Source: Planctomycetaceae bacterium (GTDB taxonomy: Bacteria; Planctomycetota; Planctomycetia; Pirellulales; Pirellulaceae). Taken from it: 64,000 nt of DNA. Numbering within the stretch: the first letter of the stretch is position 1; each line of letters begins with the position of its first letter. The notes beneath the pieces are model-generated. The model ran no database searches and was not told where the DNA came from. It was given only the letters and a program-made list of their open reading frames with translations. Of this stretch, positions 1-64,000 are shown one piece after another. The stretch is taken from contig JAIYDN010000012.1 of the NCBI GenBank assembly GCA_027487485.1, positions 62,001 to 126,000 on the forward strand, read 5' to 3'. Made by a program: the position numbers and the translations under genes.

Positions 1-1
1 C

Positions 2-958
2 GCCATCCTTCAGGATATTGCCACCATGGTGATTGGCCATCGATTCTTTGGGATTGTGGTACATCTTGGTGGCCTCCAGCTTTCCATTCACCATCGTGAC
101 TTTGGTGGCTGAGTTCCCTGAGCCGTACGCGGCCGAGTGATAGACGATGTTCTCTGACACGATCGGCGTCGCGATCACAGCGATGTCGTTTTTCGTTGCG
201 TCATTCTTGAACAGTAGCTCTCCGGTTTCGCAGTGAATTCCGACAAGGCCCTGTCGGCAAGCTGAAAGATAAACAGGCACTCCCTCGAAAGTATGTTTGA
301 TAATGGAGACATAGTTCGCCCCCTCGGAGAACTCGGTTGTCCAAGTTTTTTTACCCGTCTTGATATCGAGCCCTACCATGTAGCTTGACCCGCCAGGGGT
401 AATCATCACTCGGTCGCCGTCGATCAAAGCCGACTCGCTATATCCCCACTTCGGAACAGTTCCCCCAAGATCATTGACCAAATGCACAGACCATACTTTT
501 TCCCCATCGCTGCGTCGGAAGCAGCCAAAGGAACCAAGATCACAAAGGGCAAAAACGAGATCGCCATGCACGGTAGGGGTGCACCGAGGGCCATCCCCCC
601 AGCCTGTCAAATAGGAATCGGAACTCGCGGCAGGGCCAAGTCGAGACGCCCATTTCTCTTTGCCGGTTTTCGCATCCAGACACAGCAGCAGGTTGTCTTG
701 GCCTCGTTTTCCCATCGTAAATAGATCGTCCCCTGCCACAGCGACAGAAGAATAACCTAATCCAGCCGCGTCAAAGCTCCAGACCAGCTTAGGGCCCTCT
801 TCCGGCCAAGCCTTGAGAAGGGATTGCGTCGCAGCATATCCATCACGATTCGGTCCTCGCCATTGCGACCAATCACCATCTTCTGCAAACGCTGCACCAT
901 GGGACAGCAGCAACACAATCGCAGCAAGGGAACTACGAAAACAGAGTGAGAACGGCAT
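2..958 (-). CDS. PQQ-binding-like beta-propeller repeat protein (partial, C-terminus off the window)
   Basis: About 318 codons are visible; the gene starts at 958 (ATG) and runs off the left edge. The product begins with a signal peptide (hydrophobic core followed by GAAFAEDGDW) and then the WSQWRGPNRDG motif with which planctomycete PQQ-like propeller proteins open. Repeated blades with the LDAKTGKEKW and LDIKTGKKTW type signature follow, the hallmark of PQQ/BamB-like beta-propellers. The protein is presumably periplasmic. The repeats resemble both quinoprotein alcohol dehydrogenases and BamB, but no catalytic cysteine pair or calcium ligand can be judged in the visible part, so an enzymatic role is not supported. 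The family is sure; the function is not. Confidence 0.85.
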   Translation of the reverse strand, partial: MPFSLCFRSSLAAIVLLLSHGAAFAEDGDWSQWRGPNRDGYAATQSLLKAWPEEGPKLVWSFDAAGLGYSSVAVAGDDLFTMGKRGQDNLLLCLDAKTGKEKWASRLGPAASSDSYLTGWGDGPRCTPTVHGDLVFALCDLGSFGCFRRSDGEKVWSVHLVNDLGGTVPKWGYSESALIDGDRVMITPGGSSYMVGLDIKTGKKTWTTEFSEGANYVSIIKHTFEGVPVYLSACRQGLVGIHCETGELLFKNDATKNDIAVIATPIVSENIVYHSAAYGSGNSATKVTMVNGKLEATKMYHNPKESMANHHGGNILKDG

Positions 959-1244
959 GATAGGCTCCGGATGAAAAGGGCGTGTTCGAAGGAATGGGCA
1001 GTATTCTACCCTCTTCACGGAATTGTAAACTCGCGGAGGGTGATGTTGAATTCCTCGATAGTATGAAGTGGCAATTCGGTCTTATTCGGCAGCAATGCTT
1101 GCATTGCCTCAGAATGAAATTGCCCAAATTGCCCTAGTTCTCTTTGAGCAGAGGCCGAAAGTTTGTACTGTGGTGACGCGGACGACGAGAGTCCGTCCTA
1201 CCAACGATTGTCCTACCAGATACATGATACATCCGACCCGAAAA

Positions 1245-2093
1245 ATGCACTTGAAGTCGAGAGCAGTCATGCAAGGGATTACCCTTGCGTGGGCTGTTTG
1301 CGGGTGCTTCTTGTCGGGGTGCGGAGCAACCAAGTCATTTACGGCAACCGAACAATTGCTGATGTCTGACGCCGTGGACTCCACGATCGCGAAGATGGAT
1401 TTTCGGGCGCTTGGGGGACACAAAGTGTTTCTCGATACCACCTATGTGGTCGGGGCGGGAAAAGTGATCCCGGGCGTCGCTATGCCGATCAATCTGATCA
1501 ATTCGGACTATGTGATCAGCGCGCTTCGTCAGCAGCTGACGGCTGCGGGGTGCATGCTGGTCGATACTCGCGAGGCAGCTGAAATTATTTGCGAGGCGCG
1601 TTGTGGCGCTTTAGGAACCGACGGTCACACAGTCACCTATGGAATTCCAGCCAACAATTTTTTAAATAGTGCATCGTCCGTCATTCCGGGCACACCCACT
1701 CTTCCGTCCATTCCAGAGCTCTCGGTTGCCAAGCGAGAAATGAAAAGCGCAGCGGCCAAAGTGTCTGTCTTCGCTTACGATCGCGAAACGCGAGAACCGC
1801 TCTGGCAATCCGGGATCGCGCAAGCAGGCAGCAGCGCACGGGATACCTGGATTTTGGGTGTAGGGCCATTGCAGTACGGCAATATTTATAAAGGGACTCG
1901 CTTTGCAGGCAAGCGGCTTCGTTCGCTTGGTATTCGAAACGACGAACCACAAATAGCGCAAAGGGCCAACGGCATCGACCACCGGAGCAATTACTTGTTC
2001 GCAAACAAGATATTTGGGAATGCCAAAGAGCCAAGCGAAGAAAAAATCCGCATGAGTGACGCTTCCAGTGATCTACCAACCACCATCAAATAG
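1245..2093 (+). CDS. Planctomycete lipoprotein, DUF6655-like
   Basis: A 282-residue product. I chose the ATG at 1245 because it gives a short positively charged start (MHLKSR), a hydrophobic stretch and the lipobox LSGC; the open frame extends further upstream but that part looks non-coding. An ATG at 1269 is an alternative. The mature part contains two blocks typical of a planctomycete-restricted lipoprotein family that I recall as DUF6655: a DFRALGGHKVFLDTTYV block with SALRQQLTAAGCMLVDT, and an AKVSVFAYDRETREPLWQSG block before GTRFAG. The role is unknown; the position suggests a membrane-anchored periplasmic protein. It is followed by 720 bp without a gene that hold two inverted repeats. 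Confidence 0.7.
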   Translation: MHLKSRAVMQGITLAWAVCGCFLSGCGATKSFTATEQLLMSDAVDSTIAKMDFRALGGHKVFLDTTYVVGAGKVIPGVAMPINLINSDYVISALRQQLTAAGCMLVDTREAAEIICEARCGALGTDGHTVTYGIPANNFLNSASSVIPGTPTLPSIPELSVAKREMKSAAAKVSVFAYDRETREPLWQSGIAQAGSSARDTWILGVGPLQYGNIYKGTRFAGKRLRSLGIRNDEPQIAQRANGIDHRSNYLFANKIFGNAKEPSEEKIRMSDASSDLPTTIK

Positions 2094-2116
2094 CCCACAG
2101 CCTGGAATGGGTGTGT

Positions 2117-2199
2117 AACCACGGAACAAACCGAACACACGGAAAAAGAGCCTGATTGCCGTGTGTCTTCCTTCCGTGTATTCAGTGTGTTCCGTGGTT
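2117..2199. repeat. Inverted-repeat element, CCACGGAACA type
   Basis: Two 28 bp arms (2117-2144 and 2172-2199) are complementary at 25 of 28 positions around a 27 bp loop. The arm carries the words CCACGGAACA and ACACGGAA. It would form a long RNA or DNA hairpin. An element of the same architecture but different sequence lies at 42597-42676. No gene lies inside. Confidence 0.8.
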
Positions 2200-2324
2200 C
2201 CCTAATCGGTTCTTGCACCGGCCGAAATGCATGTGTGAAGTGCCGGTGCGCTTGGCTTGAGTTGCAATGCCGTCCAATCTCAGTTCACGCGTGATGGCAC
2301 TCGATGGTCGACTCAATTTCTACC

Positions 2325-2452
2325 GTAGGCTGTAACAAGCGATAGCGCAGTTACGGAAGCCCCGTTCGAATCCCAATGCCCCCATCGAACAAGTCGAACC
2401 TTCCTAGCACGCCAAGCCGTAACTGCGTCCAAAGCGACTTGTTACGGCCTAC
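2325..2452. repeat. Inverted-repeat element, GTAGGCTGTAACAAG type
   Basis: The left arm 2325-2356 starts GTAGGCTGTAACAAG and ends GCAGTTACGG; the right arm 2417-2452 is its inverse with two mismatched interior bases and a 4-5 nt asymmetric bulge. Sequences of this kind recur between genes in planctomycete genomes; the assignment to that group is from memory. The remaining part of the 2094-2814 gap is AT-rich towards 2800 and shows no gene I can support. Confidence 0.75.
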
Positions 2453-2814
2453 AGCAGAACACCCAACGAAAACGAAAGATGTGCTGAGCTCGCGGCATCC
2501 GATAGCCCCCACAAAGTGATGAGAACGCTTATAGTTCCAACACTGAAATCGAAGGGCAGGAGATACTATGGAAAGGACATGCGTTTTTTATGAAATCCAG
2601 TAAGACTTTTCTCGTTATTCCTGTGGTTACTACTAGGTTAACCAATTTTTCATTTTTTGCTGTCTCGCTCCCATTGCTTGATAATATAAACCGCTTTACA
2701 ACAATGAAATGGCTGTCATTGTGATTGGAAACACACAATCATCCTGCCAAGTGAATTTTCTCGTGGTGAGACACTCGCTTACCTAATTTACACAAGGATT
2801 TCTGGGGACACAAA

Positions 2815-3264
2815 ATGGCAATTACTTTGAAAGTTAATCCGTATACGGACAATAATGGGGACAGGCAACATCGAGGCAAAGTATATCTGTCGGAGATGCA
2901 ATTCGGTCAGAATGAAAATTATCCAACAAGAATTAGAGAGCCTCGTGATCCTGAGGTACAAAAACCCGGATTCATAAACCTGCTTGAAGTCACTGCGACA
3001 GCGCCCGATTCCCTTAAAAACGATCCATTTTCGTTATGCCTAATTGGGCACAAAGTTTTCATCCTTCGACGCCGATACACCAATACTGATCGAACGCTAA
3101 GAATTTGGTTCATTGCTAAAAAAATAAATCGGACGCTAGATAGTGTTGAAACAGAAGATAAAGAAACTTTAACTACTGGGAGACTAATACTAACTATCGA
3201 AACAGAAGAAGAAACCGAGGACTCGACCGAATTAGCTGTCGAGTTAGCAAACACAGCTCCATAA
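2815..3264 (+). CDS. Hypothetical protein, unrecognised
   Basis: A 149-residue product that I do not recognise. The ATG at 2815 follows GGGGACACAAA, a possible ribosome binding site. The middle of the protein is strand-like (HKVFILRRRY, TLRIWFIAKKI), which fits a small beta-rich domain; the last 40 residues are very rich in Glu and Thr. No signal peptide or membrane segment is seen. The gene and the 300 bp before it are clearly richer in A and T than neighbours, which suggests transfer. It converges on the kinase gene that ends at 3291 with a 26 bp gap. An antisense open frame covers much of it, so the call rests on the start context and composition. Confidence 0.5.
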   Translation: MAITLKVNPYTDNNGDRQHRGKVYLSEMQFGQNENYPTRIREPRDPEVQKPGFINLLEVTATAPDSLKNDPFSLCLIGHKVFILRRRYTNTDRTLRIWFIAKKINRTLDSVETEDKETLTTGRLILTIETEEETEDSTELAVELANTAP

Positions 3265-3290
3265 ACGTAATCTGTCGATGCAAGCAAGCG

Positions 3291-6041
3291 TCACCTAGCC
3301 ATCAATGCTTGAGCATGCTTGATGGCTGGATGAGTCGGATTGGTGGATTGGAGACTTCTTAAATCGGACTCCAGTAGCAATTTCGTTTCAGCGAGCCGTT
3401 CTGAATGCTGCTCGCTATCAAGTGCTGCGTAAAGTGCGGCTCGAATGAGCACTTGGGATGCTATGGTACTTGCGTTCAATGGTTGGTCGACAAACACCGT
3501 TTCGAGAGCGGCCTGAGATCTCTCTGCTGCCACAAGAGCAGCTGTTTTGTCGCTTCGATCGATAGCGATGAAGCTAATTGCCCGGTAACCGTCCGCCAAA
3601 AGGAGGCGATAGTTGACATTGGATTGCGAAATCGCGCGCATCTCTTCGGTCGTTTTGAGTGCATTCTCTGCATGCATAGAGGCGGCATCGAACTGTTTGC
3701 GCAGTCGTTCCACATTCGCAACCGCTAGACAAGCTTCGACAAAAACCGTCTTCATGTCGATAATGTCTGGGAAATCAGCAATGCGTTTCGTCGTCATGTC
3801 GATTGCTTCATTTCCGACATTGGCCGCTTCGTCGAGTTGCCCGAGATTGGCAAATGCGAGAGATTGCGCAGTCAAGCTGCTTAGGTAATAAATTGGCTGT
3901 ACATAAGGCCTAGACTTCGATGGCGGGATCTTCTCAAGAATGGCCGTCGCTGTTTTTGCGTCCGTCAAAGCGGACTCAGCATCGCCAATTTCCCGGCAGA
4001 TTTCGCTGTGTTGCAAAAGAGTCAATGCCAGCGAAAGCTTGGCACTCGATCGATTGTCCAATTGGGATCGCCGCAAGGAAATTTGCTTTGATTTTTCAGA
4101 AAAAGGTAACGCTTTGACAGCGCCTAGCCTGGAGAGTTTGTTCTGCGTTAGACTGCGAGAGCTATCGGCGATAAGGTACAACAATTCTATATCCCCATCT
4201 GTGGTCGCTATCGCCTGCTCTGCCAATTGAACTGCCGCTTCGGAGCATCTATCTGCTTCTTCGTCATTTCCGCGATGCCGATAGATGTCCGCACTCCGGT
4301 TATAAAGTTGACAAACATTCTTTAGGAGACCTGGATTGTTTGGCGATGTTTTCAGCAGATCTTGGAATCTCTTGAGGGCTAGCTCGTACATCGCCAGCCG
4401 TTCATCATCAAAATTTGGCAAATTAGCCCACTTATCGCCGACGATCGTTTTGACGAACTGTTCAAGAATTGCCGAGGACGTTTCGCTGTTCCGGTGCGCA
4501 CGCTCGGATTCCAATTCAGCTTGTACACGCATCTCTTGGGCATTATTGCGCTCTTCGATGGCAATTTTTGATGCGTCGTTAGCGCGATCGCGTTCTTGCA
4601 TTGCAATGTTTCGCTGTCTGCCTACTGCCCAATTTGCTAACAACAAGCCAACGGACGCAACGCACAGAAAGACGAACGCGCTGGCTACTAAGGTTTGGTG
4701 TTTTCGAGCGAAACGAAGGGTTCGTTGAACAAGCTGTTCAGGGTACGCTTTGACAGGAGCTCCTGCACTCCAATTATCTAGATCTTCTGCTAGTTCGACG
4801 GCGTTACCGTATCGCTGGGCAGGTTCCTTGGACAGTGCTTTCAAGCAAATGGCCTCAAGTGGTTTTGAAATACGAGGATTCAGTTCACGGGGCGGCGAAA
4901 ACCTACAAAGCCTAGCGGCGACTAATGTTTCATCGCGATTGTCTTCTCGGTAGAGTGGTCTTCCAGTGATTACGGCATAGAGGGTTGCCCCTAGGCTAAA
5001 TACATCTGATCGCCGATCGACAAGGTCGATTCGCCCGTTGGCTTGTTCCGGGCTCATGTAGGCATACGTGCCCAGGATTGATCCCATTTCCGTTGGACTG
5101 CTGTCGCTGAGCCTAGCGTCATCCATAGGCGCTTCGCTTACTAAATAGGCGGCGTCGTCGATGCCTTTGACTTTTGCTAACCCCCAGTCGACTACCAAAG
5201 TCTCGCCGTACTTGCCCATCATGATGTTCTGTGGCTTGATATCACGATGAATCACCCCGCGACTGTTGGCATAACCAATGGCATAGCAGGCATCAATCAC
5301 TGCGCGAACAAGTTTTCGCAGTGTTCGATCGTTAGCCGCTTCGTCATTGGATTTGCCTTCGATCTGGTGCAGCGCGTGAATTGCCTCGTGCAAGCTCTGA
5401 CCACGAATCAGTCGCATCGCATAAAAGGGAGCGCCATTTGGAAGTGACCCAAGTCCATAAACGGGCACAATACCAGGATGCTCCAGACCTCCGGTAATCT
5501 TTGCTTCGGCAAGGAATCGATCATGGATGTCTTGCGAGTGGCGGCGGTTGTTCAGAATTTTTTTGAGCGCCACGTCGCGATCAAGTTCCAGGTCCCTAGC
5601 AACGTAAACTTCCCCCAAGCCCCCGCGCGCTAGTTCGCGAAGCAAGCTGAACCGCCTTCCGACAATCGACTCTCCACCCGCAGTGGCGAATGAACCTGTT
5701 AATTCGTCCCCTTCTTGATGCTCAACAATGGCCGCACTATATCTGGTTCGAAACTCGCTGGTTTGGTCAGTCAAACCGCTTATCTCAACCGAAGAGGCCT
5801 GCAAAGATTCAAGGCTCTTTTGCGGTGAACCTGATCGGGAGACGTGTTTCTCGACGATCGTGTCAATAAATTTTCGATCTTCTTCCGAAAGATAGCCCTT
5901 CGCAACCAGGACACTGCCAAGTGGGGTTTTCTTGCTTAGCATCCATTGATTGGCACCTTCCATAAACTGCCATCCTCGAACGTAATCGAGTTGAACAGCC
6001 AGGATACCAAAAAGCAAATTGCGATCCCCAGCTTCATCCAC
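3291..6041 (-). CDS. Membrane Ser/Thr protein kinase with TPR-like C-terminal region
   Basis: A 916-residue Hanks-type kinase. I chose the GTG at 6041 because GAGGA lies 8 nt upstream and the product then begins just before DRNLLFGILA, the conserved opening of this planctomycete kinase group; an upstream GTG at 6074 would add 11 residues. Counting from 6074: N-terminal helical module with PLGSVLVAKGYL at 20-95, kinase domain 142-440 with G-loop ARGGLGEV, catalytic Lys171, HRD at 276-278, DWG (for DFG) at 296-298 and YMSPEQ. One membrane helix spans about 461-485. The 430 residues behind it are helical with TPR-like pairs, placed outside the cytoplasm if the kinase is inside. It probably phosphorylates cytoplasmic targets in response to an external or protein-protein signal; substrates cannot be inferred. 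The residues needed for activity are present. Confidence 0.9.
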   Translation of the reverse strand: MDEAGDRNLLFGILAVQLDYVRGWQFMEGANQWMLSKKTPLGSVLVAKGYLSEEDRKFIDTIVEKHVSRSGSPQKSLESLQASSVEISGLTDQTSEFRTRYSAAIVEHQEGDELTGSFATAGGESIVGRRFSLLRELARGGLGEVYVARDLELDRDVALKKILNNRRHSQDIHDRFLAEAKITGGLEHPGIVPVYGLGSLPNGAPFYAMRLIRGQSLHEAIHALHQIEGKSNDEAANDRTLRKLVRAVIDACYAIGYANSRGVIHRDIKPQNIMMGKYGETLVVDWGLAKVKGIDDAAYLVSEAPMDDARLSDSSPTEMGSILGTYAYMSPEQANGRIDLVDRRSDVFSLGATLYAVITGRPLYREDNRDETLVAARLCRFSPPRELNPRISKPLEAICLKALSKEPAQRYGNAVELAEDLDNWSAGAPVKAYPEQLVQRTLRFARKHQTLVASAFVFLCVASVGLLLANWAVGRQRNIAMQERDRANDASKIAIEERNNAQEMRVQAELESERAHRNSETSSAILEQFVKTIVGDKWANLPNFDDERLAMYELALKRFQDLLKTSPNNPGLLKNVCQLYNRSADIYRHRGNDEEADRCSEAAVQLAEQAIATTDGDIELLYLIADSSRSLTQNKLSRLGAVKALPFSEKSKQISLRRSQLDNRSSAKLSLALTLLQHSEICREIGDAESALTDAKTATAILEKIPPSKSRPYVQPIYYLSSLTAQSLAFANLGQLDEAANVGNEAIDMTTKRIADFPDIIDMKTVFVEACLAVANVERLRKQFDAASMHAENALKTTEEMRAISQSNVNYRLLLADGYRAISFIAIDRSDKTAALVAAERSQAALETVFVDQPLNASTIASQVLIRAALYAALDSEQHSERLAETKLLLESDLRSLQSTNPTHPAIKHAQALMAR

Positions 6042-6280
6042 TTTGCAAGTCCTCGCTGGGCAAAAGTAGCACACACGTAGTCAAAGAACGAATTGTACTA
6101 AAATCCGTCAGCATTCGAGCAAGATCAAGCGGAAGATTCTCTAGAACCATTCTGAACGAAAGAGTTGGGATCATCACCAGCCCGCCACAGCGGTGCGAAA
6201 TCACAAATACTTACTTCGAGTGTTGTGACCAGAAACAGTCCCGAGATTGACGATTCCCAAAGAATCGATTGGGAAAAAGA

Positions 6281-6324
6281 AGTAGCGATGATTGGACTCG
6301 AACCAACGACCCACGGCTTATGAA
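6281..6324. repeat. Left attachment site of the island (tRNA-Met 3' fragment)
   Basis: This 44 bp stretch is identical to 16736-16779 and represents the anticodon loop, variable loop, T arm and acceptor 3' strand of tRNA-Met on the minus strand. It lacks the D arm and the 5' acceptor strand, so it is a remnant, not a tRNA gene. Identity stops exactly after TATGAA, where the right copy continues with the rest of the tRNA. Confidence 0.9.
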
Positions 6325-6438
6325 ACGACCCGAAAAACGTAGTGAAAACGCTGCTTTTCATTGATGTTTTAAGGTTTTTGCCTCGAAAACACGTTTGCAA
6401 ATCATAGCGAAACATAGCGAAAAAGGCAAGGCTTTTGA

Positions 6439-6473
6439 GTAACTACCGCTTTGACACGGTAACTACCGCTTTG
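6439..6473 (+). repeat. Paired 15 bp direct repeats, candidate integrase arm-type sites
   Basis: GTAACTACCGCTTTG occurs at 6439-6453 and 6459-6473, a 20 bp period (two helical turns), 115 bp inside the left attachment site. A related word (GGTAGACTACCGCTTA) lies at 16646-16661, between the integrase gene and the right attachment site. Repeats of this sort near both ends are typical of arm-type binding sites for tyrosine integrases. From 6480 to 6875 I see no gene. Confidence 0.45.
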
Positions 6474-6875
6474 CGAATGAACAAAACGGTGCGCTGGGGA
6501 ACAAGGAGGGGGGTCAGTTATCGTTGGGCTGTGATACTACACCAGTATTGCTACCCAAGCTGAGCAACCCTTTCAAATTTTTCAAAAATAAAAACGGGCA
6601 AAAGGTCGTTTCACGACCACATATTCAGCAAGTTTGGGGCAGCAGTCGTTCTGCGGCGCCCTTCGCCATGCGATGACTAAACTTGGAGGCCTCTATCGGG
6701 TAAAACCATGTAATCGTCTGGAAGCTTGACCGACTAGACGTTGCCACCTTGCTTGATCACCTCGAAATGGCATTGAATCTGGGTGACAAGGCATAGTAGC
6801 AGTGGGTTCAAAATTCTAGTATGATTATTACTCGCTCTTTTAGGCAAGAATCACCCCCACGAAACCAATCCAACT

Positions 6876-7703
6876 ATGGCCAAAATTCCGGTAAAGATCG
6901 TTGATCGAATAACAGCGGGCGTCAAACGTTTTCAGCCCATCCTAACTGCTGCCAAGTCCAGGGACTTGGGCGAATCGGACACTGTGACCATCATTGTGGA
7001 TATCCTTGCTGAGGTCTTTGGCTACGACAAATATTCCGAAATCACTTCGGAATACGCAATCCGTGGGACCTATTGCGATCTTGCGATAAAGCTTGATGGC
7101 GCGCTTGAAATGCTGATTGAAGTCAAGGCAATCGGCATCGATTTGAAGGAACCCCATGTCAAGCAGGCTATTGACTATGCTGCCAACCAAGGGGTTGAAT
7201 GGGTAGTGCTCACCAACGGATTGAATTGGAGAGTCTATAAGGTCATTTTCGGTAAACCGATCGGTCAAGAACTTGTGCTTGACCTTAATTTCTGTTCATT
7301 AAGCGGTAAGGCGGCCAAGGACATAGAGACCCTCTTTCTGTTTTGCAAAGAAGGTTGGATGAAGTCCGTACTAGGCGAATACCACACTCAGAAGCAGGCC
7401 CTTAGCCGTTTCTTCTTGGGTGCCATGATTCTATCCGAACCTGTGTTGAACATCATTCGGAGGGAACTCAAGCGACTCTCCCCTGATGTTCGGGTTGAAA
7501 TCGACGAAATCAAATCAGTCTTGATGGCCGAAGTTTTGAAACGGGAAGTTCTTGAGGGTGACAGCGCTGCCGATGCGAAGAAGAAGCTTGCACGGTCCGC
7601 AGCCAAGCAGTTGAAGGAAAAAGCAACCAAGGCCACAACAGCCGACGTTCAGGAGACACCTGTGGAAGAAACATCGGTAGAGGAACACAGTACTGAGGAA
7701 TGA
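6876..7703 (+). CDS. Solitary type I restriction HsdR N-terminal domain nuclease
   Basis: A 275-residue protein carrying only the N-terminal nuclease domain of type I restriction R subunits (HSDR_N type). The PD-(D/E)xK core is visible: Asp68 in CDLAI, Glu82 and Lys84 in IEVKA, followed by the conserved QAIDYAANQGVEWVVLTNG block, which in this family precedes NWRVYKV. There is no helicase or translocase domain and no modification or specificity gene nearby, so classical type I restriction is excluded. The C-terminus is a charged low-complexity tail rich in Lys, Ala, Thr and Glu. Stand-alone proteins of this type occur in defence islands and as integron cassettes; here it is the first cassette-like gene, ending 150 bp before the first attC-like site. 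An antiphage role is inferred only. Confidence 0.8.
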   Translation: MAKIPVKIVDRITAGVKRFQPILTAAKSRDLGESDTVTIIVDILAEVFGYDKYSEITSEYAIRGTYCDLAIKLDGALEMLIEVKAIGIDLKEPHVKQAIDYAANQGVEWVVLTNGLNWRVYKVIFGKPIGQELVLDLNFCSLSGKAAKDIETLFLFCKEGWMKSVLGEYHTQKQALSRFFLGAMILSEPVLNIIRRELKRLSPDVRVEIDEIKSVLMAEVLKREVLEGDSAADAKKKLARSAAKQLKEKATKATTADVQETPVEETSVEEHSTEE

Positions 7704-7852
7704 GTTACCGCAAGGTTTTTCTAAGCAAGTCGTGTTGCTGGTTGAGGTGGCCGTATCACCATCCAAGGTTTTGGGGAAGCAAATGATCTTTGCTGATCGT
7801 CGGCATCGGTGGACGGCCATTGCGTTCCCGTTTGATGGTAGCCCTTTCGTTC

Positions 7853-7936
7853 AACAATCCCATGCACCTAAGCCCCCGCCGGTGCTTTACTAACTTTAGA
7901 AACATCACTTGCGGGGGCTAGGTGATGGGTACCGTT
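7853..7936 (+). other. Integron attC-like recombination site 1
   Basis: Left arm 7853-7879 and right arm 7911-7936 fold on each other: AAC pairs with GTT at the ends, then an unpaired spacer (AAT against GGTA), CCCAT, an extrahelical G, CACCTA, an extrahelical A, and the 8 bp stem GCCCCCGC. The loop 7880-7910 is a variable terminal structure. This is the complete layout of an attC site: R boxes, unpaired central spacer, L boxes and bulged bases all on one arm. Confidence 0.85.
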
Positions 7937-7956
7937 ATTGCATTGAAGGGCCCCTT

Positions 7957-8796
7957 ATGCAACTGGCACTTGTAAACGATGAACGAGTTGAAGCGTTTTC
8001 AGGTGGACTCGGTTTCTGTCCCGTTTGTGGATCCGATATGATCGCAAAATGCGGACCACGAGTCCTGCATCACTGGGCGCACCATCGCCCAAAAGACTGC
8101 GACCCTTGGTGGGAAAATGAAACGCAGTGGCATCGCGATTGGAAGAATCTCTTTCCACTTGCCTGTCGCGAGGCATCTCATACTGCGCCAGATGGTGAGA
8201 TACATCGAGCGGACATTAAGACGCCGACCGGAATCGTGATTGAGGTCCAGCACTCTTCAATGACAGACGCTGAACGCCAGTCACGCGAGCAATTTTATCG
8301 CAATCTCGTTTGGGTAATTGATGGTCGTGGTTTTCGGAACAACTTCGATATCTATCATGGACTACCGAGTCCCAAATCAGACATTGCGCAAGACCTCGTA
8401 TGGTCAAAGGCAAAACGCCACATGAACGGCTCGAATGCCGGAATGTTCTTCCGACTTTCTGAGGCGAGAATGGAAAATCCGAGCATAACCAAAGCAGAAG
8501 TGCGATCTGGCTGGATCCATGACATTCATGAGATTCAATCTGAAGTTGATATATGGTACAACGGATACCATCAATTCGATTGGGTCCGTCCGAGAAAGAC
8601 TTGGCTAGATGCAGCGTGCCCGGTATACATCGACTTCGGCGATGATAAACTCGTCAAACTGGATATCTACGACGAGTCCGGTTTGAAATGCATAAGATAT
8701 GTTTCAAAACGCAAATTCGTCCACGATGCTATGGTTGAATCCTATGCGGTCGACATCGCTACTCGCTTTTACCCTTTACCTGAAAACGTGCAATAA
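7957..8796 (+). CDS. CoiA-like competence/nuclease family protein
   Basis: A 279-residue product. I chose the ATG at 7957 because it lies 21 nt after the GTT of attC-like site 1, the usual position for a cassette gene, and the product MQLALVNDERVEAF starts like other CoiA-type proteins. The visible order is a short zinc-ribbon-like N-terminus (CPVC at 21-24), a histidine-rich block (HHWAHH), ETQWHRDWK, and the nuclease-type core with Asp86 in HRADI and Glu96-x-Gln98 in IEVQHSS. CoiA-like proteins belong to the PD-(D/E)xK nuclease group and are linked to natural competence in Firmicutes; lone copies like this are frequent in mobile DNA. A DNA-cleaving, possibly defensive function is inferred. 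The stop lies inside the next attC-like site. Confidence 0.75.
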   Translation: MQLALVNDERVEAFSGGLGFCPVCGSDMIAKCGPRVLHHWAHHRPKDCDPWWENETQWHRDWKNLFPLACREASHTAPDGEIHRADIKTPTGIVIEVQHSSMTDAERQSREQFYRNLVWVIDGRGFRNNFDIYHGLPSPKSDIAQDLVWSKAKRHMNGSNAGMFFRLSEARMENPSITKAEVRSGWIHDIHEIQSEVDIWYNGYHQFDWVRPRKTWLDAACPVYIDFGDDKLVKLDIYDESGLKCIRYVSKRKFVHDAMVESYAVDIATRFYPLPENVQ

Positions 8797-8878
8797 CCAA
8801 GCGATGCACCCAAGTCGCCGGTCGGCCGCGAATTTGAATCATAGTTTTTTGGCGGCGACATGGGTGATCGAGGTCGTT
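8795..8878 (+). other. Integron attC-like recombination site 2
   Basis: Left arm from AAC at 8795-8797 through GTCGCCG; right arm 8851-8878 ends in GTT. Paired blocks are AAC/GTT, CGAT, an extrahelical G, CACCCA, an A-A mismatch and GTCGCCG. The loop contains a T run. The stop codon of the CoiA-like gene overlaps the left edge by 2 nt. Confidence 0.8.
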
Positions 8879-8889
8879 CGTCTGATTGG

Positions 8890-9135
8890 CTACTCTATTC
8901 TCGGGGTCGGCGAATCTCTGCCAGGAACCTTAATCACCAACGGGCTCGGTTTAATTCCTGTTACGACGGAAATGACTCGCCATGAGAGTACTGCTAGCCC
9001 GCCGATCACAACTGGATTAACACTTACGCCCGCAGCGATGCCTATCGTTGCCAGAAGTAACGACACGAGCGGAATTGCGCAACAAGCCATACGAAACCAT
9101 GTTGGTAAACTTTTCGGAAACGATCTAATCGTCAT
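8890..9135 (-). CDS. Small two-helix membrane protein
   Basis: An 81-residue protein with two hydrophobic segments, one around ACCAIPLVSLLLATIGIAAG and one around VIGGLAVLSWRVISVV, and a basic start. I do not recognise the family. I prefer the ATG at 9135, which overlaps the stop of the preceding gene by 11 nt and so suggests translational coupling; an ATG at 9153 is an alternative. It lies on the strand opposite to the other cassette genes, and its stop is 12 nt from the end of attC-like site 2, so the pair fills one cassette in reverse orientation. A small membrane protein coupled to a soluble partner fits toxin-antitoxin or abortive-infection units, but nothing proves that. Confidence 0.6.
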   Translation of the reverse strand: MTIRSFPKSLPTWFRMACCAIPLVSLLLATIGIAAGVSVNPVVIGGLAVLSWRVISVVTGIKPSPLVIKVPGRDSPTPRIE

Positions 9136-9532
9136 GTTGATCGGCTCCTTCAATTTCCAGGAACGGAATCTTCTTTAACGACTCCAGGCCAGCGTCAACT
9201 GCCTCAAGTTTCCCCGTGATTGACTCGACTAGCACCTCAAGTAACTTTGGTAACAATTTCGCTGCTTCAGCTTTAATTTCAACCGAAGCATTCGTTACAA
9301 AACCGCCCTCTTGATCGTCGCCACACCACAGTTTCCAACCGAAAGAACTGTGTTTCATGAATTCGAGCTTATAACAACCCTCACCGACACTGACCTCAAT
9401 TTTCCCAGGAATTTGCTGCAAAAACGACTCTGCTGCTTCCAGAGATTGAGAAAGAAGTGTCGCCTTTGAGGCATACTTGCTTGATCTATCACGCAGAGTA
9501 CGCACGAACTCATCGAACCCTTGGTTTCCCAT
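9125..9532 (-). CDS. Soluble cassette protein coupled to the two-helix membrane protein
   Basis: A 135-residue, mainly helical protein with no membrane segment. It has a central aromatic block (SSFGWKLWCGDDQEGGF) and a long helix pair in the second half (AEAAKLLPKLLEVLVESITG). I do not recognise the family. The stop codon overlaps the start of the downstream membrane protein gene, so both are made from one transcript. The 157 bp between the start at 9532 and attC-like site 3 must hold the promoter, since the pair faces against the array. A cassette with its own promoter in reverse orientation is typical of toxin-antitoxin cassettes in sedentary integrons; this remains inference. Confidence 0.6.
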   Translation of the reverse strand: MGNQGFDEFVRTLRDRSSKYASKATLLSQSLEAAESFLQQIPGKIEVSVGEGCYKLEFMKHSSFGWKLWCGDDQEGGFVTNASVEIKAEAAKLLPKLLEVLVESITGKLEAVDAGLESLKKIPFLEIEGADQHDD

Positions 9533-9689
9533 AGGAACTTTTCCTTTGCCTTACGGCACGCTATAACAGCTTATGTAGATGCTGCAATCGACTACTCGAT
9601 CGTAGCGCAGACCTCACGGAATGCACCTGCATTATCGCGATTTTGTAATTTCTGTCAACTCTTCAGTTCGGAAGACACAAAACCGGAAG

Positions 9690-9771
9690 AACAAAATGTT
9701 GGACCGAAGCCCCCGTCGGTCCTTTTCGAAATGGAAGCCGTGTTGGCAGGGGCTCGGTCTACATGGGCGTT
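9690..9771 (+). other. Integron attC-like recombination site 3
   Basis: Left arm 9690-9713, right arm 9749-9771. AAC/GTT ends, an unpaired spacer, ATGT, an extrahelical G next to a mismatch, GACCGA, an extrahelical A and GCCCC. Same layout as sites 1, 2 and 4 with different stem sequence, as expected for attC sites, which are conserved in structure more than in sequence. Confidence 0.8.
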
Positions 9772-9851
9772 ATTTGGTTGAGGATTTTGCGCGAACTCAA
9801 ACAGTAAAAGCGTGTCAAAGTTTGAGATAACGGAAAAACTCGGAGTATCAC

Positions 9852-10721
9852 ATGAAACTATCGCAACGCTCAATCAAAGCACTCGGCAGAATCGTAACCG
9901 GAGATGAAGGGTTGTCTCTCTACCGGAGTGGACCCAAACTTGTCGAGCTCTTCAACGAATTTGGTGCAAATGGCACATATGGCCAAGGATTTCCATCTCG
10001 TTGGATGTACGCCGAGGAATCTATTCGCGCGATAAACGACACGCCCGCAATTGCCGCATTGATCTGCCACGTTTGCGATCCTAGAGAGTTTATGGACTCA
10101 CAGAAGGATCCGTTGCCCGCCCTAGAGTTCCTGAATCAACGTCTCGAGTACGACGGCTTTAGTGTTTCAATCGACAAGGGAAAGGCCAAGATCAGAGACG
10201 TTGACGGAGCTTCCGTAAAATTCAATTCACCATATGGCAACGGTGCCAACGACGCCCATACATTCATTGATGAGCAGATTGAAAAATCCGAAGAGAAGAT
10301 TACTGAGGGCGACTACGATGGGGCAATAACCAATGCAAGGTCATTGCTTGAAGCGATAATGTGTGACATCGAGATTGCCTGCGATCCAAATGCACCGACG
10401 AAATACGATGGCGACATGAATAAGCTGTATAAGCGAGTGCAAAAGATTTTGAAACTTGAGGCAACACGCGCAGACATCGACGGCGCTCTCAAGCAAGTGC
10501 TCTCCGGTTTGTCGTCCGTGATTGCGGGAATCGCGTCTGCGAGAAACAGCATGAGCGACGCGCACGCACGTTCATACAAGCCGTCAAAGCATCACGCCGT
10601 CCTTGTTGTGAACTCGGCGAAGACGTTAGCAAACTTTCTGTACGACACAAAAGAATACCAATCGGCAAAGAAGCCAAATAACAAACCATTGCAGACGAAG
10701 GCCGCGATCAGCGTATTTTGA
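9852..10721 (+). CDS. Abortive infection family protein (Abi_C domain)
   Basis: A 289-residue protein. The C-terminal half (about 140-275) matches the Abi_C pattern: a helix with GDYDGAITNARSLLEAIMCDI, then LNKLY-type KLYKRVQKILKL, then LSGLSSVIAGIASARNSMSDAHA and HHAVLVVNSAKTLANFL. The N-terminal 130 residues look like a separate domain that I cannot name. Abi_C proteins are found in phage-exclusion loci and defence islands; the mechanism is not established for most. The ATG at 9852 lies 80 nt after attC-like site 3. The last 14 codons run into the left arm of attC-like site 4, a known way for cassette genes to end. Confidence 0.75.
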   Translation: MKLSQRSIKALGRIVTGDEGLSLYRSGPKLVELFNEFGANGTYGQGFPSRWMYAEESIRAINDTPAIAALICHVCDPREFMDSQKDPLPALEFLNQRLEYDGFSVSIDKGKAKIRDVDGASVKFNSPYGNGANDAHTFIDEQIEKSEEKITEGDYDGAITNARSLLEAIMCDIEIACDPNAPTKYDGDMNKLYKRVQKILKLEATRADIDGALKQVLSGLSSVIAGIASARNSMSDAHARSYKPSKHHAVLVVNSAKTLANFLYDTKEYQSAKKPNNKPLQTKAAISVF

Positions 10722-10764
10722 CAAATCTTGAGTCATCTGCGCGGCCTCGCTGAATGGTACCGTT
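10680..10764 (+). other. Integron attC-like recombination site 4
   Basis: Left arm 10680-10706 and right arm 10740-10764. AAC/GTT ends, spacer AA against GGT, ACCATT, an extrahelical G, CAG(A)CGA, an extrahelical A and the 7 bp stem GGCCGCG. The left arm is at the same time the coding end of the Abi_C gene. Confidence 0.82.
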
Positions 10765-10777
10765 GCGTCTAGAAGGC

Positions 10778-10945
10778 ATGAATCACTGGGGCATCCCAAA
10801 TGATCTCAAAAAACTGATTCGCGAGCGTTATTTGCTTTTCTTGTGTTATCGTCGGCATCGGCATTCTGCCAGCAGAAGGACTTTCCGCCGTATAAAGGTC
10901 ACCCTGACGCACGTTTTACCCCGGTACCACAATGCAGCGACATAA
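10778..10945 (+). pseudogene. Truncated HNH-nuclease-like cassette start
   Basis: The ATG at 10778 lies 14 nt after the GTT of attC-like site 4, where a cassette gene should begin. The first 17 residues, MNHWGIPNDLKKLIRER, resemble the start of small HNH nucleases found as planctomycete cassettes, in which RD..CVYCG should follow. Here the frame continues into a basic, cysteine-poor sequence instead, so the HNH centre is missing. From about 10804 to 11150 two other frames look coding in turn, first a signal-peptide-like FAFLVLSSASAFC and then KPYGNRIADCVCEY, without a start codon. I read this as the debris of one or two cassettes. Confidence 0.35.
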
Positions 10946-11032
10946 ACCATGACTTAAGCCGTATGGCAACCGTATCGCCGATTGCGTCTGCGAATATACC
11001 ATCCGCCCTGTGTCGTATGCCGAGTTTCTGAA

Positions 11033-11058
11033 GGAGAACAAGCCTAAGCTTGTTCTCC
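11033..11058. terminator. Perfect 11 bp hairpin
   Basis: GGAGAACAAGC, CTAA, GCTTGTTCTCC form a perfect stem-loop with no T run behind it. It may end transcription of the cassette array, or be part of decayed coding sequence. Confidence 0.35.
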
Positions 11059-11149
11059 CGCCTGTGACGCAAAAACCGATTCTGCGAAAAAGGCTAAGTG
11101 CTGAAACCTGCTTCCCACTGTGGTGGTTTTCGGAATCATAAAGCAGAAA

Positions 11150-11347
11150 TGGTGGTGGGTGTGAGGGATGGGCTGTTGGCTTGGTGGTGGTGTGTCTATG
11201 TGGTCTAGGTCTCCTCGGTTGGTGGGTGGTGTGGGTGTTTGGTGGTGGATGTTGGTGTGGTGGGGCTGGCTAGCCGCCTTCCCGGATTTTCTGAATTTAA
11301 CAACCGCCCGAAGAAGGGTTTTTTGGGGGTTTTAGAGGGGTTTTGGG
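11150..11347 (+). other. G/T-skewed stretch with a G-quadruplex-type motif
   Basis: 11150-11270 is a run of TGG, GTG and GGT words with few C residues on the plus strand. Separately, 11316-11347 has four G tracts (3, 5, 4 and 3 G) with loops of 6, 7 and 4 nt, which meets the usual quadruplex rule. The next gene starts 107 bp downstream. The rest of 10946-11453 holds no gene I can support. Confidence 0.5.
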
Positions 11348-11453
11348 ACTGTTTGAAAAGTTGACTATTGAAAACGGTTGCGATACCATGGGCTCCCGAA
11401 TCCTGGTCCTTAGAAAAAAAACAAAACTGTTCCGGTATCGGCCAAGATGAGCC

Positions 11454-13136
11454 ATGAGAGAGACACCCAAGCAACACCTGTGGTACTACGCTCGCCAAAG
11501 CCTGTTGCGCGGCGGAGAAAAAGGTCCGTTTACAGAACAACAGATGCTCGAATTGGCAAAGCTTGGCGAAATCAAGCTTGATACCTTGCTTCGAAGTCCA
11601 ACGAAGACCGATAACCACGAGATTTTAGCCGAATCCATTCCAAAACTTGCAATCGCGATAAACCAAGCAGAAATTGATTCGAAAGCAAAAAAACTTGCGG
11701 ATAAAGACCAAAGAAAAAAAGAACAGAACGCTATCGCCTACAAAAAGCGTGAAGCCAAGGCAGGCAAGCAGGAGCTTGTACCACTAAAGGAAAACGAGAT
11801 CGAAGGTTATTTGGAAATACCCATTCTTCGGACGCAAACTCCCACTTCGCAACATCCAGTTTTTCCCATGGCGTCGCAGGCAAGGTTCTCGATTGATCAG
11901 CCGCAAAAGACTGGAACTCAAGGGGTTTTTCATGCATTCGGTATCACATCTGGCGCAATAGCATCAATCGCAGCTGTGGTTTTGGGCATACCCCTCCTAG
12001 CCTGTGGCGGCTGCCTGGGACTTGCTTTTCTTGCCTCGCCTTCGGCACAGTTTCGAAATCGCATGCCGAATGACCAAGCTGCAAAAAATGTAGAAGTGAA
12101 TGCTGTAAACACCATATATCCACAGAAAAATATTGATTCTAGGCGAAAGTGGATTAGCGAATCGTATGGCACCATCATCGCCTACAAAAATGAAAGTACT
12201 TGGACGGATACGGATAGGACGACGGGAAAACTGGTATCGGAACATGAGTTTAGAGGAAAAACCGACGACTATATCGAACTGTTCAATCTAAATCCTGCTG
12301 CTAGAGACCTTTTAAGACTCTACAAGGATCGTATGGAGTGTAAGCATCCTACGGGATGGGTTGTAATAGGCAGTGGCCACTGGGATTTTGCCGACGGAAA
12401 CATCAGTGTTGCAAACCAAAACGTGAACGAACAAAAAAACGAGACCGCAACCAAAGCGAATCCATCGGAGGGCAAGGTTTCTGTGTTGAGCACATCAATC
12501 GTTTCGACCGGAGTGGGCGAATTCCAGGCTATTGAAGTGTTCCTGAGAAACGATGGTCCTCGTCCAATTCGCATTGCTGATGGTGTTTATCATTTATTCG
12601 ATCAAAATGGGAAGTCAATTGAAGACATCAAGTATGGAATTCTATTTATCGAAGACGATCAAAAGCCGGTCATGCCCGGTGAGACGACAAAAGCAGGAGG
12701 ATTTCGAATACCGAAATCTATGCGCGTGGCATCCGCTAAAGTTACCCTTACAAAAACATTGGAAAAAAGCAGCGATTCCGAAGAAGTTCCAAACACAATT
12801 TTGCAACAGCACGATCCACTAAACAACTCAGGGAAAATAGTTGACTCATTGCGTTTTATCGCGAAGAAAATAGACACTAAGAACAATAGCGATGAGATAT
12901 TTTTGTATTACACTGAAGGACCCATCGACGAAAACAAATTCAAGGCACGATGTCAGCAATTGAAAGCAATCACCAAGGCTGAGTTATTCTCTGCAATTGT
13001 AGTTTTCGACAGGAAGGAGAATGCCAGATTTCCAGGGAATCCAATTTCCGCTCACTATGGAATGGACTTCGAAATAGGGGATCACATTGAGATCTTGTAT
13101 CTCTACAATAAGCGGAATGGGTATGAAAGCCGCTAA
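11454..13136 (+). CDS. GYF-like domain membrane protein, function unknown
   Basis: A 560-residue protein. The N-terminus (about 9-65) has WYYARQ ... KGPFTEQQMLELAKLGEIKLDTLL, the pattern of the bacterial GYF_2 domain that binds short peptides. A Lys/Glu-rich linker follows, then one membrane helix around GAIASIAAVVLGIPLLACGG (about 170-195). Behind the helix lie an Ala/Trp-containing segment (HPTGWVVIGSGHWDF) and a beta-sandwich-like region (GEFQAIEVFLRNDGPRPIRI ... PGETTKAGGF) similar in style to extracytoplasmic DUF4352/CARDB modules, then a final 100-residue domain. Such GYF-plus-helix proteins are common in planctomycetes. The gene is richer in A and T than the chromosome around the island. 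It could be island cargo for surface or stress functions; no enzyme motif is seen. Confidence 0.65.
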   Translation: MRETPKQHLWYYARQSLLRGGEKGPFTEQQMLELAKLGEIKLDTLLRSPTKTDNHEILAESIPKLAIAINQAEIDSKAKKLADKDQRKKEQNAIAYKKREAKAGKQELVPLKENEIEGYLEIPILRTQTPTSQHPVFPMASQARFSIDQPQKTGTQGVFHAFGITSGAIASIAAVVLGIPLLACGGCLGLAFLASPSAQFRNRMPNDQAAKNVEVNAVNTIYPQKNIDSRRKWISESYGTIIAYKNESTWTDTDRTTGKLVSEHEFRGKTDDYIELFNLNPAARDLLRLYKDRMECKHPTGWVVIGSGHWDFADGNISVANQNVNEQKNETATKANPSEGKVSVLSTSIVSTGVGEFQAIEVFLRNDGPRPIRIADGVYHLFDQNGKSIEDIKYGILFIEDDQKPVMPGETTKAGGFRIPKSMRVASAKVTLTKTLEKSSDSEEVPNTILQQHDPLNNSGKIVDSLRFIAKKIDTKNNSDEIFLYYTEGPIDENKFKARCQQLKAITKAELFSAIVVFDRKENARFPGNPISAHYGMDFEIGDHIEILYLYNKRNGYESR

Positions 13137-13177
13137 TTTGAGCCTCGACCGAGATGTAATGTGGAACAAGTGACGAA

Positions 13178-14440
13178 TTAGAACGGGTCAACGCTTACTC
13201 GCATTTGATATCCTATTTCGTCGAATCCGCGATCGAATTCCCCCTCTATCAATTCGGCTTGCCCTTCACCGCAAATAATGCAGTCGTGAAGCGTTAGGAC
13301 CAGGGGATTAGATGGGAGCAGCAAAGCGCCAGCCGCAACGTTGTGGATTACGAAATTGGCCTCTTCTCCTTGAAGCTGTCGAATAAGCGTCCTATGGTCC
13401 CTTTCGTTAACCTGACTTACGAACCGGTCAACTGTTGGATAACGGCAAGCGAATATCTGTCGGAACTCCGACGAATAATTTCCTTTTTTTGCTAAAACGT
13501 GAATCATAAATTGATTTTTGACGTCGTTTCGTTCCATCGTTCTTTTCGTCCTGGAGTATTTTTCAGTGGAAGCCGTTAGCCCTTTTGCGATGCATTCTGC
13601 GAGCAAAGATTCATAGAAACGACCTTCTCGTACTTCCAGTATGAACTGGTCAAGATCGTTGAGTATTTCCTGGTGATGCGATTGGTATCTTAATGCTTGT
13701 AGTCCGAGAAGTGCCGGCTGGCTGTTTTTCACATCTACCGAGACAAGTCGCTTACCGTTGAACGATAGCGCTGGCCTAACAAGGGAATGTAGTCCTGAAA
13801 TACTGTTGTATAGTCTGCCCCATTGCGTCGGAAAAACTCGAAACCTTTTTTGATAGAGGTCATTGACGATAGCGGATTGTCGATCGAAAGGGTTTGAGTC
13901 TACCGGCAGATCTTTGATCAGTTTCTTGGCGAGGACTATGTCGATCTCGATTCGATGGAACTGCGCTTCTAATTTCTGACATAGATCTTGCGTCCTAGGG
14001 TCAATGTGGTCGTAAAGTTTGCCATCCTTTCGCCGAGATTCCTCCCTTTCTAAAGCTCCAATTAGGCGTGAGTTCGAGGGTTTGACCCGAACGCACTTGT
14101 CACCCCTGAACCTTTCATTTAGGCGATATCCCCTTGAACGTTTGCCAGCGGTATATTGCTTGTCGCAATCGATCACCGACGCAGATATCAGCGCTTCTTT
14201 AATTTTCGTAGAATCATCCTTGGCCATGACCTTATTTAGTGTTGCCGCGTGTAGCATCACGTAACCGTCCTCTCCATGCCCGGCGCCCATTGCCTGTCGT
14301 CGGAATATCGTGCTAACGAGATAGTTTGCGTCATCAGTCCGTCTTGCAAGCGGTCCTTTTAGGTAGTCGCTTGCATTGAATGTCTCGGGCAAAACGAAGG
14401 AATAGTTGGACAGAGATGAGATTGTCTTTTTCTTGTACAT
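13178..14440 (-). CDS. Winged-helix plus family-A-polymerase-like protein of mobile elements
   Basis: A 420-residue product from ATG 14440; an upstream ATG at 14482 adds 14 residues. Counting from 14482: residues 70-125 (GYVMLHAATLNKVMAKDD ... GKRSRGYRL) look like a winged-helix initiator domain. The C-terminal half carries the motif set of family A polymerases: RLVSVDVKNSQPALLGL with Asp250 (motif A), VKNQFMIHVLAKKGNYSSEF and IFACRYPTVDRFV at 321-355 (O-helix-like motif B), FVIHNVAAGALL, and LTLHDCI with His399-Asp400 (motif C). This matches the compact polymerases of mobile elements described as TV-Pol and related proteins. I infer that it replicates the island after excision, perhaps with primase activity. 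Neighbours are a DUF1580 protein and the integrase on the same strand. Family A assignment comes from motif reading only. Confidence 0.6.
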   Translation of the reverse strand: MYKKKTISSLSNYSFVLPETFNASDYLKGPLARRTDDANYLVSTIFRRQAMGAGHGEDGYVMLHAATLNKVMAKDDSTKIKEALISASVIDCDKQYTAGKRSRGYRLNERFRGDKCVRVKPSNSRLIGALEREESRRKDGKLYDHIDPRTQDLCQKLEAQFHRIEIDIVLAKKLIKDLPVDSNPFDRQSAIVNDLYQKRFRVFPTQWGRLYNSISGLHSLVRPALSFNGKRLVSVDVKNSQPALLGLQALRYQSHHQEILNDLDQFILEVREGRFYESLLAECIAKGLTASTEKYSRTKRTMERNDVKNQFMIHVLAKKGNYSSEFRQIFACRYPTVDRFVSQVNERDHRTLIRQLQGEEANFVIHNVAAGALLLPSNPLVLTLHDCIICGEGQAELIEGEFDRGFDEIGYQMRVSVDPF

Positions 14441-14590
14441 GGACTGTTTTCTTGTGAGAAATCTACGTAGGCCCCTTATCAATCGATAGGGGAAAACCTA
14501 ATGGAACTTAAAGATCATGGAATGAGATCGCGAAAAGATATTGCGATCACGTTTATCGCTAGTTGGATTCCATTCCAACTCCCGGAATTG

Positions 14591-14917
14591 TTAGTTGCCA
14601 ACGATCTTTCGAAGGTCTGCGACTGCTTTTTCAATAGCGCGGGTTCGATCCTTCGAAACTGCTAAATCAAAATGATGCGAAGTAGTTTTCGCAGCATTCA
14701 CTTGGATAAACGCTTGAACGTCTTCGATCGTTGTCATTTTCCTGCCACCGATAACCACGTGCCCCAAGGTGCGTCCTCGCACCCCAACCGCACACCAACG
14801 AAGGAGCGTCGAGAGATGGGGACTAGTTCCGGTGACTCGCCGAACCGCTAATGAGAGAGGGAGATATTCCTTTGCACTCGTAGTGCTCTGCTCGCTGTAC
14901 TTGTTTCTTGCTGCCAT
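14591..14917 (-). CDS. DUF1580 / excisionase-like DNA-binding protein
   Basis: A 108-residue protein with a helix-turn-helix-like core: LPLSLAVRRVTG, then SPHLSTLLRWCAVGVRGRTLGHVVIGGRKMTTIEDVQAFIQ. The order of a first helix, LHRWC-type recognition helix, a GVRG-type wing and a second GG-R strand is that of the planctomycete DUF1580 family, which resembles MerR/excisionase-type winged helices and usually accompanies tyrosine integrases. It lies between the polymerase-like gene and the integrase on the same strand and is the best candidate for the island's excisionase or regulator. Confidence 0.7.
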   Translation of the reverse strand: MAARNKYSEQSTTSAKEYLPLSLAVRRVTGTSPHLSTLLRWCAVGVRGRTLGHVVIGGRKMTTIEDVQAFIQVNAAKTTSHHFDLAVSKDRTRAIEKAVADLRKIVGN

Positions 14918-15409
14918 TTTAACAATAGACCTTGTTCGAAATTAACGTTTCGCATCGATAAGTTCGATGAGACTCATTGTTGGTCCCCCCAATAAAGGAA
15001 TACGGAATTCTCGCTTGTAGTTGCAATTACCTACTTGAGGCAATTGCAGAGGTCTAGGCTGCACTTGCCTTTTCGGTTAATGGGCTTCGTTACGCTCGAG
15101 GCCATCGGAATAACTATACACCTGTGCTCATCTATCTAAGGCATTTTTATTTTTGAGTTTTCGCAAATAGTTGCGATACCAAACTGAAGGCAGGTGCAGC
15201 AGCCATTTTTGCAATTGCCTCACAAACTAATCTCTATTCCGCATTGCGGGTGTCGAAAGCCGCAAGACTCAAAAGCACGTACTCTCTCGTTCGTGCGCGG
15301 AAGATCTGGTCCAATCTTGTAACTTCGCTTTCTGCCGACTTCAAAGCAACTTCTACGATGAGAATCGAATCAAGTTGCTGAATGGCGGTTTGAAGTGATT
15401 CGACATTCC
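14918..15409. other. Noncoding stretch with a 13 bp inverted repeat, origin- or operator-like
   Basis: No gene with a valid start is seen in these 490 bp. TGAGGCAATTGCA at 15036-15048 is repeated in exact inverse at 15210-15222, and related words (TTGCAATTA at 15021, TAGTTGCGATA near 15170) occur between. The stretch is AT-rich around 15130-15170. On the minus strand 15240-15405 keeps one open frame of more than 50 codons ending in LLSLAAFDTRNAE, but it has no start codon. Confidence 0.4.
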
Positions 15410-16617
15410 TTAGCCAACTCTGCCGACAACGGCAATCGCGTTGTTTCGATCTTGTTCAGCGTAGGTTTGCGTGATTGCCAAGCTACTATGGCCTAAAATC
15501 ACGCTTGCCGCTTCCAATCCATGTGTTTTGCGGATCTCAGTTGCCCGTGCATGTCGAAGTTGATTTGGTGACCAACTGTGATTGATTCGCCACATTCGAA
15601 GTGCTTCCCCCTTCAAGCCCTCCGGGGCTGGAAAAGCAAGTCGGCAACCATATTTGATAGAACGACCGTAGGAAGCCGTTGAATAGCAATTTCCCGGCTT
15701 TCTGGATGGCTTGGAAACGCGATTCGTTCCAGGACTATTGCCACAGCTTTTGGGAGTCACTCGCGATTCCTCCCTCGATTTCAATTTCTGCCGGACGGCT
15801 TCTCTGGGATTGAAGCAATACGCATCTTCCCTCCGGTTCAAGTAGGGCCGCAAAACGGCCTGGGCTTGTGGTCCAACATAGATGGTTCGGGACTTCCCTC
15901 GCCAAGCGGTTTTGTGGTTTTCCAGCCTGATTTCCCAAACTGGGTTCTTGCGATCAACCATATTAGGTTTCAATTTGCAAACCTCCCCTGGGCGGCACCC
16001 TGTTAAACGCTGAAATCGCACCATGGAAGCGACGACATTGGATAGGCTGGGAAGGTAGCCTCTACGGTCTCGTCGTCAACGGGGGCAACTGGAGGGGCTT
16101 CGCGTGCCTTGCAATGGCCCTTAGTCAAGGGAGTTACGCACTTGATAGCCTGATGGATCGATGGGGGAAGGACTCCCTCGGATACCAGCCACTTTATGGC
16201 TCTTGTGATGCGACGCATTTGGTGGTTAGCGTACTGCCTTGAAACGTCACGAGAAAGCCACCATTGACGTATCTGCTTAAACTCAAGGGGAGAGAATTCG
16301 CAAGCCGGCTTTCGGGGAATTAGTTCGCTAATTGGCCTAAGGGCCATTGCGATGTTTTGAAACTCCTGGGACTCAGGGCCATAGTAGGCCTTGGCGTGAT
16401 TTGCATAGGACCTAGCAACTTCGGCCATTGAAAGCTTTGCGACTTCCTCCCCAAAAGTTGTTGGGTCAGGCGCAAGAAGATACTTCGCGAGTAAATCCTT
16501 GAACTTCCGCTTACTTGCTGCGGTACCATGCCGGCCAAAATAGTAGGTCTTGCCTCGAATTGTCGTGCAAGCTTGACCGGTAGCCTTATGAAGTCGATAA
16601 GTGGGTGACTTTGCCAT
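15410..16617 (-). pseudogene. Tyrosine recombinase/integrase, split by a frameshift
   Basis: Two overlapping frames together give one phage-type integrase of planctomycete kind. 16617-16003 encodes the arm/core-binding N-terminal part (MAKSPTYRLHKATGQ ... PVDDETVEATFP); 16024-15410 begins MVRFQRLTGCRPGEVC and has the whole catalytic domain: Arg in TGCRPGE, Lys in HKTAWRGK, HxxR in LRHARATE, His in LGHSS and the Tyr nucleophile in TQTYAEQ. In related enzymes the two parts are continuous. Reading SNVVAS in the second frame just before MVRF restores the expected sequence, so one base is missing near 16053-16058. No classical slippery heptamer is seen, so a mutation or a sequence error is likelier than programmed frameshifting. 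A separate catalytic-domain protein could still be made from the ATG at 16024. Confidence 0.85.
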
Positions 16618-16735
16618 AGAAGAACTGCCTTTCCAAAAATAAACGGTAGACTACCGCTTAATACTTGATGAAAAACAGCGCTCTGACCGCTTGGTCAGGT
16701 AACGTTTTGGCAACGAATCGCTTGATAAACTATAG

Positions 16736-16779
16736 AGTAGCGATGATTGGACTCGAACCAACGACCCACGGCTTATGAA
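16736..16779. repeat. Right attachment site of the island
   Basis: Identical over 44 bp to 6281-6324. It is the 3' half of the intact tRNA-Met gene plus 2 bp behind it. The integrase start lies 119 bp away, with a candidate arm-type word at 16646-16661 between. Confidence 0.9.
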
Positions 16780-16811
16780 GCCGTTGCTCTAACCGACTGA
16801 GCTACATCGCC
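16738..16811 (-). tRNA. tRNA-Met (CAT), elongator type
   Basis: On the minus strand GGCGATG pairs with CATCGCT (one G-U at the end), followed by A; the D arm has AGCTCAGTCGGTTAGAGC, the anticodon arm ACGGC TTCATAA GCCGT, and the T arm GTTGGTTCGAGTCCAAT. The anticodon is CAT. The 1-72 pair is G-U and there is no initiator-type three G-C anticodon stem, so it is an elongator; a tRNA-Ile2 with modified CAT cannot be excluded. CCA is not encoded. The 3' half doubles as the island attachment site. Confidence 0.93.
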
Positions 16812-16821
16812 TTGTTTTTAG

Positions 16822-16894
<73 letters not shown>

Positions 16895-17014
16895 GTTTTT
16901 TACCTGGCAATCCCCCCTAAGACAGGGAAAATCTCGACCAAGTTCGCAAAAGAGTATCCTGGCCCCGCCACCTAGTCAAGTTCATCGTTCCTTCTTCCCA
17001 AAACCTTTGGAATA

Positions 17015-18004
17015 TCAGGTTGCTACCGAGGATTTTGCCGTCGCTTGCCATACGTCGCGAATCATGTCGTCTAATTCAAAGGATGGACGGTATGGAATCG
17101 TCTCTTTCAGGCGTGTCAAATCAGGAACTCGGCGGCGAATGTCCTCAAAATCGTCGTCGTAAGCCTCGGAATACGATTGGAATTGGATCTCGCACGCCGG
17201 ATTCACAATCGCAATCACCCGTTTCGCCATTTCCAAGATCGAAATGGGAGTGTCCGCTCCAATGTTGTAAATTCGGCCGAAGCTGCCCGGTGTATTCATC
17301 AACCCCACGACCGCCCCTACCACGTCGGAAACGTGAGCAAAACAACGTTCTTGCTTGCCGTCGTCATGCACGATCAACGGCTTGCCCGCCATCGCAGCCT
17401 GGATGAACCGTGGCAAAACCATCCCGTACGCCCCCGACTGCCTGGGCCCCACCACGTTGAAAAACCGGCCAATGACTACCTTCATCGCATTTTCGCGAAC
17501 GCAGGCAAGGGCCAAGAATTCGTCGATCGCCTTGCTCGCCCCGTAGCTCCATCGAGGCTTGGTCGTCGAACCGAACACCAAATCATCATTTTCATTCCAT
17601 ATCGACTTGGGGTTCTTCCCATAAACTTCACTGGTGCTGGCCAAGAACAAGGAAATCGGCCGACCTGCCAAATGGATCCGCCTAATTTCCTCCAGCAACA
17701 ATTGGGTCGGATAAATATTGCGATGGATCGTTTGGATCGGATGTTTGGCGATCAAGGCTACGCCGACCGCCGCCGCCAAGTGATACACCACATCCACATC
17801 GGCACATACTTCGCCAATCAGATCAGGGTTTCCCAGATCCGCATGCACAACCTTCAATTGGGGGTGGCTGAGCAAATGATCCAAATTGCTTTTTTGCCCG
17901 GTGCTCAGGTCGTCCACGATCGTGACGTAATGCTGTTGCTGTAGAAGCAATTCCGTCAAATGAGATCCAATGAATCCATTTCCGCCGGTAACGAGAATGC
18001 GCAT
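17015..18004 (-). CDS. NAD-dependent epimerase/dehydratase (extended SDR, nucleotide-sugar type)
   Basis: A 329-residue extended short-chain dehydrogenase. The Rossmann motif TGGNGFIG is at 6-13, followed by the acidic VDDLS end of beta-2; the active-site Tyr154-x-x-x-Lys158 is in YGASK, with SEVYG before it. ERCFAHVSDVVGAV and YNIGADTPISI are the usual substrate-domain blocks of UDP-glucose 4-epimerase and UDP-glucuronate decarboxylase relatives. It probably interconverts a nucleotide sugar for surface polysaccharide. The exact substrate cannot be read from the motifs. The 120 bp between its stop and tRNA-Ala are empty. Confidence 0.85.
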   Translation of the reverse strand: MRILVTGGNGFIGSHLTELLLQQQHYVTIVDDLSTGQKSNLDHLLSHPQLKVVHADLGNPDLIGEVCADVDVVYHLAAAVGVALIAKHPIQTIHRNIYPTQLLLEEIRRIHLAGRPISLFLASTSEVYGKNPKSIWNENDDLVFGSTTKPRWSYGASKAIDEFLALACVRENAMKVVIGRFFNVVGPRQSGAYGMVLPRFIQAAMAGKPLIVHDDGKQERCFAHVSDVVGAVVGLMNTPGSFGRIYNIGADTPISILEMAKRVIAIVNPACEIQFQSYSEAYDDDFEDIRRRVPDLTRLKETIPYRPSFELDDMIRDVWQATAKSSVAT

Positions 18005-18285
18005 TTGCTAGCTTTACAATGTTGTTGCGAAGGTGACTTCCGAGGAAAAACCGGTCGCCAAGGTCGGTCGAGTGCAACGCCTTCGCAAGATTTAGCGACT
18101 ACGTTGCCGCTACCTGGCAAACGATGCAAGCCAATCGAAAACCATTCACGCTTCGCGTCTAACTTTCCGATTGCTTAGTACTACGGTAAACTACAGACTC
18201 GGTTCGGCCAACACCTTCACTGGTGTAGGGACGCGACTTCTGCTGTCGACTATCGGTTCTATTCAGCGACAACGTCGGAATTACC

Positions 18286-21200
18286 ATGAAAAATCACGCT
18301 AAGAACTTTTCTCAATTCTCGCAAGTCTCTCGGGCCAAGCTAGTAGCAAAACGCCTGTTTGCCTTGAGCCTGATGAGTGGGCTGATTTTTGGACCTGCGT
18401 ATGGGCAGCAGTCCGGAGACAAGCCGAAGTCTCCCCCCCCAGCGTCTCGCGGTGCGAAACCTGGGCCGAAAATGACGGAGAAAGAAAAGAGAGAAGAAAA
18501 GGCTCGCGAGCTTTTTGCAGACGCCGCAAATGCCCAAAACAACGGCGCGTTTGAATTGGCAATCGAGCAGTGGAAGCAGCTATTGAAGGACTTCCCGACG
18601 GACGCCCTGGCTTCGAGCGCTCATCATTTTCTGGGTGTCTGTTATTTGCAGAAAGAGACTCCCGATTACGAACTCGCTATCACCGAATTCAACGCGGCTC
18701 TCCAAGATGCGGAACTGAAGCAGCGCGAAGAAGCACTCGTCAATTTGGGCTGGAGTCTCTATCAAACCGGCATGTCCGCTGCTGAACCGGCTAGAAAAAA
18801 GACTCTGGCCGAATCGGTTCGAGTACTAAACTTGCTTACGGAAAAGTATCCGGACGGCAGCTTCACGGACAAAGCTCTGTTTTATGCAGCAGAATCGGAA
18901 TCAAGGCTTGGAAATCTGGACCGAGCCGCAGCGCTCTACAACCAATTGGTTCAGAACAAGAACATGCAGTCGTCCTCCGTTCGGCCGGACGCTATCTTCG
19001 GCCTGGCGCTGACTTACGACGAGCAGCAGCAAACCAAACTTGCAAAAGAATACTACGATCTGTTTCTTGGTAAATATTCTAAGCACGCATTGGCCCGCGA
19101 AGTAAAACTGCGCAGTGCCGAAATTGCTCTCAAGGACAATCAAGCGGAACAAGCTGTCGAGCTGCTAAAACAAGTGGTGTCGTCAAGCGAATTTGAAAAG
19201 AGTCCCAATGCGGATTACGCGTTGTATCGATATGGCTACGCTTTGGCGAAGGCGGGTAAGTTCAACGAATCCGCAGAGGCCTACAAGAAACTTGCGGAGC
19301 TTTTTCCCAAATCACAATTCTCACAAAACTCTTCGTTGGCTGCCGGCCAAACTCTTTTGCGAGACAAAAAATACGACGAAGCCCGGCAAACGTTCGAACG
19401 GCTGTTAGCGGGCAAAGACGAGCGGGCTGTCGAAGCGGCTCATTGGATCTGCCAAATTGCAATCTTGAAAAACACGCCTGCGGACGCAGTTCCCGTTGCA
19501 CGCCAAGCGTTGGCATGGGGTGTTTCATCCCCAATGACCGTTCTGCTGCGAATGGATTTGGCGGATGGGTTGTCAGCTTCGAATGAAGGTCGCGAGGAAG
19601 CGAAGAAACTTTACGAGCAGATTGCATTAGAAAACCCAGACGATCCGATCGCTCCCCGAGCAACCTACAACGCCGCATTCGCAGCCTTGCAATTGGGCGC
19701 TCAAGCGGACGCCCAACGTTGGAGCGAAGCATTTGCAAAACGATTCCCCAACGATCCGTTGGCTTCGGATGTCGCTTACATCCGCTCCGAAGCAGCTCTG
19801 CAATTGGGCCAACACGAGTCGGCCGCGACTGGCTTTGAACAACTGATCGCAGCCGAACCTGCGAGCCCAATGTTGCCATCCTGGGAGCTGCGACTAGCAA
19901 CCGCTCGATATCTGAACGGTCAGTACGACGAGGTCGTTCGTTTGACTTCCCAATCGCTGACGCAACAAAAAGATGCGATGATCCAGGCGGAAGCCTGGTT
20001 TCTGCAGGGTTCCAGCCAACTCAAGTTGTCCAAGTTTCCCGAAGCCATTCAAGCGCTTTCGAAATCGAACCAAACCAGCGCAACTTGGACACAGGCCGAC
20101 GAGGCATTATTGATGCTTGCTGAAGCGTACACTGCCAGCAACATGAAGGACCAAGCCAAGAGCACTTTGGAACGTCTTCTCAAAGAGTTCCCTAAGTCAC
20201 GGTTCAAAGCTCAGGTCGAGTTTCGGCTCGGACAGCTTTCGGCAAGCTCCAATGATTACACGAAAGCCCTTAGCTACTATGACTCGGTTCTATCATCGAC
20301 CAAAGACAAGTCGTTGATGGATTATGCAACGTATGGCAAAGCATTCGTTCTGATCCAACAGGACCAATTCGAACTTGCAAGCAAACTACTTCAGCCGCTC
20401 GCCATCCCCAGCAGAAATGATGGCGTAGGAATCGAAGCTAGGATCGCGATGAGTATTTGCCAAAGGCAATTGAATCGATCCGCAGATGCGATCACTCTTT
20501 TGAAGCAGCTGCAACAAGAAAAGCTATCTGAAGATCAGGCAAACAATGTAGCGTACGAGCTAGGTTTGGCTCAGGTTGCATCGAAGCAAATCGATCAAGC
20601 CATCGAAACTTTTCAGGCGTTGATTCAATCTTCGCCTCAGTTCCCACTGTTGGACAAAGTCTACTATGAACTTGCTTGGGCTCAGAAAGCCAATGGGGAT
20701 ACTGCCAAAGCCAATGAGGCCTTCCGTCAGTTAACCACGACCTATCCCAACAGCTCGCTAGCCGCAGAAGCCTTCTTCCATGTTGGACAATCGGAGTACG
20801 AGAACTCCAAGTACGATCGTGCCATCAAAGCATACACGGTTGCCGCAACGCGCAGCGTCGACGTGGCTTTGCTGGAGAAGTCGACCTACAAACTTGGTTG
20901 GGCCTATTTTCAGCAGCAGCAATACGATAAGGCGATCGAGCAGTTTGCAAAACAGACCAAAGACTTTCCGCAAGGAACCCTAAGCACCGACGCTTCTTTC
21001 ATGATCGCAGAAAGCCTGCTGAAATTGCAAAAGTATGCCGAAGCGTGGCCGCAGTATGAAGTCACACGTTCGAAATTAGAATCAGACAAATCAAGTTCCG
21101 TGAGCGATCAAGTCAAGTCGTTGCTTTATCTGCACGGGGCACAAGCAGCTCGCGAATTGAAGAAATGGAAAGAAGTCGAAAACTGGGTCGGTGCGTTGCA

Positions 21201-21651
21201 GTCCCGCGTACCAGATTCCCCTCATCTTGCAGTCGCAAAGTACGAACTGGCTTACGCGAAACAAAATCAGAAGAAGCCTTTGGAAGCGGTGCAACTGTAC
21301 AGTGAAATCGCTGAAGAGCAACGCAACGAAGTGGGGGCGAGATCGCGATTCATGATGGGTGAAGTCTTTTTCGCCGATCGCGAATTTGCAAAAGCAATTT
21401 CGGAATTCCAAAAGGTCATGTACGGTTACGGTGGAACACAAGCTCCTGAGGAAATCAAAAACTGGCAAGCTCGATCGGCGTTTGAAGCCGGTCGATGCAG
21501 CGAGGTTCTTATTTCAGACCAAGCTGGAGACAAGCGGAAAAAGGCCATCGATATCGCAAAGAAGTTCTATGATTTTGTGATCAACAATCACGAGACTCAT
21601 ACGCTCGCTAAACAAGCGCAAGATCGAATCGCAGAACTCGGGCGGATGTAA
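18286..21651 (+). CDS. Large secreted tetratricopeptide-repeat protein
   Basis: A 1121-residue protein with an N-terminal signal peptide (KRLFALSLMSGLIFGPAYG, cut near residue 41) and then more than twenty TPR units of the TPR_6/YbgF style, recognisable from A..LF.DA.NA..NGAFELAI, YP.G.FTDKALFYAAES, FP.S.F....L..G and QFAKQTKDFPQGTLSTDASF. A coiled, charged segment joins the signal peptide to the repeats (KMTEKEKREEKARELF). It is likely a periplasmic scaffold for a protein complex. The next gene starts 5 bp after the stop, so the two form an operon. No catalytic motif is seen. Confidence 0.85.
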   Translation: MKNHAKNFSQFSQVSRAKLVAKRLFALSLMSGLIFGPAYGQQSGDKPKSPPPASRGAKPGPKMTEKEKREEKARELFADAANAQNNGAFELAIEQWKQLLKDFPTDALASSAHHFLGVCYLQKETPDYELAITEFNAALQDAELKQREEALVNLGWSLYQTGMSAAEPARKKTLAESVRVLNLLTEKYPDGSFTDKALFYAAESESRLGNLDRAAALYNQLVQNKNMQSSSVRPDAIFGLALTYDEQQQTKLAKEYYDLFLGKYSKHALAREVKLRSAEIALKDNQAEQAVELLKQVVSSSEFEKSPNADYALYRYGYALAKAGKFNESAEAYKKLAELFPKSQFSQNSSLAAGQTLLRDKKYDEARQTFERLLAGKDERAVEAAHWICQIAILKNTPADAVPVARQALAWGVSSPMTVLLRMDLADGLSASNEGREEAKKLYEQIALENPDDPIAPRATYNAAFAALQLGAQADAQRWSEAFAKRFPNDPLASDVAYIRSEAALQLGQHESAATGFEQLIAAEPASPMLPSWELRLATARYLNGQYDEVVRLTSQSLTQQKDAMIQAEAWFLQGSSQLKLSKFPEAIQALSKSNQTSATWTQADEALLMLAEAYTASNMKDQAKSTLERLLKEFPKSRFKAQVEFRLGQLSASSNDYTKALSYYDSVLSSTKDKSLMDYATYGKAFVLIQQDQFELASKLLQPLAIPSRNDGVGIEARIAMSICQRQLNRSADAITLLKQLQQEKLSEDQANNVAYELGLAQVASKQIDQAIETFQALIQSSPQFPLLDKVYYELAWAQKANGDTAKANEAFRQLTTTYPNSSLAAEAFFHVGQSEYENSKYDRAIKAYTVAATRSVDVALLEKSTYKLGWAYFQQQQYDKAIEQFAKQTKDFPQGTLSTDASFMIAESLLKLQKYAEAWPQYEVTRSKLESDKSSSVSDQVKSLLYLHGAQAARELKKWKEVENWVGALQSRVPDSPHLAVAKYELAYAKQNQKKPLEAVQLYSEIAEEQRNEVGARSRFMMGEVFFADREFAKAISEFQKVMYGYGGTQAPEEIKNWQARSAFEAGRCSEVLISDQAGDKRKKAIDIAKKFYDFVINNHETHTLAKQAQDRIAELGRM

Positions 21652-21656
21652 AGGCT

Positions 21657-22757
21657 GTGGCCGATTGGGAGCACAGCCAGCTTGCAACGACGGCTATTGC
21701 AGCCATTCATCGCAATCTGCCGTGGCTGTATTCCGGCAACCTACACTCTACCGACAAATCTTCGTTCGAACACCCTATCGATTGGCAACGCATCGCTTCC
21801 TCTGGGTTTAGCGATTCGTCAATCTTCCAGCTAAAATTGCACAGTGGTAGCTTTGCAGTTCGAAGTTGGCCCAACACCCAAGCCAGCGTGGACAAAGTCG
21901 CGTTTTGGGACAGACTCCAGCGCAGTGATGTGTTTCGTCCGTTTCCAAAGCTTGTTCCCTGGATTGGGTATTCTCAAGAACAAGTTCTGTTGTTCCCTTG
22001 GGACGGCAAACTTTGGTCTCTTTCGGAGTGGATCGATGGGCGTCCGTTTCAAGAGGAGGACTTGTCGCTGGATCGAGTTGGCGAACTGGCGTCGATCTTG
22101 GCAAAGATCCACGTAGCAACGCTGGCGTCTCCTGCCCCAGAAGCTTCGGGGCCATCAAGGACGTTGGTCGAACGAGCACATTTCTTGGATCGGATCAGCC
22201 GCCGCTGGGAAACAAGCGTGATGGCTTCGGATTTCTTTCAACGGCAGGAACTGGTTGCTCCATTGATCCGATGCCTTGCGACCATCGATGCATACAAGAA
22301 ACCATGGTGTGAACGGCTGGAGCAAATCAGTCGGGCAGATCGCCGTCATCATTGGATTGTTCGAGACTTGTGGTATGAGAATGTGCTGGTACGTCCGTCG
22401 GGGGAATTCGCTTCGATTGTAGATCTGGGGGCCGCAAGGTTCGACTGGCCGGGGTTAGATTTCGTCAGACTCTTTGGAAGCCTTACGGGGGTAGCCAACA
22501 ATCAGTCCTGCGGGCGAATTTCAACCAGGGATTGGTGGGGAAAAGCCTATGCAATCTATACTTCCGGTCACCCCAACCATGCGCTTGGGACTATCAATGA
22601 GTGCATGGATTTGAATGAGATTGCGACAGCACTGTCGCTTGCACAATGGATGGAGTGGGTCGAAAATCGAACGGTCAAGTTAAACAGCTTCGAAGATGAA
22701 AATCGCATCGCACGAAGAATTCGGCAGTTGTGTCAGGCAGCGGCTTTGTTGCCGTGA
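21657..22757 (+). CDS. Aminoglycoside-phosphotransferase-family kinase (APH/choline-kinase fold)
   Basis: A 366-residue protein starting at GTG 21657, 5 bp after the stop of the TPR gene. The catalytic loop is IVRDLWYENVLV (consensus HxDxxxxN, with Asp and Asn kept and the His replaced by Val-Arg) near residue 235; SIVDLGAARFDWPGLDFVRLFG supplies the metal-binding Asp. These are the APH-fold landmarks. Family members phosphorylate small hydroxyl compounds such as aminoglycosides, choline or homoserine; nothing points to antibiotic resistance here. Overlap with the TPR operon suggests a linked role, but I cannot name the substrate. Confidence 0.75.
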   Translation: MADWEHSQLATTAIAAIHRNLPWLYSGNLHSTDKSSFEHPIDWQRIASSGFSDSSIFQLKLHSGSFAVRSWPNTQASVDKVAFWDRLQRSDVFRPFPKLVPWIGYSQEQVLLFPWDGKLWSLSEWIDGRPFQEEDLSLDRVGELASILAKIHVATLASPAPEASGPSRTLVERAHFLDRISRRWETSVMASDFFQRQELVAPLIRCLATIDAYKKPWCERLEQISRADRRHHWIVRDLWYENVLVRPSGEFASIVDLGAARFDWPGLDFVRLFGSLTGVANNQSCGRISTRDWWGKAYAIYTSGHPNHALGTINECMDLNEIATALSLAQWMEWVENRTVKLNSFEDENRIARRIRQLCQAAALLP

Positions 22758-22780
22758 TAAGGTCTTCTCTGGGGGCTCGG

Positions 22781-23518
22781 CTAGGCAGACAGCCGAATCG
22801 GAGTTGGGAATTCGATCAAGAATTTTGTCCCTCGCCCTACTTCACTTTGGACAGCGATCCGTCCACCGTGAGCCTCGATGATTTTTCTGGCTGTTGGCAG
22901 ACCAAGGCCGGACCCGCCATGCTTGGTCGAATAGAATGGCTCAAACATTCTCATCGCTGTGACTTCGTCCATGCCACCACCCGTATCAATCATTTCCATC
23001 GCGATCCCGCCTGGAACGGTACAGGTTCTGACCAAGAGCTCACCTCCGTCGGGCATGGCTTCCATGGCATTTTTGACTAAGTTCAGCAAGGCTGCCTGAA
23101 GAGAATCGCTGTGAAGCTTGATGTTCGGTAAGCTCGAATCCAAATAGGTTTTCAGGTGAATACCGCAGCGGTCTGCCTGTGCTTTGTACAGTAGCAGAAC
23201 GGCTTCGATATTATCATTGAGCGAACCTGGGGTCATGTCCAAGTCTCGCATGGTGGCGAATCGCAAGAAGTCTCGGAGAAGGTTTTCTAGCCGATTGCAT
23301 TGCTGGCGAATCATATCCACCTTGGCAACCGCACGTCTTTGCCCTGGCCAAGGGCTTTCTTCAAGCTCCTCACATAGCAAGTCCGTGTTCATGTGAATCA
23401 CGGACAATGGGTTCTTGATTTCGTGCGCAAGGGAGCCCGCTAATTCGGCCAATTCGTTGTATTGGCGACGAAGCTCGTCAATGGCTTGTTGTTTCTCGTC
23501 CAGAAATTCGTTGTTCAT
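22781..23518 (-). CDS. Soluble sensor histidine kinase
   Basis: A 245-residue kinase without membrane segments. Order: a short N-terminal coiled coil (EKQQAIDELRRQYNELAELAG), the HisKA phospho-acceptor helix with His32 in AHEIKNPL, and the HATPase domain with N box NLVKNAMEAMP, G1 DTGGGM, F box FEPFYSTK and G2 GSGLGL. It has no sensor domain beyond the coiled coil and no response regulator nearby, so input must come from a partner protein. It converges with the phosphotransferase gene (24 bp between stops) and lies 23 bp downstream of the vWA gene on the same strand, so the two may be cotranscribed. Confidence 0.9.
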   Translation of the reverse strand: MNNEFLDEKQQAIDELRRQYNELAELAGSLAHEIKNPLSVIHMNTDLLCEELEESPWPGQRRAVAKVDMIRQQCNRLENLLRDFLRFATMRDLDMTPGSLNDNIEAVLLLYKAQADRCGIHLKTYLDSSLPNIKLHSDSLQAALLNLVKNAMEAMPDGGELLVRTCTVPGGIAMEMIDTGGGMDEVTAMRMFEPFYSTKHGGSGLGLPTARKIIEAHGGRIAVQSEVGRGTKFLIEFPTPIRLSA

Positions 23519-23541
23519 AGACGGATATTGTAGAGCCCGCG

Positions 23542-25749
23542 TTAAATCTTGGTAACGGGTCGTTTAGGAGCGGGTGGCTTTAGCATCCTCGCTTGCTCAT
23601 CCTGGGCCGGCGTTGGAGTGTTGTTGGGAGGAGTGTTGTTCATCCTAGCTGGTGGAGCAAGGTCGGTGAACGACTCGGTCCATTCCCAGCCCATTTTGTG
23701 GTCCAGCTCTCGCTGAGCCAGAAGAGACCACGGAGTACCCTTATGTTTTTCGATAACGCCGTTTAGCAGCTCTTGAGCCAGCTTTGCCTCCTTCTCCAGC
23801 TTGCTATCGACCGAGATCGAATCGGTGGCTTGAAGATTCCATGTATTGCTTTCTGGCTTTTGGAAGTTCATTCCGCGTTTTGCTTTCGCCAACATCGCAT
23901 TGTACGATTCTGCTCGCACTTTGGCAGCCAGTGCGGTTCCGTAGGACAGGTCAAAGCTGGCAAGCCAACGAGGCGAGGTCTCTTTGCTTCGGAGCTTTTC
24001 GCCCTCGGCAAGAATCATGCACATGTTCATGAGTTCTGGAGCGAGCCGAGCGGATTCTTGTTGAGCCTCTGTCAATTCACCGACGAAACGGGCCTCATCG
24101 CGTTTCACAAAGACCTGTTTGGGTTTATCAAGCGTTCCGACACGCGACAGCCTAGACGCTTGAATCAACGCGACTCGCATCGGGCTCTTCTTGACTCGGG
24201 ACAGATACTCACTTTCGCTCACATAATCTGGGCGATAGCGGTCCATGACATCGGGTGAAAAGAAATAGCTCATACGGGACGCGAACGCTTCGATCTGACC
24301 TGCATCAATTCGTTTTCCGACTGAACGATTGGGATGGATCGAAAAATAGATCCCGCCTGTTTCGTAGCACATGCGCGACAGTGCATAGGGGCCAAAGCCC
24401 GAATCGATGACGGGTTCTTCAAAGTAGTTTTCCTGGTAACCCAACTGCACTCGTTCTGGAAACAGAGTCTCTGGGCCTTGATCAACTTGTCGCCAGTCTG
24501 GGGTTTGATCGTATTTGGGATCTGGGTCCACAAACTTGATGTACGTGAACTCGCGGCCAAAGGGGGCGGGTACGCCGAGAACGTGTGACTGAATACCAAA
24601 TTTCTTGCACAAGGCGATCGCTTCTTCTGCCTTCGGGAGGTCGTCTCCTCGTTCGTCCGTGATCGTGATCAAGATCACATTGCGTTCTGGGTCCGATGCT
24701 CCTCGTGACGTTCTCATGCCTTTGTATTTGTCCGCGACGGTTTTGATAGCTCCAAAGACCATTTCAACACCCGACTCGTCTATTTCGATCTGGTCGATGG
24801 CGTTTCGGATTTCTTCAAGATCCGGAGTTGGTTTTTTGGTCAGAAACTGAACATCGTTTCCAAAAGAAACGATCGATGTCAGCAGAGAGTCTTGAGCACT
24901 GTTGGCCCCGCCCCTTTTTTGCTTTTCGGCTTGGACGATTCCTAGTTCTTCGTAGATGCGGTCAAAACGATCGCGAATTTCTTTGCGGCGTTGTACCATC
25001 GAAATGGAGCTGTCGAAAATCCAAACGACCAAGGTTGGTCGCTGTTCGATGGCCCGAAGCAGTTCGTAAGTGATACGATCTACAGCGCCCTCGGTGCCTG
25101 TTTCGCCCACTCCGGTCATTCCGCGGACAGCTTGTTTTGAATCGGTCAAACCGATGGCCTCTTTGATATCGATGGAGACGTGGACGTTTCCATTGGGCAT
25201 CACAACATCAATAGGCATCGTTGGTATTTCAGACACTTCGGCCAGCGATTCCGCGGCCGACATCGCCATATCGGTGATACCGATCGAATTCGCGCCGATT
25301 TCCTCCGAGGGAGCTTCCGAGTAGGCGATGTCGTTCACCACATCCAACGGCTGAAGCTCGTCAGCGATGGGTTCCGATTCGATAAAAACGGACAAGATTT
25401 CTGGCTGGCTAACAACGGTGTAAGAAGCCAAGCCTACCACGATGACAACGTGGACGACCATGCTGATCAAGAAGGATTTGGTTTCTGGATCTAGCCAGCC
25501 ACTTTTCCCTTCGATGTCATCCTCTTCATCGTCATCTTCGTCTTCGTCTTCATCTTCCTCATCGAAGTCGTCATCCTCCAGCTCATCATCTTCGAGGTCA
25601 TCGTCGTCCTCGAATTCTTCATCCTCAAACTCTTCTTGGGAGCCTTGGTTTTCGACAGAATGTGCAGCCAGAGGTGTAGGGGCGCCTTCATTCCGTTGTG
25701 GACTGGTTTCTTGGAGCTTGTTCGTGAGGTTACGGATTCGTTTCAGCAT
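23542..25749 (-). CDS. Membrane vWA-domain protein with an extremely acidic segment
   Basis: A 735-residue product from ATG 25749. The frame is open to 25968, but the extra 73 residues look random, so the downstream ATG (MLKRIRNLTNKLQE) is preferred. A tract of about 45 residues made almost only of Asp and Glu lies near 35-85, followed by one membrane helix (SFLISMVVHVVIVVGLASY). The vWA domain starts at TLVVWIFDSSISMVQRRKEI, with the MIDAS DSSIS motif, and includes ILITITDERGDD. The C-terminal third is helical, ending in a Pro-rich tail. vWA domains bind ligands through a metal ion; the target is unknown. The Asp/Glu tract faces the cytoplasm if the single helix is a signal anchor. Confidence 0.8.
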   Translation of the reverse strand: MLKRIRNLTNKLQETSPQRNEGAPTPLAAHSVENQGSQEEFEDEEFEDDDDLEDDELEDDDFDEEDEDEDEDDDEEDDIEGKSGWLDPETKSFLISMVVHVVIVVGLASYTVVSQPEILSVFIESEPIADELQPLDVVNDIAYSEAPSEEIGANSIGITDMAMSAAESLAEVSEIPTMPIDVVMPNGNVHVSIDIKEAIGLTDSKQAVRGMTGVGETGTEGAVDRITYELLRAIEQRPTLVVWIFDSSISMVQRRKEIRDRFDRIYEELGIVQAEKQKRGGANSAQDSLLTSIVSFGNDVQFLTKKPTPDLEEIRNAIDQIEIDESGVEMVFGAIKTVADKYKGMRTSRGASDPERNVILITITDERGDDLPKAEEAIALCKKFGIQSHVLGVPAPFGREFTYIKFVDPDPKYDQTPDWRQVDQGPETLFPERVQLGYQENYFEEPVIDSGFGPYALSRMCYETGGIYFSIHPNRSVGKRIDAGQIEAFASRMSYFFSPDVMDRYRPDYVSESEYLSRVKKSPMRVALIQASRLSRVGTLDKPKQVFVKRDEARFVGELTEAQQESARLAPELMNMCMILAEGEKLRSKETSPRWLASFDLSYGTALAAKVRAESYNAMLAKAKRGMNFQKPESNTWNLQATDSISVDSKLEKEAKLAQELLNGVIEKHKGTPWSLLAQRELDHKMGWEWTESFTDLAPPARMNNTPPNNTPTPAQDEQARMLKPPAPKRPVTKI

Positions 25750-26073
25750 GGAACGGAACTCGATGGTTGCGATCTTAGGAACCCACAGGGAGGGGAAATC
25801 GGCGAATGAATGCTTTAGAGGCTGACTGTACCAGCTTACTCTATTGTCTTGCAGGAAAGCTGGCGGTTCAACTGCAATAGTTTTCGAGCCACCTAACAAA
25901 TACTCATTTTTCGGGGTTCGGCTGGTGATTTTCAACCAGGTTTCACGTAAAAACGCTGTTTTAAGCATTTTTTCCTCCCCAATCCGCCCGAAAGTCGCCC
26001 CAGATCCCCATTGCGACAGGGTTCGCCCAATAGGGTAGCATCTCCGATGTGGCGGCTTGAATGAGCAAGACAG

Positions 26074-26330
26074 CGAGCCAATGTAGCTTTCTATTGAGTT
26101 CCCCCCAGTCGGAAGCTACAACTGGAATCTACCCGCGATTCTCCCTTTAAATCTTATTTTCCGTTTTGGCCTCCTTCGGGCTCGTCCCGGTCGGAGCCAG
26201 CGTTCGCGTCTGTTTGTAGCTTTCAGTTGTGTGCTCCGCCGAGATAAACTCGGCGGAAGCGGGTGCTGGCCCAGTGTGAGTGGTAGCTCTCATTTGTGCG
26301 CCCCGCCGAGACGAGCTCGACGGAAGCGAG
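26074..26330. repeat. 255 bp direct repeat, copy 1
   Basis: Aligns over its whole length with 26794-27048 at roughly 85-90 percent identity by eye. Each copy contains GTAGCTTTC units, a perfect hairpin CCGCCGAG-ATAAA-CTCGGCGG (copy 1 near 26237-26257) and an imperfect CCGCCGAG-ACGAG-CTCGACGG hairpin at its right end. No gene lies inside. From 25750 to 26073 nothing else is seen. Confidence 0.85.
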
Positions 26331-26524
26331 AGAAGCATTGTTGCCGTCGTCAGTAACCTAAGGGAGAGTAAGTGACTGGCACCAAGATACTGCTCCTTTC
26401 TTCCGAAACCTGATATCCTATTGGACGATCGGCTGGATGAATGGCTCGCGCATTGTGAATGGATTCATCCGAACAACGCCCATGCGTAAGTCAACCTGCG
26501 TTTCTCCTTTTATGTAAGGTCGTC

Positions 26525-26731
26525 ATGATGCGAAGCTTGTTAACGATCATCGGGCTTTTTGTGTGCGTTGGTTGTGATCTTCGAGGTGAAATGCAACGCC
26601 GCTCGATGGAAAACAACCTTAAGCAAATGGAGGTTGCATTGAAAAACTACGAAAAGAGCTATCGCAAAACGGAGGCTCCCAATCGATCTAGTGATCTCGA
26701 GGAAAGCGATCCAAGTTCGCCGCCAGAATAG
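26525..26731 (+). CDS. Small lipoprotein with a DUF1559/pseudopilin-like NNLKQ motif
   Basis: A 68-residue product (MMRSLLTIIGLFVCVGC, lipobox VGC; ATG at 26525 or 26528). After the lipidation Cys comes MENNLKQMEVALKNYEKSY, which is close to the NNLKQ..LALHNY...YG signature just behind the N-terminal helix of DUF1559 pseudopilin-like proteins of planctomycetes. The rest is a polar tail rich in Ser, Pro and Glu. A frame extending to 26459 lacks support. It is the only gene between the two 255 bp repeats. It may be a trimmed DUF1559 relative turned lipoprotein, or an independent small protein. Confidence 0.5.
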   Translation: MMRSLLTIIGLFVCVGCDLRGEMQRRSMENNLKQMEVALKNYEKSYRKTEAPNRSSDLEESDPSSPPE

Positions 26732-26793
26732 TGGCTTACGTTGACATGCATAGTCACCTCTCGCAACGCGATTAAGGCCGAAAGCTCGCCATC

Positions 26794-27048
26794 GAGCCAC
26801 ATCGCTTTCTATTGGGTTCCCCCCAGTCGGAAGCTACAACTGGAATCTACAAGCGACTCTCCCTTGAAATCTCATTTTCCGTTTTGGCCTCCGTTGGGCT
26901 TCTCTCGGTTGGAGCCAGCGTTCGCGTCTTTTGGTAGCTTTCAGTTGTGTGCTCCGCCGAGATAAACTCGGCGGAAGCGATAACAGGCCCAATGGGAGTA
27001 GTAGCTTTCAGTTGTGCGCCCCGCCGAGACGAGCTCGACGGAAGCGAG
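26794..27048. repeat. 255 bp direct repeat, copy 2
   Basis: Second copy of the element at 26074-26330, same orientation, about 720 bp downstream. Its right end lies 3 bp from the stop codon of the kinase gene that reads leftward, so its hairpins may serve as that gene's terminator. Confidence 0.85.
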
Positions 27049-27051
27049 TGC

Positions 27052-30000
27052 CTATTGGCTGCGTTCCTTGTTCGCGTTATCCGCCTCTGGCGACTTGATA
27101 GCCGGACTCAAGGCCACGCGGAAGCCGAGGTTGCTCGAGCGACTCGTCGGGTCGAGCGAATCGCGGCCTGTCGACCGGCAAAACGCCGCGCCGTCGATCC
27201 AACTGCCGCCACGGCGTGCGCGGGACAGGCCCCCTTCAGAAAACATGGGATCCACTACCGCCGTCTCTTCGTAGCCATTAAACCAATCATGTGTCCACTC
27301 ACTTGCGTTGCCGTGCATGTCAAATAAACCACGAACGCTCGGCCGAAGCTCTCGCGGAGGATGAACTTGCTTACCGTTGTTATCTTGAAACCAGCCAAAA
27401 CGACCTAGTACTCCCATGTCGCCGCCATAGCCATAAGCGGTCCTCACTCCACTTCGAATAGCGACCTCCCACTCCGATTCCGTCGGTAGGCGAAAGCCCG
27501 GTTTGCCTACCTGCAGGGGCCAATTCCGAGGAGCCCAGTTCGCCGATGGGTTCGTCTCCCGGGGATACTCTTCCTCGATCAAAGATTCCGGATCTGAGTA
27601 AGACTGATCGCTCTCTGACATTCCTGATTGCTCAGCAAGCCAACGACAAAATGAAACAGAATCGTACCAGTCCACCGCGAAGCCGGCATCCGATGGTTTT
27701 GCATCAACCTGTTCCATATATTCTGCGTATCCGGGTTTAAATGCGATTAGCTCCTCCATCGTTATCTCACGATCCAAAAGCGCAAATGGACGTGTCAATG
27801 TGACACTGTGACGAACTTCATTCGTCGTCTCTTTACCTCGATCTGGTTCATCACTGACGGAACCAATCTCCGACTCTCCCGCTGGAAACACCACAAACGT
27901 GTAGTAAAAGGTCTTTGGTGGCAACGGTTCCGGTTTAGCGTCTTCCTCTTCTTCTTTTTCGGTTTCATCGCCCTCAGCAGGTGGGGCGGCTTTGGATTTC
28001 TTGTCCCCCTCTTCTTCGCTTGGTTCTTCCTTTGGCTTTCGTGGTGAGGTCGGCGTTACAGTGATCGCTAATGTGAACCACTCGCGATCGGTCGAATATG
28101 GAACAGCAGTCTGGTCGACCTGTTGCACCACTTCGGCTTGGCCCCATTGGCGTAGCAACCAGCCCGCAGCGCCATGCACGCCTGAACTTGGATCATTGCG
28201 GTAAGCCTCCGTTAACTGCTTCAGAAGCGTCTCTCGCCGCGATTCGGGTATATCGCTGAGCGCGTATTCACCGAGTGCCAAAAAGAGTGCATACCGCGTG
28301 TTGCGGGGATGACGATCCACTGGCGATTCGCTCACAATGCGCAGACAGTCCAGCAGTGCTTCCACACGCACGCCACGGTCGCGGCAACGGAAAATGAACT
28401 GTGTGAGAGCTTCAGGGTCATTGGTCATGTCAAAAACGGGTAACACTTCTTTCCGCTCACCTAATCGCAACAGTGTCACCGCCGAGCTGGCTCTGCGCTG
28501 ACCATATGCAATGCGCTCCACAGAACCCATTTCCGTTGGAGGCAACGTCGCGGCGATCTTTCTGAGATCCTCCACTGTCGAAGGTGCAGGAGCGGCTGCG
28601 ACCAGTCGATAGAGGACCGCATACTGATCTGGAGTCGCGATGGTTAGCAAGTGAGACAATTTCGGGATGTCACTTGCGGCATAATCAGCGAAGGCATTAG
28701 CGGCACTCAAAAGCTGAGCGTCGGTATTCTTCGCGTCGCCAAAGATCCGTTCGAGATCCGGAAGAAGCTTTTTACTAATCGGTCGCAGATTCTCACGCAA
28801 CAACGGCTGGAATTCGGAATTCTCAAGGACTAATTGACTAGCCACAAACTCCAAGTCCTGTTCGGTCCACGACGCTGCCTCGGATTCGGGAACGAAATCC
28901 GCCAGCGCCGCAGCTGCAACTAAGCGACGATAGGCCTCGGCCTTTTCGTCCCGCAGAATGACTCTTAACTTTTCTGTCAGCTCCTCTGCGTACGGACGCA
29001 GTTGCTGACGAATTGGACCGATGTAAGCAACCTTGTTGGTGAGGAGTTCTTCCAGCAGCGGTTCGACGAGTGACTTATCGCGAAAGACCATTGCAAGTCG
29101 TGCATGCAACTGCGAACGCTTCTCGTCGACTGTTTTAGCATCCAAGGAAACTTGTGGCGAAAGAAAACCGGCGGCGACGACTTGGTTGGCGTCAAGTTCT
29201 TTAATGATCCCTGGTATTTGTGTCGGTTCGGCACGCAAAAGAGTTCCTACCAGGCCTTGGATGCGGGTGGCTTCTTGCTGAACAAGCATTTGCCCTCGAG
29301 CGACAATCCCAACTGCCATCAATGCCAACACTGCCGCCGTTGTCAATCCGGTTCGCAGTCCCCAAACCCAAAAGCCCCGTTTCATCATCGCCCGCTGCGG
29401 TGCCGTCCAGCGCTTCGACTCCGTCAGTGCGCGAATGCTAAGCCATTCGACCAGGGACGGCAGATATCGGTTTTCTGGTTTGCCGTTCCAGAGGGCCGAG
29501 CGTTCGGCGAGCTTTAGTTCGGCACGACCGCGGCGGGTTTCTTTCTGTTTGCGGTTGAGCCATTCCCTGAGCGATGGCACCAGATAGTCATGGGTGAGTT
29601 GATAATACTGTGATTGAAAATCGTTCTTCGATTGCGTCTCTCGGCCTTCCGGGTCGGTGGGGGTGATGAGCCGTAACTCGCCGTCCAGGATTCGCAGCAG
29701 GTCGGCAAAGTCGGACGGACGCTCTCCATAGCCGGAGGCCTCCTGCAACTCGTGTTTCGGTTTCATGCCCCCTTTGATGTCGGTGTCCAGTCCCGGAAGC
29801 AAGGCCTTCAGCACGCCACGGGCTGCAGCGGAATGGAGCTTATGATCAGGATTGGAATGAAGCGAACTGAATGTCTCCTCCAGAAAGTTGACACCGATAC
29901 CATCCGTCCCACCAACCTGCTGCAGCGTCGCGGCGGTCCAGGGCTTGCTCTTTACCATGTCGGCGAACAGCGACAACCGGACAGAGACAACCTTGCCGTC

Positions 30001-32160
30001 TTGAGCCAAGCCATGTGCGACGTCTTTCACAAACTGCCGTTCGTCAGTTGACATTTGTCCAGCATTTTCAGGTAGTTTCCCGAACGACTGTCCAAATCGT
30101 GTCAACACTTTTGTCGCATGATCCACTTCGAACAAATCCACAGTCGCAAAATTGTGGCCTTCCAGAATGCGAGTATCCAAAGATCTCATGAACCGTGATG
30201 CCGCCATCGAAAAATCGTCGCGTACCATGACGATGGCCTGCAATCGCCCACCATCACATTGCCGCAGGGCTTTCACTAGTTCCGCCTCAGGTTCGGCGCG
30301 ATGGGCGTGCAGCCATTGCTCGAACTGGTCGATGATGATGACCACTTTGCGCCCCTGGCCACGTCGAAGTGCGGCAAGAGTATCGGTGAGACTTGCAACG
30401 GGAGTCGCATGACTTTGATCCTGTTGGCTTGTATCCGAATTTTCATGAATCTGGCTACCGATGGTGCTCAGGCGCTTGTCCAAGCCCCGCAGAATTCGGG
30501 TTTCGGTGTCTTCCGGCGTGGCTTCCACGTACACTGCAATCACGCTGTCCGACAGATGCGGCAAAAGGCCAGCTTTTACGAGCGACGATTTTCCGCAACC
30601 GCTGGGGCCGTAGATCAATCCCACGCTGAAAGTTTGTTGGGGATCGGTCTGTTCGATTCTCTGTTTCCAGAACGCAATACTCTCCGGAAGACCATCGCGG
30701 TTTCGTTGTCCCGGCAACAATTCCAGAAAGAAGTCCGCGTCGTTCGTGTCAAACGAACGCAGCCCTTTGGGAACCACCTGAACTGCTGTTCTAGCCTGAC
30801 TCCCGGCTGCCGCTGGTTTCAGCCACTGTTCCAGATCATCGGCAAACTCCGCCGCGGTGGCGTACCTATCGGACGTTCGCTTCGACAAAGCCTTCAAACA
30901 AATGCGTTCCAGTTCCCCCGGGATTGTGTCCAGCAGTTCCCGGGGTGGTCGGGGTTCCAGAGTCAGAACCAAATGCAGAGTTTCCTGAAGCGAACTGCCG
31001 CGAAATGGTTTCTTGCCCGTCAGCAGCTCATACAAAATAACGCCCAGTGAAAAGATGTCGCTGCGACCGTCCAGACGATGGCCTTCTCCTCGAATCTGCT
31101 CGGGAGACATGTAGGCGGGTGTTCCCGCGATGGTGTTTTGTTTCAGATAATCCTCTTCACGAATCGCCAGTCCGAAGTCCGCCACAAACGGGGCGTTGGA
31201 TTTGCCTTCCAGTAGAATATTGGCGGGCTTAATGTCGCGATGAATCAGTCGCCGGTCATGCGCATGCTGCAGAGCCAGTGCAACCGGGACCAGAAGCTGT
31301 GTCGACTCCCGTTCTGGGGGGCGACCGGCATTGATCCGGTCCTCCAGAGTTGACCCTTCAATGAACTTCGAAACCACGTAGATGGAACCGTCCTGAGTCC
31401 GTCCCATGTCATAGACGGGCACGATGTGCGGATGATCCAGACTAGCCACCGTGCGGGCTTCGGCAAGATAGGCATTTGCATCCTCCAGTTTCTGAAACCT
31501 GGCTTTGGTCGGCACTTTGATTGCTACCTGCCGATGCAAGTCTTCGTCAAAGCTCAGATAGACGCGACCAAACGCCCCTTCGCCCAGGACTCGATCCAGG
31601 CGGTAACGCCCCTTCTGCTGCACCCCAATGGCGTTGACCGTGATATAGGTGACAGTGGATGACGGTGTCGCATTCGGAAAATCTTGCAGTCGTATTGTTT
31701 CGTCAAGTTGGTTCCAGCCTGGCTCCAATGCATCACAGGTCCGATCGATTTCTACAGGATCGATTGCCGAACCATAAGTACTCTTGTCGCCCTCTCCAGC
31801 GGTTGCTTGATCTCTGGAGCTCGACGTTCGCAGTCGGTCTCGCAATGTGTCGCTGAGATCCGGAAACCGAGAACTGATCTCCTGCTCGCCGAGCGGCCTC
31901 CTGGTATCGTGTCGTGCTTCAAACTCCCCAACCGCCAGTTGCAGTTTCCAGTCCACGTTGCCTGGCAAGTCCGGCAGCCCAGCTAGGTAATCTTCAACCT
32001 TCAGGGGGATGTCCGTCGCCCAGCGGCGTTGCTGGTCAGCCAGTAGCACTTTGAGCCATTGATCCGAATCTACGGATTTCCACTGCTTCAGAAAGGAAAA
32101 GACGTCAGGCGGTGATGAGGCTGAGTTCCAGAGTTGCTCAAATTGTTGGACGAGTGGCAT
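27052..32160 (-). CDS. Ser/Thr kinase - STAND-type ATPase - formylglycine-generating-enzyme-like fusion protein
   Basis: A 1702-residue multidomain protein. Order: helical N-terminus 1-180; Hanks kinase about 186-450 with GEGAFGRV, Lys215 in VAIK, HRDIKPAN and DFG at 328-330; a P-loop NTPase of the STAND group from about 470, opened by GLRSFDTNDADFFLELLPG, with Walker A GPSGCGKSS at 518-526 and VVIIIDQFEQW as Walker B; a membrane-like helix near 960 (TTAAVLALMAVGIVA); a helical repeat region to about 1400 with a charged Lys/Glu linker; and a sulfatase-modifying-factor fold at about 1440-1690 (GFRLPTESEWEVAIRSG, GLFDMHGNASEWTHDW, RRGGSWIDGAAFCRSTGR, LGFRVA). The kinase and P-loop look intact. 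Such combinations are known in planctomycetes and in NTP-dependent conflict systems, where the FGE-like domain senses ligands and the STAND module acts as a switch. Confidence 0.9.
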   Translation of the reverse strand: MPLVQQFEQLWNSASSPPDVFSFLKQWKSVDSDQWLKVLLADQQRRWATDIPLKVEDYLAGLPDLPGNVDWKLQLAVGEFEARHDTRRPLGEQEISSRFPDLSDTLRDRLRTSSSRDQATAGEGDKSTYGSAIDPVEIDRTCDALEPGWNQLDETIRLQDFPNATPSSTVTYITVNAIGVQQKGRYRLDRVLGEGAFGRVYLSFDEDLHRQVAIKVPTKARFQKLEDANAYLAEARTVASLDHPHIVPVYDMGRTQDGSIYVVSKFIEGSTLEDRINAGRPPERESTQLLVPVALALQHAHDRRLIHRDIKPANILLEGKSNAPFVADFGLAIREEDYLKQNTIAGTPAYMSPEQIRGEGHRLDGRSDIFSLGVILYELLTGKKPFRGSSLQETLHLVLTLEPRPPRELLDTIPGELERICLKALSKRTSDRYATAAEFADDLEQWLKPAAAGSQARTAVQVVPKGLRSFDTNDADFFLELLPGQRNRDGLPESIAFWKQRIEQTDPQQTFSVGLIYGPSGCGKSSLVKAGLLPHLSDSVIAVYVEATPEDTETRILRGLDKRLSTIGSQIHENSDTSQQDQSHATPVASLTDTLAALRRGQGRKVVIIIDQFEQWLHAHRAEPEAELVKALRQCDGGRLQAIVMVRDDFSMAASRFMRSLDTRILEGHNFATVDLFEVDHATKVLTRFGQSFGKLPENAGQMSTDERQFVKDVAHGLAQDGKVVSVRLSLFADMVKSKPWTAATLQQVGGTDGIGVNFLEETFSSLHSNPDHKLHSAAARGVLKALLPGLDTDIKGGMKPKHELQEASGYGERPSDFADLLRILDGELRLITPTDPEGRETQSKNDFQSQYYQLTHDYLVPSLREWLNRKQKETRRGRAELKLAERSALWNGKPENRYLPSLVEWLSIRALTESKRWTAPQRAMMKRGFWVWGLRTGLTTAAVLALMAVGIVARGQMLVQQEATRIQGLVGTLLRAEPTQIPGIIKELDANQVVAAGFLSPQVSLDAKTVDEKRSQLHARLAMVFRDKSLVEPLLEELLTNKVAYIGPIRQQLRPYAEELTEKLRVILRDEKAEAYRRLVAAAALADFVPESEAASWTEQDLEFVASQLVLENSEFQPLLRENLRPISKKLLPDLERIFGDAKNTDAQLLSAANAFADYAASDIPKLSHLLTIATPDQYAVLYRLVAAAPAPSTVEDLRKIAATLPPTEMGSVERIAYGQRRASSAVTLLRLGERKEVLPVFDMTNDPEALTQFIFRCRDRGVRVEALLDCLRIVSESPVDRHPRNTRYALFLALGEYALSDIPESRRETLLKQLTEAYRNDPSSGVHGAAGWLLRQWGQAEVVQQVDQTAVPYSTDREWFTLAITVTPTSPRKPKEEPSEEEGDKKSKAAPPAEGDETEKEEEEDAKPEPLPPKTFYYTFVVFPAGESEIGSVSDEPDRGKETTNEVRHSVTLTRPFALLDREITMEELIAFKPGYAEYMEQVDAKPSDAGFAVDWYDSVSFCRWLAEQSGMSESDQSYSDPESLIEEEYPRETNPSANWAPRNWPLQVGKPGFRLPTESEWEVAIRSGVRTAYGYGGDMGVLGRFGWFQDNNGKQVHPPRELRPSVRGLFDMHGNASEWTHDWFNGYEETAVVDPMFSEGGLSRARRGGSWIDGAAFCRSTGRDSLDPTSRSSNLGFRVALSPAIKSPEADNANKERSQ

Positions 32161-32512
32161 AGAGATGTCTCAGCTTTTTAGTGTTGTGGTTCAATTTACC
32201 ATCGCGGCAAAAGTAGCTGTGCCTTTATGCAAAGACAATACGATGAACGTGAACGGTATTGTCGGGCGAATCTTCACCTTTTTCAAAGAGTTCCCCAACC
32301 GGAGCCCTGGCCCTTCGGAATCATGGCATCCGGCTCATTCGCTGCCTGAACGTCCCGCGTGATTGTACTCGACAAGGAATAGTACCGAACTAGTTCCCGA
32401 ATTTAGGATTTGACACGATGTTGGTAATCTTCTGTTTTAGGCTTCCACCGGACCACTGTGGATGGTTATTCAGTAGAAATCGAGAGTCAAATGCGATGCT
32501 TTTTTGATTCGA

Positions 32513-32815
32513 ATGATTGACCGAAAGACACTCGCCGCGTTGCTGTTACCTACTTTGTTCCTTACTGGAGTTTCCCGCCCCGTGGCTATTGCTCAGGAAC
32601 CAGCCGCAACCATCGCCGCGAAACGTCCTCACTGATTTGAGTTCCATGGATCGACCGAATTGCCTGGCGGATTTGACGCCGCGAATTGCACGAGCGAACG
32701 TATCGAAGCGACGACTCCAGATGGCGTTAAAGTGCCGATGTCGTTGATGTGTCGCAAGGGGTTTGCCAAAGATGGTCGAGTACCGTTATTTCTTTACAGT
32801 TACGGCTCCTACTAA
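32513..32815 (+). pseudogene. Relic of a secreted S9A prolyl oligopeptidase / oligopeptidase B
   Basis: One reading frame, interrupted by a TGA at 32633-32635. Before it lies a complete signal peptide (MIDRKTLAALLLPTLFLTGV ... AIAQEPA). After it comes the junction between propeller and catalytic domain of S9A peptidases (SERIEATTPDGVKVPMSL, RKGFAKDG, PLFLYSYGSY), which ends in TAA one residue after the GSY motif. Several hundred residues are missing between the parts, and the Ser-Asp-His domain is lost. The gene has therefore suffered a large internal deletion and loss of its 3' part. The rest of 32161-33010 is empty. Confidence 0.75.
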
Positions 32816-33010
32816 GGGAGAGCGGTGCCTGGCACTTAGGCATTCCCCTTAGGCATTCCCAATGCCGGGCTCGACTCTGATTACGCATAGCCAGTCTTTC
32901 GCCAACGAATGCACCATACGAATCAGAAAGCTTGCGATATGGTCATTCAATTCCAACGAGATCACTCCTTAGCAGACAAACGGTAACGATCAGTCAGGCT
33001 GAGCGATTCA

Positions 33011-33250
33011 CTAGGCCTTGCCCCGCAACGCCCGAAAAACATCTTCGTGACTGCTTAGTCGGTATTGCATTGGAACGTTGTTCGCGTTTCGTGGAATAAA
33101 GACCAGTGCAGCAAGCGAGGCTAGGGATGCTGGTGAAGCCAAAGCAGCAACGTGCCGATAGTTCGTGGTGCCGAGAAAACCTAGGAAGACGAGGAAAAAG
33201 AGGAATCCCAAGGGAGCAAGAAAACGTCGATCATAGGTCTTTGTCATCAT
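33011..33250 (-). CDS. Possible small membrane protein
   Basis: A 79-residue frame from MMTKTYDRRF with a Phe/Leu/Gly-rich helix (FLFFLVFLGFLG) and a second hydrophobic stretch (VAALASPASLASLAALVF). The LGFLG pattern recurs in small bacterial membrane proteins. No clear ribosome binding site; it could be a chance frame. Confidence 0.3.
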   Translation of the reverse strand: MMTKTYDRRFLAPLGFLFFLVFLGFLGTTNYRHVAALASPASLASLAALVFIPRNANNVPMQYRLSSHEDVFRALRGKA

Positions 33251-33650
33251 TAAACCTTCTTCCATCGCGTTGCTCTGATTTCTTGTTGGCTTGTCAGTTC
33301 AGAATCGATATGGTGTCGGTCGGTCAGGAGGACAGTAGCACAACCGCTGTTCCTTACATTGTATGGGTTCTGTTGCCACGCCGCAACACAATCGCCCCGT
33401 TAGGTCCGCAGGATGCATCATCATGCAATCCATGATTAATAACGAATTTTTGGAGCGAATTGCTGTCTCCATTCTTCATCAAACGTCCCGCATGCCAACG
33501 GAAAAGTGCTGACAAAATGGTGACGATTGTTGGAGAGTTTCTGGATGATTTCAGGGAAAACAGACGCAAAATGCTGGGACTGATTCGTGCTGTTTTGGGC
33601 CGGCCAGTATACAATAGAACGTTCAAGCCTATGTCCATGAAGGTTACTGT

Positions 33651-35687
33651 ATGTCAAACCCATTCAAACGTAATCGTTTCAATCGCAAGCTGGGTATCGA
33701 AAGCCTGGAGTCGCGACAGCTTTTTGCGGTCCTGAGCGGCTCGGATGATCTGACGATGGCGACGCAAGCAGTGGCCTTGCACCATTACACCGAGTCGTAT
33801 TTGGGGCAACCAATCCGCGACAGGGGAATTGCACTCGAAACTACCGGGGCACTCTTGGAGGCTTTGAAGCCTCACATTGAAGACTATTGGAGAGATTTCT
33901 TTGGTAAAACTCCGCAACAAGCTTTAGAAGTAAAGTCTCGTACATCGGCTGTGCTGGATGTTATCGGACGCAATTTCATCTTAGGGAACAATTTCTCTTC
34001 GACCGCGGTTACGTCGGACGGCTTCCTTTACTCGGTCAATGACCTTTACTCGGTCAATGAAGACGGAAATTTGAGTGTGATCGATGCGACAAATTCGAAT
34101 GAGCCATCGAAGCAACAAACGATTCCTGGAACCGATAGTTACATGTCTGTCCTGGTCGACGGCAATCGTCTCGTAACATTGGAGTCGACCGGCAACTGGT
34201 TGCTTAATGATCAATGGCAACGCGAGTATGGGTTGCAGACAAAAATCAGTGCCTATGACATCACCGACCGAGCCAATCCTAGCTTGATAAGTACCTCAGT
34301 TGTCGACGGAGTTCGATCGGCCGCACAGTTGAAGTCCGGTAAACTGACGTTAGTCGTACGCAACTATCCAAACATTCCCGAACCTGCTTTGCTTGCTAAT
34401 TCCCAAGGTTCGTACTTTGAATCGGCAATCGAATACGAAAATCGAGTTGGTACAAAGTTACTCGACGCCATTTTGCCGGCCATCACAATCCAGACGGCGA
34501 CCGGCGTGACTCTTGCATCGACCAAGATCGGCTCTTCGAAAGATCTAGCCTTGACATCGGGAAGCATCGCCCGTGCCAGTACCGTCATGCGTTTGGATAT
34601 CAATTCCGCACCCAAGGTTTTGGCATCGGAAACGTTGATTGGCCGAACCGATTCAAACATCGTGTTCGACCAAGATGATGTGTACCTTGTGGGCTCATCC
34701 ATAGTTCGCGTTCGTACGCGGGCGGACGGTGAGTTGATAGCTGACGCAAGTAACTTACTGCCCGGTAGCGTCATCTCAAGTCGATTCATGGACGCAAGCA
34801 ACGGTGTTTTACGAGTTGTAAGTTATGATTCGAACGAAACCTACGTCACAACTTTTGGAAATACCAACACGGGTTGGGGCAAACTGGGGCAGTTGACATT
34901 GCCGAACACCTATCCAGTTGCGGCTAGCTTCAGCGATGGAATGGCGCTTATTGAAGTGTGGGGGGCCAATGATAAATGGTTACAAGTGATCGATATGAAA
35001 GATCCTGCATCCCCTCGCGAGATGGGACGACAATTTTCTCAAGGTTTATCTCAGGTTTTGGGAATTGGTTCAGAAAAGTTCATCGTCTCAACGTATGACA
35101 CAGCCAGTTTTCAATTGACGCTCTACGCTGTAAAACCATCGGGCGACCTCATGGAGCTTGATCGGTGGCAATCCACCGATGGCAATGCAGGAGGTCAAAA
35201 TGGCGTAGTTCTAGATTTTGCTGAGGGCAAGTTGACAGCCAATTATAAGCGAGGCCCGATACGTGCTATACGCCTGTTCGACCTCGAATCAACTCTTTAT
35301 GCAAAACTGTCGAACAGTGCAAGTTATTTCGAGCACTTCATGCATTCGTACCGGTCCGATGTTGGAGCGGAGAGGCAGTCGAGCTATCCGACGGTGCCCG
35401 TTGTAACCCCCGTGGATAGTTCTAATCTTCAACGCGATGTAAACGTAGACGGATTCGTTACTGCGTTGGATGTGCTCATGGTTATCAACTACATCAACAA
35501 CCAATCAACCGCAATTGAAACTGCAGAACCTGAGACAGACGGACAGAATAAGTTGGACATCAATGGTGATGGGGACGTAACAGCACTTGACGTCTTGACC
35601 CTGCTCAACGCAATCAATCTCAATAACCAAACGTCACAACTTTCACCCATGTTGGAAGACATTGAGAAACGCAAGGCCAAGAGCTAA
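33651..35687 (+). CDS. Secreted beta-propeller protein with dockerin type I repeats
   Basis: A 678-residue protein. The start MSNPFKRNRFNRKLGIESLESRQLFAVLSG has the planctomycete LE-R-LLA-type N-terminal motif seen on many cell-surface or secreted proteins. About 80-550 is a WD/PQQ-like propeller of the secreted Beta_propel group (SDGFLYSVND, YDITDRANPSLI, IDMKDPASPREMGR, LFDLESTLY). At the end are two dockerin-type calcium loops, DVNVDGFVTALDVLMVINYI and DINGDGDVTALDVLTLLNAI, a full dockerin I pair. The propeller probably acts outside the cell; dockerin pairs mediate attachment to cohesin partners. An exact in-frame 18 bp tandem duplication lies at 34025-34060 (LYSVND, LYSVNE). Confidence 0.85.
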   Translation: MSNPFKRNRFNRKLGIESLESRQLFAVLSGSDDLTMATQAVALHHYTESYLGQPIRDRGIALETTGALLEALKPHIEDYWRDFFGKTPQQALEVKSRTSAVLDVIGRNFILGNNFSSTAVTSDGFLYSVNDLYSVNEDGNLSVIDATNSNEPSKQQTIPGTDSYMSVLVDGNRLVTLESTGNWLLNDQWQREYGLQTKISAYDITDRANPSLISTSVVDGVRSAAQLKSGKLTLVVRNYPNIPEPALLANSQGSYFESAIEYENRVGTKLLDAILPAITIQTATGVTLASTKIGSSKDLALTSGSIARASTVMRLDINSAPKVLASETLIGRTDSNIVFDQDDVYLVGSSIVRVRTRADGELIADASNLLPGSVISSRFMDASNGVLRVVSYDSNETYVTTFGNTNTGWGKLGQLTLPNTYPVAASFSDGMALIEVWGANDKWLQVIDMKDPASPREMGRQFSQGLSQVLGIGSEKFIVSTYDTASFQLTLYAVKPSGDLMELDRWQSTDGNAGGQNGVVLDFAEGKLTANYKRGPIRAIRLFDLESTLYAKLSNSASYFEHFMHSYRSDVGAERQSSYPTVPVVTPVDSSNLQRDVNVDGFVTALDVLMVINYINNQSTAIETAEPETDGQNKLDINGDGDVTALDVLTLLNAINLNNQTSQLSPMLEDIEKRKAKS

Positions 35688-35719
35688 AGGATTCCTTTAG
35701 CTGCGTCTCAGCGAGGGAT

Positions 35720-36379
35720 TCAGCGTGAGAAAATGGTCATTTGTCCACCGAGAATCCATTGGTCTTGGTCGCGCCCTGCTGAACTTACGAAGTATCGCGA
35801 GTAAACCGTAGCTCGGCCAGTTCCGTTGATCCAGAAATGGGCACCGAATTCAGGATAGACGGCTACCGTGTAGCCATTGATTCCCCAATCGGTTTCACCA
35901 TCTTCGTCCACCGCTCCATCTTGATCGTTGTCGGCGTTGTCATCCTCGGCATTCGCCGAAAGCGTGGGGATGATGCCGTTGAACATTCCGACACCCACAA
36001 AGGGTGCGAAGCGAGTGGGTGACTGAAGCCTTGCACCAAGATCGACCCCTGCGTAGGGTAGGTCACCGTTGTAGAGAAGTGTTCCACCGATGCGTTGCGA
36101 GAAATAGCTGGTTGGATAGTATTCGTATCCAACTTCGGCCCCTACGACTGGTTTGTTGCTATCGCCGGAGTATTGGCCTGCGCCGCTTGCATATACCCCA
36201 CCCAATCCAGCAACATGGCGGGCATCGATCGCTTGTTTTGTTTTGCCAACCAAATCACCTGGCTCGGCCCCCTCGGCATACTTCGCAGCATACTCGCGAT
36301 CATCCATGGCATACCGAGACTTGAACGGCTGGCAGCCAGCAAGCAGAATCAAAAAGGTTGCGAGCGAAAATTTGGTCAT
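35720..36379 (-). CDS. Lipoprotein, outer-membrane barrel-like
   Basis: A 219-residue product from ATG 36379, chosen because it begins MTKFSLATFLILLAGC with a clear lipobox. The mature part has alternating Gly/aromatic strands (VVGAEVGYEYYP, QRIGGTLLYNGDLPYAGVDLGARL, FAPFVGVGMFNGI, YTVAVYPEFGAHFWI, GRATVYSRYFV) like small outer-membrane beta-barrels, with a loop rich in Asp (EDDNADNDQDGAVDEDGETDW) that may bind calcium. Function unknown. The stop lies 33 bp from that of the propeller gene (convergent). Confidence 0.7.
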   Translation of the reverse strand: MTKFSLATFLILLAGCQPFKSRYAMDDREYAAKYAEGAEPGDLVGKTKQAIDARHVAGLGGVYASGAGQYSGDSNKPVVGAEVGYEYYPTSYFSQRIGGTLLYNGDLPYAGVDLGARLQSPTRFAPFVGVGMFNGIIPTLSANAEDDNADNDQDGAVDEDGETDWGINGYTVAVYPEFGAHFWINGTGRATVYSRYFVSSAGRDQDQWILGGQMTIFSR

Positions 36380-36579
36380 AAAAGCAACTCGACTTGCAGA
36401 TTGGCGACGCAGTTTCAATACGCCAATCGGTTGATTCAATGCAAGTCCATAATCGTCCTGGGCTTCGTTGGCTAGCAGCAAATCGCCGGACCGCGTTCGC
36501 TAGCGTTCTCGCGTGCTGGGGCAGCGAATCTGGAAAACCTTTCAGAAACACTACGTCTAACTGACTCTCGGTGAACCAT

Positions 36580-36888
36580 CTAATGTGTGGAGGAAAATCG
36601 TTCTGTTATTGCAAGTGTAAAGTGGAAGGGCCAGTCAAGGGGCATCGGCTTTTCCAATGGTTCACAATAAGGTACTGGCACATTTTGATAGGGTGACGGA
36701 TCTTGTTTCAACTTAAATCGAAAAGGTTGCCCGATGCGATTTTGCTTAAGGATGGTTTCTAGTTCTTCGATGCGTTTCTCCAGTTTGTTGATCTGCTCAC
36801 GTAGCTTAGCAGTTGAATCTGTGTCGTCAGCCACTGCCATCGAAGTCATCAATGAAACGAAAACCAATACCGTAGCGAATCGGATCAT
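36580..36888 (-). CDS. Small secreted coiled-coil protein
   Basis: A 102-residue product with a signal peptide (MIRFATVLVFVSLMTSMAVA), an 11-heptad-like coiled coil (KLREQINKLEKRIEELETIL) and a Pro-rich tail. AGGAG stands 7 nt before the ATG at 36888, a good ribosome binding site. I do not recognise a family. No gene is seen between 36889 and 37100. Confidence 0.6.
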   Translation of the reverse strand: MIRFATVLVFVSLMTSMAVADDTDSTAKLREQINKLEKRIEELETILKQNRIGQPFRFKLKQDPSPYQNVPVPYCEPLEKPMPLDWPFHFTLAITERFSSTH

Positions 36889-37100
36889 AGCTATCTCCTG
36901 AGATTTCGGATTTTTCAGGCGTCCAGACCTGGGAGCCTACAAATTGACCCTCAGGCTATCAATATCAGTAGTTTTGCGTGCGAGTAAATGATCGGTTTCA
37001 TTGGCATCCAATCCGTTAGCGCTTCATCACGCGAGAACGACTCTTAGGGAGACAGCACTTTGATGGGGGGGACTTGCTAAGTGCCTCCGTGAAAGGCTGC

Positions 37101-38573
37101 TTAGCTTAATCCTGCGATCGGTTCACCGAGATAGATTTGGTGAGGCCTATTGGTTGCGTCTTTCCAAATCGCTGTTTGCGGAATCCCAAGCGCGTGATAG
37201 ATCGTGGCGGCAAAGTTCTCTGGCTTCACAGGCTGTTCAACCGGGTATGCCCCTTGCGCATCTGATTTCCCAACGACGGTTCCCCCGCGAATGCCGCCCC
37301 CGGCAAAGAAGACCGATTGGACCGCTCCCCAATGGTCGCGTCCGGGAAGTTTGTAATGTGCCGGCAGTAACGTGATTTGCGGCGTGCGACCAAACTCGCC
37401 CGCCATGACAATGAGCGTTTCATCCAATTCGCCCGTCGATTGCAAATCGTCGATCAATGCCGACAAGGCTTTGTCTGTCGGAGGAAGCAGTGCGTTCTTG
37501 AGATGCGGGAAAGCATTGCCATGGGTATCCCAAGTCTCATCGTTGCCAAGATTCACTTGAACTAAATTGACGCCTGCGGTCACCAGTCGTCGAGCCATCA
37601 ACAAGGACCAACCGAACGAGTTACGGCCATAACGGTCCTGGGCCGAATCCTCCGCTCGTGTTACATCGAACGCACGTTGAAGAGAGCTCTCCGTCAGAAG
37701 CGAAACAGCGCTCTGTCGAAACCGATCAAACGATTGGGTTTCAGCATAATGAGCCAATTTTGACTGCTGTTTGTTAAGTGAATCAAGCAATTGAAGCCTG
37801 CCATTCATTTCTTTCATCCCCAGCCCCTCAGAAAGCGTTATCTGCGGTGCTTGAAACAGTCGATCATCTGCATGGCCACGGTCTTGGTGATCGAACCGGT
37901 ATTCAGGAAACGCGCCGTAGGACGAGCTATGAAACGGCGAGGCTTCGATCATCCACGGATCATGCATCGCGCCCATCTCGCCCGCATGCTGGCCGGGTAT
38001 CATCCTGCCGGACGAATGAACCAATCGTTCCGGCAACGCGACGGCTGTGGGAAGATTATTTCGAGCCTTCGTTGCGTAACCTGCCACAGAAGCGATCGAA
38101 GGTCGATCCGTACGACTCGATCCGTTTGGATTAAATCCGGTCGGCAGCTGAGACTGCCCCGTTAACATGATGTGATGTGCTGCTGAATGGTCGTTGGAGC
38201 TATGCGTAAGCGATCGACACAGCGCCCACCGGTCACTTCGCTCTGCCAGAAGCGGTAAATGTTCGCAAATCTGAATGCCGGGCGTGCGAGTCGCAATGGG
38301 TTGGAATTCTCCTCGGACATTCGCTGGAGCATTTGGCTTCATGTCGAAGCTCTCATGCTGAGCTAGTCCGCCAGATAGAAAAATAAATATGCAGGACTTG
38401 GCTTTTCCAAACCCTGGATTTGCCGTTGGTGTGGACGCGTTGGCTTGACGAAGGCCCGACAAATGGTTCCCACCAAGTCCAAGGATCCCAATCGCTCCAG
38501 CTTGGATAGCCATCCGCCGCGATAGAGAAGGATGTTTCCATCGGCAGTCTGAATTCACTCGAATCGCCTCCAT
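37101..38573 (-). CDS. DUF1501 domain protein (second of the operon)
   Basis: A 490-residue DUF1501 protein. The start contains SRRMAIQAGAIGILGLGGN, a twin-arginine-like signal, and the body has the family blocks: AKSCIFIFLSGGLAQHESFDMKP near the start, LPLLAERSDRWALCRSLTHSSNDHS, HHIMLTGQ, NDETWDTHGN, TLIVMAGEFGRTPQI and GRDHWGAVQSVFFAGGGIRGG. DUF1501 proteins share the alkaline-phosphatase/sulfatase fold; the biochemical reaction is not established. It lies 46 bp after another DUF1501 gene, and both follow a PSD1 gene on the same strand. Confidence 0.9.
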   Translation of the reverse strand: MEAIRVNSDCRWKHPSLSRRMAIQAGAIGILGLGGNHLSGLRQANASTPTANPGFGKAKSCIFIFLSGGLAQHESFDMKPNAPANVRGEFQPIATRTPGIQICEHLPLLAERSDRWALCRSLTHSSNDHSAAHHIMLTGQSQLPTGFNPNGSSRTDRPSIASVAGYATKARNNLPTAVALPERLVHSSGRMIPGQHAGEMGAMHDPWMIEASPFHSSSYGAFPEYRFDHQDRGHADDRLFQAPQITLSEGLGMKEMNGRLQLLDSLNKQQSKLAHYAETQSFDRFRQSAVSLLTESSLQRAFDVTRAEDSAQDRYGRNSFGWSLLMARRLVTAGVNLVQVNLGNDETWDTHGNAFPHLKNALLPPTDKALSALIDDLQSTGELDETLIVMAGEFGRTPQITLLPAHYKLPGRDHWGAVQSVFFAGGGIRGGTVVGKSDAQGAYPVEQPVKPENFAATIYHALGIPQTAIWKDATNRPHQIYLGEPIAGLS

Positions 38574-38619
38574 AGGAATGAAAATAAGAAACGATGCTTC
38601 GCGGCGAAGGCTACTCTCA

Positions 38620-40071
38620 TTAGATCAAAATGTCCCTGACAACGTTACCGTAAACATCGGTCAATCGTTCGTCCCGTCCTTGATGGAAGTAAGTCAATCG
38701 AGTGTGATCCAACCCCATTAAGTGCAAGATGGTTGCGTGCAAATCATGCACATGCACCTTGTTCGTTTCCGCCGCAAAGCCAAGTTCATCCGTCTCGCCA
38801 TAAGTTACTCCTCCTTTGACTCCTCCGCCAGCAAGCCACATGGAGAAGCCATAGGGATTGTGATTCCGACCAGGCTTGTCCACCCCTTCCGTGAACGGCA
38901 TCCGCCCAAATTCGCCTCCCCAAACGATCAAGGTGGAATCGAGCAGGCCTCGCTGTTTCAAGTCGGTCAAAAGCGCCGCGATTGGTTGGTCCGTTTCTCC
39001 CGCGTGCCTTCCATGATTCTTTTCCACGCTTTCATGTGCATCCCATGTCTCTTCCAAATGCCCGCCCCCGGAATACAACTGAATAAATCTCACTCCGCGC
39101 TCAACTAGTCGCCGAGCGATCAAGCAATTTCTTCCAAATTCAGCAGTGTTCGCGTCATTCAAACCATAGGCCGTAAGCGTGCTTGCGGTCTCGCCACTCA
39201 AATCAACGGCGTCGGGCGTCTCAGCCTGCATGCGAAACGCCAGTTCGTAACTAGCTGCTCGCGACGCTAATTCAGTGCCTCCAGGACGCGCTTCTAAATG
39301 TTCCTGATTGAACTTTGCGAGCAGATCGAGTTGCTCGCGTTGTTGTGTTCGCGAAATAGAACTTGGCGAGGTTAAGTCCAAGATCGGATTTCCCTGCGGC
39401 CGAAAAAGAGTCCCTTGGTAGGAAGCTGGTGCGAATCCGCTTGACCAATTGGGCTGCCCCCCGATTGGCCCTCCTCGCTTGTCGAGCATGACGACATAGC
39501 CAGGTAAGTTTTGGTTTTCTGAACCCAGACCATACGCAACCCAACTCCCCAACGATGGTCGCCCAATGATCGGCTTTCCTGTGTTCATTTGGACCGACGC
39601 GGAGCCATGAGCGTGCGTGTCTGTATAACACGAACGAATGACTGCCAAACTGTCTGCATGTTCGCGAATGCGCGGAAAGAAATCGGAAACCATGGTTCCA
39701 CATTCGCCGCCCGGCTTAAATGGTCGGACCGCAGGGGACAGCAAGCCCACCGCACGTCCACCAGAGTTAATGAACTTCTTGTCCGCAGGCATCGACTTGC
39801 CAGCGTGTTTCTGTAGCTCTGGCTTGTAATCCCAAGTATCCACATGGCTTGGTCCGCCGTTCATCATCAGGAAGATGCAACTCTTGGCCTTGCATGGAAA
39901 GTGCGTAGGCTTAGGGGATAACGGATTTGTCGATTCCGCAGCGGCCGCATGCTTTGCAAAGAAGCCATCTTGTTCCAGCAACGAAGTTAACGCTAGGCCG
40001 GCGAATCCACCTCCCATTTGCCAGAGCGCTTGGCGCCGAGTCTGACCACAGGGAAAAAGTTGTTTGTTCAT
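38620..40071 (-). CDS. DUF1501 domain protein (first of the operon)
   Basis: A 483-residue DUF1501 protein from ATG 40071, chosen because MNKQLFPCGQTRRQALWQMG gives a Tat-type signal with the twin Arg and lies 2 bp after the stop of the PSD1 gene. Blocks: AKSCIFLMMNGGPSHVDTWDYKP, GRPSLGSWVAYGLG, EETWDAHES, TLIVWGGEFGRMPF and GRNHNPYGFSMWLAGGGVKGG, LDHTRLTY. It is closer to the canonical planctomycete DUF1501 sequence than the downstream paralogue. The tight spacing means translational coupling to the cytochrome gene. Confidence 0.92.
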   Translation of the reverse strand: MNKQLFPCGQTRRQALWQMGGGFAGLALTSLLEQDGFFAKHAAAAESTNPLSPKPTHFPCKAKSCIFLMMNGGPSHVDTWDYKPELQKHAGKSMPADKKFINSGGRAVGLLSPAVRPFKPGGECGTMVSDFFPRIREHADSLAVIRSCYTDTHAHGSASVQMNTGKPIIGRPSLGSWVAYGLGSENQNLPGYVVMLDKRGGPIGGQPNWSSGFAPASYQGTLFRPQGNPILDLTSPSSISRTQQREQLDLLAKFNQEHLEARPGGTELASRAASYELAFRMQAETPDAVDLSGETASTLTAYGLNDANTAEFGRNCLIARRLVERGVRFIQLYSGGGHLEETWDAHESVEKNHGRHAGETDQPIAALLTDLKQRGLLDSTLIVWGGEFGRMPFTEGVDKPGRNHNPYGFSMWLAGGGVKGGVTYGETDELGFAAETNKVHVHDLHATILHLMGLDHTRLTYFHQGRDERLTDVYGNVVRDILI

Positions 40072-40073
40072 GA

Positions 40074-42314
40074 TCAGTCCAGATAGATGAATTCGTTGGT
40101 GTTGATGAGGGTATGGCACAGCGCTGCGATCGCAAGCAGCTCCTGATCGGCATCGGAGTTAACTGCCCCAGAGTTCGAAGTCGATTGCCATCGCGAAACG
40201 AATTCGATGGAGGCATCTTTCTCACGATCGGTTGGCTCACGCGACAACACAATTCGCCAAGCTGCTGAAACTCGCTGTACTCGATCCGAACCAGCGGCTA
40301 TTGCTCGGGCCGCCATGGCGTAACTCTCGCCATGCACCCATTCGTTGTTGAGCAGCGTTAAAGCTTGCGGTGCAACCGTTGATACATCCCGTCTGCCGGT
40401 AGGTGCAGTGGTGTCGCAACTGTCAAACACCGCCATCATGGGCACGGCCAACGATCGTTTGGAAAACATGTAGACGCTCCTCCGCCTACTCTGTTCGGCG
40501 GGTGACGCTTTGTATGCGTCCCCTTTCTTGGACAACCCTTCTAACGCTTCATCGTTGATGGGTGCCATAAAGCTGGGGCCACCCATGCTTCGATCGAGAC
40601 GTCCGCTACATAGCAGCAATGAGTCCCGAAGCTGTTCGGCGTCCAGTCTCCGTCGTTCCGCTCGCCACCAGAATCGATTTGATGCGTCGATCTCCGAATA
40701 CTTGCTCGCTGAGGGATGGATCGAGCTCTGCCGATAGGTTTGGGACATGACGATCATCTTATGGATTCGCTTGAGCCGCCACTCGCCCGCCATGAGCTGC
40801 GAGGCCAACAAGTCCAGCAACTCCGGATGCGTTGGAGGGCTTCCGAGAAATCCAAAATTGTCAGGAGTGCGAACGAGCCCTTCACCGAAATGATGCTGCC
40901 AAAGTCGGTTGACGATGACGCGTGCTGCTAGAGGATTCTGCTTATCGACGATCCATCGAGCCAACTGAAGCCTGCGTGTTGACGTTTTTGAATCTGCAGA
41001 GGGATTATCAAATGCACGAGCGATTGCCGGTGCTCCTGTTAGCGTCCCAGGTGCAACTACTTGCAATGGCCGGTGAACATCTCCCTTAGCAAGTAATCTC
41101 AAATCCGGCGGGGTGTTGGTTAGGTCGGTCCATCCGAGCACATCAAAGCCGAGCTCCTCTTTCGAAGGACCACCGTTCCAATCGCGATTGCGTTGTGCTA
41201 CGGGTCCTCCCCAAAAACTCGATGCGACGCGGTAATAGTCCGTTTGTGGGATTGCATCGAACTTGTGATCATGGCATCGTGCGCATTTTACAGTCATCGC
41301 CAAGAACGCAGTCGTCGTGCTATGCACCAAGTCCTCCAGTCGATCGTATTGATACTCATTTGGGTCATTGGGTTCATCATCCCATGTACCCAACCTCAAG
41401 AATCCGGTTGCAATCACACTCGACTCCGATCGGTTTGGGATTTCGTCACCAGCAAGTTGCTCAGTGACAAACTGATCATAGGGCATGTCCGAGTTGATCG
41501 CATCGATGACCCAATCGCGATAACGCCATGCATACGGCTTCACTTCGTCCCGTTCGTAGCCGTTGGTTTCGGCGAACCTCGCCAGGTCCAACCAATGCCT
41601 TGCCCATCGCTCACCGAAATGCTTTGATGCCAGAAACTGGTCCACGACTTTTTCGTAGGCATTCGGTGAAGAATCTTGTTCGAAAGCGGCAATTTCTTCC
41701 GCAGTTGGCGGTAGCCCCAACAAATCAAAGCTCAACCGGCGAAGCAAAGTGCGGCGATCCGCAGCAGGGGCTGCTGTCAATTGATGTGCATGGAGCGAAT
41801 CCCTGACTAGCAAGTCGATTGCGTTCGACGTGGTATTTGGGCTGGTCGTATCGGCAGCAGCAATTGGCTGCCAAGCCCACCAGTCGCGACCAGCTCGTTT
41901 GGCCGTAGTTCGTTCGTATGGATCGAGCACTCGGCCTTCGGGCCACGGTGCACCCGATTGAATCCACTCTTTCAATACCAACTGCTCCTCGTTGGTCAGC
42001 GTTTGCGATTTGCCGTTCTTTTCCGGAGGCATTTCGGCAGCCAGAACACGTTGGAGCAATAAACTTTCGTCCGACTCGGAGCTGATCGGCGATCCGCTTT
42101 CGCCCCCCCGAATCATGCTCGGGTAACTGGAGAGGTCCAAGCCGCCAGAAGGATCTACAAAGTTATGGCACTCCAGGCACCGCAAGACGATAAGGGGCGC
42201 AACGTCGCGTTCGAAGTTGCCCTGAATTGCATACGACTTTTGGGACAGCACAAAAGCGCTTAGGAAAAAGAACCATTTGATCTGCGGTCCTTGGACGGGA
42301 AGCGGAGGGATCAT
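40074..42314 (-). CDS. PSD1 and planctomycete cytochrome C domain protein (DUF1549/DUF1553)
   Basis: A 746-residue product (ATG 42314; a GTG at 42335 is an alternative). After a signal peptide the PSCyt1 domain has the heme motif CLECH and the block SGGLDLSSYPSMIRGGESG, with AAEMPPEKN. DUF1549 follows (LLRRLSFDLLGLPPTAEEI, SKHFGERWARHWLDLARFAETNG, CARCHDHKFDAIPQTDYY, the second CxxCH), then DUF1553 (RLQLARWIVDKQNPLAARVIVNRLWQHHFGEGLV, FGFLGSPPTHPELLDLLASQ, RRLDAEQLRDSLL). It is a periplasmic c-type cytochrome of the type that pairs with DUF1501 proteins; electron transfer in polymer breakdown is the usual guess. First gene of a three-gene operon. Confidence 0.93.
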   Translation of the reverse strand: MIPPLPVQGPQIKWFFFLSAFVLSQKSYAIQGNFERDVAPLIVLRCLECHNFVDPSGGLDLSSYPSMIRGGESGSPISSESDESLLLQRVLAAEMPPEKNGKSQTLTNEEQLVLKEWIQSGAPWPEGRVLDPYERTTAKRAGRDWWAWQPIAAADTTSPNTTSNAIDLLVRDSLHAHQLTAAPAADRRTLLRRLSFDLLGLPPTAEEIAAFEQDSSPNAYEKVVDQFLASKHFGERWARHWLDLARFAETNGYERDEVKPYAWRYRDWVIDAINSDMPYDQFVTEQLAGDEIPNRSESSVIATGFLRLGTWDDEPNDPNEYQYDRLEDLVHSTTTAFLAMTVKCARCHDHKFDAIPQTDYYRVASSFWGGPVAQRNRDWNGGPSKEELGFDVLGWTDLTNTPPDLRLLAKGDVHRPLQVVAPGTLTGAPAIARAFDNPSADSKTSTRRLQLARWIVDKQNPLAARVIVNRLWQHHFGEGLVRTPDNFGFLGSPPTHPELLDLLASQLMAGEWRLKRIHKMIVMSQTYRQSSIHPSASKYSEIDASNRFWWRAERRRLDAEQLRDSLLLCSGRLDRSMGGPSFMAPINDEALEGLSKKGDAYKASPAEQSRRRSVYMFSKRSLAVPMMAVFDSCDTTAPTGRRDVSTVAPQALTLLNNEWVHGESYAMAARAIAAGSDRVQRVSAAWRIVLSREPTDREKDASIEFVSRWQSTSNSGAVNSDADQELLAIAALCHTLINTNEFIYLD

Positions 42315-42596
42315 AAGCCGGAAGGATTTCAACACGGAGGATTCGATTGACGGCGACAGGTGTCAAAGGCGGGACCGTCTAATTTAAACTAAATTCGTTC
42401 GGTCCGCTGCCGAATCTGGCCGGCAAAGAAAATTCACCCATGATGGACCGCTCCGCTCGGTTGTGGCGACCGCCAAGCGGATGCCTTGCGATCGTGATCG
42501 GAGTTCTCATCCTAATCAACTGACCTTACTGCTCAGATCGATAGCGGCAAGATGTTCTAAACCACGTCTGGCATCAAGCCTTCTATCGCATTTCAA

Positions 42597-42676
42597 AAAC
42601 ACAGAGACACTGAGTTCACAGGGGGACGGAGTGTCTGTGTGTGTCTTATCTCTGTATGCTCGGTGTCTCTGTGTTT
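42597..42676. repeat. Inverted-repeat element, ACACAGAGACAC type
   Basis: Arms 42597-42614 and 42659-42676 pair at 17 of 18 positions (AAACACAGAGACACTGAG). Same architecture as 2117-2199 with other words. It lies in the empty 1 kb stretch upstream of the PSD1 operon. Confidence 0.8.
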
Positions 42677-42819
42677 GCAAAAGAACCAAGAACGGTAGGT
42701 GGCACTCAACGTTCCAATGCGTGGTTCGGACGACACGATCTATGTCAATTGCTGCTACTCTACTCGATCTCGAGGGCTACGGATAAGACATCGTCGCAGC
42801 AATCGGCTCGTGTTCCAGG

Positions 42820-43045
42820 CCCGAATGGGCCGATACATCCTCTGCCGGTGGCCCGCGGCCACCGGTCCCGTCCCCCTTTATCTTCGAAAGCCCCTAATGG
42901 GGCGACACAGATCGCGCCGCCTTGCCGACATCGTCGCGATGTATCGGCCCCTCAGGCCTTGAGAAATTGAGTTGCGGTCGCGAACCGGCGGTCGCAACCG
43001 CCGGCAAAGGTTGTGTCGGCCCGCCGGGCCTTCAGACTCAGGGGA
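42820..43045. repeat. Cluster of GC-rich hairpins with the GGGCCGATACATCC motif
   Basis: Contains CCGGTGGCC-CGC-GGCCACCGG at 42845-42865 and CCGGCGGT-CGCA-ACCGCCGG at 42985-43004, both perfect, and further words (CATCCTCTGCCG, GTGTCGGCCC, GGGCCTTCAG) that are shared with the element at 49164-49390. No gene is seen between 42677 and 43370. Confidence 0.7.
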
Positions 43046-43370
43046 GATCCGAACGCCGTCGATGTACCGATCAGCTCTGCTCAAATTCTAGGTTCCTTCC
43101 GTTGGTGGTACTCGCGTCCTTCGGACGGTGGCACTCAACGCTTCCCAGCGATTTCAATTCCGGTTTCGTGTTTCAAGTGATTGATCCTCATATTCGTTGC
43201 AATTAGAAGTTCGCAGATTTTGTTGAAGCAGCGAAAGATAGTAGGACGATGCAATCTAGTTGTCAGAGTGATCGAGCACTTGGATGCTACTAGATCGGCC
43301 AAACTTTTCATTGCGCAGGGATGTGGCGCTGGAAAGCCCTATTTCTTCCAACCAGAATCCATCCCCATCC

Positions 43371-44195
43371 ATGGCACGCAAAAAGAAACGCGATGATCTT
43401 GAGCCCGTTCCAATCGAGTCCCCCCAGGTAGATCAGGGGCGTCAGCCTCGGGTGCTTGGTTGGTTAGTACTGATCGTAGGCACTGCCAGCACTTGGTATT
43501 GGTATCGCCCCTTGCCACCCACGGTTACGGAAACTGTTAACGCCGCAAAGCCCAATGATTGGTCCAATGGGGCAACAGCACCTGCGAGCATATGGACGGA
43601 CAATGGTCTGATTGTTCCGTCATTAACCGACGCCAATGCGCCTTCCTCGTTCGCTCCATCACTTCCGGATCGTGCACCTCTGGACCGTGCCCCTATGGAT
43701 AGGGAGGTCCCGCAATTGGTGGGGAGTGCAGGAATTGCGCTCGTTCCGATGCATGAGTCCAAAGTGGATATCCGAGATGTTTTGAAGACAGAACGGTTGC
43801 CCATGGTTCCGGTGGAACCCGCCAGACCAGAGGCCAAGAATCCGACAGCGGGCCCATCGACTTGGATACCAGAGTCCACGCAAACGCCGACGGCTCTTTT
43901 GCCCAAAACCCAGGAAATGGCCAGCTCGTGGCCGGACGTGGGATATGTGCCGGAGTCCGTGAAGCAGCGTGCGGCACTTCGGGCCGCTACCAAGATAACC
44001 ACCAGTATTCCCCCTCTTCTTGAAACCGGCATGCGATCTATCAAAACGCTGGAAAGCAAAGAAGAGCAGATGGATGAAAAAACGGGGCCTGGCATCAAGG
44101 AACCATCGCAATGGAATGCCGACTCATCTACTAATGCACCGACAGCCGCAAGGTCTCCCGCATTCATCCGGCAGCCCAAGAAACCGGGCAGCTAA
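43371..44195 (+). CDS. Pro/Thr-rich single-helix membrane protein, unknown
   Basis: A 274-residue product from ATG 43371 (MARKKKRDDLEP); a longer frame to 43284 looks non-coding. A basic start is followed by one membrane helix (VLGWLVLIVGTASTWYWY) and about 200 residues of low-complexity sequence rich in Pro, Thr and Ala, without folded-domain signatures. Such anchored linkers may span the periplasm. The gene converges with YggS (27 bp gap). I do not recognise the family. Confidence 0.6.
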   Translation: MARKKKRDDLEPVPIESPQVDQGRQPRVLGWLVLIVGTASTWYWYRPLPPTVTETVNAAKPNDWSNGATAPASIWTDNGLIVPSLTDANAPSSFAPSLPDRAPLDRAPMDREVPQLVGSAGIALVPMHESKVDIRDVLKTERLPMVPVEPARPEAKNPTAGPSTWIPESTQTPTALLPKTQEMASSWPDVGYVPESVKQRAALRAATKITTSIPPLLETGMRSIKTLESKEEQMDEKTGPGIKEPSQWNADSSTNAPTAARSPAFIRQPKKPGS

Positions 44196-44222
44196 AAACC
44201 GCTGGAACAGTTAGCGATGCTT

Positions 44223-44966
44223 TCACTTTTCATTTTCCGCTTCGGGTTGTTGAAACAGCAACGACCCGATTCGGACCATGGTCGAACCTTCTTCGATCGC
44301 GATTTCAAAGTCGTCGCTCATTCCCATCGAGAGCTCAGTTAATGGCAAACCGAATCGGCTGCTCCAGGTGTCGCGTAGCTCTCGCAGCAAACTAAACTCG
44401 CGTCGCGTCGTATCGGAGCTTCCCGTTAGGCTGCCCATCCCCATAAGGCCGGCTATTTCCATGTTGGCGGGCCGGTGCTCGCGATCCATCCAATGCGTTA
44501 ACAAGAGTTCCGCATCCGCGATCGGTATTCCTGTTTTGGTTGCGTCTCCGGAAATATTCACTTCGAGCAGTAGTTGAAGAGGCGAAGTTCGAGGATCCAG
44601 GTCCGATTCAATTTGCTGCAGGAGCCGTTCGGAATCCAACGAATGCATGGTGCTGAGAATTGGGACTGTGCGTTTGGCTTTATTCCGTTGAAGATGACCG
44701 ATCAAGTGCCAATCGATCCTTGAGTCGGCTAAAGCTGCGGATTTGGCCCATAGGGCTTGAGGCCTACTTTCGGCAAGCTGATGGCATCCTGCGTTCACTA
44801 AGTACTGGGTCAATTTCACATCGACGTACTTGGTGACCCCGATCACTTGGACGGCATCTAGTGTCCTGCGTGTTCTTTTCAAGGCACTAGAAACCTTTTC
44901 CATCAAGGCAAGATAGTTCGATTTTACTTGTTTTTCCGTAATTGACGGCGGAAGTGGCTGATTCAT
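44223..44966 (-). CDS. YggS/PROSC-family pyridoxal phosphate homeostasis protein
   Basis: A 247-residue single-domain PLP-binding protein. Lys46 in VIGVTKYVD is the PLP-binding Lys; WHLIGHLQRNKAK, SLDSERLLQQI, LLLEVNISGDATKTG, IAGLMGMGSL and LSMGMSDDFEIAIEEGSTMVRIGSLLF are the family blocks, with phosphate-binding GS at the end. It buffers PLP and prevents its toxicity in the cytoplasm; no enzymatic reaction is known. It is divergent from the MerC-like gene, with a palindrome between the starts. Confidence 0.93.
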   Translation of the reverse strand: MNQPLPPSITEKQVKSNYLALMEKVSSALKRTRRTLDAVQVIGVTKYVDVKLTQYLVNAGCHQLAESRPQALWAKSAALADSRIDWHLIGHLQRNKAKRTVPILSTMHSLDSERLLQQIESDLDPRTSPLQLLLEVNISGDATKTGIPIADAELLLTHWMDREHRPANMEIAGLMGMGSLTGSSDTTRREFSLLRELRDTWSSRFGLPLTELSMGMSDDFEIAIEEGSTMVRIGSLLFQQPEAENEK

Positions 44967-44984
44967 TTCGAGATCAAAATCTTT

Positions 44985-44999
44985 TGCAATCGTATTGCA
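44985..44999. promoter_or_regulatory. Palindrome TGCAAT-CGT-ATTGCA, candidate operator
   Basis: A perfect 6 bp inverted repeat with a 3 bp centre, 18 bp upstream of the yggS start and 24-40 bp upstream of the MerC-like gene start. Its form and length fit a site for a Fur/Zur-family metalloregulator, which would make sense before a MerC-like metal-uptake gene; this is inference. Confidence 0.45.
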
Positions 45000-45038
45000 T
45001 GTGCTTCACTTTTCGGTACGATAGTGCGTCTTGTTCGA

Positions 45039-45836
45039 ATGAGCGAGACAAAAGGAATTGCAGCAACTAACCGTACCAAGAGGCTCAGCGTGAATCGGTG
45101 GAAGGATAAACTTGGAATTGCAGCATCAGTGACCTGTGCAGTTCACTGTGCCGCAACCCCTATCTTACTCGCATGCTTGCCAGCTCTGAAGTTTACTGAG
45201 TGGATGGCAAGTCCACAATTTCATCAGGTTGCTGCCATTATCTGTGTTGGTCTAGTGGCGATGTCGATTTGGCCAACCTTTCGCAAGTTTAGAGACTACC
45301 GCGTTCTTGGCTTGTCGTCCGCTGGTTTAGTGCTGATTGTGGCTGCAGCGTTCGTTCTGCCAGACCATTGCTGTTCGCACACCGAAGTTGCTGGCGATCT
45401 GCCTCTTGCGACAGCCGGCCTGGGTGGCAAAGTCCACTTGGTTTCGTCTTCCAAAGCGGTTTCGGAGTCTGAAGCGGTTTGTGCCGATGGTTGTTGTTCC
45501 GACAGCGTATTTGCAAAACGTCGCGCTTTACTTGGCGGTATTGGCAATATTGCCATCGGAAATCCTGGCCCACAAGATCCGGACTTTCATGACCATAGCT
45601 CGCATGAGCACACGGACTTTGCTTCGGCTTTGTTTGGTAGTGTTTTCGTTGCGACCGTCCAGCCTTGGCTAACACCGATCGGCGGAGTCTTACTGGTCAT
45701 GGCTCATGCATTCAATTTGAGCCGACGAAGAACTTCCTGCGGTTCGGCGGCTTGTGGCTGTCCAGGTTCGTCCGCCACCGACGGTGCTTCATCGATCTCT
45801 GACTTGCCAATTCTTCAGAACATCAAAGCCGCGTAG
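45039..45836 (+). CDS. MerC-domain membrane protein
   Basis: A 265-residue protein from ATG 45039; a GTG at 45024 would add five residues. The MerC-type core is in the first 100 residues: helix with ASVTCAVHCAATPILLACLPAL (two Cys), a second helix VAAIICVGLVAMSIWP, and LVLIVAAAFVLPDHCC, then a loop rich in Cys and His. A later helix (FGSVFVATVQPWLTPIGGVLLVMAHAFNLS) follows a His-rich stretch (DPDFHDHSSHEHTD), then a Cys-rich end. MerC proteins carry Hg(II); planctomycete relatives sit in zinc- or iron-linked loci, and the His-rich loop favours a metal such as Zn. No mer operon is present. Confidence 0.8.
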   Translation: MSETKGIAATNRTKRLSVNRWKDKLGIAASVTCAVHCAATPILLACLPALKFTEWMASPQFHQVAAIICVGLVAMSIWPTFRKFRDYRVLGLSSAGLVLIVAAAFVLPDHCCSHTEVAGDLPLATAGLGGKVHLVSSSKAVSESEAVCADGCCSDSVFAKRRALLGGIGNIAIGNPGPQDPDFHDHSSHEHTDFASALFGSVFVATVQPWLTPIGGVLLVMAHAFNLSRRRTSCGSAACGCPGSSATDGASSISDLPILQNIKAA

Positions 45837-45860
45837 GTTATCGCCGCTCGCGATTTGTTT

Positions 45861-45930
45861 GAGCCGCAGGCGCCAGCCGCGACATACGGTTTTTATCGTG
45901 ATTTCGTAACGCGGCTAGCGCCTGCGGCTC
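45861..45930. terminator. Bidirectional hairpin between convergent genes, GAGCCGCAGGCGC type
   Basis: Arms 45861-45881 and 45910-45930 (GAGCCGCAGGCGCCAGCCGC and its inverse) pair at 20 of 21 positions. It sits between the MerC-like stop and the TsaE stop. GAGCCGCAGGCGC repeats are widespread in planctomycete intergenic regions. Confidence 0.7.
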
Positions 45931-45955
45931 ATGGAAAACAATCTAGGATTGAATC

Positions 45956-46489
45956 CTAAGATCCTTCAAAGGACATCGCAGGAATAATCCGCGCTAGCAC
46001 TTCGTTCCAAACCGCTTTCGCTCTGTTTCCGGTGGCGCTCAGTTCGACGACTCTTGCGAATTCGAGTTCGCATACTTCGAAGTGCAATTTCAGAGTGTTC
46101 CTAGGTAGAATCGATGGGAATCGGTCGGCCCATTCAACAATCGTGATGGAATCCGATTCGAACATTTCTTCGATTCCCAGCTCGAGCATTTCGTCTTCGT
46201 CCCCGATTCGATATGCATCGAGATGATAGACTTTGGGTTCGCAAGGGTATTCATGAACGAGCATAAAAGTCGGGCTGCTGATCGATTCGCTCGGAGCCCC
46301 CAAAGCCATCGCAAAAAAACGGGTCCACTGAGTCTTGCCAGCGCCGAGCGTGCCGGACAAGGCAATCGCGATGGGAGTCTTGATGCACTGCGAAATCACG
46401 TCAGCCAATTGTTGGCAATCCGCTAAGCCTTCCATTTGAAGCTTTGCGGTCAGCGATTCTGGGCCTTGCGAAAGGATTGCAATCGCCAC
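45956..46489 (-). CDS. tsaE: tRNA threonylcarbamoyladenosine biosynthesis ATPase TsaE
   Basis: A 177-residue ATPase of the TsaE family needed with TsaB, TsaC and TsaD for t6A37 of ANN-decoding tRNAs. The P-loop GTLGAGKT is at 46-53, followed by TRFFAMALGA, SPTFMLVHEYP (the family's SPTF motif), VYHLDAYRIGD and ITIVEWADRFPSILP, as in E. coli TsaE. The start is GTG at 46489, overlapping the stop of the ABC-F gene by one base (TAGTG), so translation is coupled. Confidence 0.95.
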   Translation of the reverse strand: MAIAILSQGPESLTAKLQMEGLADCQQLADVISQCIKTPIAIALSGTLGAGKTQWTRFFAMALGAPSESISSPTFMLVHEYPCEPKVYHLDAYRIGDEDEMLELGIEEMFESDSITIVEWADRFPSILPRNTLKLHFEVCELEFARVVELSATGNRAKAVWNEVLARIIPAMSFEGS

Positions 46490-48312
46490 TATACGTCCAG
46501 TTGTTCCTGCAGTTCAGACCAACGCATTTCGGCGGCTTCCAATTCGGTCGACACCTTCGTTAGCTCTTCGTGCAATTTGAGTGCTTCGATCGCGTCCGTG
46601 GATTGCATGAGCTGCTCGTTGAGTGTTTTTCGTTGCAAGTCGAGTCTTGCAATTGTCTTTTCCACTTGGCCAATTTCTTTTTTGATCAATCGTTCGTCAT
46701 TGGCCATGATCGCTTGCTTTTGAGCCGATGGCTTGTGCGAGGGCTTGCCCTTCGCATTATTGGGTGCGTTGGCCGGTGTTTTGTTAGAGCTCTTTGCGGG
46801 GGTACCTTTGCGTTCTTGTTCGACCGAGTCGATTTCTTTGTTCACCATGTAAAGGTACGAGTCGTAATCGCCACGATAATTGACGACCGTACCATCTTTG
46901 ACTTCGATGATGCACGAAGCGACCCGTTTCATGAAGTGTCGATCGTGAGACGTGAAGATGACCGTCCCTTTGTATTCTAGCAAGGCGTCCGCCAGGGCCT
47001 CAACGGTTTCCACATCCAAGTGGTTACCCGGTTCGTCCAATACCAGAATGTTGCATTTGCCCAACAGAAGCGTCGCCATGCACAATCTCGCTCGCTCACC
47101 ACCGCTCAGGACCGAGATCTTCTTCTTGACCGCTTCGCCCCGAAAGAGCATTGCGCCGGCAACATCAAGGATGGTTTGCGTTTTTGTGCCAGGAATCGAT
47201 TCGTATTCTAGATAGTCGAGAACAGTTTTGTTTTCGGGAAGGCTGGTATAGACGTGTTGGGCGTAAGTTCCAATCTCGCATCCAAAGCCCCATTTCACTT
47301 CCCCATGAACCGCTCGAAGGGACTGGACTAAGGTACGAAGCAGAGTGGTCTTGCCTTGGCCGTTGTCCCCTACGATCGCGGCTCTTGATCCGTGTTCAAT
47401 TTCAAGATCGATCCCTTTTGCGACCGCTCGACCGTCATAGCCGATGGCTAAGTCTTTGCATCGTACCGCAGGGCCCTTTCTGGGTTCGACCATGGGAGCA
47501 CGGACTGTTGCTCTGGCTTGTTCTGCTTGGATATCCTTGAGCTCCAGCCGATCAAGCATTTTGCTTTTCGACTTGGCACGCGTCGCAGTGCTTGCGCGAG
47601 CTCGGTTTTTATCAACGAATTCTTGAAGCTGTTTTCGCTTGGCTTCAGTTGCCGCATTCACGCGTTGGTCATGTTCGGCGAGCTCTTTTTGGTACACCAA
47701 GAAATCGTCAATTTTGCCTGGGTACATGGTTAACTTGCCGACGGACAGATCGAGTGTCGAGTCGCAGGTCGCTCCTAAGAATGCTCGATCGTGGGACACG
47801 ATCAAGCAGGCTTCGCGAAAGTCCTTCAAAAAGTGCTCGAGCAGGATTTGGGTTCGAAGGTCCAAAAAGTTCGTTGGTTCGTCCAGCAGCAACAGGTTTG
47901 GTTCATGAAGCAACAGGGCAGCCAGCTTCACCCGAGTCTGCCATCCCCCGGAGAGTTCGCCCACGGGGCCGTCCAAGTATTTCCCTTTCAGCTCGAATTG
48001 TCCTGCGACTTCGCCGCATTTCCAATCCGGCTGTTCGCTATCGCGCATCAGAAACTCCAGCGAAGTTTCCCCGGGAAGAAACGGATCGTGCTGGCGAAGG
48101 TAACCGATTTTGAGTTTAGGGTGCCGAATGATGGAGCCCGTATCCAGCTCCTCATCGCCTAAGATGCAGCGCAACAGGGTCGATTTGCCCGCACCGTTTC
48201 TGCCGACAAAACCTACTTTGGTGTCGCTGGTGATAGTGCATTCGGCATCTTCAAGCAAAACTTGATCGCCGTAACGTTTGGAAGCATCGCGGATCTGCAA
48301 AAGAACGGACAT
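46489..48312 (-). CDS. ABC-F family ATPase
   Basis: A 607-residue product from ATG 48312 (MSVLLQIRDASKRYG); upstream residues to 48402 look non-coding. Two ABC domains without membrane segments: first with GRNGAGKST, LSGGWQTRVKLAALLLHEPNLLLLDEPTNFLD and SHDRAFLG; second with GDNGQGKTT, LSGGERARLCMATLLLGKCNILVLDEPGNHLD and TSHDRHFM. The linker between them is charged and helical; the C-terminal 90 residues form a coiled coil with an Ala/Lys/Pro-rich stretch before it. ABC-F proteins act on the ribosome (Uup/EttA type). The GNH for TNH in the second Walker B is unusual. Confidence 0.92.
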   Translation of the reverse strand: MSVLLQIRDASKRYGDQVLLEDAECTITSDTKVGFVGRNGAGKSTLLRCILGDEELDTGSIIRHPKLKIGYLRQHDPFLPGETSLEFLMRDSEQPDWKCGEVAGQFELKGKYLDGPVGELSGGWQTRVKLAALLLHEPNLLLLDEPTNFLDLRTQILLEHFLKDFREACLIVSHDRAFLGATCDSTLDLSVGKLTMYPGKIDDFLVYQKELAEHDQRVNAATEAKRKQLQEFVDKNRARASTATRAKSKSKMLDRLELKDIQAEQARATVRAPMVEPRKGPAVRCKDLAIGYDGRAVAKGIDLEIEHGSRAAIVGDNGQGKTTLLRTLVQSLRAVHGEVKWGFGCEIGTYAQHVYTSLPENKTVLDYLEYESIPGTKTQTILDVAGAMLFRGEAVKKKISVLSGGERARLCMATLLLGKCNILVLDEPGNHLDVETVEALADALLEYKGTVIFTSHDRHFMKRVASCIIEVKDGTVVNYRGDYDSYLYMVNKEIDSVEQERKGTPAKSSNKTPANAPNNAKGKPSHKPSAQKQAIMANDERLIKKEIGQVEKTIARLDLQRKTLNEQLMQSTDAIEALKLHEELTKVSTELEAAEMRWSELQEQLDV

Positions 48313-48420
48313 AGCGGAAGTTAAAAGCCCTGAACACGAGAAAGTTACCTTAACGGTCGAAATCGCATGTGATATGTTATCCTGAGCTTCAAAGGTTACC
48401 AAGGAGAAGTTTGCCCAGAC

Positions 48421-49020
48421 ATGTCAGAGATATCACAATCCGTTACCGAATTGATCGACCAGCTTGGGAAATTGCCCGGCATTGGCCGGAAGACTGCTGA
48501 ACGGCTGACGTACCATTTGTTGCGAGTTCACAAGTCGGAGGCTTTTGCGCTGTCGGATGCCATTCGTAGCGTCCGAGAAAACGTCCGTTACTGCGACACG
48601 TGCTACAACCTGGCCGAGGGGGAGTTGTGTGGGATTTGCATGGACAGCCGCCGCGACACTTCTTTGTTGTGCATTGTGGAGCAGCCTCGGGATTTGATCG
48701 CTCTAGAACAGTCAGGGGTCTATCGTGGGCAGTATCACGTTCTGTTGGGGCGCATTGCCCCCTTGGAAGGGATTGGCCCCGATCAACTGACCATTGAATC
48801 GCTTGTGGATCGTATTCGCATCGGTAACTTTTCCGAGGTGATTATGGCGACCAATCCGAACGTCGAGGGGGACGGAACAGCTCTTTTTATTTCCAACCAG
48901 CTCGCCGATTTTCCCGTGACATTAACCCGGCTTGCTCGAGGAGTAACCAGCGGCAGCGTTCTGGAGTTCACGAACAAAGAAATCTTGGCGGACGCTTTAA
49001 GCGGACGCCAAAAGCTGTAG
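48421..49020 (+). CDS. recR: Recombination mediator protein RecR
   Basis: A 199-residue RecR: HhH motif LGKLPGIGRKTAERLTYHLL near 15-34, the C4 zinc finger with Cys58, 61, 70 and 73 (CDTC ... CGIC), Toprim core with SLLCIVEQPRDLIALEQSGVYRGQYHVLLGRIAPLEGIGPDQL, MATNPNVEGDGTALF, and the C-terminal TRLARGVTSGSVLEFTNKEILADALSGR. RecR loads RecA together with RecO on gapped DNA. Start ATG at 48421. It is divergent from the ABC-F gene with 108 bp between. Confidence 0.96.
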   Translation: MSEISQSVTELIDQLGKLPGIGRKTAERLTYHLLRVHKSEAFALSDAIRSVRENVRYCDTCYNLAEGELCGICMDSRRDTSLLCIVEQPRDLIALEQSGVYRGQYHVLLGRIAPLEGIGPDQLTIESLVDRIRIGNFSEVIMATNPNVEGDGTALFISNQLADFPVTLTRLARGVTSGSVLEFTNKEILADALSGRQKL

Positions 49021-49163
49021 GTAGCTCCAAAAGGGAGTTTGTCCTTTTTTCAAAGGGTGTTTTGTTGAGGAGCAAAAAAGTACAGGCACAGCAATTTCGT
49101 ACTTGAATATTACCTGGAAAGCAGGTTCCTGCCCCTTTGGTCTGTTTCGCCCTTTTTGGTTTT

Positions 49164-49390
49164 AAGCCTGAAGGGCTGTCACATCCTCTGCCGAGGTCGA
49201 AGGCCTCGGTTATCAATTAAAATGGAACCGAAAAGGCCTGAAGGGCCGACACACCAATCTTCATTTCGCTCGTTCAACAAGATTGTCCATAAGTTCACTG
49301 TTGTGTCAGCCCTCCGGGCTTTGTGAGTTCATTCTGGTTCTGACCGAGGGTTATCACCCTCGGCAGAGGATGTACCAGCCCTTCAGGCTT
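49164..49390. repeat. Inverted-repeat element, AAGCCTGAAGGGCTG type
   Basis: Outer arms of 33 bp (49164-49196 and 49358-49390) differ at two positions and carry AAGCCTGAAGGGCTG and ACATCCTCTGCCGAGG. Two internal hairpin units (GGCCTGAAGGGCCGACACA, GTGTCAGCCCTCCGGGC) share the same words. It is related to 42820-43045. No gene is seen in 49021-49760. Confidence 0.8.
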
Positions 49391-49760
49391 AAACTCACTT
49401 GCTGGGCAAGCAACCTGGCACACACAAAAAAGGACAGACACAGTAACTCCGTGACATGCAAAATCGCATCCGTCAACGTTGCCTGATTGAGATAATATCA
49501 ACTAACTTCAGACGGGGCGCACATGAGGCACGGCGCTGAGAAATTGTGGATAGCCGACCAAACCTGTTTCGTTCGTCGGGCACAAGGCCCTTGAACGCGT
49601 GGGGGGCTTTGGGGCTTGGCTTTGGTTGCATACCAAACCTATTGCGAAGCTTAGGCACATGGCCCAGCTTCGCGTTGCTTATGCTAACGCCGCACGCACG
49701 CCATTACGACGGTCGGGCTCGTCCCGACACGTCGCAAAAGGTTTGGTGCGCTAGGCATCG

Positions 49761-50042
49761 CTAAGCTGCGCGTTTCCATTGCTGCGAGAAGTCGCCCGTG
49801 TGTGCAAACTCGTGCACCTTGCAAGATTCGATCAGCTCATTCGAAGGGGTATAGAGCTTGATTTGCCCTTCTTCTTGAAACCAAACCAAACTATAGCCCA
49901 TCAGCGAAAATCGACGTCCGCAGTAGGAACCGTTGCGGATCAAGGTTGTCTCTTGAATCAAGCTATCTGGATCCATCTGAATCTGGGAAGAAACCAGATT
50001 TCGCAAGGAAGAGCGAATGGAGTCAGAAAGATTCATCTGCAT
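49761..50042 (-). CDS. Small conserved-looking protein, function unknown
   Basis: A 93-residue frame from ATG 50042 (MQMNLSDSIRSSLRNLV; an ATG at 50036 removes two residues). It has a helical start and a beta-rich end (RNGSYCGRRFSLMGYSLVWFQEEGQIKLY). Longer frames to 50201 look non-coding. The sequence reminds me of short planctomycete proteins of unknown role, which I cannot name. It is otherwise isolated: a repeat element lies before it and a divergent hydrolase after it. Confidence 0.5.
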   Translation of the reverse strand: MQMNLSDSIRSSLRNLVSSQIQMDPDSLIQETTLIRNGSYCGRRFSLMGYSLVWFQEEGQIKLYTPSNELIESCKVHEFAHTGDFSQQWKRAA

Positions 50043-50348
50043 GGCTAGCAATGCATTCTTGGTTCGGGTGCGGTGTGAGGTCGGCTTTCGGTCTATCGGC
50101 AAGTTGGATTGCTGTCTCCGATCTAATTCGATACATGCGTTACATATTCTCGTTTCTCCCCACATTGAGATCCGTAGGCTGTGTATGCCTTTAGATAGCA
50201 TTTTGAAATCAGGGATGAATATCCTAAACGTCTAATATTTTGCTTCTGTCATTCCGATGTCAAAGGAGAGGTTGTTGGACTTTTCCGCCTTTGGCGAAGA
50301 ATCCTGCAATGCATTACTTATCCACGCGAATCCGGGAGTTCCTTTCGA

Positions 50349-51254
50349 GTGCAAGCATATCCTTCCCCCGTGGACAGCTACAGCGGCAAAGTCGAGTTCG
50401 AGCGAGGTGTTCGTTTTCAGCATCGATGGATGCCCGAGTCGGAATCTCCTTGGGCTGTCCTGACGGTGGTTCATGGTTTTGGTGACCATGGCGGACGTTT
50501 TGCAGGCATGGGGACTTCCTTGGCTGGGTTAGGAGTAGCCGTTCACGTGACCGACTTGGTGGGTCATGGTCGCAGTCCTGGCAAGCAGGGATGTATCGAA
50601 TCCTACGACCAGCTTCTTGACGAAGTGGAACAAGCAATCGTGCATTCCAGAGATATGCTGCCCCGAGTGCCTCAGTTTGTTTTTGGGCAGAGCATGGGAG
50701 GCAACTTAGTCTTAAACTTAGCCTTGCGGCGTCCTGATGTGACGGCGCAATTGCAAGGCATCATCGCAGGTTCGCCGATGTTGCGGGCGGGGCAGATGCC
50801 GAAACAGCGAGTCATGGATGCCGGGCGCTGGCTTGCAAAAAAGCTACCCAATTGGCGTATCAAGGCTGCCGTTGAGGTGTCCAAGTTGAGCGGCGATCGA
50901 AGGGCGCAGGATGCCTATCGAATGGATCGATTTGTACATCGGAACATGTCGCTTCGTCTTGCTGCAAACTTAATTGATTCCGGCGAGTGGGCGTTGGAAA
51001 ATTCGCATTGCCTGCAGAAAGCCACCTTGGTTACGCATGGTATGGACGACACCTTGACCAGTCCGGAAGCATCGCAATCCTTTGCACAGAATTCCAACGG
51101 ACACGCTCTTTTCAAAGGGTGGGTTGGTTGTCGGCATGATCTGCACGACGATATCCAGCGCGAACGATTCTTTGCCTACTTGACGCATTGGATGAAACAG
51201 AAGTGCATCTATTCGTTCAAGCTCAATCGCCCAGTTGTTTCCGCCGCGGCTTAG
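50349..51254 (+). CDS. Alpha/beta hydrolase, monoacylglycerol-lipase-like
   Basis: A 301-residue lipase-type hydrolase from GTG 50349 (GGAG lies about 12 nt upstream). HGFGDHGGRF is the oxyanion-hole block, D.VGHGRSPG the next strand, nucleophile Ser115 in GQSMGG, acid Asp in HGMDDTLTS and His in CRHDLHDD. HGxGxHxxRY followed by GHGxSxG is the signature of monoacylglycerol lipases (hydrolase_4). The cytoplasmic enzyme probably releases fatty acids from monoglycerides or lysophospholipids. Its stop overlaps the stop of the glycosyltransferase (TTAG). Confidence 0.85.
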   Translation: MQAYPSPVDSYSGKVEFERGVRFQHRWMPESESPWAVLTVVHGFGDHGGRFAGMGTSLAGLGVAVHVTDLVGHGRSPGKQGCIESYDQLLDEVEQAIVHSRDMLPRVPQFVFGQSMGGNLVLNLALRRPDVTAQLQGIIAGSPMLRAGQMPKQRVMDAGRWLAKKLPNWRIKAAVEVSKLSGDRRAQDAYRMDRFVHRNMSLRLAANLIDSGEWALENSHCLQKATLVTHGMDDTLTSPEASQSFAQNSNGHALFKGWVGCRHDLHDDIQRERFFAYLTHWMKQKCIYSFKLNRPVVSAAA

Positions 51255-52480
51255 ATTGATTTTTGCGTTTTCTGCGCGTAGATCGAATGGATGAGTTGCT
51301 CGTACAGTCGAACCATATTGTTCAAGGATCCCTTTTCTTGGACATGCTCACGGCCATTCAGTCCCATTTTCTCGGCGGTGATTGGGTTTCTAAGCAAGTG
51401 GATGATGCGATTGGAAACTTCATTTCCGTTCCCGGGTTCCACGGTGAATCCATTCCATTGATCGTAAACGGTTTCGGCTACGGAGCCGACTCGAGTGCTT
51501 ACTACGGGTACGCCGCAAGAAAGGGCCTCGAGAATAGAAACGGGGCTTGCCTCCGTGTGGCTTGTCAAAACAAACACGTTGAGCGCGGCGAGAAGACGCT
51601 GAGTATCGAATCGATTTCCTAACAGCCGAACATGTTGGGTAAGGTTAAGCGACTCGATGGTCGACAGAATGTTTTGGCGTTCAGGCCCCTCGCCAATGAT
51701 AATGAAGTGCGCGTTGGGAATGGCATCCACGACTTGGCGTGCGGCTTGTACGAATAACGTATGATTTTTTTCATGACGAAGCGATGCCACAATTCCAACC
51801 AAAGGCGCTCGTAGACTCAATCCGAGCTCCTCTCGAACCTCTCGTTTTGACTGTGCATTTGGACAGAACCGATCGGTATCCACGCCGTTGGGAATGACAA
51901 CTACTTTGTTCGCGGGGAAGCGTTCATAGTCCGTCAAGAATTTGCCATGGGATTTTGCGACTCCGATATATGCATCGGTGATTGGGGTCAATGACCGATT
52001 CAATTTGCCGATGACGTCAGGCCAACCAGTCGAATGCACGGCACTGCAGATCACGGGCACGGAAGCAAGTCGAGCACAAAGTCGTCCCCAAAACATTTTA
52101 TCGCCAGCGCCTACCGTGATGACGGCATCAAATTTTTGGCGTCGAATGTAGTGTGCAAGCTTTGGCAATACTCGAAGATCGAATCGATTCGTTAGCCAAT
52201 TCTCAGTAACTTCGAATTCATTTTCAATCGCCTCGCCGAGCAGACCTTTCTTCTTGAGGCACGCAACCGACGGAATGACATGGGTCTTTCGGAAATTCCG
52301 AAAAGTGTTCACCAAGAGCGTTTCCGCTCCGCCTACTGCCAGGCTACTGATCACGAAAAGCGTTTTTAATGGGCGTGAGGGAGCCGAATCGAGTTCTAAC
52401 GAAGATTGGAAATCACCCGCTCTTTGATCTGCAATGGTCGTGGTCAACGAAAAACCGGTGTCTGTTGTGGCGGTATTCAT
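51251..52480 (-). CDS. Glycosyltransferase family 4
   Basis: A 409-residue GT-B glycosyltransferase. N-terminal half has LFVISSLAVGGAETLLVNTF, the usual opening of GT4 enzymes; the C-terminal half has VVIPNGVDTDRF, LVGIVASLRHEKNHTLFVQAA, FIIIGEGPERQNI and EASPVSILEALSCGVPVVSTRVGSVAETV, with the donor-binding E(x7)E motif in EASPVSILEA. It transfers a sugar, probably from a nucleotide donor, onto an exopolysaccharide. It is directly upstream in a tandem with a polysaccharide deacetylase on the same strand (the deacetylase stop is 21 bp before its start). Confidence 0.93.
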   Translation of the reverse strand: MNTATTDTGFSLTTTIADQRAGDFQSSLELDSAPSRPLKTLFVISSLAVGGAETLLVNTFRNFRKTHVIPSVACLKKKGLLGEAIENEFEVTENWLTNRFDLRVLPKLAHYIRRQKFDAVITVGAGDKMFWGRLCARLASVPVICSAVHSTGWPDVIGKLNRSLTPITDAYIGVAKSHGKFLTDYERFPANKVVVIPNGVDTDRFCPNAQSKREVREELGLSLRAPLVGIVASLRHEKNHTLFVQAARQVVDAIPNAHFIIIGEGPERQNILSTIESLNLTQHVRLLGNRFDTQRLLAALNVFVLTSHTEASPVSILEALSCGVPVVSTRVGSVAETVYDQWNGFTVEPGNGNEVSNRIIHLLRNPITAEKMGLNGREHVQEKGSLNNMVRLYEQLIHSIYAQKTQKSI

Positions 52481-52501
52481 GTACCTGTCGCTTCTGGCAA
52501 T

Positions 52502-53410
52502 CTAGTTGAGGACGGCATGGCTACTTTCCCGGACGACTAAAGTTCTTTGGGGAAGCGCAGGAGCTTGAAGATCATCGTTTTGAAATTCGATAGGACTGCG
52601 TCTATGAATTTTGCGAGGATCGAAGGTAAGCCAGTTCATGACGGCGGCAAAACCGGGTTCTCCATGGCAACGCACGAGATGATTTGCCTTTCCGCCCGGT
52701 AAATTAAAACCGCCAGCCGCACAAACAAAGCTTTTGTGGCCAGCTTCGAAGACCGCGTCGATTGCAACCTGGGTAATGTTTGCCTTGAGCCCATACGGGA
52801 ACGCGAAGTAATCGATCGACTGCCCCGTCCAATCCTGAAGCTTTTTTCGAACATCGCTGATTTCGAACTTCAGTTGCTTCTTGCCAAGCGATTTTCCAAA
52901 ATCAATGTGGGTGTGCGAGTGGGCTCCGATTTCAATTCCATCCGAAGCCATTCGCTTCACTTCTGCAATGGTGTTAGGACGAAGCGGATTTCCGTTCGCG
53001 ATATCGTGCGGAAAGGGATCGCCTGTTTCCACATAATGGGTACTTACAAAATAGGTGACCGGGATCTTGCGTTCGATCAAAAGCGGGATCGCAAACTCGC
53101 AGTTTTCCCCATAGCCATCGTCGAACGTCACACCCACCATGGCCTTACTTCGGCTTCCCTTGAGCTGCGAAAGTCGGATTTCATCGAGCGAGGCTGGAGT
53201 CGCATTTTGCTGGATCCAATTCATCTGGCGTTCGAAGTTTTTATTTCGAATGGACCAACCGTTCACCGTGTGGTTAGCAACGCGGTGGTAAAAGAGAATG
53301 CACGCGGGAAATGCGCAGGACTTTTCAAATGACCTAATTAGCTGAGCTCTTTGGGCTCGGGTCATCCATCGGTAAAGGGTCAGTAATAGCTCTCGACGCG
53401 ATACAAACAT
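52502..53410 (-). CDS. Polysaccharide deacetylase
   Basis: A 302-residue NodB-fold protein. Motif 1 VTFDDGY (Asp catalytic base at 96-97) and motif 2 GAHSHTHIDF with the metal-binding His residues are present, with FPYG (as in FAFPYGLKANITQ) as motif 3. A CILFYHRV block precedes motif 1, the usual start of this subgroup. No signal peptide is seen. It removes acetyl groups from a carbohydrate, most likely in exopolysaccharide maturation beside the GT4 and the polymerase. Confidence 0.9.
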   Translation of the reverse strand: MFVSRRELLLTLYRWMTRAQRAQLIRSFEKSCAFPACILFYHRVANHTVNGWSIRNKNFERQMNWIQQNATPASLDEIRLSQLKGSRSKAMVGVTFDDGYGENCEFAIPLLIERKIPVTYFVSTHYVETGDPFPHDIANGNPLRPNTIAEVKRMASDGIEIGAHSHTHIDFGKSLGKKQLKFEISDVRKKLQDWTGQSIDYFAFPYGLKANITQVAIDAVFEAGHKSFVCAAGGFNLPGGKANHLVRCHGEPGFAAVMNWLTFDPRKIHRRSPIEFQNDDLQAPALPQRTLVVRESSHAVLN

Positions 53411-53703
53411 CGATCTCTTGGGGGAAATTGCAAGGCTGTTTCTAGACTGTTTCTACTTGTCCGTTTGAAACTTGGCTCAGGTTTTGAGTCGGGCCTATCC
53501 TTGAATTCTGTTTGCTTATGAAATCCCTGAACCGAAGTTGAAAAGATATCGGTTATGTCGATTGTGCCGGCCTGCGCGACTTCACCCTTGTTGCGGACAG
53601 ATCTATTGCGATGATTTGCAACTTGGCTTGCCGATGATATCAATCGAGCGTTCACTGAGCAAAACGAGAACACAAACTGTGGAAAAGTGAAAAGAGGGTT
53701 GTC

Positions 53704-55146
53704 GTGGAGCTGGTGGTGTTGCTGATGGGACTAGCAGCTGCGGTTTGGTTCGTGGCCGTTATCCGATACCATGATATTCTGACGGGAACAGCAATTTTCC
53801 TGGTTGCAACCAGCGTCTTTCCGCCTCTTTATGTTTCGGTCAAGCTGGGTGGTATCTCTGCAACGGTTGACCGTGTTTGGTTGATAGCCTTGTTGGCACA
53901 ATTTGCGTACGACCTTTGGAATCGGCGAAGTCGATTGCGCAATCTAACAGCCAGTGATGTTTGGTTGTTTTTGTTTCTTGCTTGGCTGACTTTAAGCGCG
54001 TTGATGACCCCTATCGGTCGTGAGATTCCAGGTCAACCTCCGACGCTTGCTCACCTGATCAACGGCTACTTGATTCCAGCTTTTCTGTTCTGTCTGATCC
54101 GCCACACGAATTTGCAGAATCGTAACGTGTGGCCAGCGATCACCGTTGTGTTGTTGTTCGGGATCTATTTGAGTGTAACAGCGATTTTTGAGATCACGAA
54201 GCAATGGTCGTTCGTGTTCCCAAGTTTCATAGGTGACCCTAAGCTTGGTATTCACTTTGGCCGCGCACGCGGCCCCATGTTGCAATCGATTCAGCTTGGT
54301 ATGTGTTTGAATCTTTGTTTGATCGCACTTTGGGTTTTTCCTGTTTGGCTATACTCGCATCAGCGATGGGCTTGGATGATGGCGTTTACACTCACCCCAC
54401 TATTCCTTGCAGCGATCTTCACCACTTACACGCGAAGTATTTGGATGGGTGCTGCGGCGATCATTGTGATTCTTCTGGCTACGATGCTCCAAGGAAAGGT
54501 ACGTACCGTAGTGCTTGGCTCGCTCCTTGTTTTCGGTATCGTAGGGGGGCTGTTGATTGGACCGAGCTTGGTCGCCTTCAAACGCGAATACTCGGAGGCG
54601 GAGACTCTGGAGAGCACTCGTATGCGAGGAGCGTTTGCCTATGTGTCGTGGAAGATGTTCCAAGACTCCCCCATCACCGGATTCGGTTTCAATCAGTTTC
54701 AAGTCAATAGCAAGCTGTATTTAGACGATCGGACCACCAATATTCGTCTTGAGTCCATACGAGGCTACGTTCACCATAATTCGTATTTGAGTTTGCTGGT
54801 CGACTTGGGTTTGATTGGTGCCACGTTGTACATGATTGCAGCGGTCAGTTTGATTCGAAACAGCTGGATCGTTTGGATGCATCCCATGTCCTCGCCCATG
54901 GCCCGGAGCAGTTCTGTGTTCACCTTTTGCGTGGTTGTTGTGCATGCCATCCAAATGGCGTTTCACGAAGTTACGTTTTCTTCGATCGAGAATACCATTT
55001 TGATGATGGCTCTTGGTATGAGTCAGGTATATCGGGATGAGCTGATTGCAATGACGGAACGAACCGACACTTCGAGACAGTCCGAATCCAATCCGTCTGA
55101 AACGGCCCTGCGTCCGGCAAGAACCGTTGAAGCATTCGGGGCGTAG
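53704..55146 (+). CDS. O-antigen ligase/polymerase family membrane protein
   Basis: A 480-residue integral membrane protein with about 11-12 hydrophobic segments and the long periplasmic loop of the Wzy_C group (from about 320: FAYVSWKMFQDSPITGFGFNQFQ, then HHNSYLSLLVDLGLIGATLYM, which contains the conserved HNSYL motif). The start is GTG at 53704. It polymerises or ligates exopolysaccharide units and is divergent from the deacetylase and glycosyltransferase. It converges with the S9 peptidase (1 bp between stops). The last 30 residues are cytoplasmic and basic. Confidence 0.85.
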   Translation: MELVVLLMGLAAAVWFVAVIRYHDILTGTAIFLVATSVFPPLYVSVKLGGISATVDRVWLIALLAQFAYDLWNRRSRLRNLTASDVWLFLFLAWLTLSALMTPIGREIPGQPPTLAHLINGYLIPAFLFCLIRHTNLQNRNVWPAITVVLLFGIYLSVTAIFEITKQWSFVFPSFIGDPKLGIHFGRARGPMLQSIQLGMCLNLCLIALWVFPVWLYSHQRWAWMMAFTLTPLFLAAIFTTYTRSIWMGAAAIIVILLATMLQGKVRTVVLGSLLVFGIVGGLLIGPSLVAFKREYSEAETLESTRMRGAFAYVSWKMFQDSPITGFGFNQFQVNSKLYLDDRTTNIRLESIRGYVHHNSYLSLLVDLGLIGATLYMIAAVSLIRNSWIVWMHPMSSPMARSSSVFTFCVVVVHAIQMAFHEVTFSSIENTILMMALGMSQVYRDELIAMTERTDTSRQSESNPSETALRPARTVEAFGA

Positions 55147-55147
55147 C

Positions 55148-57574
55148 TTATTCCGACTTTTGGGGTTCCGGAAGAAGATGTCGCTTCAGAAACTCCATCC
55201 GTCTCAGGTTGCCATAGGGTGTTTCCGCTGCCCCGTGCCCGGCTCCGGCGATTGGCATATACTCGAAGTACTTGTTTGCCTTTTGAAGTGCGCTGACGAC
55301 CTGCATGGTGGAAGCGGGGTCGACATTGGTATCCAATTCACCGACGATCAATAGCAATTTGCCCTTCATTCTTGAAGCGTTCTGGACGTTGGAGCTTCGA
55401 ACATAGGACTCGTCCAGTGGCCAGCCAAGCCATTGTTCATTCCACCAAATCTTGTCCATGCGGTTATCGTGGCAGCCGCAATCTGCAACAGCGACATGAT
55501 AAAAATCATGATGATCGATCAGAGCTCGCATAGCGTTTTGGCCACCCGCCGAACCACCATGAATGCCAACGCGACTCAAGTCCATCCATGGGCGTTCTTT
55601 TGCTGCGGCTTTGATCCAGGCGATCCGGTCTTGAAACCCAGCATCTTCCAAGTTCTTCCACGAGACATCATGAAAGGCCTTTCCGCGATCATCGGTGCCC
55701 ATCCCATCGGATTGGACAACGATGAACCCTAGCTCCGCGAGTGTGTGCTGCCGAATCAATTTGTCGAATCGTTTCGGAGTAAACGAGCCATGCGGACCGG
55801 CATACACTTCCTCGACGATGGGGTATTTTTTGTTAGGATCAAAGTGGGATGGCTTGATAATGATCCCGTAAATATCTGTTTTTCCATCCCGACCTTTTGC
55901 AACAAATCGTTCTGGAACGGTCCAGCCCGAATCGATAAGTTCGTTGATCTCGCCTCGTTCGAGTTCACAAACCAAGCTTCCATCTTGGCTACGACGAAGT
56001 TCGGTGACTGTAGGTTGGTCGACTCGGGACCAACGATCGATGAAGAAAGTTCGATCAGGTGAAAACTCGACTTTGTGATCCCCATCCCCTTCGGTCAAGC
56101 AAACAAAATCACTGCCGTCGAGATTGACTCGGCAAAGTTGTCGATAGTAAGGGTCAATACCTGGGCGATTTCCGCCGGCAAGAAACCACACTTGGCGCGA
56201 TGCATGGTCGACGTGAAGCACTTGTCGAACGACCCATTCCCCTTTCGTAATTTGATTTTTTATCTTCCCGGACGGCACGTCCACCAACCAAAGATGCGCC
56301 CAGCCATCTCGCTCGCTCATCCATAGAAGTTCGCCAGTCGCTTCGATCCAATCCCGCCAAGTTTTTTCGTTGTATTCGATGGCCGTGTTGCTTTGCTCTT
56401 CAACGACTGTTCGAACGATTTTGGTTTTGGAATGGAGGGCCAGAATTCGGTATAGTTGGTGCCCTCGCTGATTGAAATCGAAGTAGAACTCCTCGCTGTT
56501 TGGAGACCAGTGTCCGTGAAACGTCCCATCTTCCGTATAGTGATTGACGAACAAAGGATCTTCCACGATGGTTGCGGTCTTGCCAGCAACATCGATCAGA
56601 ACAGGCTGTACCTGGGGTAGTTCATCGCCAGGCTTAAAGTAATCGTATCGAAGTAGCTTGGGCTGAAGTTGATCTTGAGGCGCGGAATCGACCGCAACAA
56701 CTTCACGTCGTTTAGCGTCTTTGACGTAAGAAACGATGCAGTAATTGGAATCGGGTGACCATACTACGGGGCCTCGGAAAAAGGCCTCGCTGTTGCCTGT
56801 TTCTGTAAGTGAAGTGGTCTCCAAGTTGGATTGAGTCGCATCGGGGGAAAGTAGCTGGACATTGTTCTTGCGAAAGCGGATTCCCCATTTGCCGTTGGGC
56901 GAGGGGTTATCGAGCTTCAAAACGGGTTTCTCATTGTCGGACTGTCCAGGAGGCGAAGCAAGACCTTGGGCTTGGTTGGGTCGACCATCGACAATGACAT
57001 CCAAGGCGTTAGAGTCGGCTTCGAATCTTCCAAGCATTTCCCCCTTCGAGTCGCTTAGAAGCCAAACGTGCCCTTGGTAGGTAGAGAACTCGCGCTGCTG
57101 CCCTGGTTCCAAGGAACCGTACTGTCTTTTGGTTCCGTCCGGGTCTAACCAAAAAACGTCGACCGCTTCATTCCACTGATTGCTAATTGAGAACTGAGCT
57201 GCCTCGCCGGTCGTGCGCGAGCGTCTGCGAGCTAGGGGTGTCGCGATCGAGGTTTGTAGACGATCCGAGGTCTCGATGCCTAGCCCCTTGGCTGTCTCGC
57301 TTCGTACGACAGTACCTTTTTCCGGATCGACCAAGACGAACTCTTTCGATTGATCTCCGGTTTTTATCTGGTACCAAAATCGAGAACCTTCAGGAAGCCA
57401 TTTGGGTCGAAAGGAATCTCGATAAACCTTCCCATTGGTGCGAAGTGAATAGCTTTGCGACAGTTCCTCTAAGGGATCATCGCCGCGTGCGGATGGCGCA
57501 ACCATCATCAACAAGAGCGTACCAGCAACGATTGCCGAAAGTGAAAACCTTGCGAAAAAAACGGCCTGCTTCAT
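55148..57574 (-). CDS. S9B dipeptidyl-peptidase-IV-type serine peptidase
   Basis: An 808-residue secreted peptidase from ATG 57574 (MKQAVFFARFSL, signal peptide ending near PSARG). The N-terminal region is a DPPIV beta-propeller with SPDSNYCIVSYV and WIEATGELLWMSERDGWAHLWLVD; the catalytic domain has EVYAGPHGSF, the nucleophile block GIHGGSAGGQNAM, Asp in GELDTNVDP and His in GAGHGAAET. It cuts dipeptides from the N-terminus of peptides behind Pro or Ala. Its nucleophile elbow is HGGSAGG rather than the usual GWSYGG, which places it in a planctomycete-type subgroup. Confidence 0.9.
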   Translation of the reverse strand: MKQAVFFARFSLSAIVAGTLLLMMVAPSARGDDPLEELSQSYSLRTNGKVYRDSFRPKWLPEGSRFWYQIKTGDQSKEFVLVDPEKGTVVRSETAKGLGIETSDRLQTSIATPLARRRSRTTGEAAQFSISNQWNEAVDVFWLDPDGTKRQYGSLEPGQQREFSTYQGHVWLLSDSKGEMLGRFEADSNALDVIVDGRPNQAQGLASPPGQSDNEKPVLKLDNPSPNGKWGIRFRKNNVQLLSPDATQSNLETTSLTETGNSEAFFRGPVVWSPDSNYCIVSYVKDAKRREVVAVDSAPQDQLQPKLLRYDYFKPGDELPQVQPVLIDVAGKTATIVEDPLFVNHYTEDGTFHGHWSPNSEEFYFDFNQRGHQLYRILALHSKTKIVRTVVEEQSNTAIEYNEKTWRDWIEATGELLWMSERDGWAHLWLVDVPSGKIKNQITKGEWVVRQVLHVDHASRQVWFLAGGNRPGIDPYYRQLCRVNLDGSDFVCLTEGDGDHKVEFSPDRTFFIDRWSRVDQPTVTELRRSQDGSLVCELERGEINELIDSGWTVPERFVAKGRDGKTDIYGIIIKPSHFDPNKKYPIVEEVYAGPHGSFTPKRFDKLIRQHTLAELGFIVVQSDGMGTDDRGKAFHDVSWKNLEDAGFQDRIAWIKAAAKERPWMDLSRVGIHGGSAGGQNAMRALIDHHDFYHVAVADCGCHDNRMDKIWWNEQWLGWPLDESYVRSSNVQNASRMKGKLLLIVGELDTNVDPASTMQVVSALQKANKYFEYMPIAGAGHGAAETPYGNLRRMEFLKRHLLPEPQKSE

Positions 57575-57755
57575 CTTGCAACCAAACACTCAACGGGGTA
57601 TCGATCAAAAAATTGGACGCTCATCGTGACACATTATAAACGGCTAGTCCGCCATGTCAGTCTGATTAATTCGAACGTTCAGGGATTGTCGTAGCGAATT
57701 CGCCCCTTAGAATCCTGGTCTAAGTAGAACAATCTCGAAAGATGGGCAATGAATT

Positions 57756-59333
57756 ATGAGCAACGACGTCAAAAAAGTACTAATCAACGGACAGTGGACC
57801 AGCGGCCATTTTAGTTCGACGTTTCAATCTACCAACCCGAACCTGGGTGTCGCAAACTCGGCGAAGTTCCCGATTAGTGAATGGGTTGATTGCGAATCCA
57901 TTCTGTCGGCGGCCGAAGCTGCCTTTTTGGAATGTCGCTCCCTTCCCTCGGAGAGATTCGCTGACTTTTTGGAGCATTACGCAAATGCGATTGAAGCGGA
58001 CAAGGACACGCTGGTCGAGCTGGCCCATTCAGAATCTGGGCTACCAAAGTCGCCTCGGCTTGCGGATGTTGAATTGCCGCGAACTTTAAGTCAACTGCGT
58101 CAAGCAGCCGCTTCGGCACGCGATCAATCCTGGCGAATGGCAACCGTTGATTCCAAAGCCAAGCTACGTTCGTGCTACCAAGCCATTGGGCCCGTTTGTG
58201 TTTTCGGGCCAAACAATTTCCCCTTCGCTTTCAACAGCATTGCGGGAGGGGACTTTGCTTCGGCGATCGCTGCGGGAAATCCCGTAATCGCCAAGGCAAA
58301 CTCCTCGCATCCTGAAACTTCCGAACGATTCGGCCTTTTGGCATCGCAGTCGATTGCGGCAACCTCCATGCCTACCGGACTGGCTCAACTGATTTATCGA
58401 ACGTCGCACGAAGATGGCGAACGATTGATCGCCGACCCGAGACTTGCGGCGGCTGGGTATACGGGCGCACGATCGGCTGGCTTGAAGCTCAAGGCGGTGG
58501 CCGATCGGGTTGGCAAGCCATTTTATGCTGAACTGTCCAGCGTGAACCCGGTCGTATTTATGCCCGGGGCTCTGCAAGAACGTCTTGAAGCGTTGGTCGA
58601 CGAATATGTGACCAGCGGACTAATGGCAGCAGGGCAGTTTTGTACCAACCCAGGAATGTTGTTGTTGGTGGACAACGCCGAATCCAAAAAGTTTTTGGAA
58701 ATGGTTGTAGCCAAGTATGCTGCGAGCACACCGGGCACACTGCTATCCCCTAGCGTCGAGCGAACGTTGTTGGCCAGCATTCAAGTGCTAACAGATGCCG
58801 GTGCAAAATTGCTGGTGGGTGGCAGCAAGTTCGAAGGAGTAAGATGTGCTGTCTCCAACACCGTTATGCAAATATCGGGCGACCAATTTGCAAAGGACCC
58901 TCATGTTTTTCAGACGGAAGCGTTTGGAAATGCGGTCCTAGTGATTCTGTGCAAAGATTTGGAACAGATTCGCAGTATCATTCGCTCTCTCGAAGGCAAC
59001 TTAACCGGATCAATCTACAGCTCTACGAAGGGCGATGACGATGCTTCCTACTTGGCAATTGCCGATGCGCTGGCTCAACGTGTTGGACGTCTGCTCAATG
59101 ACAAAATGCCTACAGGGGTTGCGGTCAGTTCTGCGATGAACCATGGTGGGCCTTATCCAGCGACCAGTCACCCAGGGTTCACGGCCGTTGGATTTCCTGC
59201 AAGCATGCTCAGGTTTGCAAAACTAACCTGTTTTGACAACGTCCGCGAGGAACGGTTACCTAGTGTGCTTCAGCACAATCCGCCATCGGATAAGACATGG
59301 CGCATGATCGACGGAACATGGATAAAGGGCTAG
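57756..59333 (+). CDS. Aldehyde dehydrogenase, ketoglutarate-semialdehyde-type
   Basis: A 525-residue NAD(P)-dependent aldehyde dehydrogenase. The substrate Cys is in GQFCTNPG (Cys296) and the general base Glu259 in YAELSSVNPV; GPNNFPFAFN and GNPVIAKANSSHP are the cofactor-binding blocks. The FCTNPG motif and the ELSSVNPVV sequence are those of the alpha-ketoglutaric semialdehyde dehydrogenase group (AldH/KGSADH type), which oxidises 2,5-dioxopentanoate in sugar acid degradation. No other pathway gene is nearby. Start ATG 57756; upstream is divergent from the peptidase. Confidence 0.88.
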   Translation: MSNDVKKVLINGQWTSGHFSSTFQSTNPNLGVANSAKFPISEWVDCESILSAAEAAFLECRSLPSERFADFLEHYANAIEADKDTLVELAHSESGLPKSPRLADVELPRTLSQLRQAAASARDQSWRMATVDSKAKLRSCYQAIGPVCVFGPNNFPFAFNSIAGGDFASAIAAGNPVIAKANSSHPETSERFGLLASQSIAATSMPTGLAQLIYRTSHEDGERLIADPRLAAAGYTGARSAGLKLKAVADRVGKPFYAELSSVNPVVFMPGALQERLEALVDEYVTSGLMAAGQFCTNPGMLLLVDNAESKKFLEMVVAKYAASTPGTLLSPSVERTLLASIQVLTDAGAKLLVGGSKFEGVRCAVSNTVMQISGDQFAKDPHVFQTEAFGNAVLVILCKDLEQIRSIIRSLEGNLTGSIYSSTKGDDDASYLAIADALAQRVGRLLNDKMPTGVAVSSAMNHGGPYPATSHPGFTAVGFPASMLRFAKLTCFDNVREERLPSVLQHNPPSDKTWRMIDGTWIKG

Positions 59334-59348
59334 TCATTAGGTGGTACA

Positions 59349-59365
59349 GGCTCCCTTTAAGGGAG
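59349..59365. terminator. Short hairpin after the aldehyde dehydrogenase gene
   Basis: GCTCCCT-TTA-AGGGAGC, a perfect 7 bp stem, 15 bp after the stop codon. It has no T run, so termination would be weak. Confidence 0.4.
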
Positions 59366-59424
59366 CGTTTGGGTTACATTATGGCCTTTTCGAAATCGAA
59401 CTCTTTCGACGAGGCTTTTTGTCC

Positions 59425-61950
59425 ATGGCTTTCCGACGCTGGCACACCCTTTTTAGAAACGTAGCGATCGTAGCTTCGTTCCAAGCGATGCTTTCTTCGT
59501 CCTTGGTATTCGCAGGTGGACTGGGAGCGACTTCCCCAAAGTCCTTCCGAGTACCGCAAGGATTCGAAGTGGACTTGGTTTATGAGGTCCCGATGCAAGA
59601 CCAGGGATCGTGGGTTTGCATGTGCGTCGATCTGAAGGGACGCTTGATCGTGTCCGATCAGTATGGAAAGTTGTATCGCGTCCAGCCTGCACCGGCCGGC
59701 AAGGACGCTTCCGAAACGAAGGTAGAGCTCCTGAATGTCGAAGTTGGCATGGCTCAAGGACTTCTGCATACCAAAGACGGATTGTACGTCGATATCAACG
59801 GAAAAGGACCGACAGGGGCAGGTCTCTATCGGCTGCAAGATCTCGATGGGGATGATCAATTCGAGAAGATGGACCACATCATCAAGATAGATGGTGAAGG
59901 GGAGCATGGACCTCATGCGGTGATACCAGGCCCAGATGGGCGTCTGTATCTATGTGCTGGCAACGCGTCGGATCTTCCAAAAAAGATCGATGCTTCTAGA
60001 GTTCCTCGTATTTGGTCGGAAGATCATATGCTGGGTCGAATGCCAGATGCTCGAGGGTTCATGGCGACGCGACTTGCGCCGGGTGGATACATTCTAAGCT
60101 TCAATCCCGACGGGAGCGATGTTGAGATCGTTTCTACAGGCTTTCGAAATGAATACGATATCGCATTTAATCCTCACGGAGATTTGTTTACCTACGACGC
60201 CGATATGGAATGGGACGTCGGAACGCCTTGGTATCGCCCAACTCGGGTAAATCATGTTGTTAGCGGAGCGGAGTTCGGCTGGCGCAATGGTACAGGCAAG
60301 TGGCCTGAGTACTTTGCGGACAGCTTTGGTGCCGTGGCGAATATTGGCTATGGCTCCCCCACTGGAATAGCCTTTGGAACGGGTGCAAAATTCCCAGCAA
60401 AGTATCAGAACGCATTATTGATTAGCGATTGGAGCTACGGTGTGATCTATGCTGTCAATTTGCAACCCGATGGTTCGACCTATAAATCAACTTTTGAACC
60501 GTTCATCAGTGCATCACCGCTACCAGTAACCGATTTGGTGGTTCACCCGGAAGAGGGTTCGTTGTTTGTTGCCATCGGCGGACGCAAGGTTCAGTCGGCC
60601 CTTTATCGAATTCGTTACAGTGGCTCGGAGAGCACGGCGAAGGCAAGCTTTCCAGATACCCCCGAATCAGCAGCAGCTCGTGATACGCGACGCAGTTTGG
60701 AAAAAATGCATCGCGGGGAAGTCGACGTAAATCTTGCGTTGAAGCATGTTGGAAGTAGCGATCGAGGGATACGCACTGCTGCCCGCCTTGCGTTGGAGCA
60801 TGCCAATGTCGACACTTGGCGATCCAAGCTTGCATCGGTTTCTAGCCCTCAAGGGGTGATTACTACAGCGGTTGCATTGGCAAGAAAAGGGGAGCCTGCG
60901 GACCAAGCGGAAATCCTGAATAGGCTAACCAAGCTCGATTGGAATCAGCTATCCGGCGCGGAAAAAATAGAGCTGTTGCGAGCCTATCAATTGGCCTTCT
61001 TGAGGCTGGGGGAAGGGGACGCCAAGAGCAGGACGCAAGTTATTTCGCATTTGGATGCTCACTTCCCAAGTCCTTCGGAAGATAGTTTGTTGGATCGCGA
61101 GCTTGTTCGAGTCTTGATCTATTTGAATGCTCCCAAAATCGTGGATCGAGCTGTGGCTCGCTTAAGCTCGACCGGATCCGCTGATGAACAGATCCACTAT
61201 GCATTTTGTTTGCGAGAAGCGAAAGCGGGATGGACTGAAGCAACACGAAAAGCTTATTTTCAATGGTTCTATCAAGTTGCTACGGCTCGCGGCGGTGCAT
61301 CCTTCGGAGGCTTTATCGAAAACATTCGCCAAGTTGCCATCAAGAATCTAACCGAAGAACAAAAAGCAAGCTTGGGAGACTTAGTTGGACCACCTCCAGC
61401 TCCACGCGATCCGCTTGAAAATCTGACTCCACGTCCATTCGTCAAGGAATGGAAGGTTGAAGATCTGGCTGAAAGTGTCACTGCGAAGACGGAGGGTTTT
61501 GATTTTGAGAACGGCAAGCAAATGTTTGCGGTCGCTCAGTGCTACAAGTGCCATCGGTTTGCAGGCCAAGGCGGAATTCAAGGGCCTGATTTGACCAGTG
61601 CCAGTGGGCGCTTCAACGCAAAGGATATGCTAACCGCCATTGTCGAGCCGCATAAAGAGATCAGCGATCAGTATGCTGCCACTCAGTTCTTGCTCGATGA
61701 TGATCAAGTGATCACAGGTCGAGTGGCCAACATGAACGGGGACGTTCTTATGGTTGCGACCAACATGCTGGACCCAGGTAACTTTACCAACATTGTCCGA
61801 AGCACCATCACAGAAACCAAGCCAAGCCAAGTATCGATGATGCCTTCGGGTTTGTTGAATACGCTCTCCGACAAGGACATCATGGATCTATTGGCTTATT
61901 TGAGTGCGGGTGGAAATCCCAAGGATGCACGTTTCCAATCAGCGAAGTAG
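59425..61950 (+). CDS. PVC-type heme-binding CxxCH protein with beta-propeller
   Basis: An 841-residue product from ATG 59425 (MAFRRWHTLFRNVAIV); an upstream GTG at 59341 gives a poor signal. The signal peptide is followed by a glucose/sorbosone-dehydrogenase-like propeller (FRVPQGFEVDLVYEVP, GSWVCMCVDLKGRLIVSDQYGKLYRV, FNPDGSDVEIVSTGFRNEYDIAFNPHGDLFTYDADMEWD) that ends near 440. A helical HEAT-like region follows, and near residue 705 the heme motif CYKCH with GPDLTSASGRF and a distal Met in the C-terminal part, as in PVC heme-binding domains. It is a secreted c-type cytochrome that probably works on sugars or alcohols. Confidence 0.92.
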   Translation: MAFRRWHTLFRNVAIVASFQAMLSSSLVFAGGLGATSPKSFRVPQGFEVDLVYEVPMQDQGSWVCMCVDLKGRLIVSDQYGKLYRVQPAPAGKDASETKVELLNVEVGMAQGLLHTKDGLYVDINGKGPTGAGLYRLQDLDGDDQFEKMDHIIKIDGEGEHGPHAVIPGPDGRLYLCAGNASDLPKKIDASRVPRIWSEDHMLGRMPDARGFMATRLAPGGYILSFNPDGSDVEIVSTGFRNEYDIAFNPHGDLFTYDADMEWDVGTPWYRPTRVNHVVSGAEFGWRNGTGKWPEYFADSFGAVANIGYGSPTGIAFGTGAKFPAKYQNALLISDWSYGVIYAVNLQPDGSTYKSTFEPFISASPLPVTDLVVHPEEGSLFVAIGGRKVQSALYRIRYSGSESTAKASFPDTPESAAARDTRRSLEKMHRGEVDVNLALKHVGSSDRGIRTAARLALEHANVDTWRSKLASVSSPQGVITTAVALARKGEPADQAEILNRLTKLDWNQLSGAEKIELLRAYQLAFLRLGEGDAKSRTQVISHLDAHFPSPSEDSLLDRELVRVLIYLNAPKIVDRAVARLSSTGSADEQIHYAFCLREAKAGWTEATRKAYFQWFYQVATARGGASFGGFIENIRQVAIKNLTEEQKASLGDLVGPPPAPRDPLENLTPRPFVKEWKVEDLAESVTAKTEGFDFENGKQMFAVAQCYKCHRFAGQGGIQGPDLTSASGRFNAKDMLTAIVEPHKEISDQYAATQFLLDDDQVITGRVANMNGDVLMVATNMLDPGNFTNIVRSTITETKPSQVSMMPSGLLNTLSDKDIMDLLAYLSAGGNPKDARFQSAK

Positions 61951-62000
61951 CTAGCTTGTCTGAGCGTACGAAAGACGCTTGAAGGATAGTGCGAACTGAA

Positions 62001-62033
62001 AGCCCCCTCTGTTAGCAGCGGGGGCTTTTTTTT
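62001..62033 (+). terminator. Rho-independent terminator
   Basis: AGCCCCC, an 11-12 nt loop containing TGTTAGCAG, GGGGGCT and a run of eight T. It lies 50 bp after the stop of the heme-binding gene. The best intrinsic terminator in the window. Confidence 0.92.
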
Positions 62034-62160
62034 GGACTTGGCGATCTTTTTGGCGAACGGGATTCAAGTAGTGCCGTTTGGTGATTGCAGCATGCTTGCT
62101 ATGCGGCGCTGCGCCGAACTACAATCTCAGAAAAAGTGATGGCCCATTCCGGAATAGAAC

Positions 62161-63489
62161 ATGGCAAAAAAAGCAGACAAGATCGGATCGCTTAAAAAGG
62201 CTCGTGCTGCGTTGGATCTTCGGCATAAACGCAATTCGACCGATGCGTCACCTCATTATTTGACCTTTAGACATCCGCACAATTTGTTCGAGATCGATTA
62301 CCCTGCGCATTGGCTGATTGAGCAAGATTCTGATGGTTCCGTTGAGTTCTCGGTCACAAGCGACGGGAAAAAGGTTGGGCTGATGCTGTTCCGAACTCCA
62401 TTGAGTCTAGATACGGCTTTGATCGAACAATCCGGCAAGTGGGAGGAATTGGCTACCGTCATGTTTGCCAAAGTGCAATCGACCAATGTTCGAGCTGACC
62501 CGACGATTGTTTACAGCAATTTTAAATCAGATAGGCCTGAACCGGATCAAGCGGGGCATCGTTGGTTTGTTTTAGGCGCTGACTTGATTTTGGGCATTTC
62601 GTCCAATTGTTCCATCGATCAGAAAGAAACCTATCTGCCGTTTTTTGAGCGAATGCTTTCTTCGCTGCGAGTGCGTCGTGAGGATGAATTGCTGGCGACG
62701 AGAATCATCACTCGAATCCAAAAAGCCCTGTCTGTTCAATTGCCCAATAGTAAGGTTGAAGTCAAGGGATTGAACATTATTACAGACAAACTCGAGCTAT
62801 CGATCGGCAATTTGATGACGCAAGTGAAGCGAGAACCGTCGATGCTGAACGAAATTGTGGATCACTTTATCCAAGGGACGGTGGGGCTGGCCAAATCGGA
62901 GGAGGTGCTAGGTCAAGAGTCTTGGGAGGCCGCAAAAAGTCGCATTCAACCGTTGTTAAAGCCAGACAAGTACATTCAGGAGGTCAATCACAAGACGACC
63001 CGAAGTCCTTCTTCCGAAGTTGGAAGCCCATTCTTGATCAGTGCACCGTGGCTTGCCGATTTGCGTATTTGCTTTGCTCTCGATAACAAAGATACCTTTC
63101 GTTTCATCAATAGCATGGACTTGGAACGATGGGGCGTTTCGCTGGAGACGCTCTTGCAAGTCTCGGCGGAAAATCTGGCTGCGTACCCAGAACCGGAATT
63201 GCATGTCGTGAAACCGAATGAGTCGATGCCTGGAATCGCGGCATTGCAACCTAGCGGTGGGGCCAGTTCCAGTTATCTTCTGCATCCGAATCTCTTTCAA
63301 ATCGCGGCCAAGCATTTGGGACGAAGCGTGGTCGCGGCCATACCTTCGCGCGATGCGCTGATGCTTTTTGAGTATGGCGACAACCGGGAGACACTTCAAA
63401 ACGCGGTCGCTCGCGATTTTGAAACGACCGACCATCCAATCTCCGACCGGTTATTCCGCGTTACTCCTGACGGGATCGCGCTGCTGTAG
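62161..63489 (+). CDS. DUF1444-like (YtpQ-type) protein with an N-terminal extension
   Basis: A 442-residue protein without signal peptide. Residues 1-170 resemble a PsbP-like module (FRHPHNLFEIDYPAHWLIEQ). The C-terminal half has the DUF1444/YtpQ landmarks: ITRIQKALSVQLP, LIL..NLMTQVKREPSM, IQPLLKPDKYI, FALDNKDTFRFINSMDLERWGVSLETLLQVSAENL and the ending DRLFRVTPDGI. DUF1444 proteins are of unknown function. Start ATG 62161 after GGAATAGAAC. Confidence 0.75.
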   Translation: MAKKADKIGSLKKARAALDLRHKRNSTDASPHYLTFRHPHNLFEIDYPAHWLIEQDSDGSVEFSVTSDGKKVGLMLFRTPLSLDTALIEQSGKWEELATVMFAKVQSTNVRADPTIVYSNFKSDRPEPDQAGHRWFVLGADLILGISSNCSIDQKETYLPFFERMLSSLRVRREDELLATRIITRIQKALSVQLPNSKVEVKGLNIITDKLELSIGNLMTQVKREPSMLNEIVDHFIQGTVGLAKSEEVLGQESWEAAKSRIQPLLKPDKYIQEVNHKTTRSPSSEVGSPFLISAPWLADLRICFALDNKDTFRFINSMDLERWGVSLETLLQVSAENLAAYPEPELHVVKPNESMPGIAALQPSGGASSSYLLHPNLFQIAAKHLGRSVVAAIPSRDALMLFEYGDNRETLQNAVARDFETTDHPISDRLFRVTPDGIALL

Positions 63490-63529
63490 GGCGTGAGCTG
63501 GCAGAAACAGATCGGTACTTGGCGGTAAG

Positions 63530-64000
63530 CTACAGGTCGTAAAGTTCGGGATCCACGTTGGGTGGTTCGAAGAATCGAGAAAGTTTGTTCGCTTTGGATG
63601 CTTGAGGGGCGAACGGGTCGCCGTCGCCGTCCAAGGCATCCCCCATTTCTTCGTCGATTTTGTCCGGGTCTTCGCCGGCTTCCATGCGGCGCATCGCTTC
63701 AAGCATCGCTCCATTGGGCTCCATGCCGGTCATTTCGAACATACGTTTCATCAGGCCGGCCATTTGGCGAGGGTCTTCGGGGCCATCGCCACCTTCTTCC
63801 AGGTGAGGAGCCATCTCCATCATCAGTTGCTCCATTTTGCTTTCGTCGACGTTGCTAAACGGGTCTGGTGAGGCGCTGCTTTCCGTTAAGCCTTTGGAAA
63901 TTGCGAATCGCGAAATTTTTTTGTCGAGCTTTTTGTGTCCGCATTTAGGGCATTTGGGAGCTGCGGTTTGGTTCATCGAGCGAGCAAAGAAGCTGAACAC
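63530..64000 (-). CDS. FmdB-type zinc-ribbon regulatory protein (partial, N-terminus off the window)
   Basis: The N-terminus lies beyond the right edge; 156 residues are visible. VRS-type FSFFARSMNQTAAPKCPKCGHKKLDKKISRFAIS is the second half of an FmdB-family zinc ribbon, in which MPxYEYxC with the first two Cys should precede. Behind it comes an acidic, Met-rich region (MEQLMMEMAPHLEEGG ... LMKRMFEMTGMEPNGAMLEAMRRMEAGEDPDKIDEEMG) with the typical PDKIEEEMG motif of planctomycete members. The function is not established. Confidence 0.8.
   Translation of the reverse strand: MFSFFARSMNQTAAPKCPKCGHKKLDKKISRFAISKGLTESSASPDPFSNVDESKMEQLMMEMAPHLEEGGDGPEDPRQMAGLMKRMFEMTGMEPNGAMLEAMRRMEAGEDPDKIDEEMGDALDGDGDPFAPQASKANKLSRFFEPPNVDPELYDL

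Follow-up and report, generated by a model that had tools for sequence, protein, structure and literature searches.

A probable cluster of integron attC sites carried by a tRNA-Met island in a Planctomycetaceae bacterium

Clusters of attC sites lacking an integron integrase are called CALINs, a term that reportedly comes from Cury et al. 2016. The locus described here, in a 64-kb window of a Planctomycetaceae genome (the window being the whole stretch of DNA that was analysed), resembles these clusters in having four attC sites of the same orientation with genes between them, and an integron integrase (IntI) only elsewhere in the genome. It differs in its setting, the cargo of an island that integrates at a tRNA gene and encodes a tyrosine integrase of its own, and in having sister islands in which no attC match was obtained. 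In the portions of PMC12444791 used here, the off-site CALINs of Xanthomonas, which belongs to another phylum, occur at a distance from the main integron in genomes that retain intI; they adjoin chromosomal genes or are plasmid-borne, in one case on a conjugative plasmid. Unlike these, the array in the window belongs to an integrase island, and its genome contains at least 174 attC sites. The same portions cite Loot et al. 2024 for the insertion of cassettes at non-attI sites (attG), which the route proposed here would resemble, with IntI in trans joining attC to a short off-target site, although the window offers no base-exact junction. The chromosomal integrons of Planctomycetes have been treated with respect to attC models (PMC8352920) and IntI (PMC2426708), both sources being used in excerpt, and in comparison the array in the window stands apart from any IntI and is carried in an island.

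Four attC sites and the cassettes they delimit

A preliminary description of this DNA had proposed four attC-like hairpins, and all four were recovered at the same coordinates, running from AAC to GTT:

7853..7936, plus strand: attC site 1; R1 48.6 bits, E 4e-13; 92% identity with host site L096:484
8795..8878, plus strand: attC site 2; R1 39.8 bits, E 2.8e-10; 94% identity with host sites
9690..9771, plus strand: attC site 3; R1 44.3 bits, E 9.5e-12; 91% identity with host site L091:2333
10680..10764, plus strand: attC site 4; R1 31.5 bits, E 1.4e-7; best host identity 79%

The covariance model R1 was trained on nine attC sites from 20-kb stretches around the IntI genes of other genomes, and no site of the window entered its training set. 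An earlier alignment of 26 sites was discarded because the right arms of short sites had been misplaced into the wrong columns; ten long-loop sites were then tried, and one of them (L059) was dropped as misaligned. Across the 64 kb, R1 returned significant matches at the four named sites (E 4e-13 to 1.4e-7), all on the plus strand, and no further match up to E=10. At E≤1 there was no match in 119,956 bases from seven other loci of the same genome (L039–L044 and L109), in 66,014 bases from five loci that include the sister islands and AbiJ-like relatives, or in 47,470 bases from 14 loci of HSDR-like relatives. Rfam reported no attC family at the gathering threshold over the window, and none at E≤5 over 6200–11500.

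The R''/L''/L'/R' palindrome, with terminal AAC/GTT and an unpaired spacer, is present in all four sites, and the spacer and two paired blocks can be seen in the fold of each. The proposed restriction of extrahelical bases to the left arm holds in the alignments, except that the second extra base of site 2 is aligned as an A/T mismatch and not as a bulge; site 3 has mismatches within its arms. Start to start, the sites are spaced by 895–990 bp. A hairpin scan combined with the extra-base rule, which serves as a rough guide, gave 30 matches in L045–L060 (of which three implausible ones and a duplicate were later removed) compared to 6 in one shuffled copy.

The sites mark off the following features:

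6876..7703, plus strand: HSDR_N_2 gene of 275 aa, probably cassette 1; 34.5 bits with Pfam PF13588 (cut-off 25)
7935..8876, plus strand: cassette 2; opens GTTATTG, closes CAATAAC, cut between G and TT of GTT
7957..8796, plus strand: CoiA_N gene, 279 aa; Pfam PF25164, 28.7 bits (cut-off 26.3)
8877..9769, plus strand: cassette 3, a reversed two-gene unit
8890..9153, minus strand: ORF of 87 aa without a Pfam family; one NCBIfam match far under its cut-off
9125..9532, minus strand: ORF of 135 aa without a Pfam family
9631..9658, minus strand: promoter-like site for the reversed unit, TTGACA-16-GATAAT, 11/12
9770..10762, plus strand: cassette 4; opens GTTATTT, closes AAATAAC
9852..10721, plus strand: Abi_C/AbiJ-like gene, 289 aa; Pfam PF14355, 67.1 bits (cut-off 24); PADLOC AbiJ, E 2.7e-28
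10763..11126, plus strand: possible eroded fifth cassette; short ORF start (MNHWGIPNDL...) soon after GTT, without attC

This is the gene order that had been described, a CoiA-like gene, a reversed two-gene unit and an Abi_C gene with an HsdR-N type gene in front, and HSDR_N_2, CoiA_N and Abi_C each exceed their Pfam cut-offs. The TAA stop of the CoiA-like gene lies within R'' of attC 2, and the stop codon of the Abi_C/AbiJ-like gene lies inside attC 4. Promoter-like sites are not in excess in the region (four compared to a shuffle mean of 5.5). The HsdR-N gene is probably cassette 1, but its left edge could not be located: by its R'' the cassette should open with GTTGAAC, which does not occur between 6300 and the start of the gene. 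On the right, 10763..11126 is possibly an eroded fifth cassette; its start implies a closing ACGCAAC, which is present at 11067 with one mismatch.

The opening R' and closing R'' are complementary at 7/7, 6/7 and 7/7 bases in cassettes 2, 3 and 4, respectively; as three of the seven bases are the fixed AAC/GTT, the agreement at the four variable bases is 4/4, 3/4 and 4/4. Applied to the neighbouring site pairs available from the genome, the same rule gave a match at all four variable bases in 116 of 163 pairs, whereas 1000 shuffles averaged 13.9 and never exceeded 26. The count was based on 186 R1 matches minus three (a partial match at L102, an opposite-strand match at L108 and a 13.6-bit match at L096). 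These results bear on the reading of the hairpins as transcription terminators or as a REP-type repeat family, which would accord with their positions between genes or at gene ends, their folding as strand hairpins, and the two terminator-like matches that overlap site 3. That reading was rejected on the strength of the covariance model and the complementarity of the R'/R'' ends, and its probability is negligible: the sites are found by a model trained near IntI genes, all four have extra bases on the left arm and occupy a single strand, the ends of neighbouring sites are complementary, and two sites have stop codons within them or at their edge. The four hairpins are very likely genuine attC sites, forming a CALIN in a tyrosine-integrase tRNA island.

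The tRNA-Met island and its cassette-free sisters

The array sits in 10.5 kb of DNA bounded by a 44-bp repeat of the 3' end of tRNA-Met. A tyrosine integrase lies beside the tRNA and the direct repeat occurs at both borders:

6281..6324, no strand assigned: left border of the island, an att repeat that copies 44 bp of the tRNA-Met 3' end, 100% identical to 16736–16779
6325..6691, no strand assigned: island end DNA common to the cassette-free sister islands, from alignments to L127 and L128
11454..13136, plus strand: island gene with a GYF_2-like N-terminus, 560 aa; 21.5 bits, under the cut-off of 25.8
13178..14482, minus strand: 434-aa core gene of the island, without a family match
14591..14917, minus strand: DUF1580 gene, 108 aa; Pfam PF07618
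15410..16617, minus strand: island tyrosine integrase, broken frame; Pfam PF00589 on the C-terminal part
16736..16779, no strand assigned: right island border, inside tRNA-Met (16737–16811)

The identical repeats bear out the tRNA island as it had been described, and the proposal of a CALIN carried by a tyrosine-integrase island, combining two mobility systems, is supported. It is doubtful that the island can still move, as the frame of its integrase is broken, with two ORFs of 204 aa each in different frames where the relative in L127 is a single ORF of 402 aa.

Two sister islands from the same genus (L127 and L128), located in tRNA genes other than this tRNA-Met, can be aligned with the DNA that flanks the cassette region to the left and right, and have stretches similar to the GYF_2-like gene. 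Both lack the extra 4.4–4.9 kb, and R1 found no attC in either. On the left, 6273–6519 of the window aligns clearly to 11026–10783 of L127, while 6464–6691 aligns weakly and with many gaps to 471–683 of L128. Because this edge is defined by a clear alignment that reaches 6519 and a weak one that reaches 6691, the insertion point is not base-exact. Separately, a locus in genome G298 (L215) with one attC 1.5 kb from a tRNA-Met was considered as a second tRNA island and rejected; its best tRNA-end repeat is a weak 22-base match, and it has no relative of the island's genes.

Host integrases and the origin of the array

The absence of an integron integrase, as originally reported, applies to the contig and not to the genome. 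A search with the TIGR02249 profile gave 13 matches at E≤0.001 in the genome, three of which exceed the family cut-off and are IntI (contigs C85, C95 and C110), and none of the 13 is on the contig of the window (C73). With four attC sites close together and no IntI on the contig, the array classifies as a CALIN, and with no intI beside it, it is not a complete integron. The wider search for intI and related attC sites that had been suggested at the outset found, besides the three IntI, at least 174 attC sites by R1 at E≤0.001, including the four in the window. Sites 1, 2 and 3 are 91–94% identical to sites in the other arrays of the genome; among 40 host sites sampled, the median identity to the best-matching other host site was 90%. 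The cassettes of the window are of the host's own kind. Additionally, the first 119 bases of contigs C95 and C45 are the same, and the two diverge exactly at GACGAAC. One cassette start thus seems to occur twice, next to the IntI on C95 and within the array on C45, which is probably a trace that IntI has acted in this genome. In 18 other loci of the genome (L091–L108), ARAGORN detected no tRNA, so within the stretches examined the tRNA setting is not common to those arrays.

The IntI genes of the genome, attC sites of host type and sister islands without attC matches together point to a CALIN that was probably placed in the island by IntI acting in trans, the origin that we consider reasonably likely. 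IntI would have recombined the cassettes, either singly or already joined in a short array, into an off-target island site between the left end and the GYF-like gene, creating a CALIN of ~4 kb in the cargo region with four cassettes (HSDR_N-like, CoiA-like, the reversed two-gene unit and AbiJ-like). The left edge and a fifth cassette would have eroded later, and the frame of the island integrase would have been lost. While mobile, the island would have carried the cassettes between cells, and the cell's IntI could still excise them via the attC bottom strands.

Two other origins were weighed. The CALIN may be what remains of a complete integron once located in the island, after the loss of intI and attI; loss of intI is one of the origins proposed for CALINs in the portion of PMC8618304 used here, and the array has an eroded left edge. 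This origin is improbable given that the profile search placed no IntI match on C73, that the DNA left of cassette 1 that does not belong to the island measures less than 360 bp when L127 is used for alignment (less than 200 bp with L128, which aligns more weakly), and that the site types match the arrays of the present genome. Alternatively, the island may have gained the array through homologous recombination or rearrangement with a chromosomal array, independent of IntI. Near-identical attC sites are abundant in the genome and the outer edges of the array are not clean cassette edges, but on the right the array finishes with a complete attC, up to its GTT, and what follows resembles the start of a cassette. 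A search with four of the cassette proteins gave one match each in this genome, so no donor array containing them is seen, and recombination of this type is rather unlikely. Insertion by IntI in trans is retained as the preferred origin.

The CoiA-like cassette and cassettes aboard an island

Hairpins between genes that never move separately would have spoken against cassettes, and the gene of cassette 2 does part from its neighbours. Relatives of its CoiA-like protein are up to 82% identical, and the gene adjoins attC sites in five foreign genomes (Symplocastrum, Methylomonas, Halomonas, a Gammaproteobacteria MAG and Salinimonas). In all six cases, including the window, the closing AAC of the gene's site starts 838 nt after the A of the ATG, with only the R'' end seen in Methylomonas. 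A plasmid search returned seven records, in which every match was at the CoiA-like gene. Conversely, no attC was found in 14 tested loci of HSDR-like relatives (among 25 other matches listed) or beside either of the AbiJ-like relatives nearest in sequence (73% and 71%), and the 135-aa protein of cassette 3 has no relative in 293 other genomes searched; separate movement is thus shown for cassette 2 and not for cassettes 1, 3 and 4.

While the position of the site is constant, its sequence is not. The window's attC 2 has 44–56% of bases in common with the four foreign CoiA sites that could be delimited, compared to 94% with sites of its own genome. Among the CoiA loci, L169, which has no other signs of attC, scores 11.2 compared to 10.8 for L163, so the site at L163 rests on its 80% identity to the L162/L165 sites and its position, not on its score. 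In standard IntI recombination the attC arms move together with the gene, so either a hidden replacement of attC or the repeated making of cassettes at a fixed point would be needed. Based on these sequence comparisons, it is tentatively suggested that a gene cassette could change its attC arms yet keep the junction between gene and site; if true, this CoiA-like cassette then rode in an island in the window.

CALINs were already known, and the window adds a clean example in which one mobile system is carried by another. The sister islands without attC matches and the island with cassettes form a with/without comparison for the way in which cassettes can pass from a chromosomal collection to an element of the kind that moves between cells. 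With AbiJ-like and HsdR_N-like genes in its cargo, the island bears on how defence-type genes may spread, and the CoiA-like cassette makes the origin of attC sites, and whether genes can swap them, testable questions.

attC sites and cassette structure

Each of the four attC-like sites that the preliminary description had placed in the window does run from AAC to GTT and folds as a long imperfect hairpin, with bases in the left arm that are absent from the right arm; the further claim that extra bases are confined to the left arm stands, except that the second extra base of site 2 appears as a mismatch. In a simple AAC..GTT scan of window 1–17000, sites 1–4 score 25.4, 19.9, 18.2, and 22.7. 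The sole other + strand match above 17, at 2117–2199, is a long inverted repeat with AAC..GTT ends and without attC pattern or extra bases. The cassettes, numbered by closing site, lie in a tRNA-Met island between 44-bp repeats.

Features of the island
7853–7936, attC site 1, closing cassette 1 (gene with an HSDR_N_2 domain)
8795–8878, attC site 2, closing cassette 2 (gene with a CoiA_N domain)
9690–9771, attC site 3, closing cassette 3 (two reversed ORFs with no family match, a promoter-like site ahead)
10680–10764, attC site 4, closing cassette 4 (AbiJ-like gene)
inside island, DUF1580 gene
inside island, 434-aa gene of no named family
inside island, GYF_2-like gene
15410–16617, - strand, tyrosine integrase beside the tRNA (two overlapping 204-aa ORFs in different frames)

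The covariance model R1 was derived from attC sites near integron integrase (IntI) genes of other genomes. The IntI family TIGR02249 was searched in 294 genomes of the phylum, 50 of which (the host genome counted) have a match above the curated cut-off; attC-like sites were drawn from 16 stretches (≤20 kb each) around such genes, and nine long-loop sites were retained in the alignment, none of them from the window. In this alignment 95.7% of cells are paired and both sides have changed in 12 of 18 pairs; four of five measures were reached by none of 500 shuffles and the fifth by one, a count that favours the structure because it was derived from the same nine sites. One IntI locus (L047) has two attC sites 573 bp apart (9979–10066 and 10552–10639) with identical flanking ends, and the second was left out as a duplicate. 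In a genome of the same family (L045), an attC (6617–6699) lies downstream of the IntI 3′ end on the IntI strand, an inverted layout unlike that of L046, L047, and L057.

Searched with R1, the window yielded four significant matches up to E = 10 (48.6, 44.3, 39.8, and 31.5 bits), precisely the named sites. No match at E ≤ 1 was found in the host-genome loci L039–L044 and L109 (119,956 bases), in five loci totalling 66,014 bases, or in 14 loci totalling 47,470 bases.

In a true array the opening R′ (GTTxxxx) is complementary to the closing R″ (xxxxAAC) of the same cassette. Among 163 neighbouring site pairs of the host genome (183 sites, with three of 186 R1 matches left out), 116 match at all four variable bases and a further 24 at three of them, while 1000 runs of shuffled pairing gave a mean of 13.9 full matches and a maximum of 26. 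Within the island, cassette 2 opens with GTTATTG and closes with CAATAAC, cassette 3 with GTTCGTC and GAAGAAC, and cassette 4 with GTTATTT and AAATAAC; R″ of site 2 contains the stop codon of the CoiA-like gene, and site 4 that of the AbiJ-like gene. Directly after site 4, window 10763–11126 holds a decayed short ORF beginning MNHWGIPNDLKK, whose start presumably resembles HNH-type proteins, and this segment is perhaps a fifth cassette.

Relatives of the cassette 1 protein occur in 24 of the 294 genomes (the host counted; best 52%), and no attC was found in the 14 loci tested out of the 25 other matches listed. The cassette 2 protein has no relative at E ≤ 1e-10 in the other genomes of the 294, nor was any relative of the 135-aa protein of cassette 3 found in the other 293. 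The nearest AbiJ-like relatives of cassette 4 are 73% and 71% identical, with no attC near either, and AbiJ-like is the only PADLOC family match among five cassette proteins.

The CoiA-like gene in other hosts

A genome-contig search for the CoiA-like gene gave 33 loci, of which five show evidence of attC. The Methylomonas gene has an attC immediately upstream (E = 0.0021, the sole R1 match in the 33 loci), and the opening and closing ends of the cassette agree at 8 of 8 bases, with the R″ end alone seen downstream. attC-like sites follow the gene in Halomonas (score 15.2), Salinimonas (14.2; gene with an internal stop), Symplocastrum (13.0), and, weakly, a Gammaproteobacteria MAG (10.8); in 3000 random-spot trials a score of 13 was reached in 0.8% and of 10 in 4%. 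The opening-end test was no better than chance for Symplocastrum (0.075), Halomonas (0.067), Salinimonas (0.31), and the MAG (0.95). Scores after the gene were 0, 3.2, and 3.8 in Mesorhizobium, Pseudotabrizicola, and Roseibium, and a Luteimonas site (L169; 11.2) was not counted as attC evidence. Spacing from gene to attC is constant: the distance from the A of ATG to the start of AAC is 838 nt in all five foreign genomes, as it is in the window.

CoiA-linked sites
8795, window
3839, foreign loci L160, L162, L163, and L165
3839, foreign locus L161 (R″ only)

With the four delimited foreign sites the window site shares 44–56% identity, the three gammaproteobacterial ones among these are 80–82% identical to one another, and the genes share 66–74% nucleotide identity between the window and the five foreign genomes. 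From these sequences, either attC arms may have been swapped after transfer or the same gene may have been cassetted repeatedly at one point. The short flanks covered around the CoiA-like loci revealed no sister attC of the same type.

The tRNA island and its sister islands

Copies of the 44-bp tRNA-Met 3′ end lie at 6281 and 16736, 10,455 bp apart. The integrase counterpart in a related island (L127) is one 402-aa frame, and the split frame in the window marks a pseudogene or else comes from an error in the sequence. Seven of 40 relatives (the host counted) carry a match to the 434-aa gene, and loci from three of the six others were compared: L127, in tRNA-Gly (52-bp repeats at 4786 and 10974), with the gene order of the window island and a GYF-like region of two ORFs; L128, in tRNA-Arg (21-bp repeats), which retains the GYF-like and 434-aa genes; and L129, a 4.2 kb contig. 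R1 found no attC in any of the three.

L127 aligns with the island end at 6273–6519 and resumes from 11444, while L128 aligns weakly at 6464–6691, has a 23-base match at 11127, and resumes at 11360–11494. These alignments flank the cassette region and put the window surplus, the cassettes, at 4.4 kb by L128 (6692–11126) or up to 4.9 kb by L127 (6520–11443). Ahead of the GYF-like gene, window 11140–11270 is G-rich and GGT-rich, and L128 is G-rich in a similar position.

Host integrons and the origin of the array

The host assembly comprises 7.49 Mb in 114 contigs, and the window belongs to C73; the gene types suggest a planctomycete. The reported lack of an integron integrase holds for this contig but not for the genome, which has three IntI above cut-off (C85, C95, and C110), two of them 61–62% identical and the third 38–39% identical to either. 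Scoring 150 of 921 candidates, R1 listed at least 106 sites in the genome at E ≤ 10. In 406 kb of host loci, picked for containing matches or as controls, it gave 186 matches at E ≤ 1, of which 174, counting the four of the window, reach E ≤ 0.001; for the genome this number is a lower bound, as it covers these chosen loci only. The contigs listed for these attC sites and the IntI genes are C6, C20, C38, C40, C45, C51, C57, C59, C68, C69, C73, C75, C76, C79, C81, and C95.

Several small contigs are array along their entire length, and the IntI matches lie 187–416 bases from the nearest contig end. C95:1–119 equals C45:1–119 (L041, L094), the identity stopping exactly at the R′ heptamer GACGAAC, which in C95 precedes the IntI match by 69 bases and in C45 stands at the array edge. 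We read this as what seems to be one cassette start present twice, once at a putative attI and once behind an attC. G298, which belongs to the same genus and is assembled as one contig, has eight separate stretches (chosen from 17 R1 matches) that together contain 29 matches at E ≤ 0.1, so array dispersal is not an effect of fragmentation alone; these stretches hold no relatives of the three IntI proteins at E ≤ 1e-4. An R1 match at E ≤ 0.001 occurs in 26 of 27 genomes of the genus, the host counted.

IntI acts on attC as a folded bottom strand. Identity to host sites is 92% for site 1, 94% for site 2, 91% for site 3, and only 79% for site 4. The array could be the remnant of an integron that lost a local intI, but the room left of the array is small (<360 bp). 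attC clusters without an integron integrase (CALINs) numbered 2961 in one survey (PMC9024848), and attC models for planctomycete integrons have been published (PMC8352920). Among the papers listed, titles and abstract openings gave no account of this case, and no listed title concerns a CoiA cassette, neither being proof of absence from print. CALINs are described as mobilisable in trans, and one proposed origin is a distant IntI inserting off-target (PMC8618304, PMC9668308, PMC11389934); off-site CALINs in Xanthomonas, one of them on a conjugative plasmid, offer a comparison (PMC12444791). The attC sites, cassette ends, likeness to host arrays, and island are established here, together with sister islands free of attC by R1; by inference, a distant IntI, acting in trans by off-target insertion, probably filled the island with cassettes.
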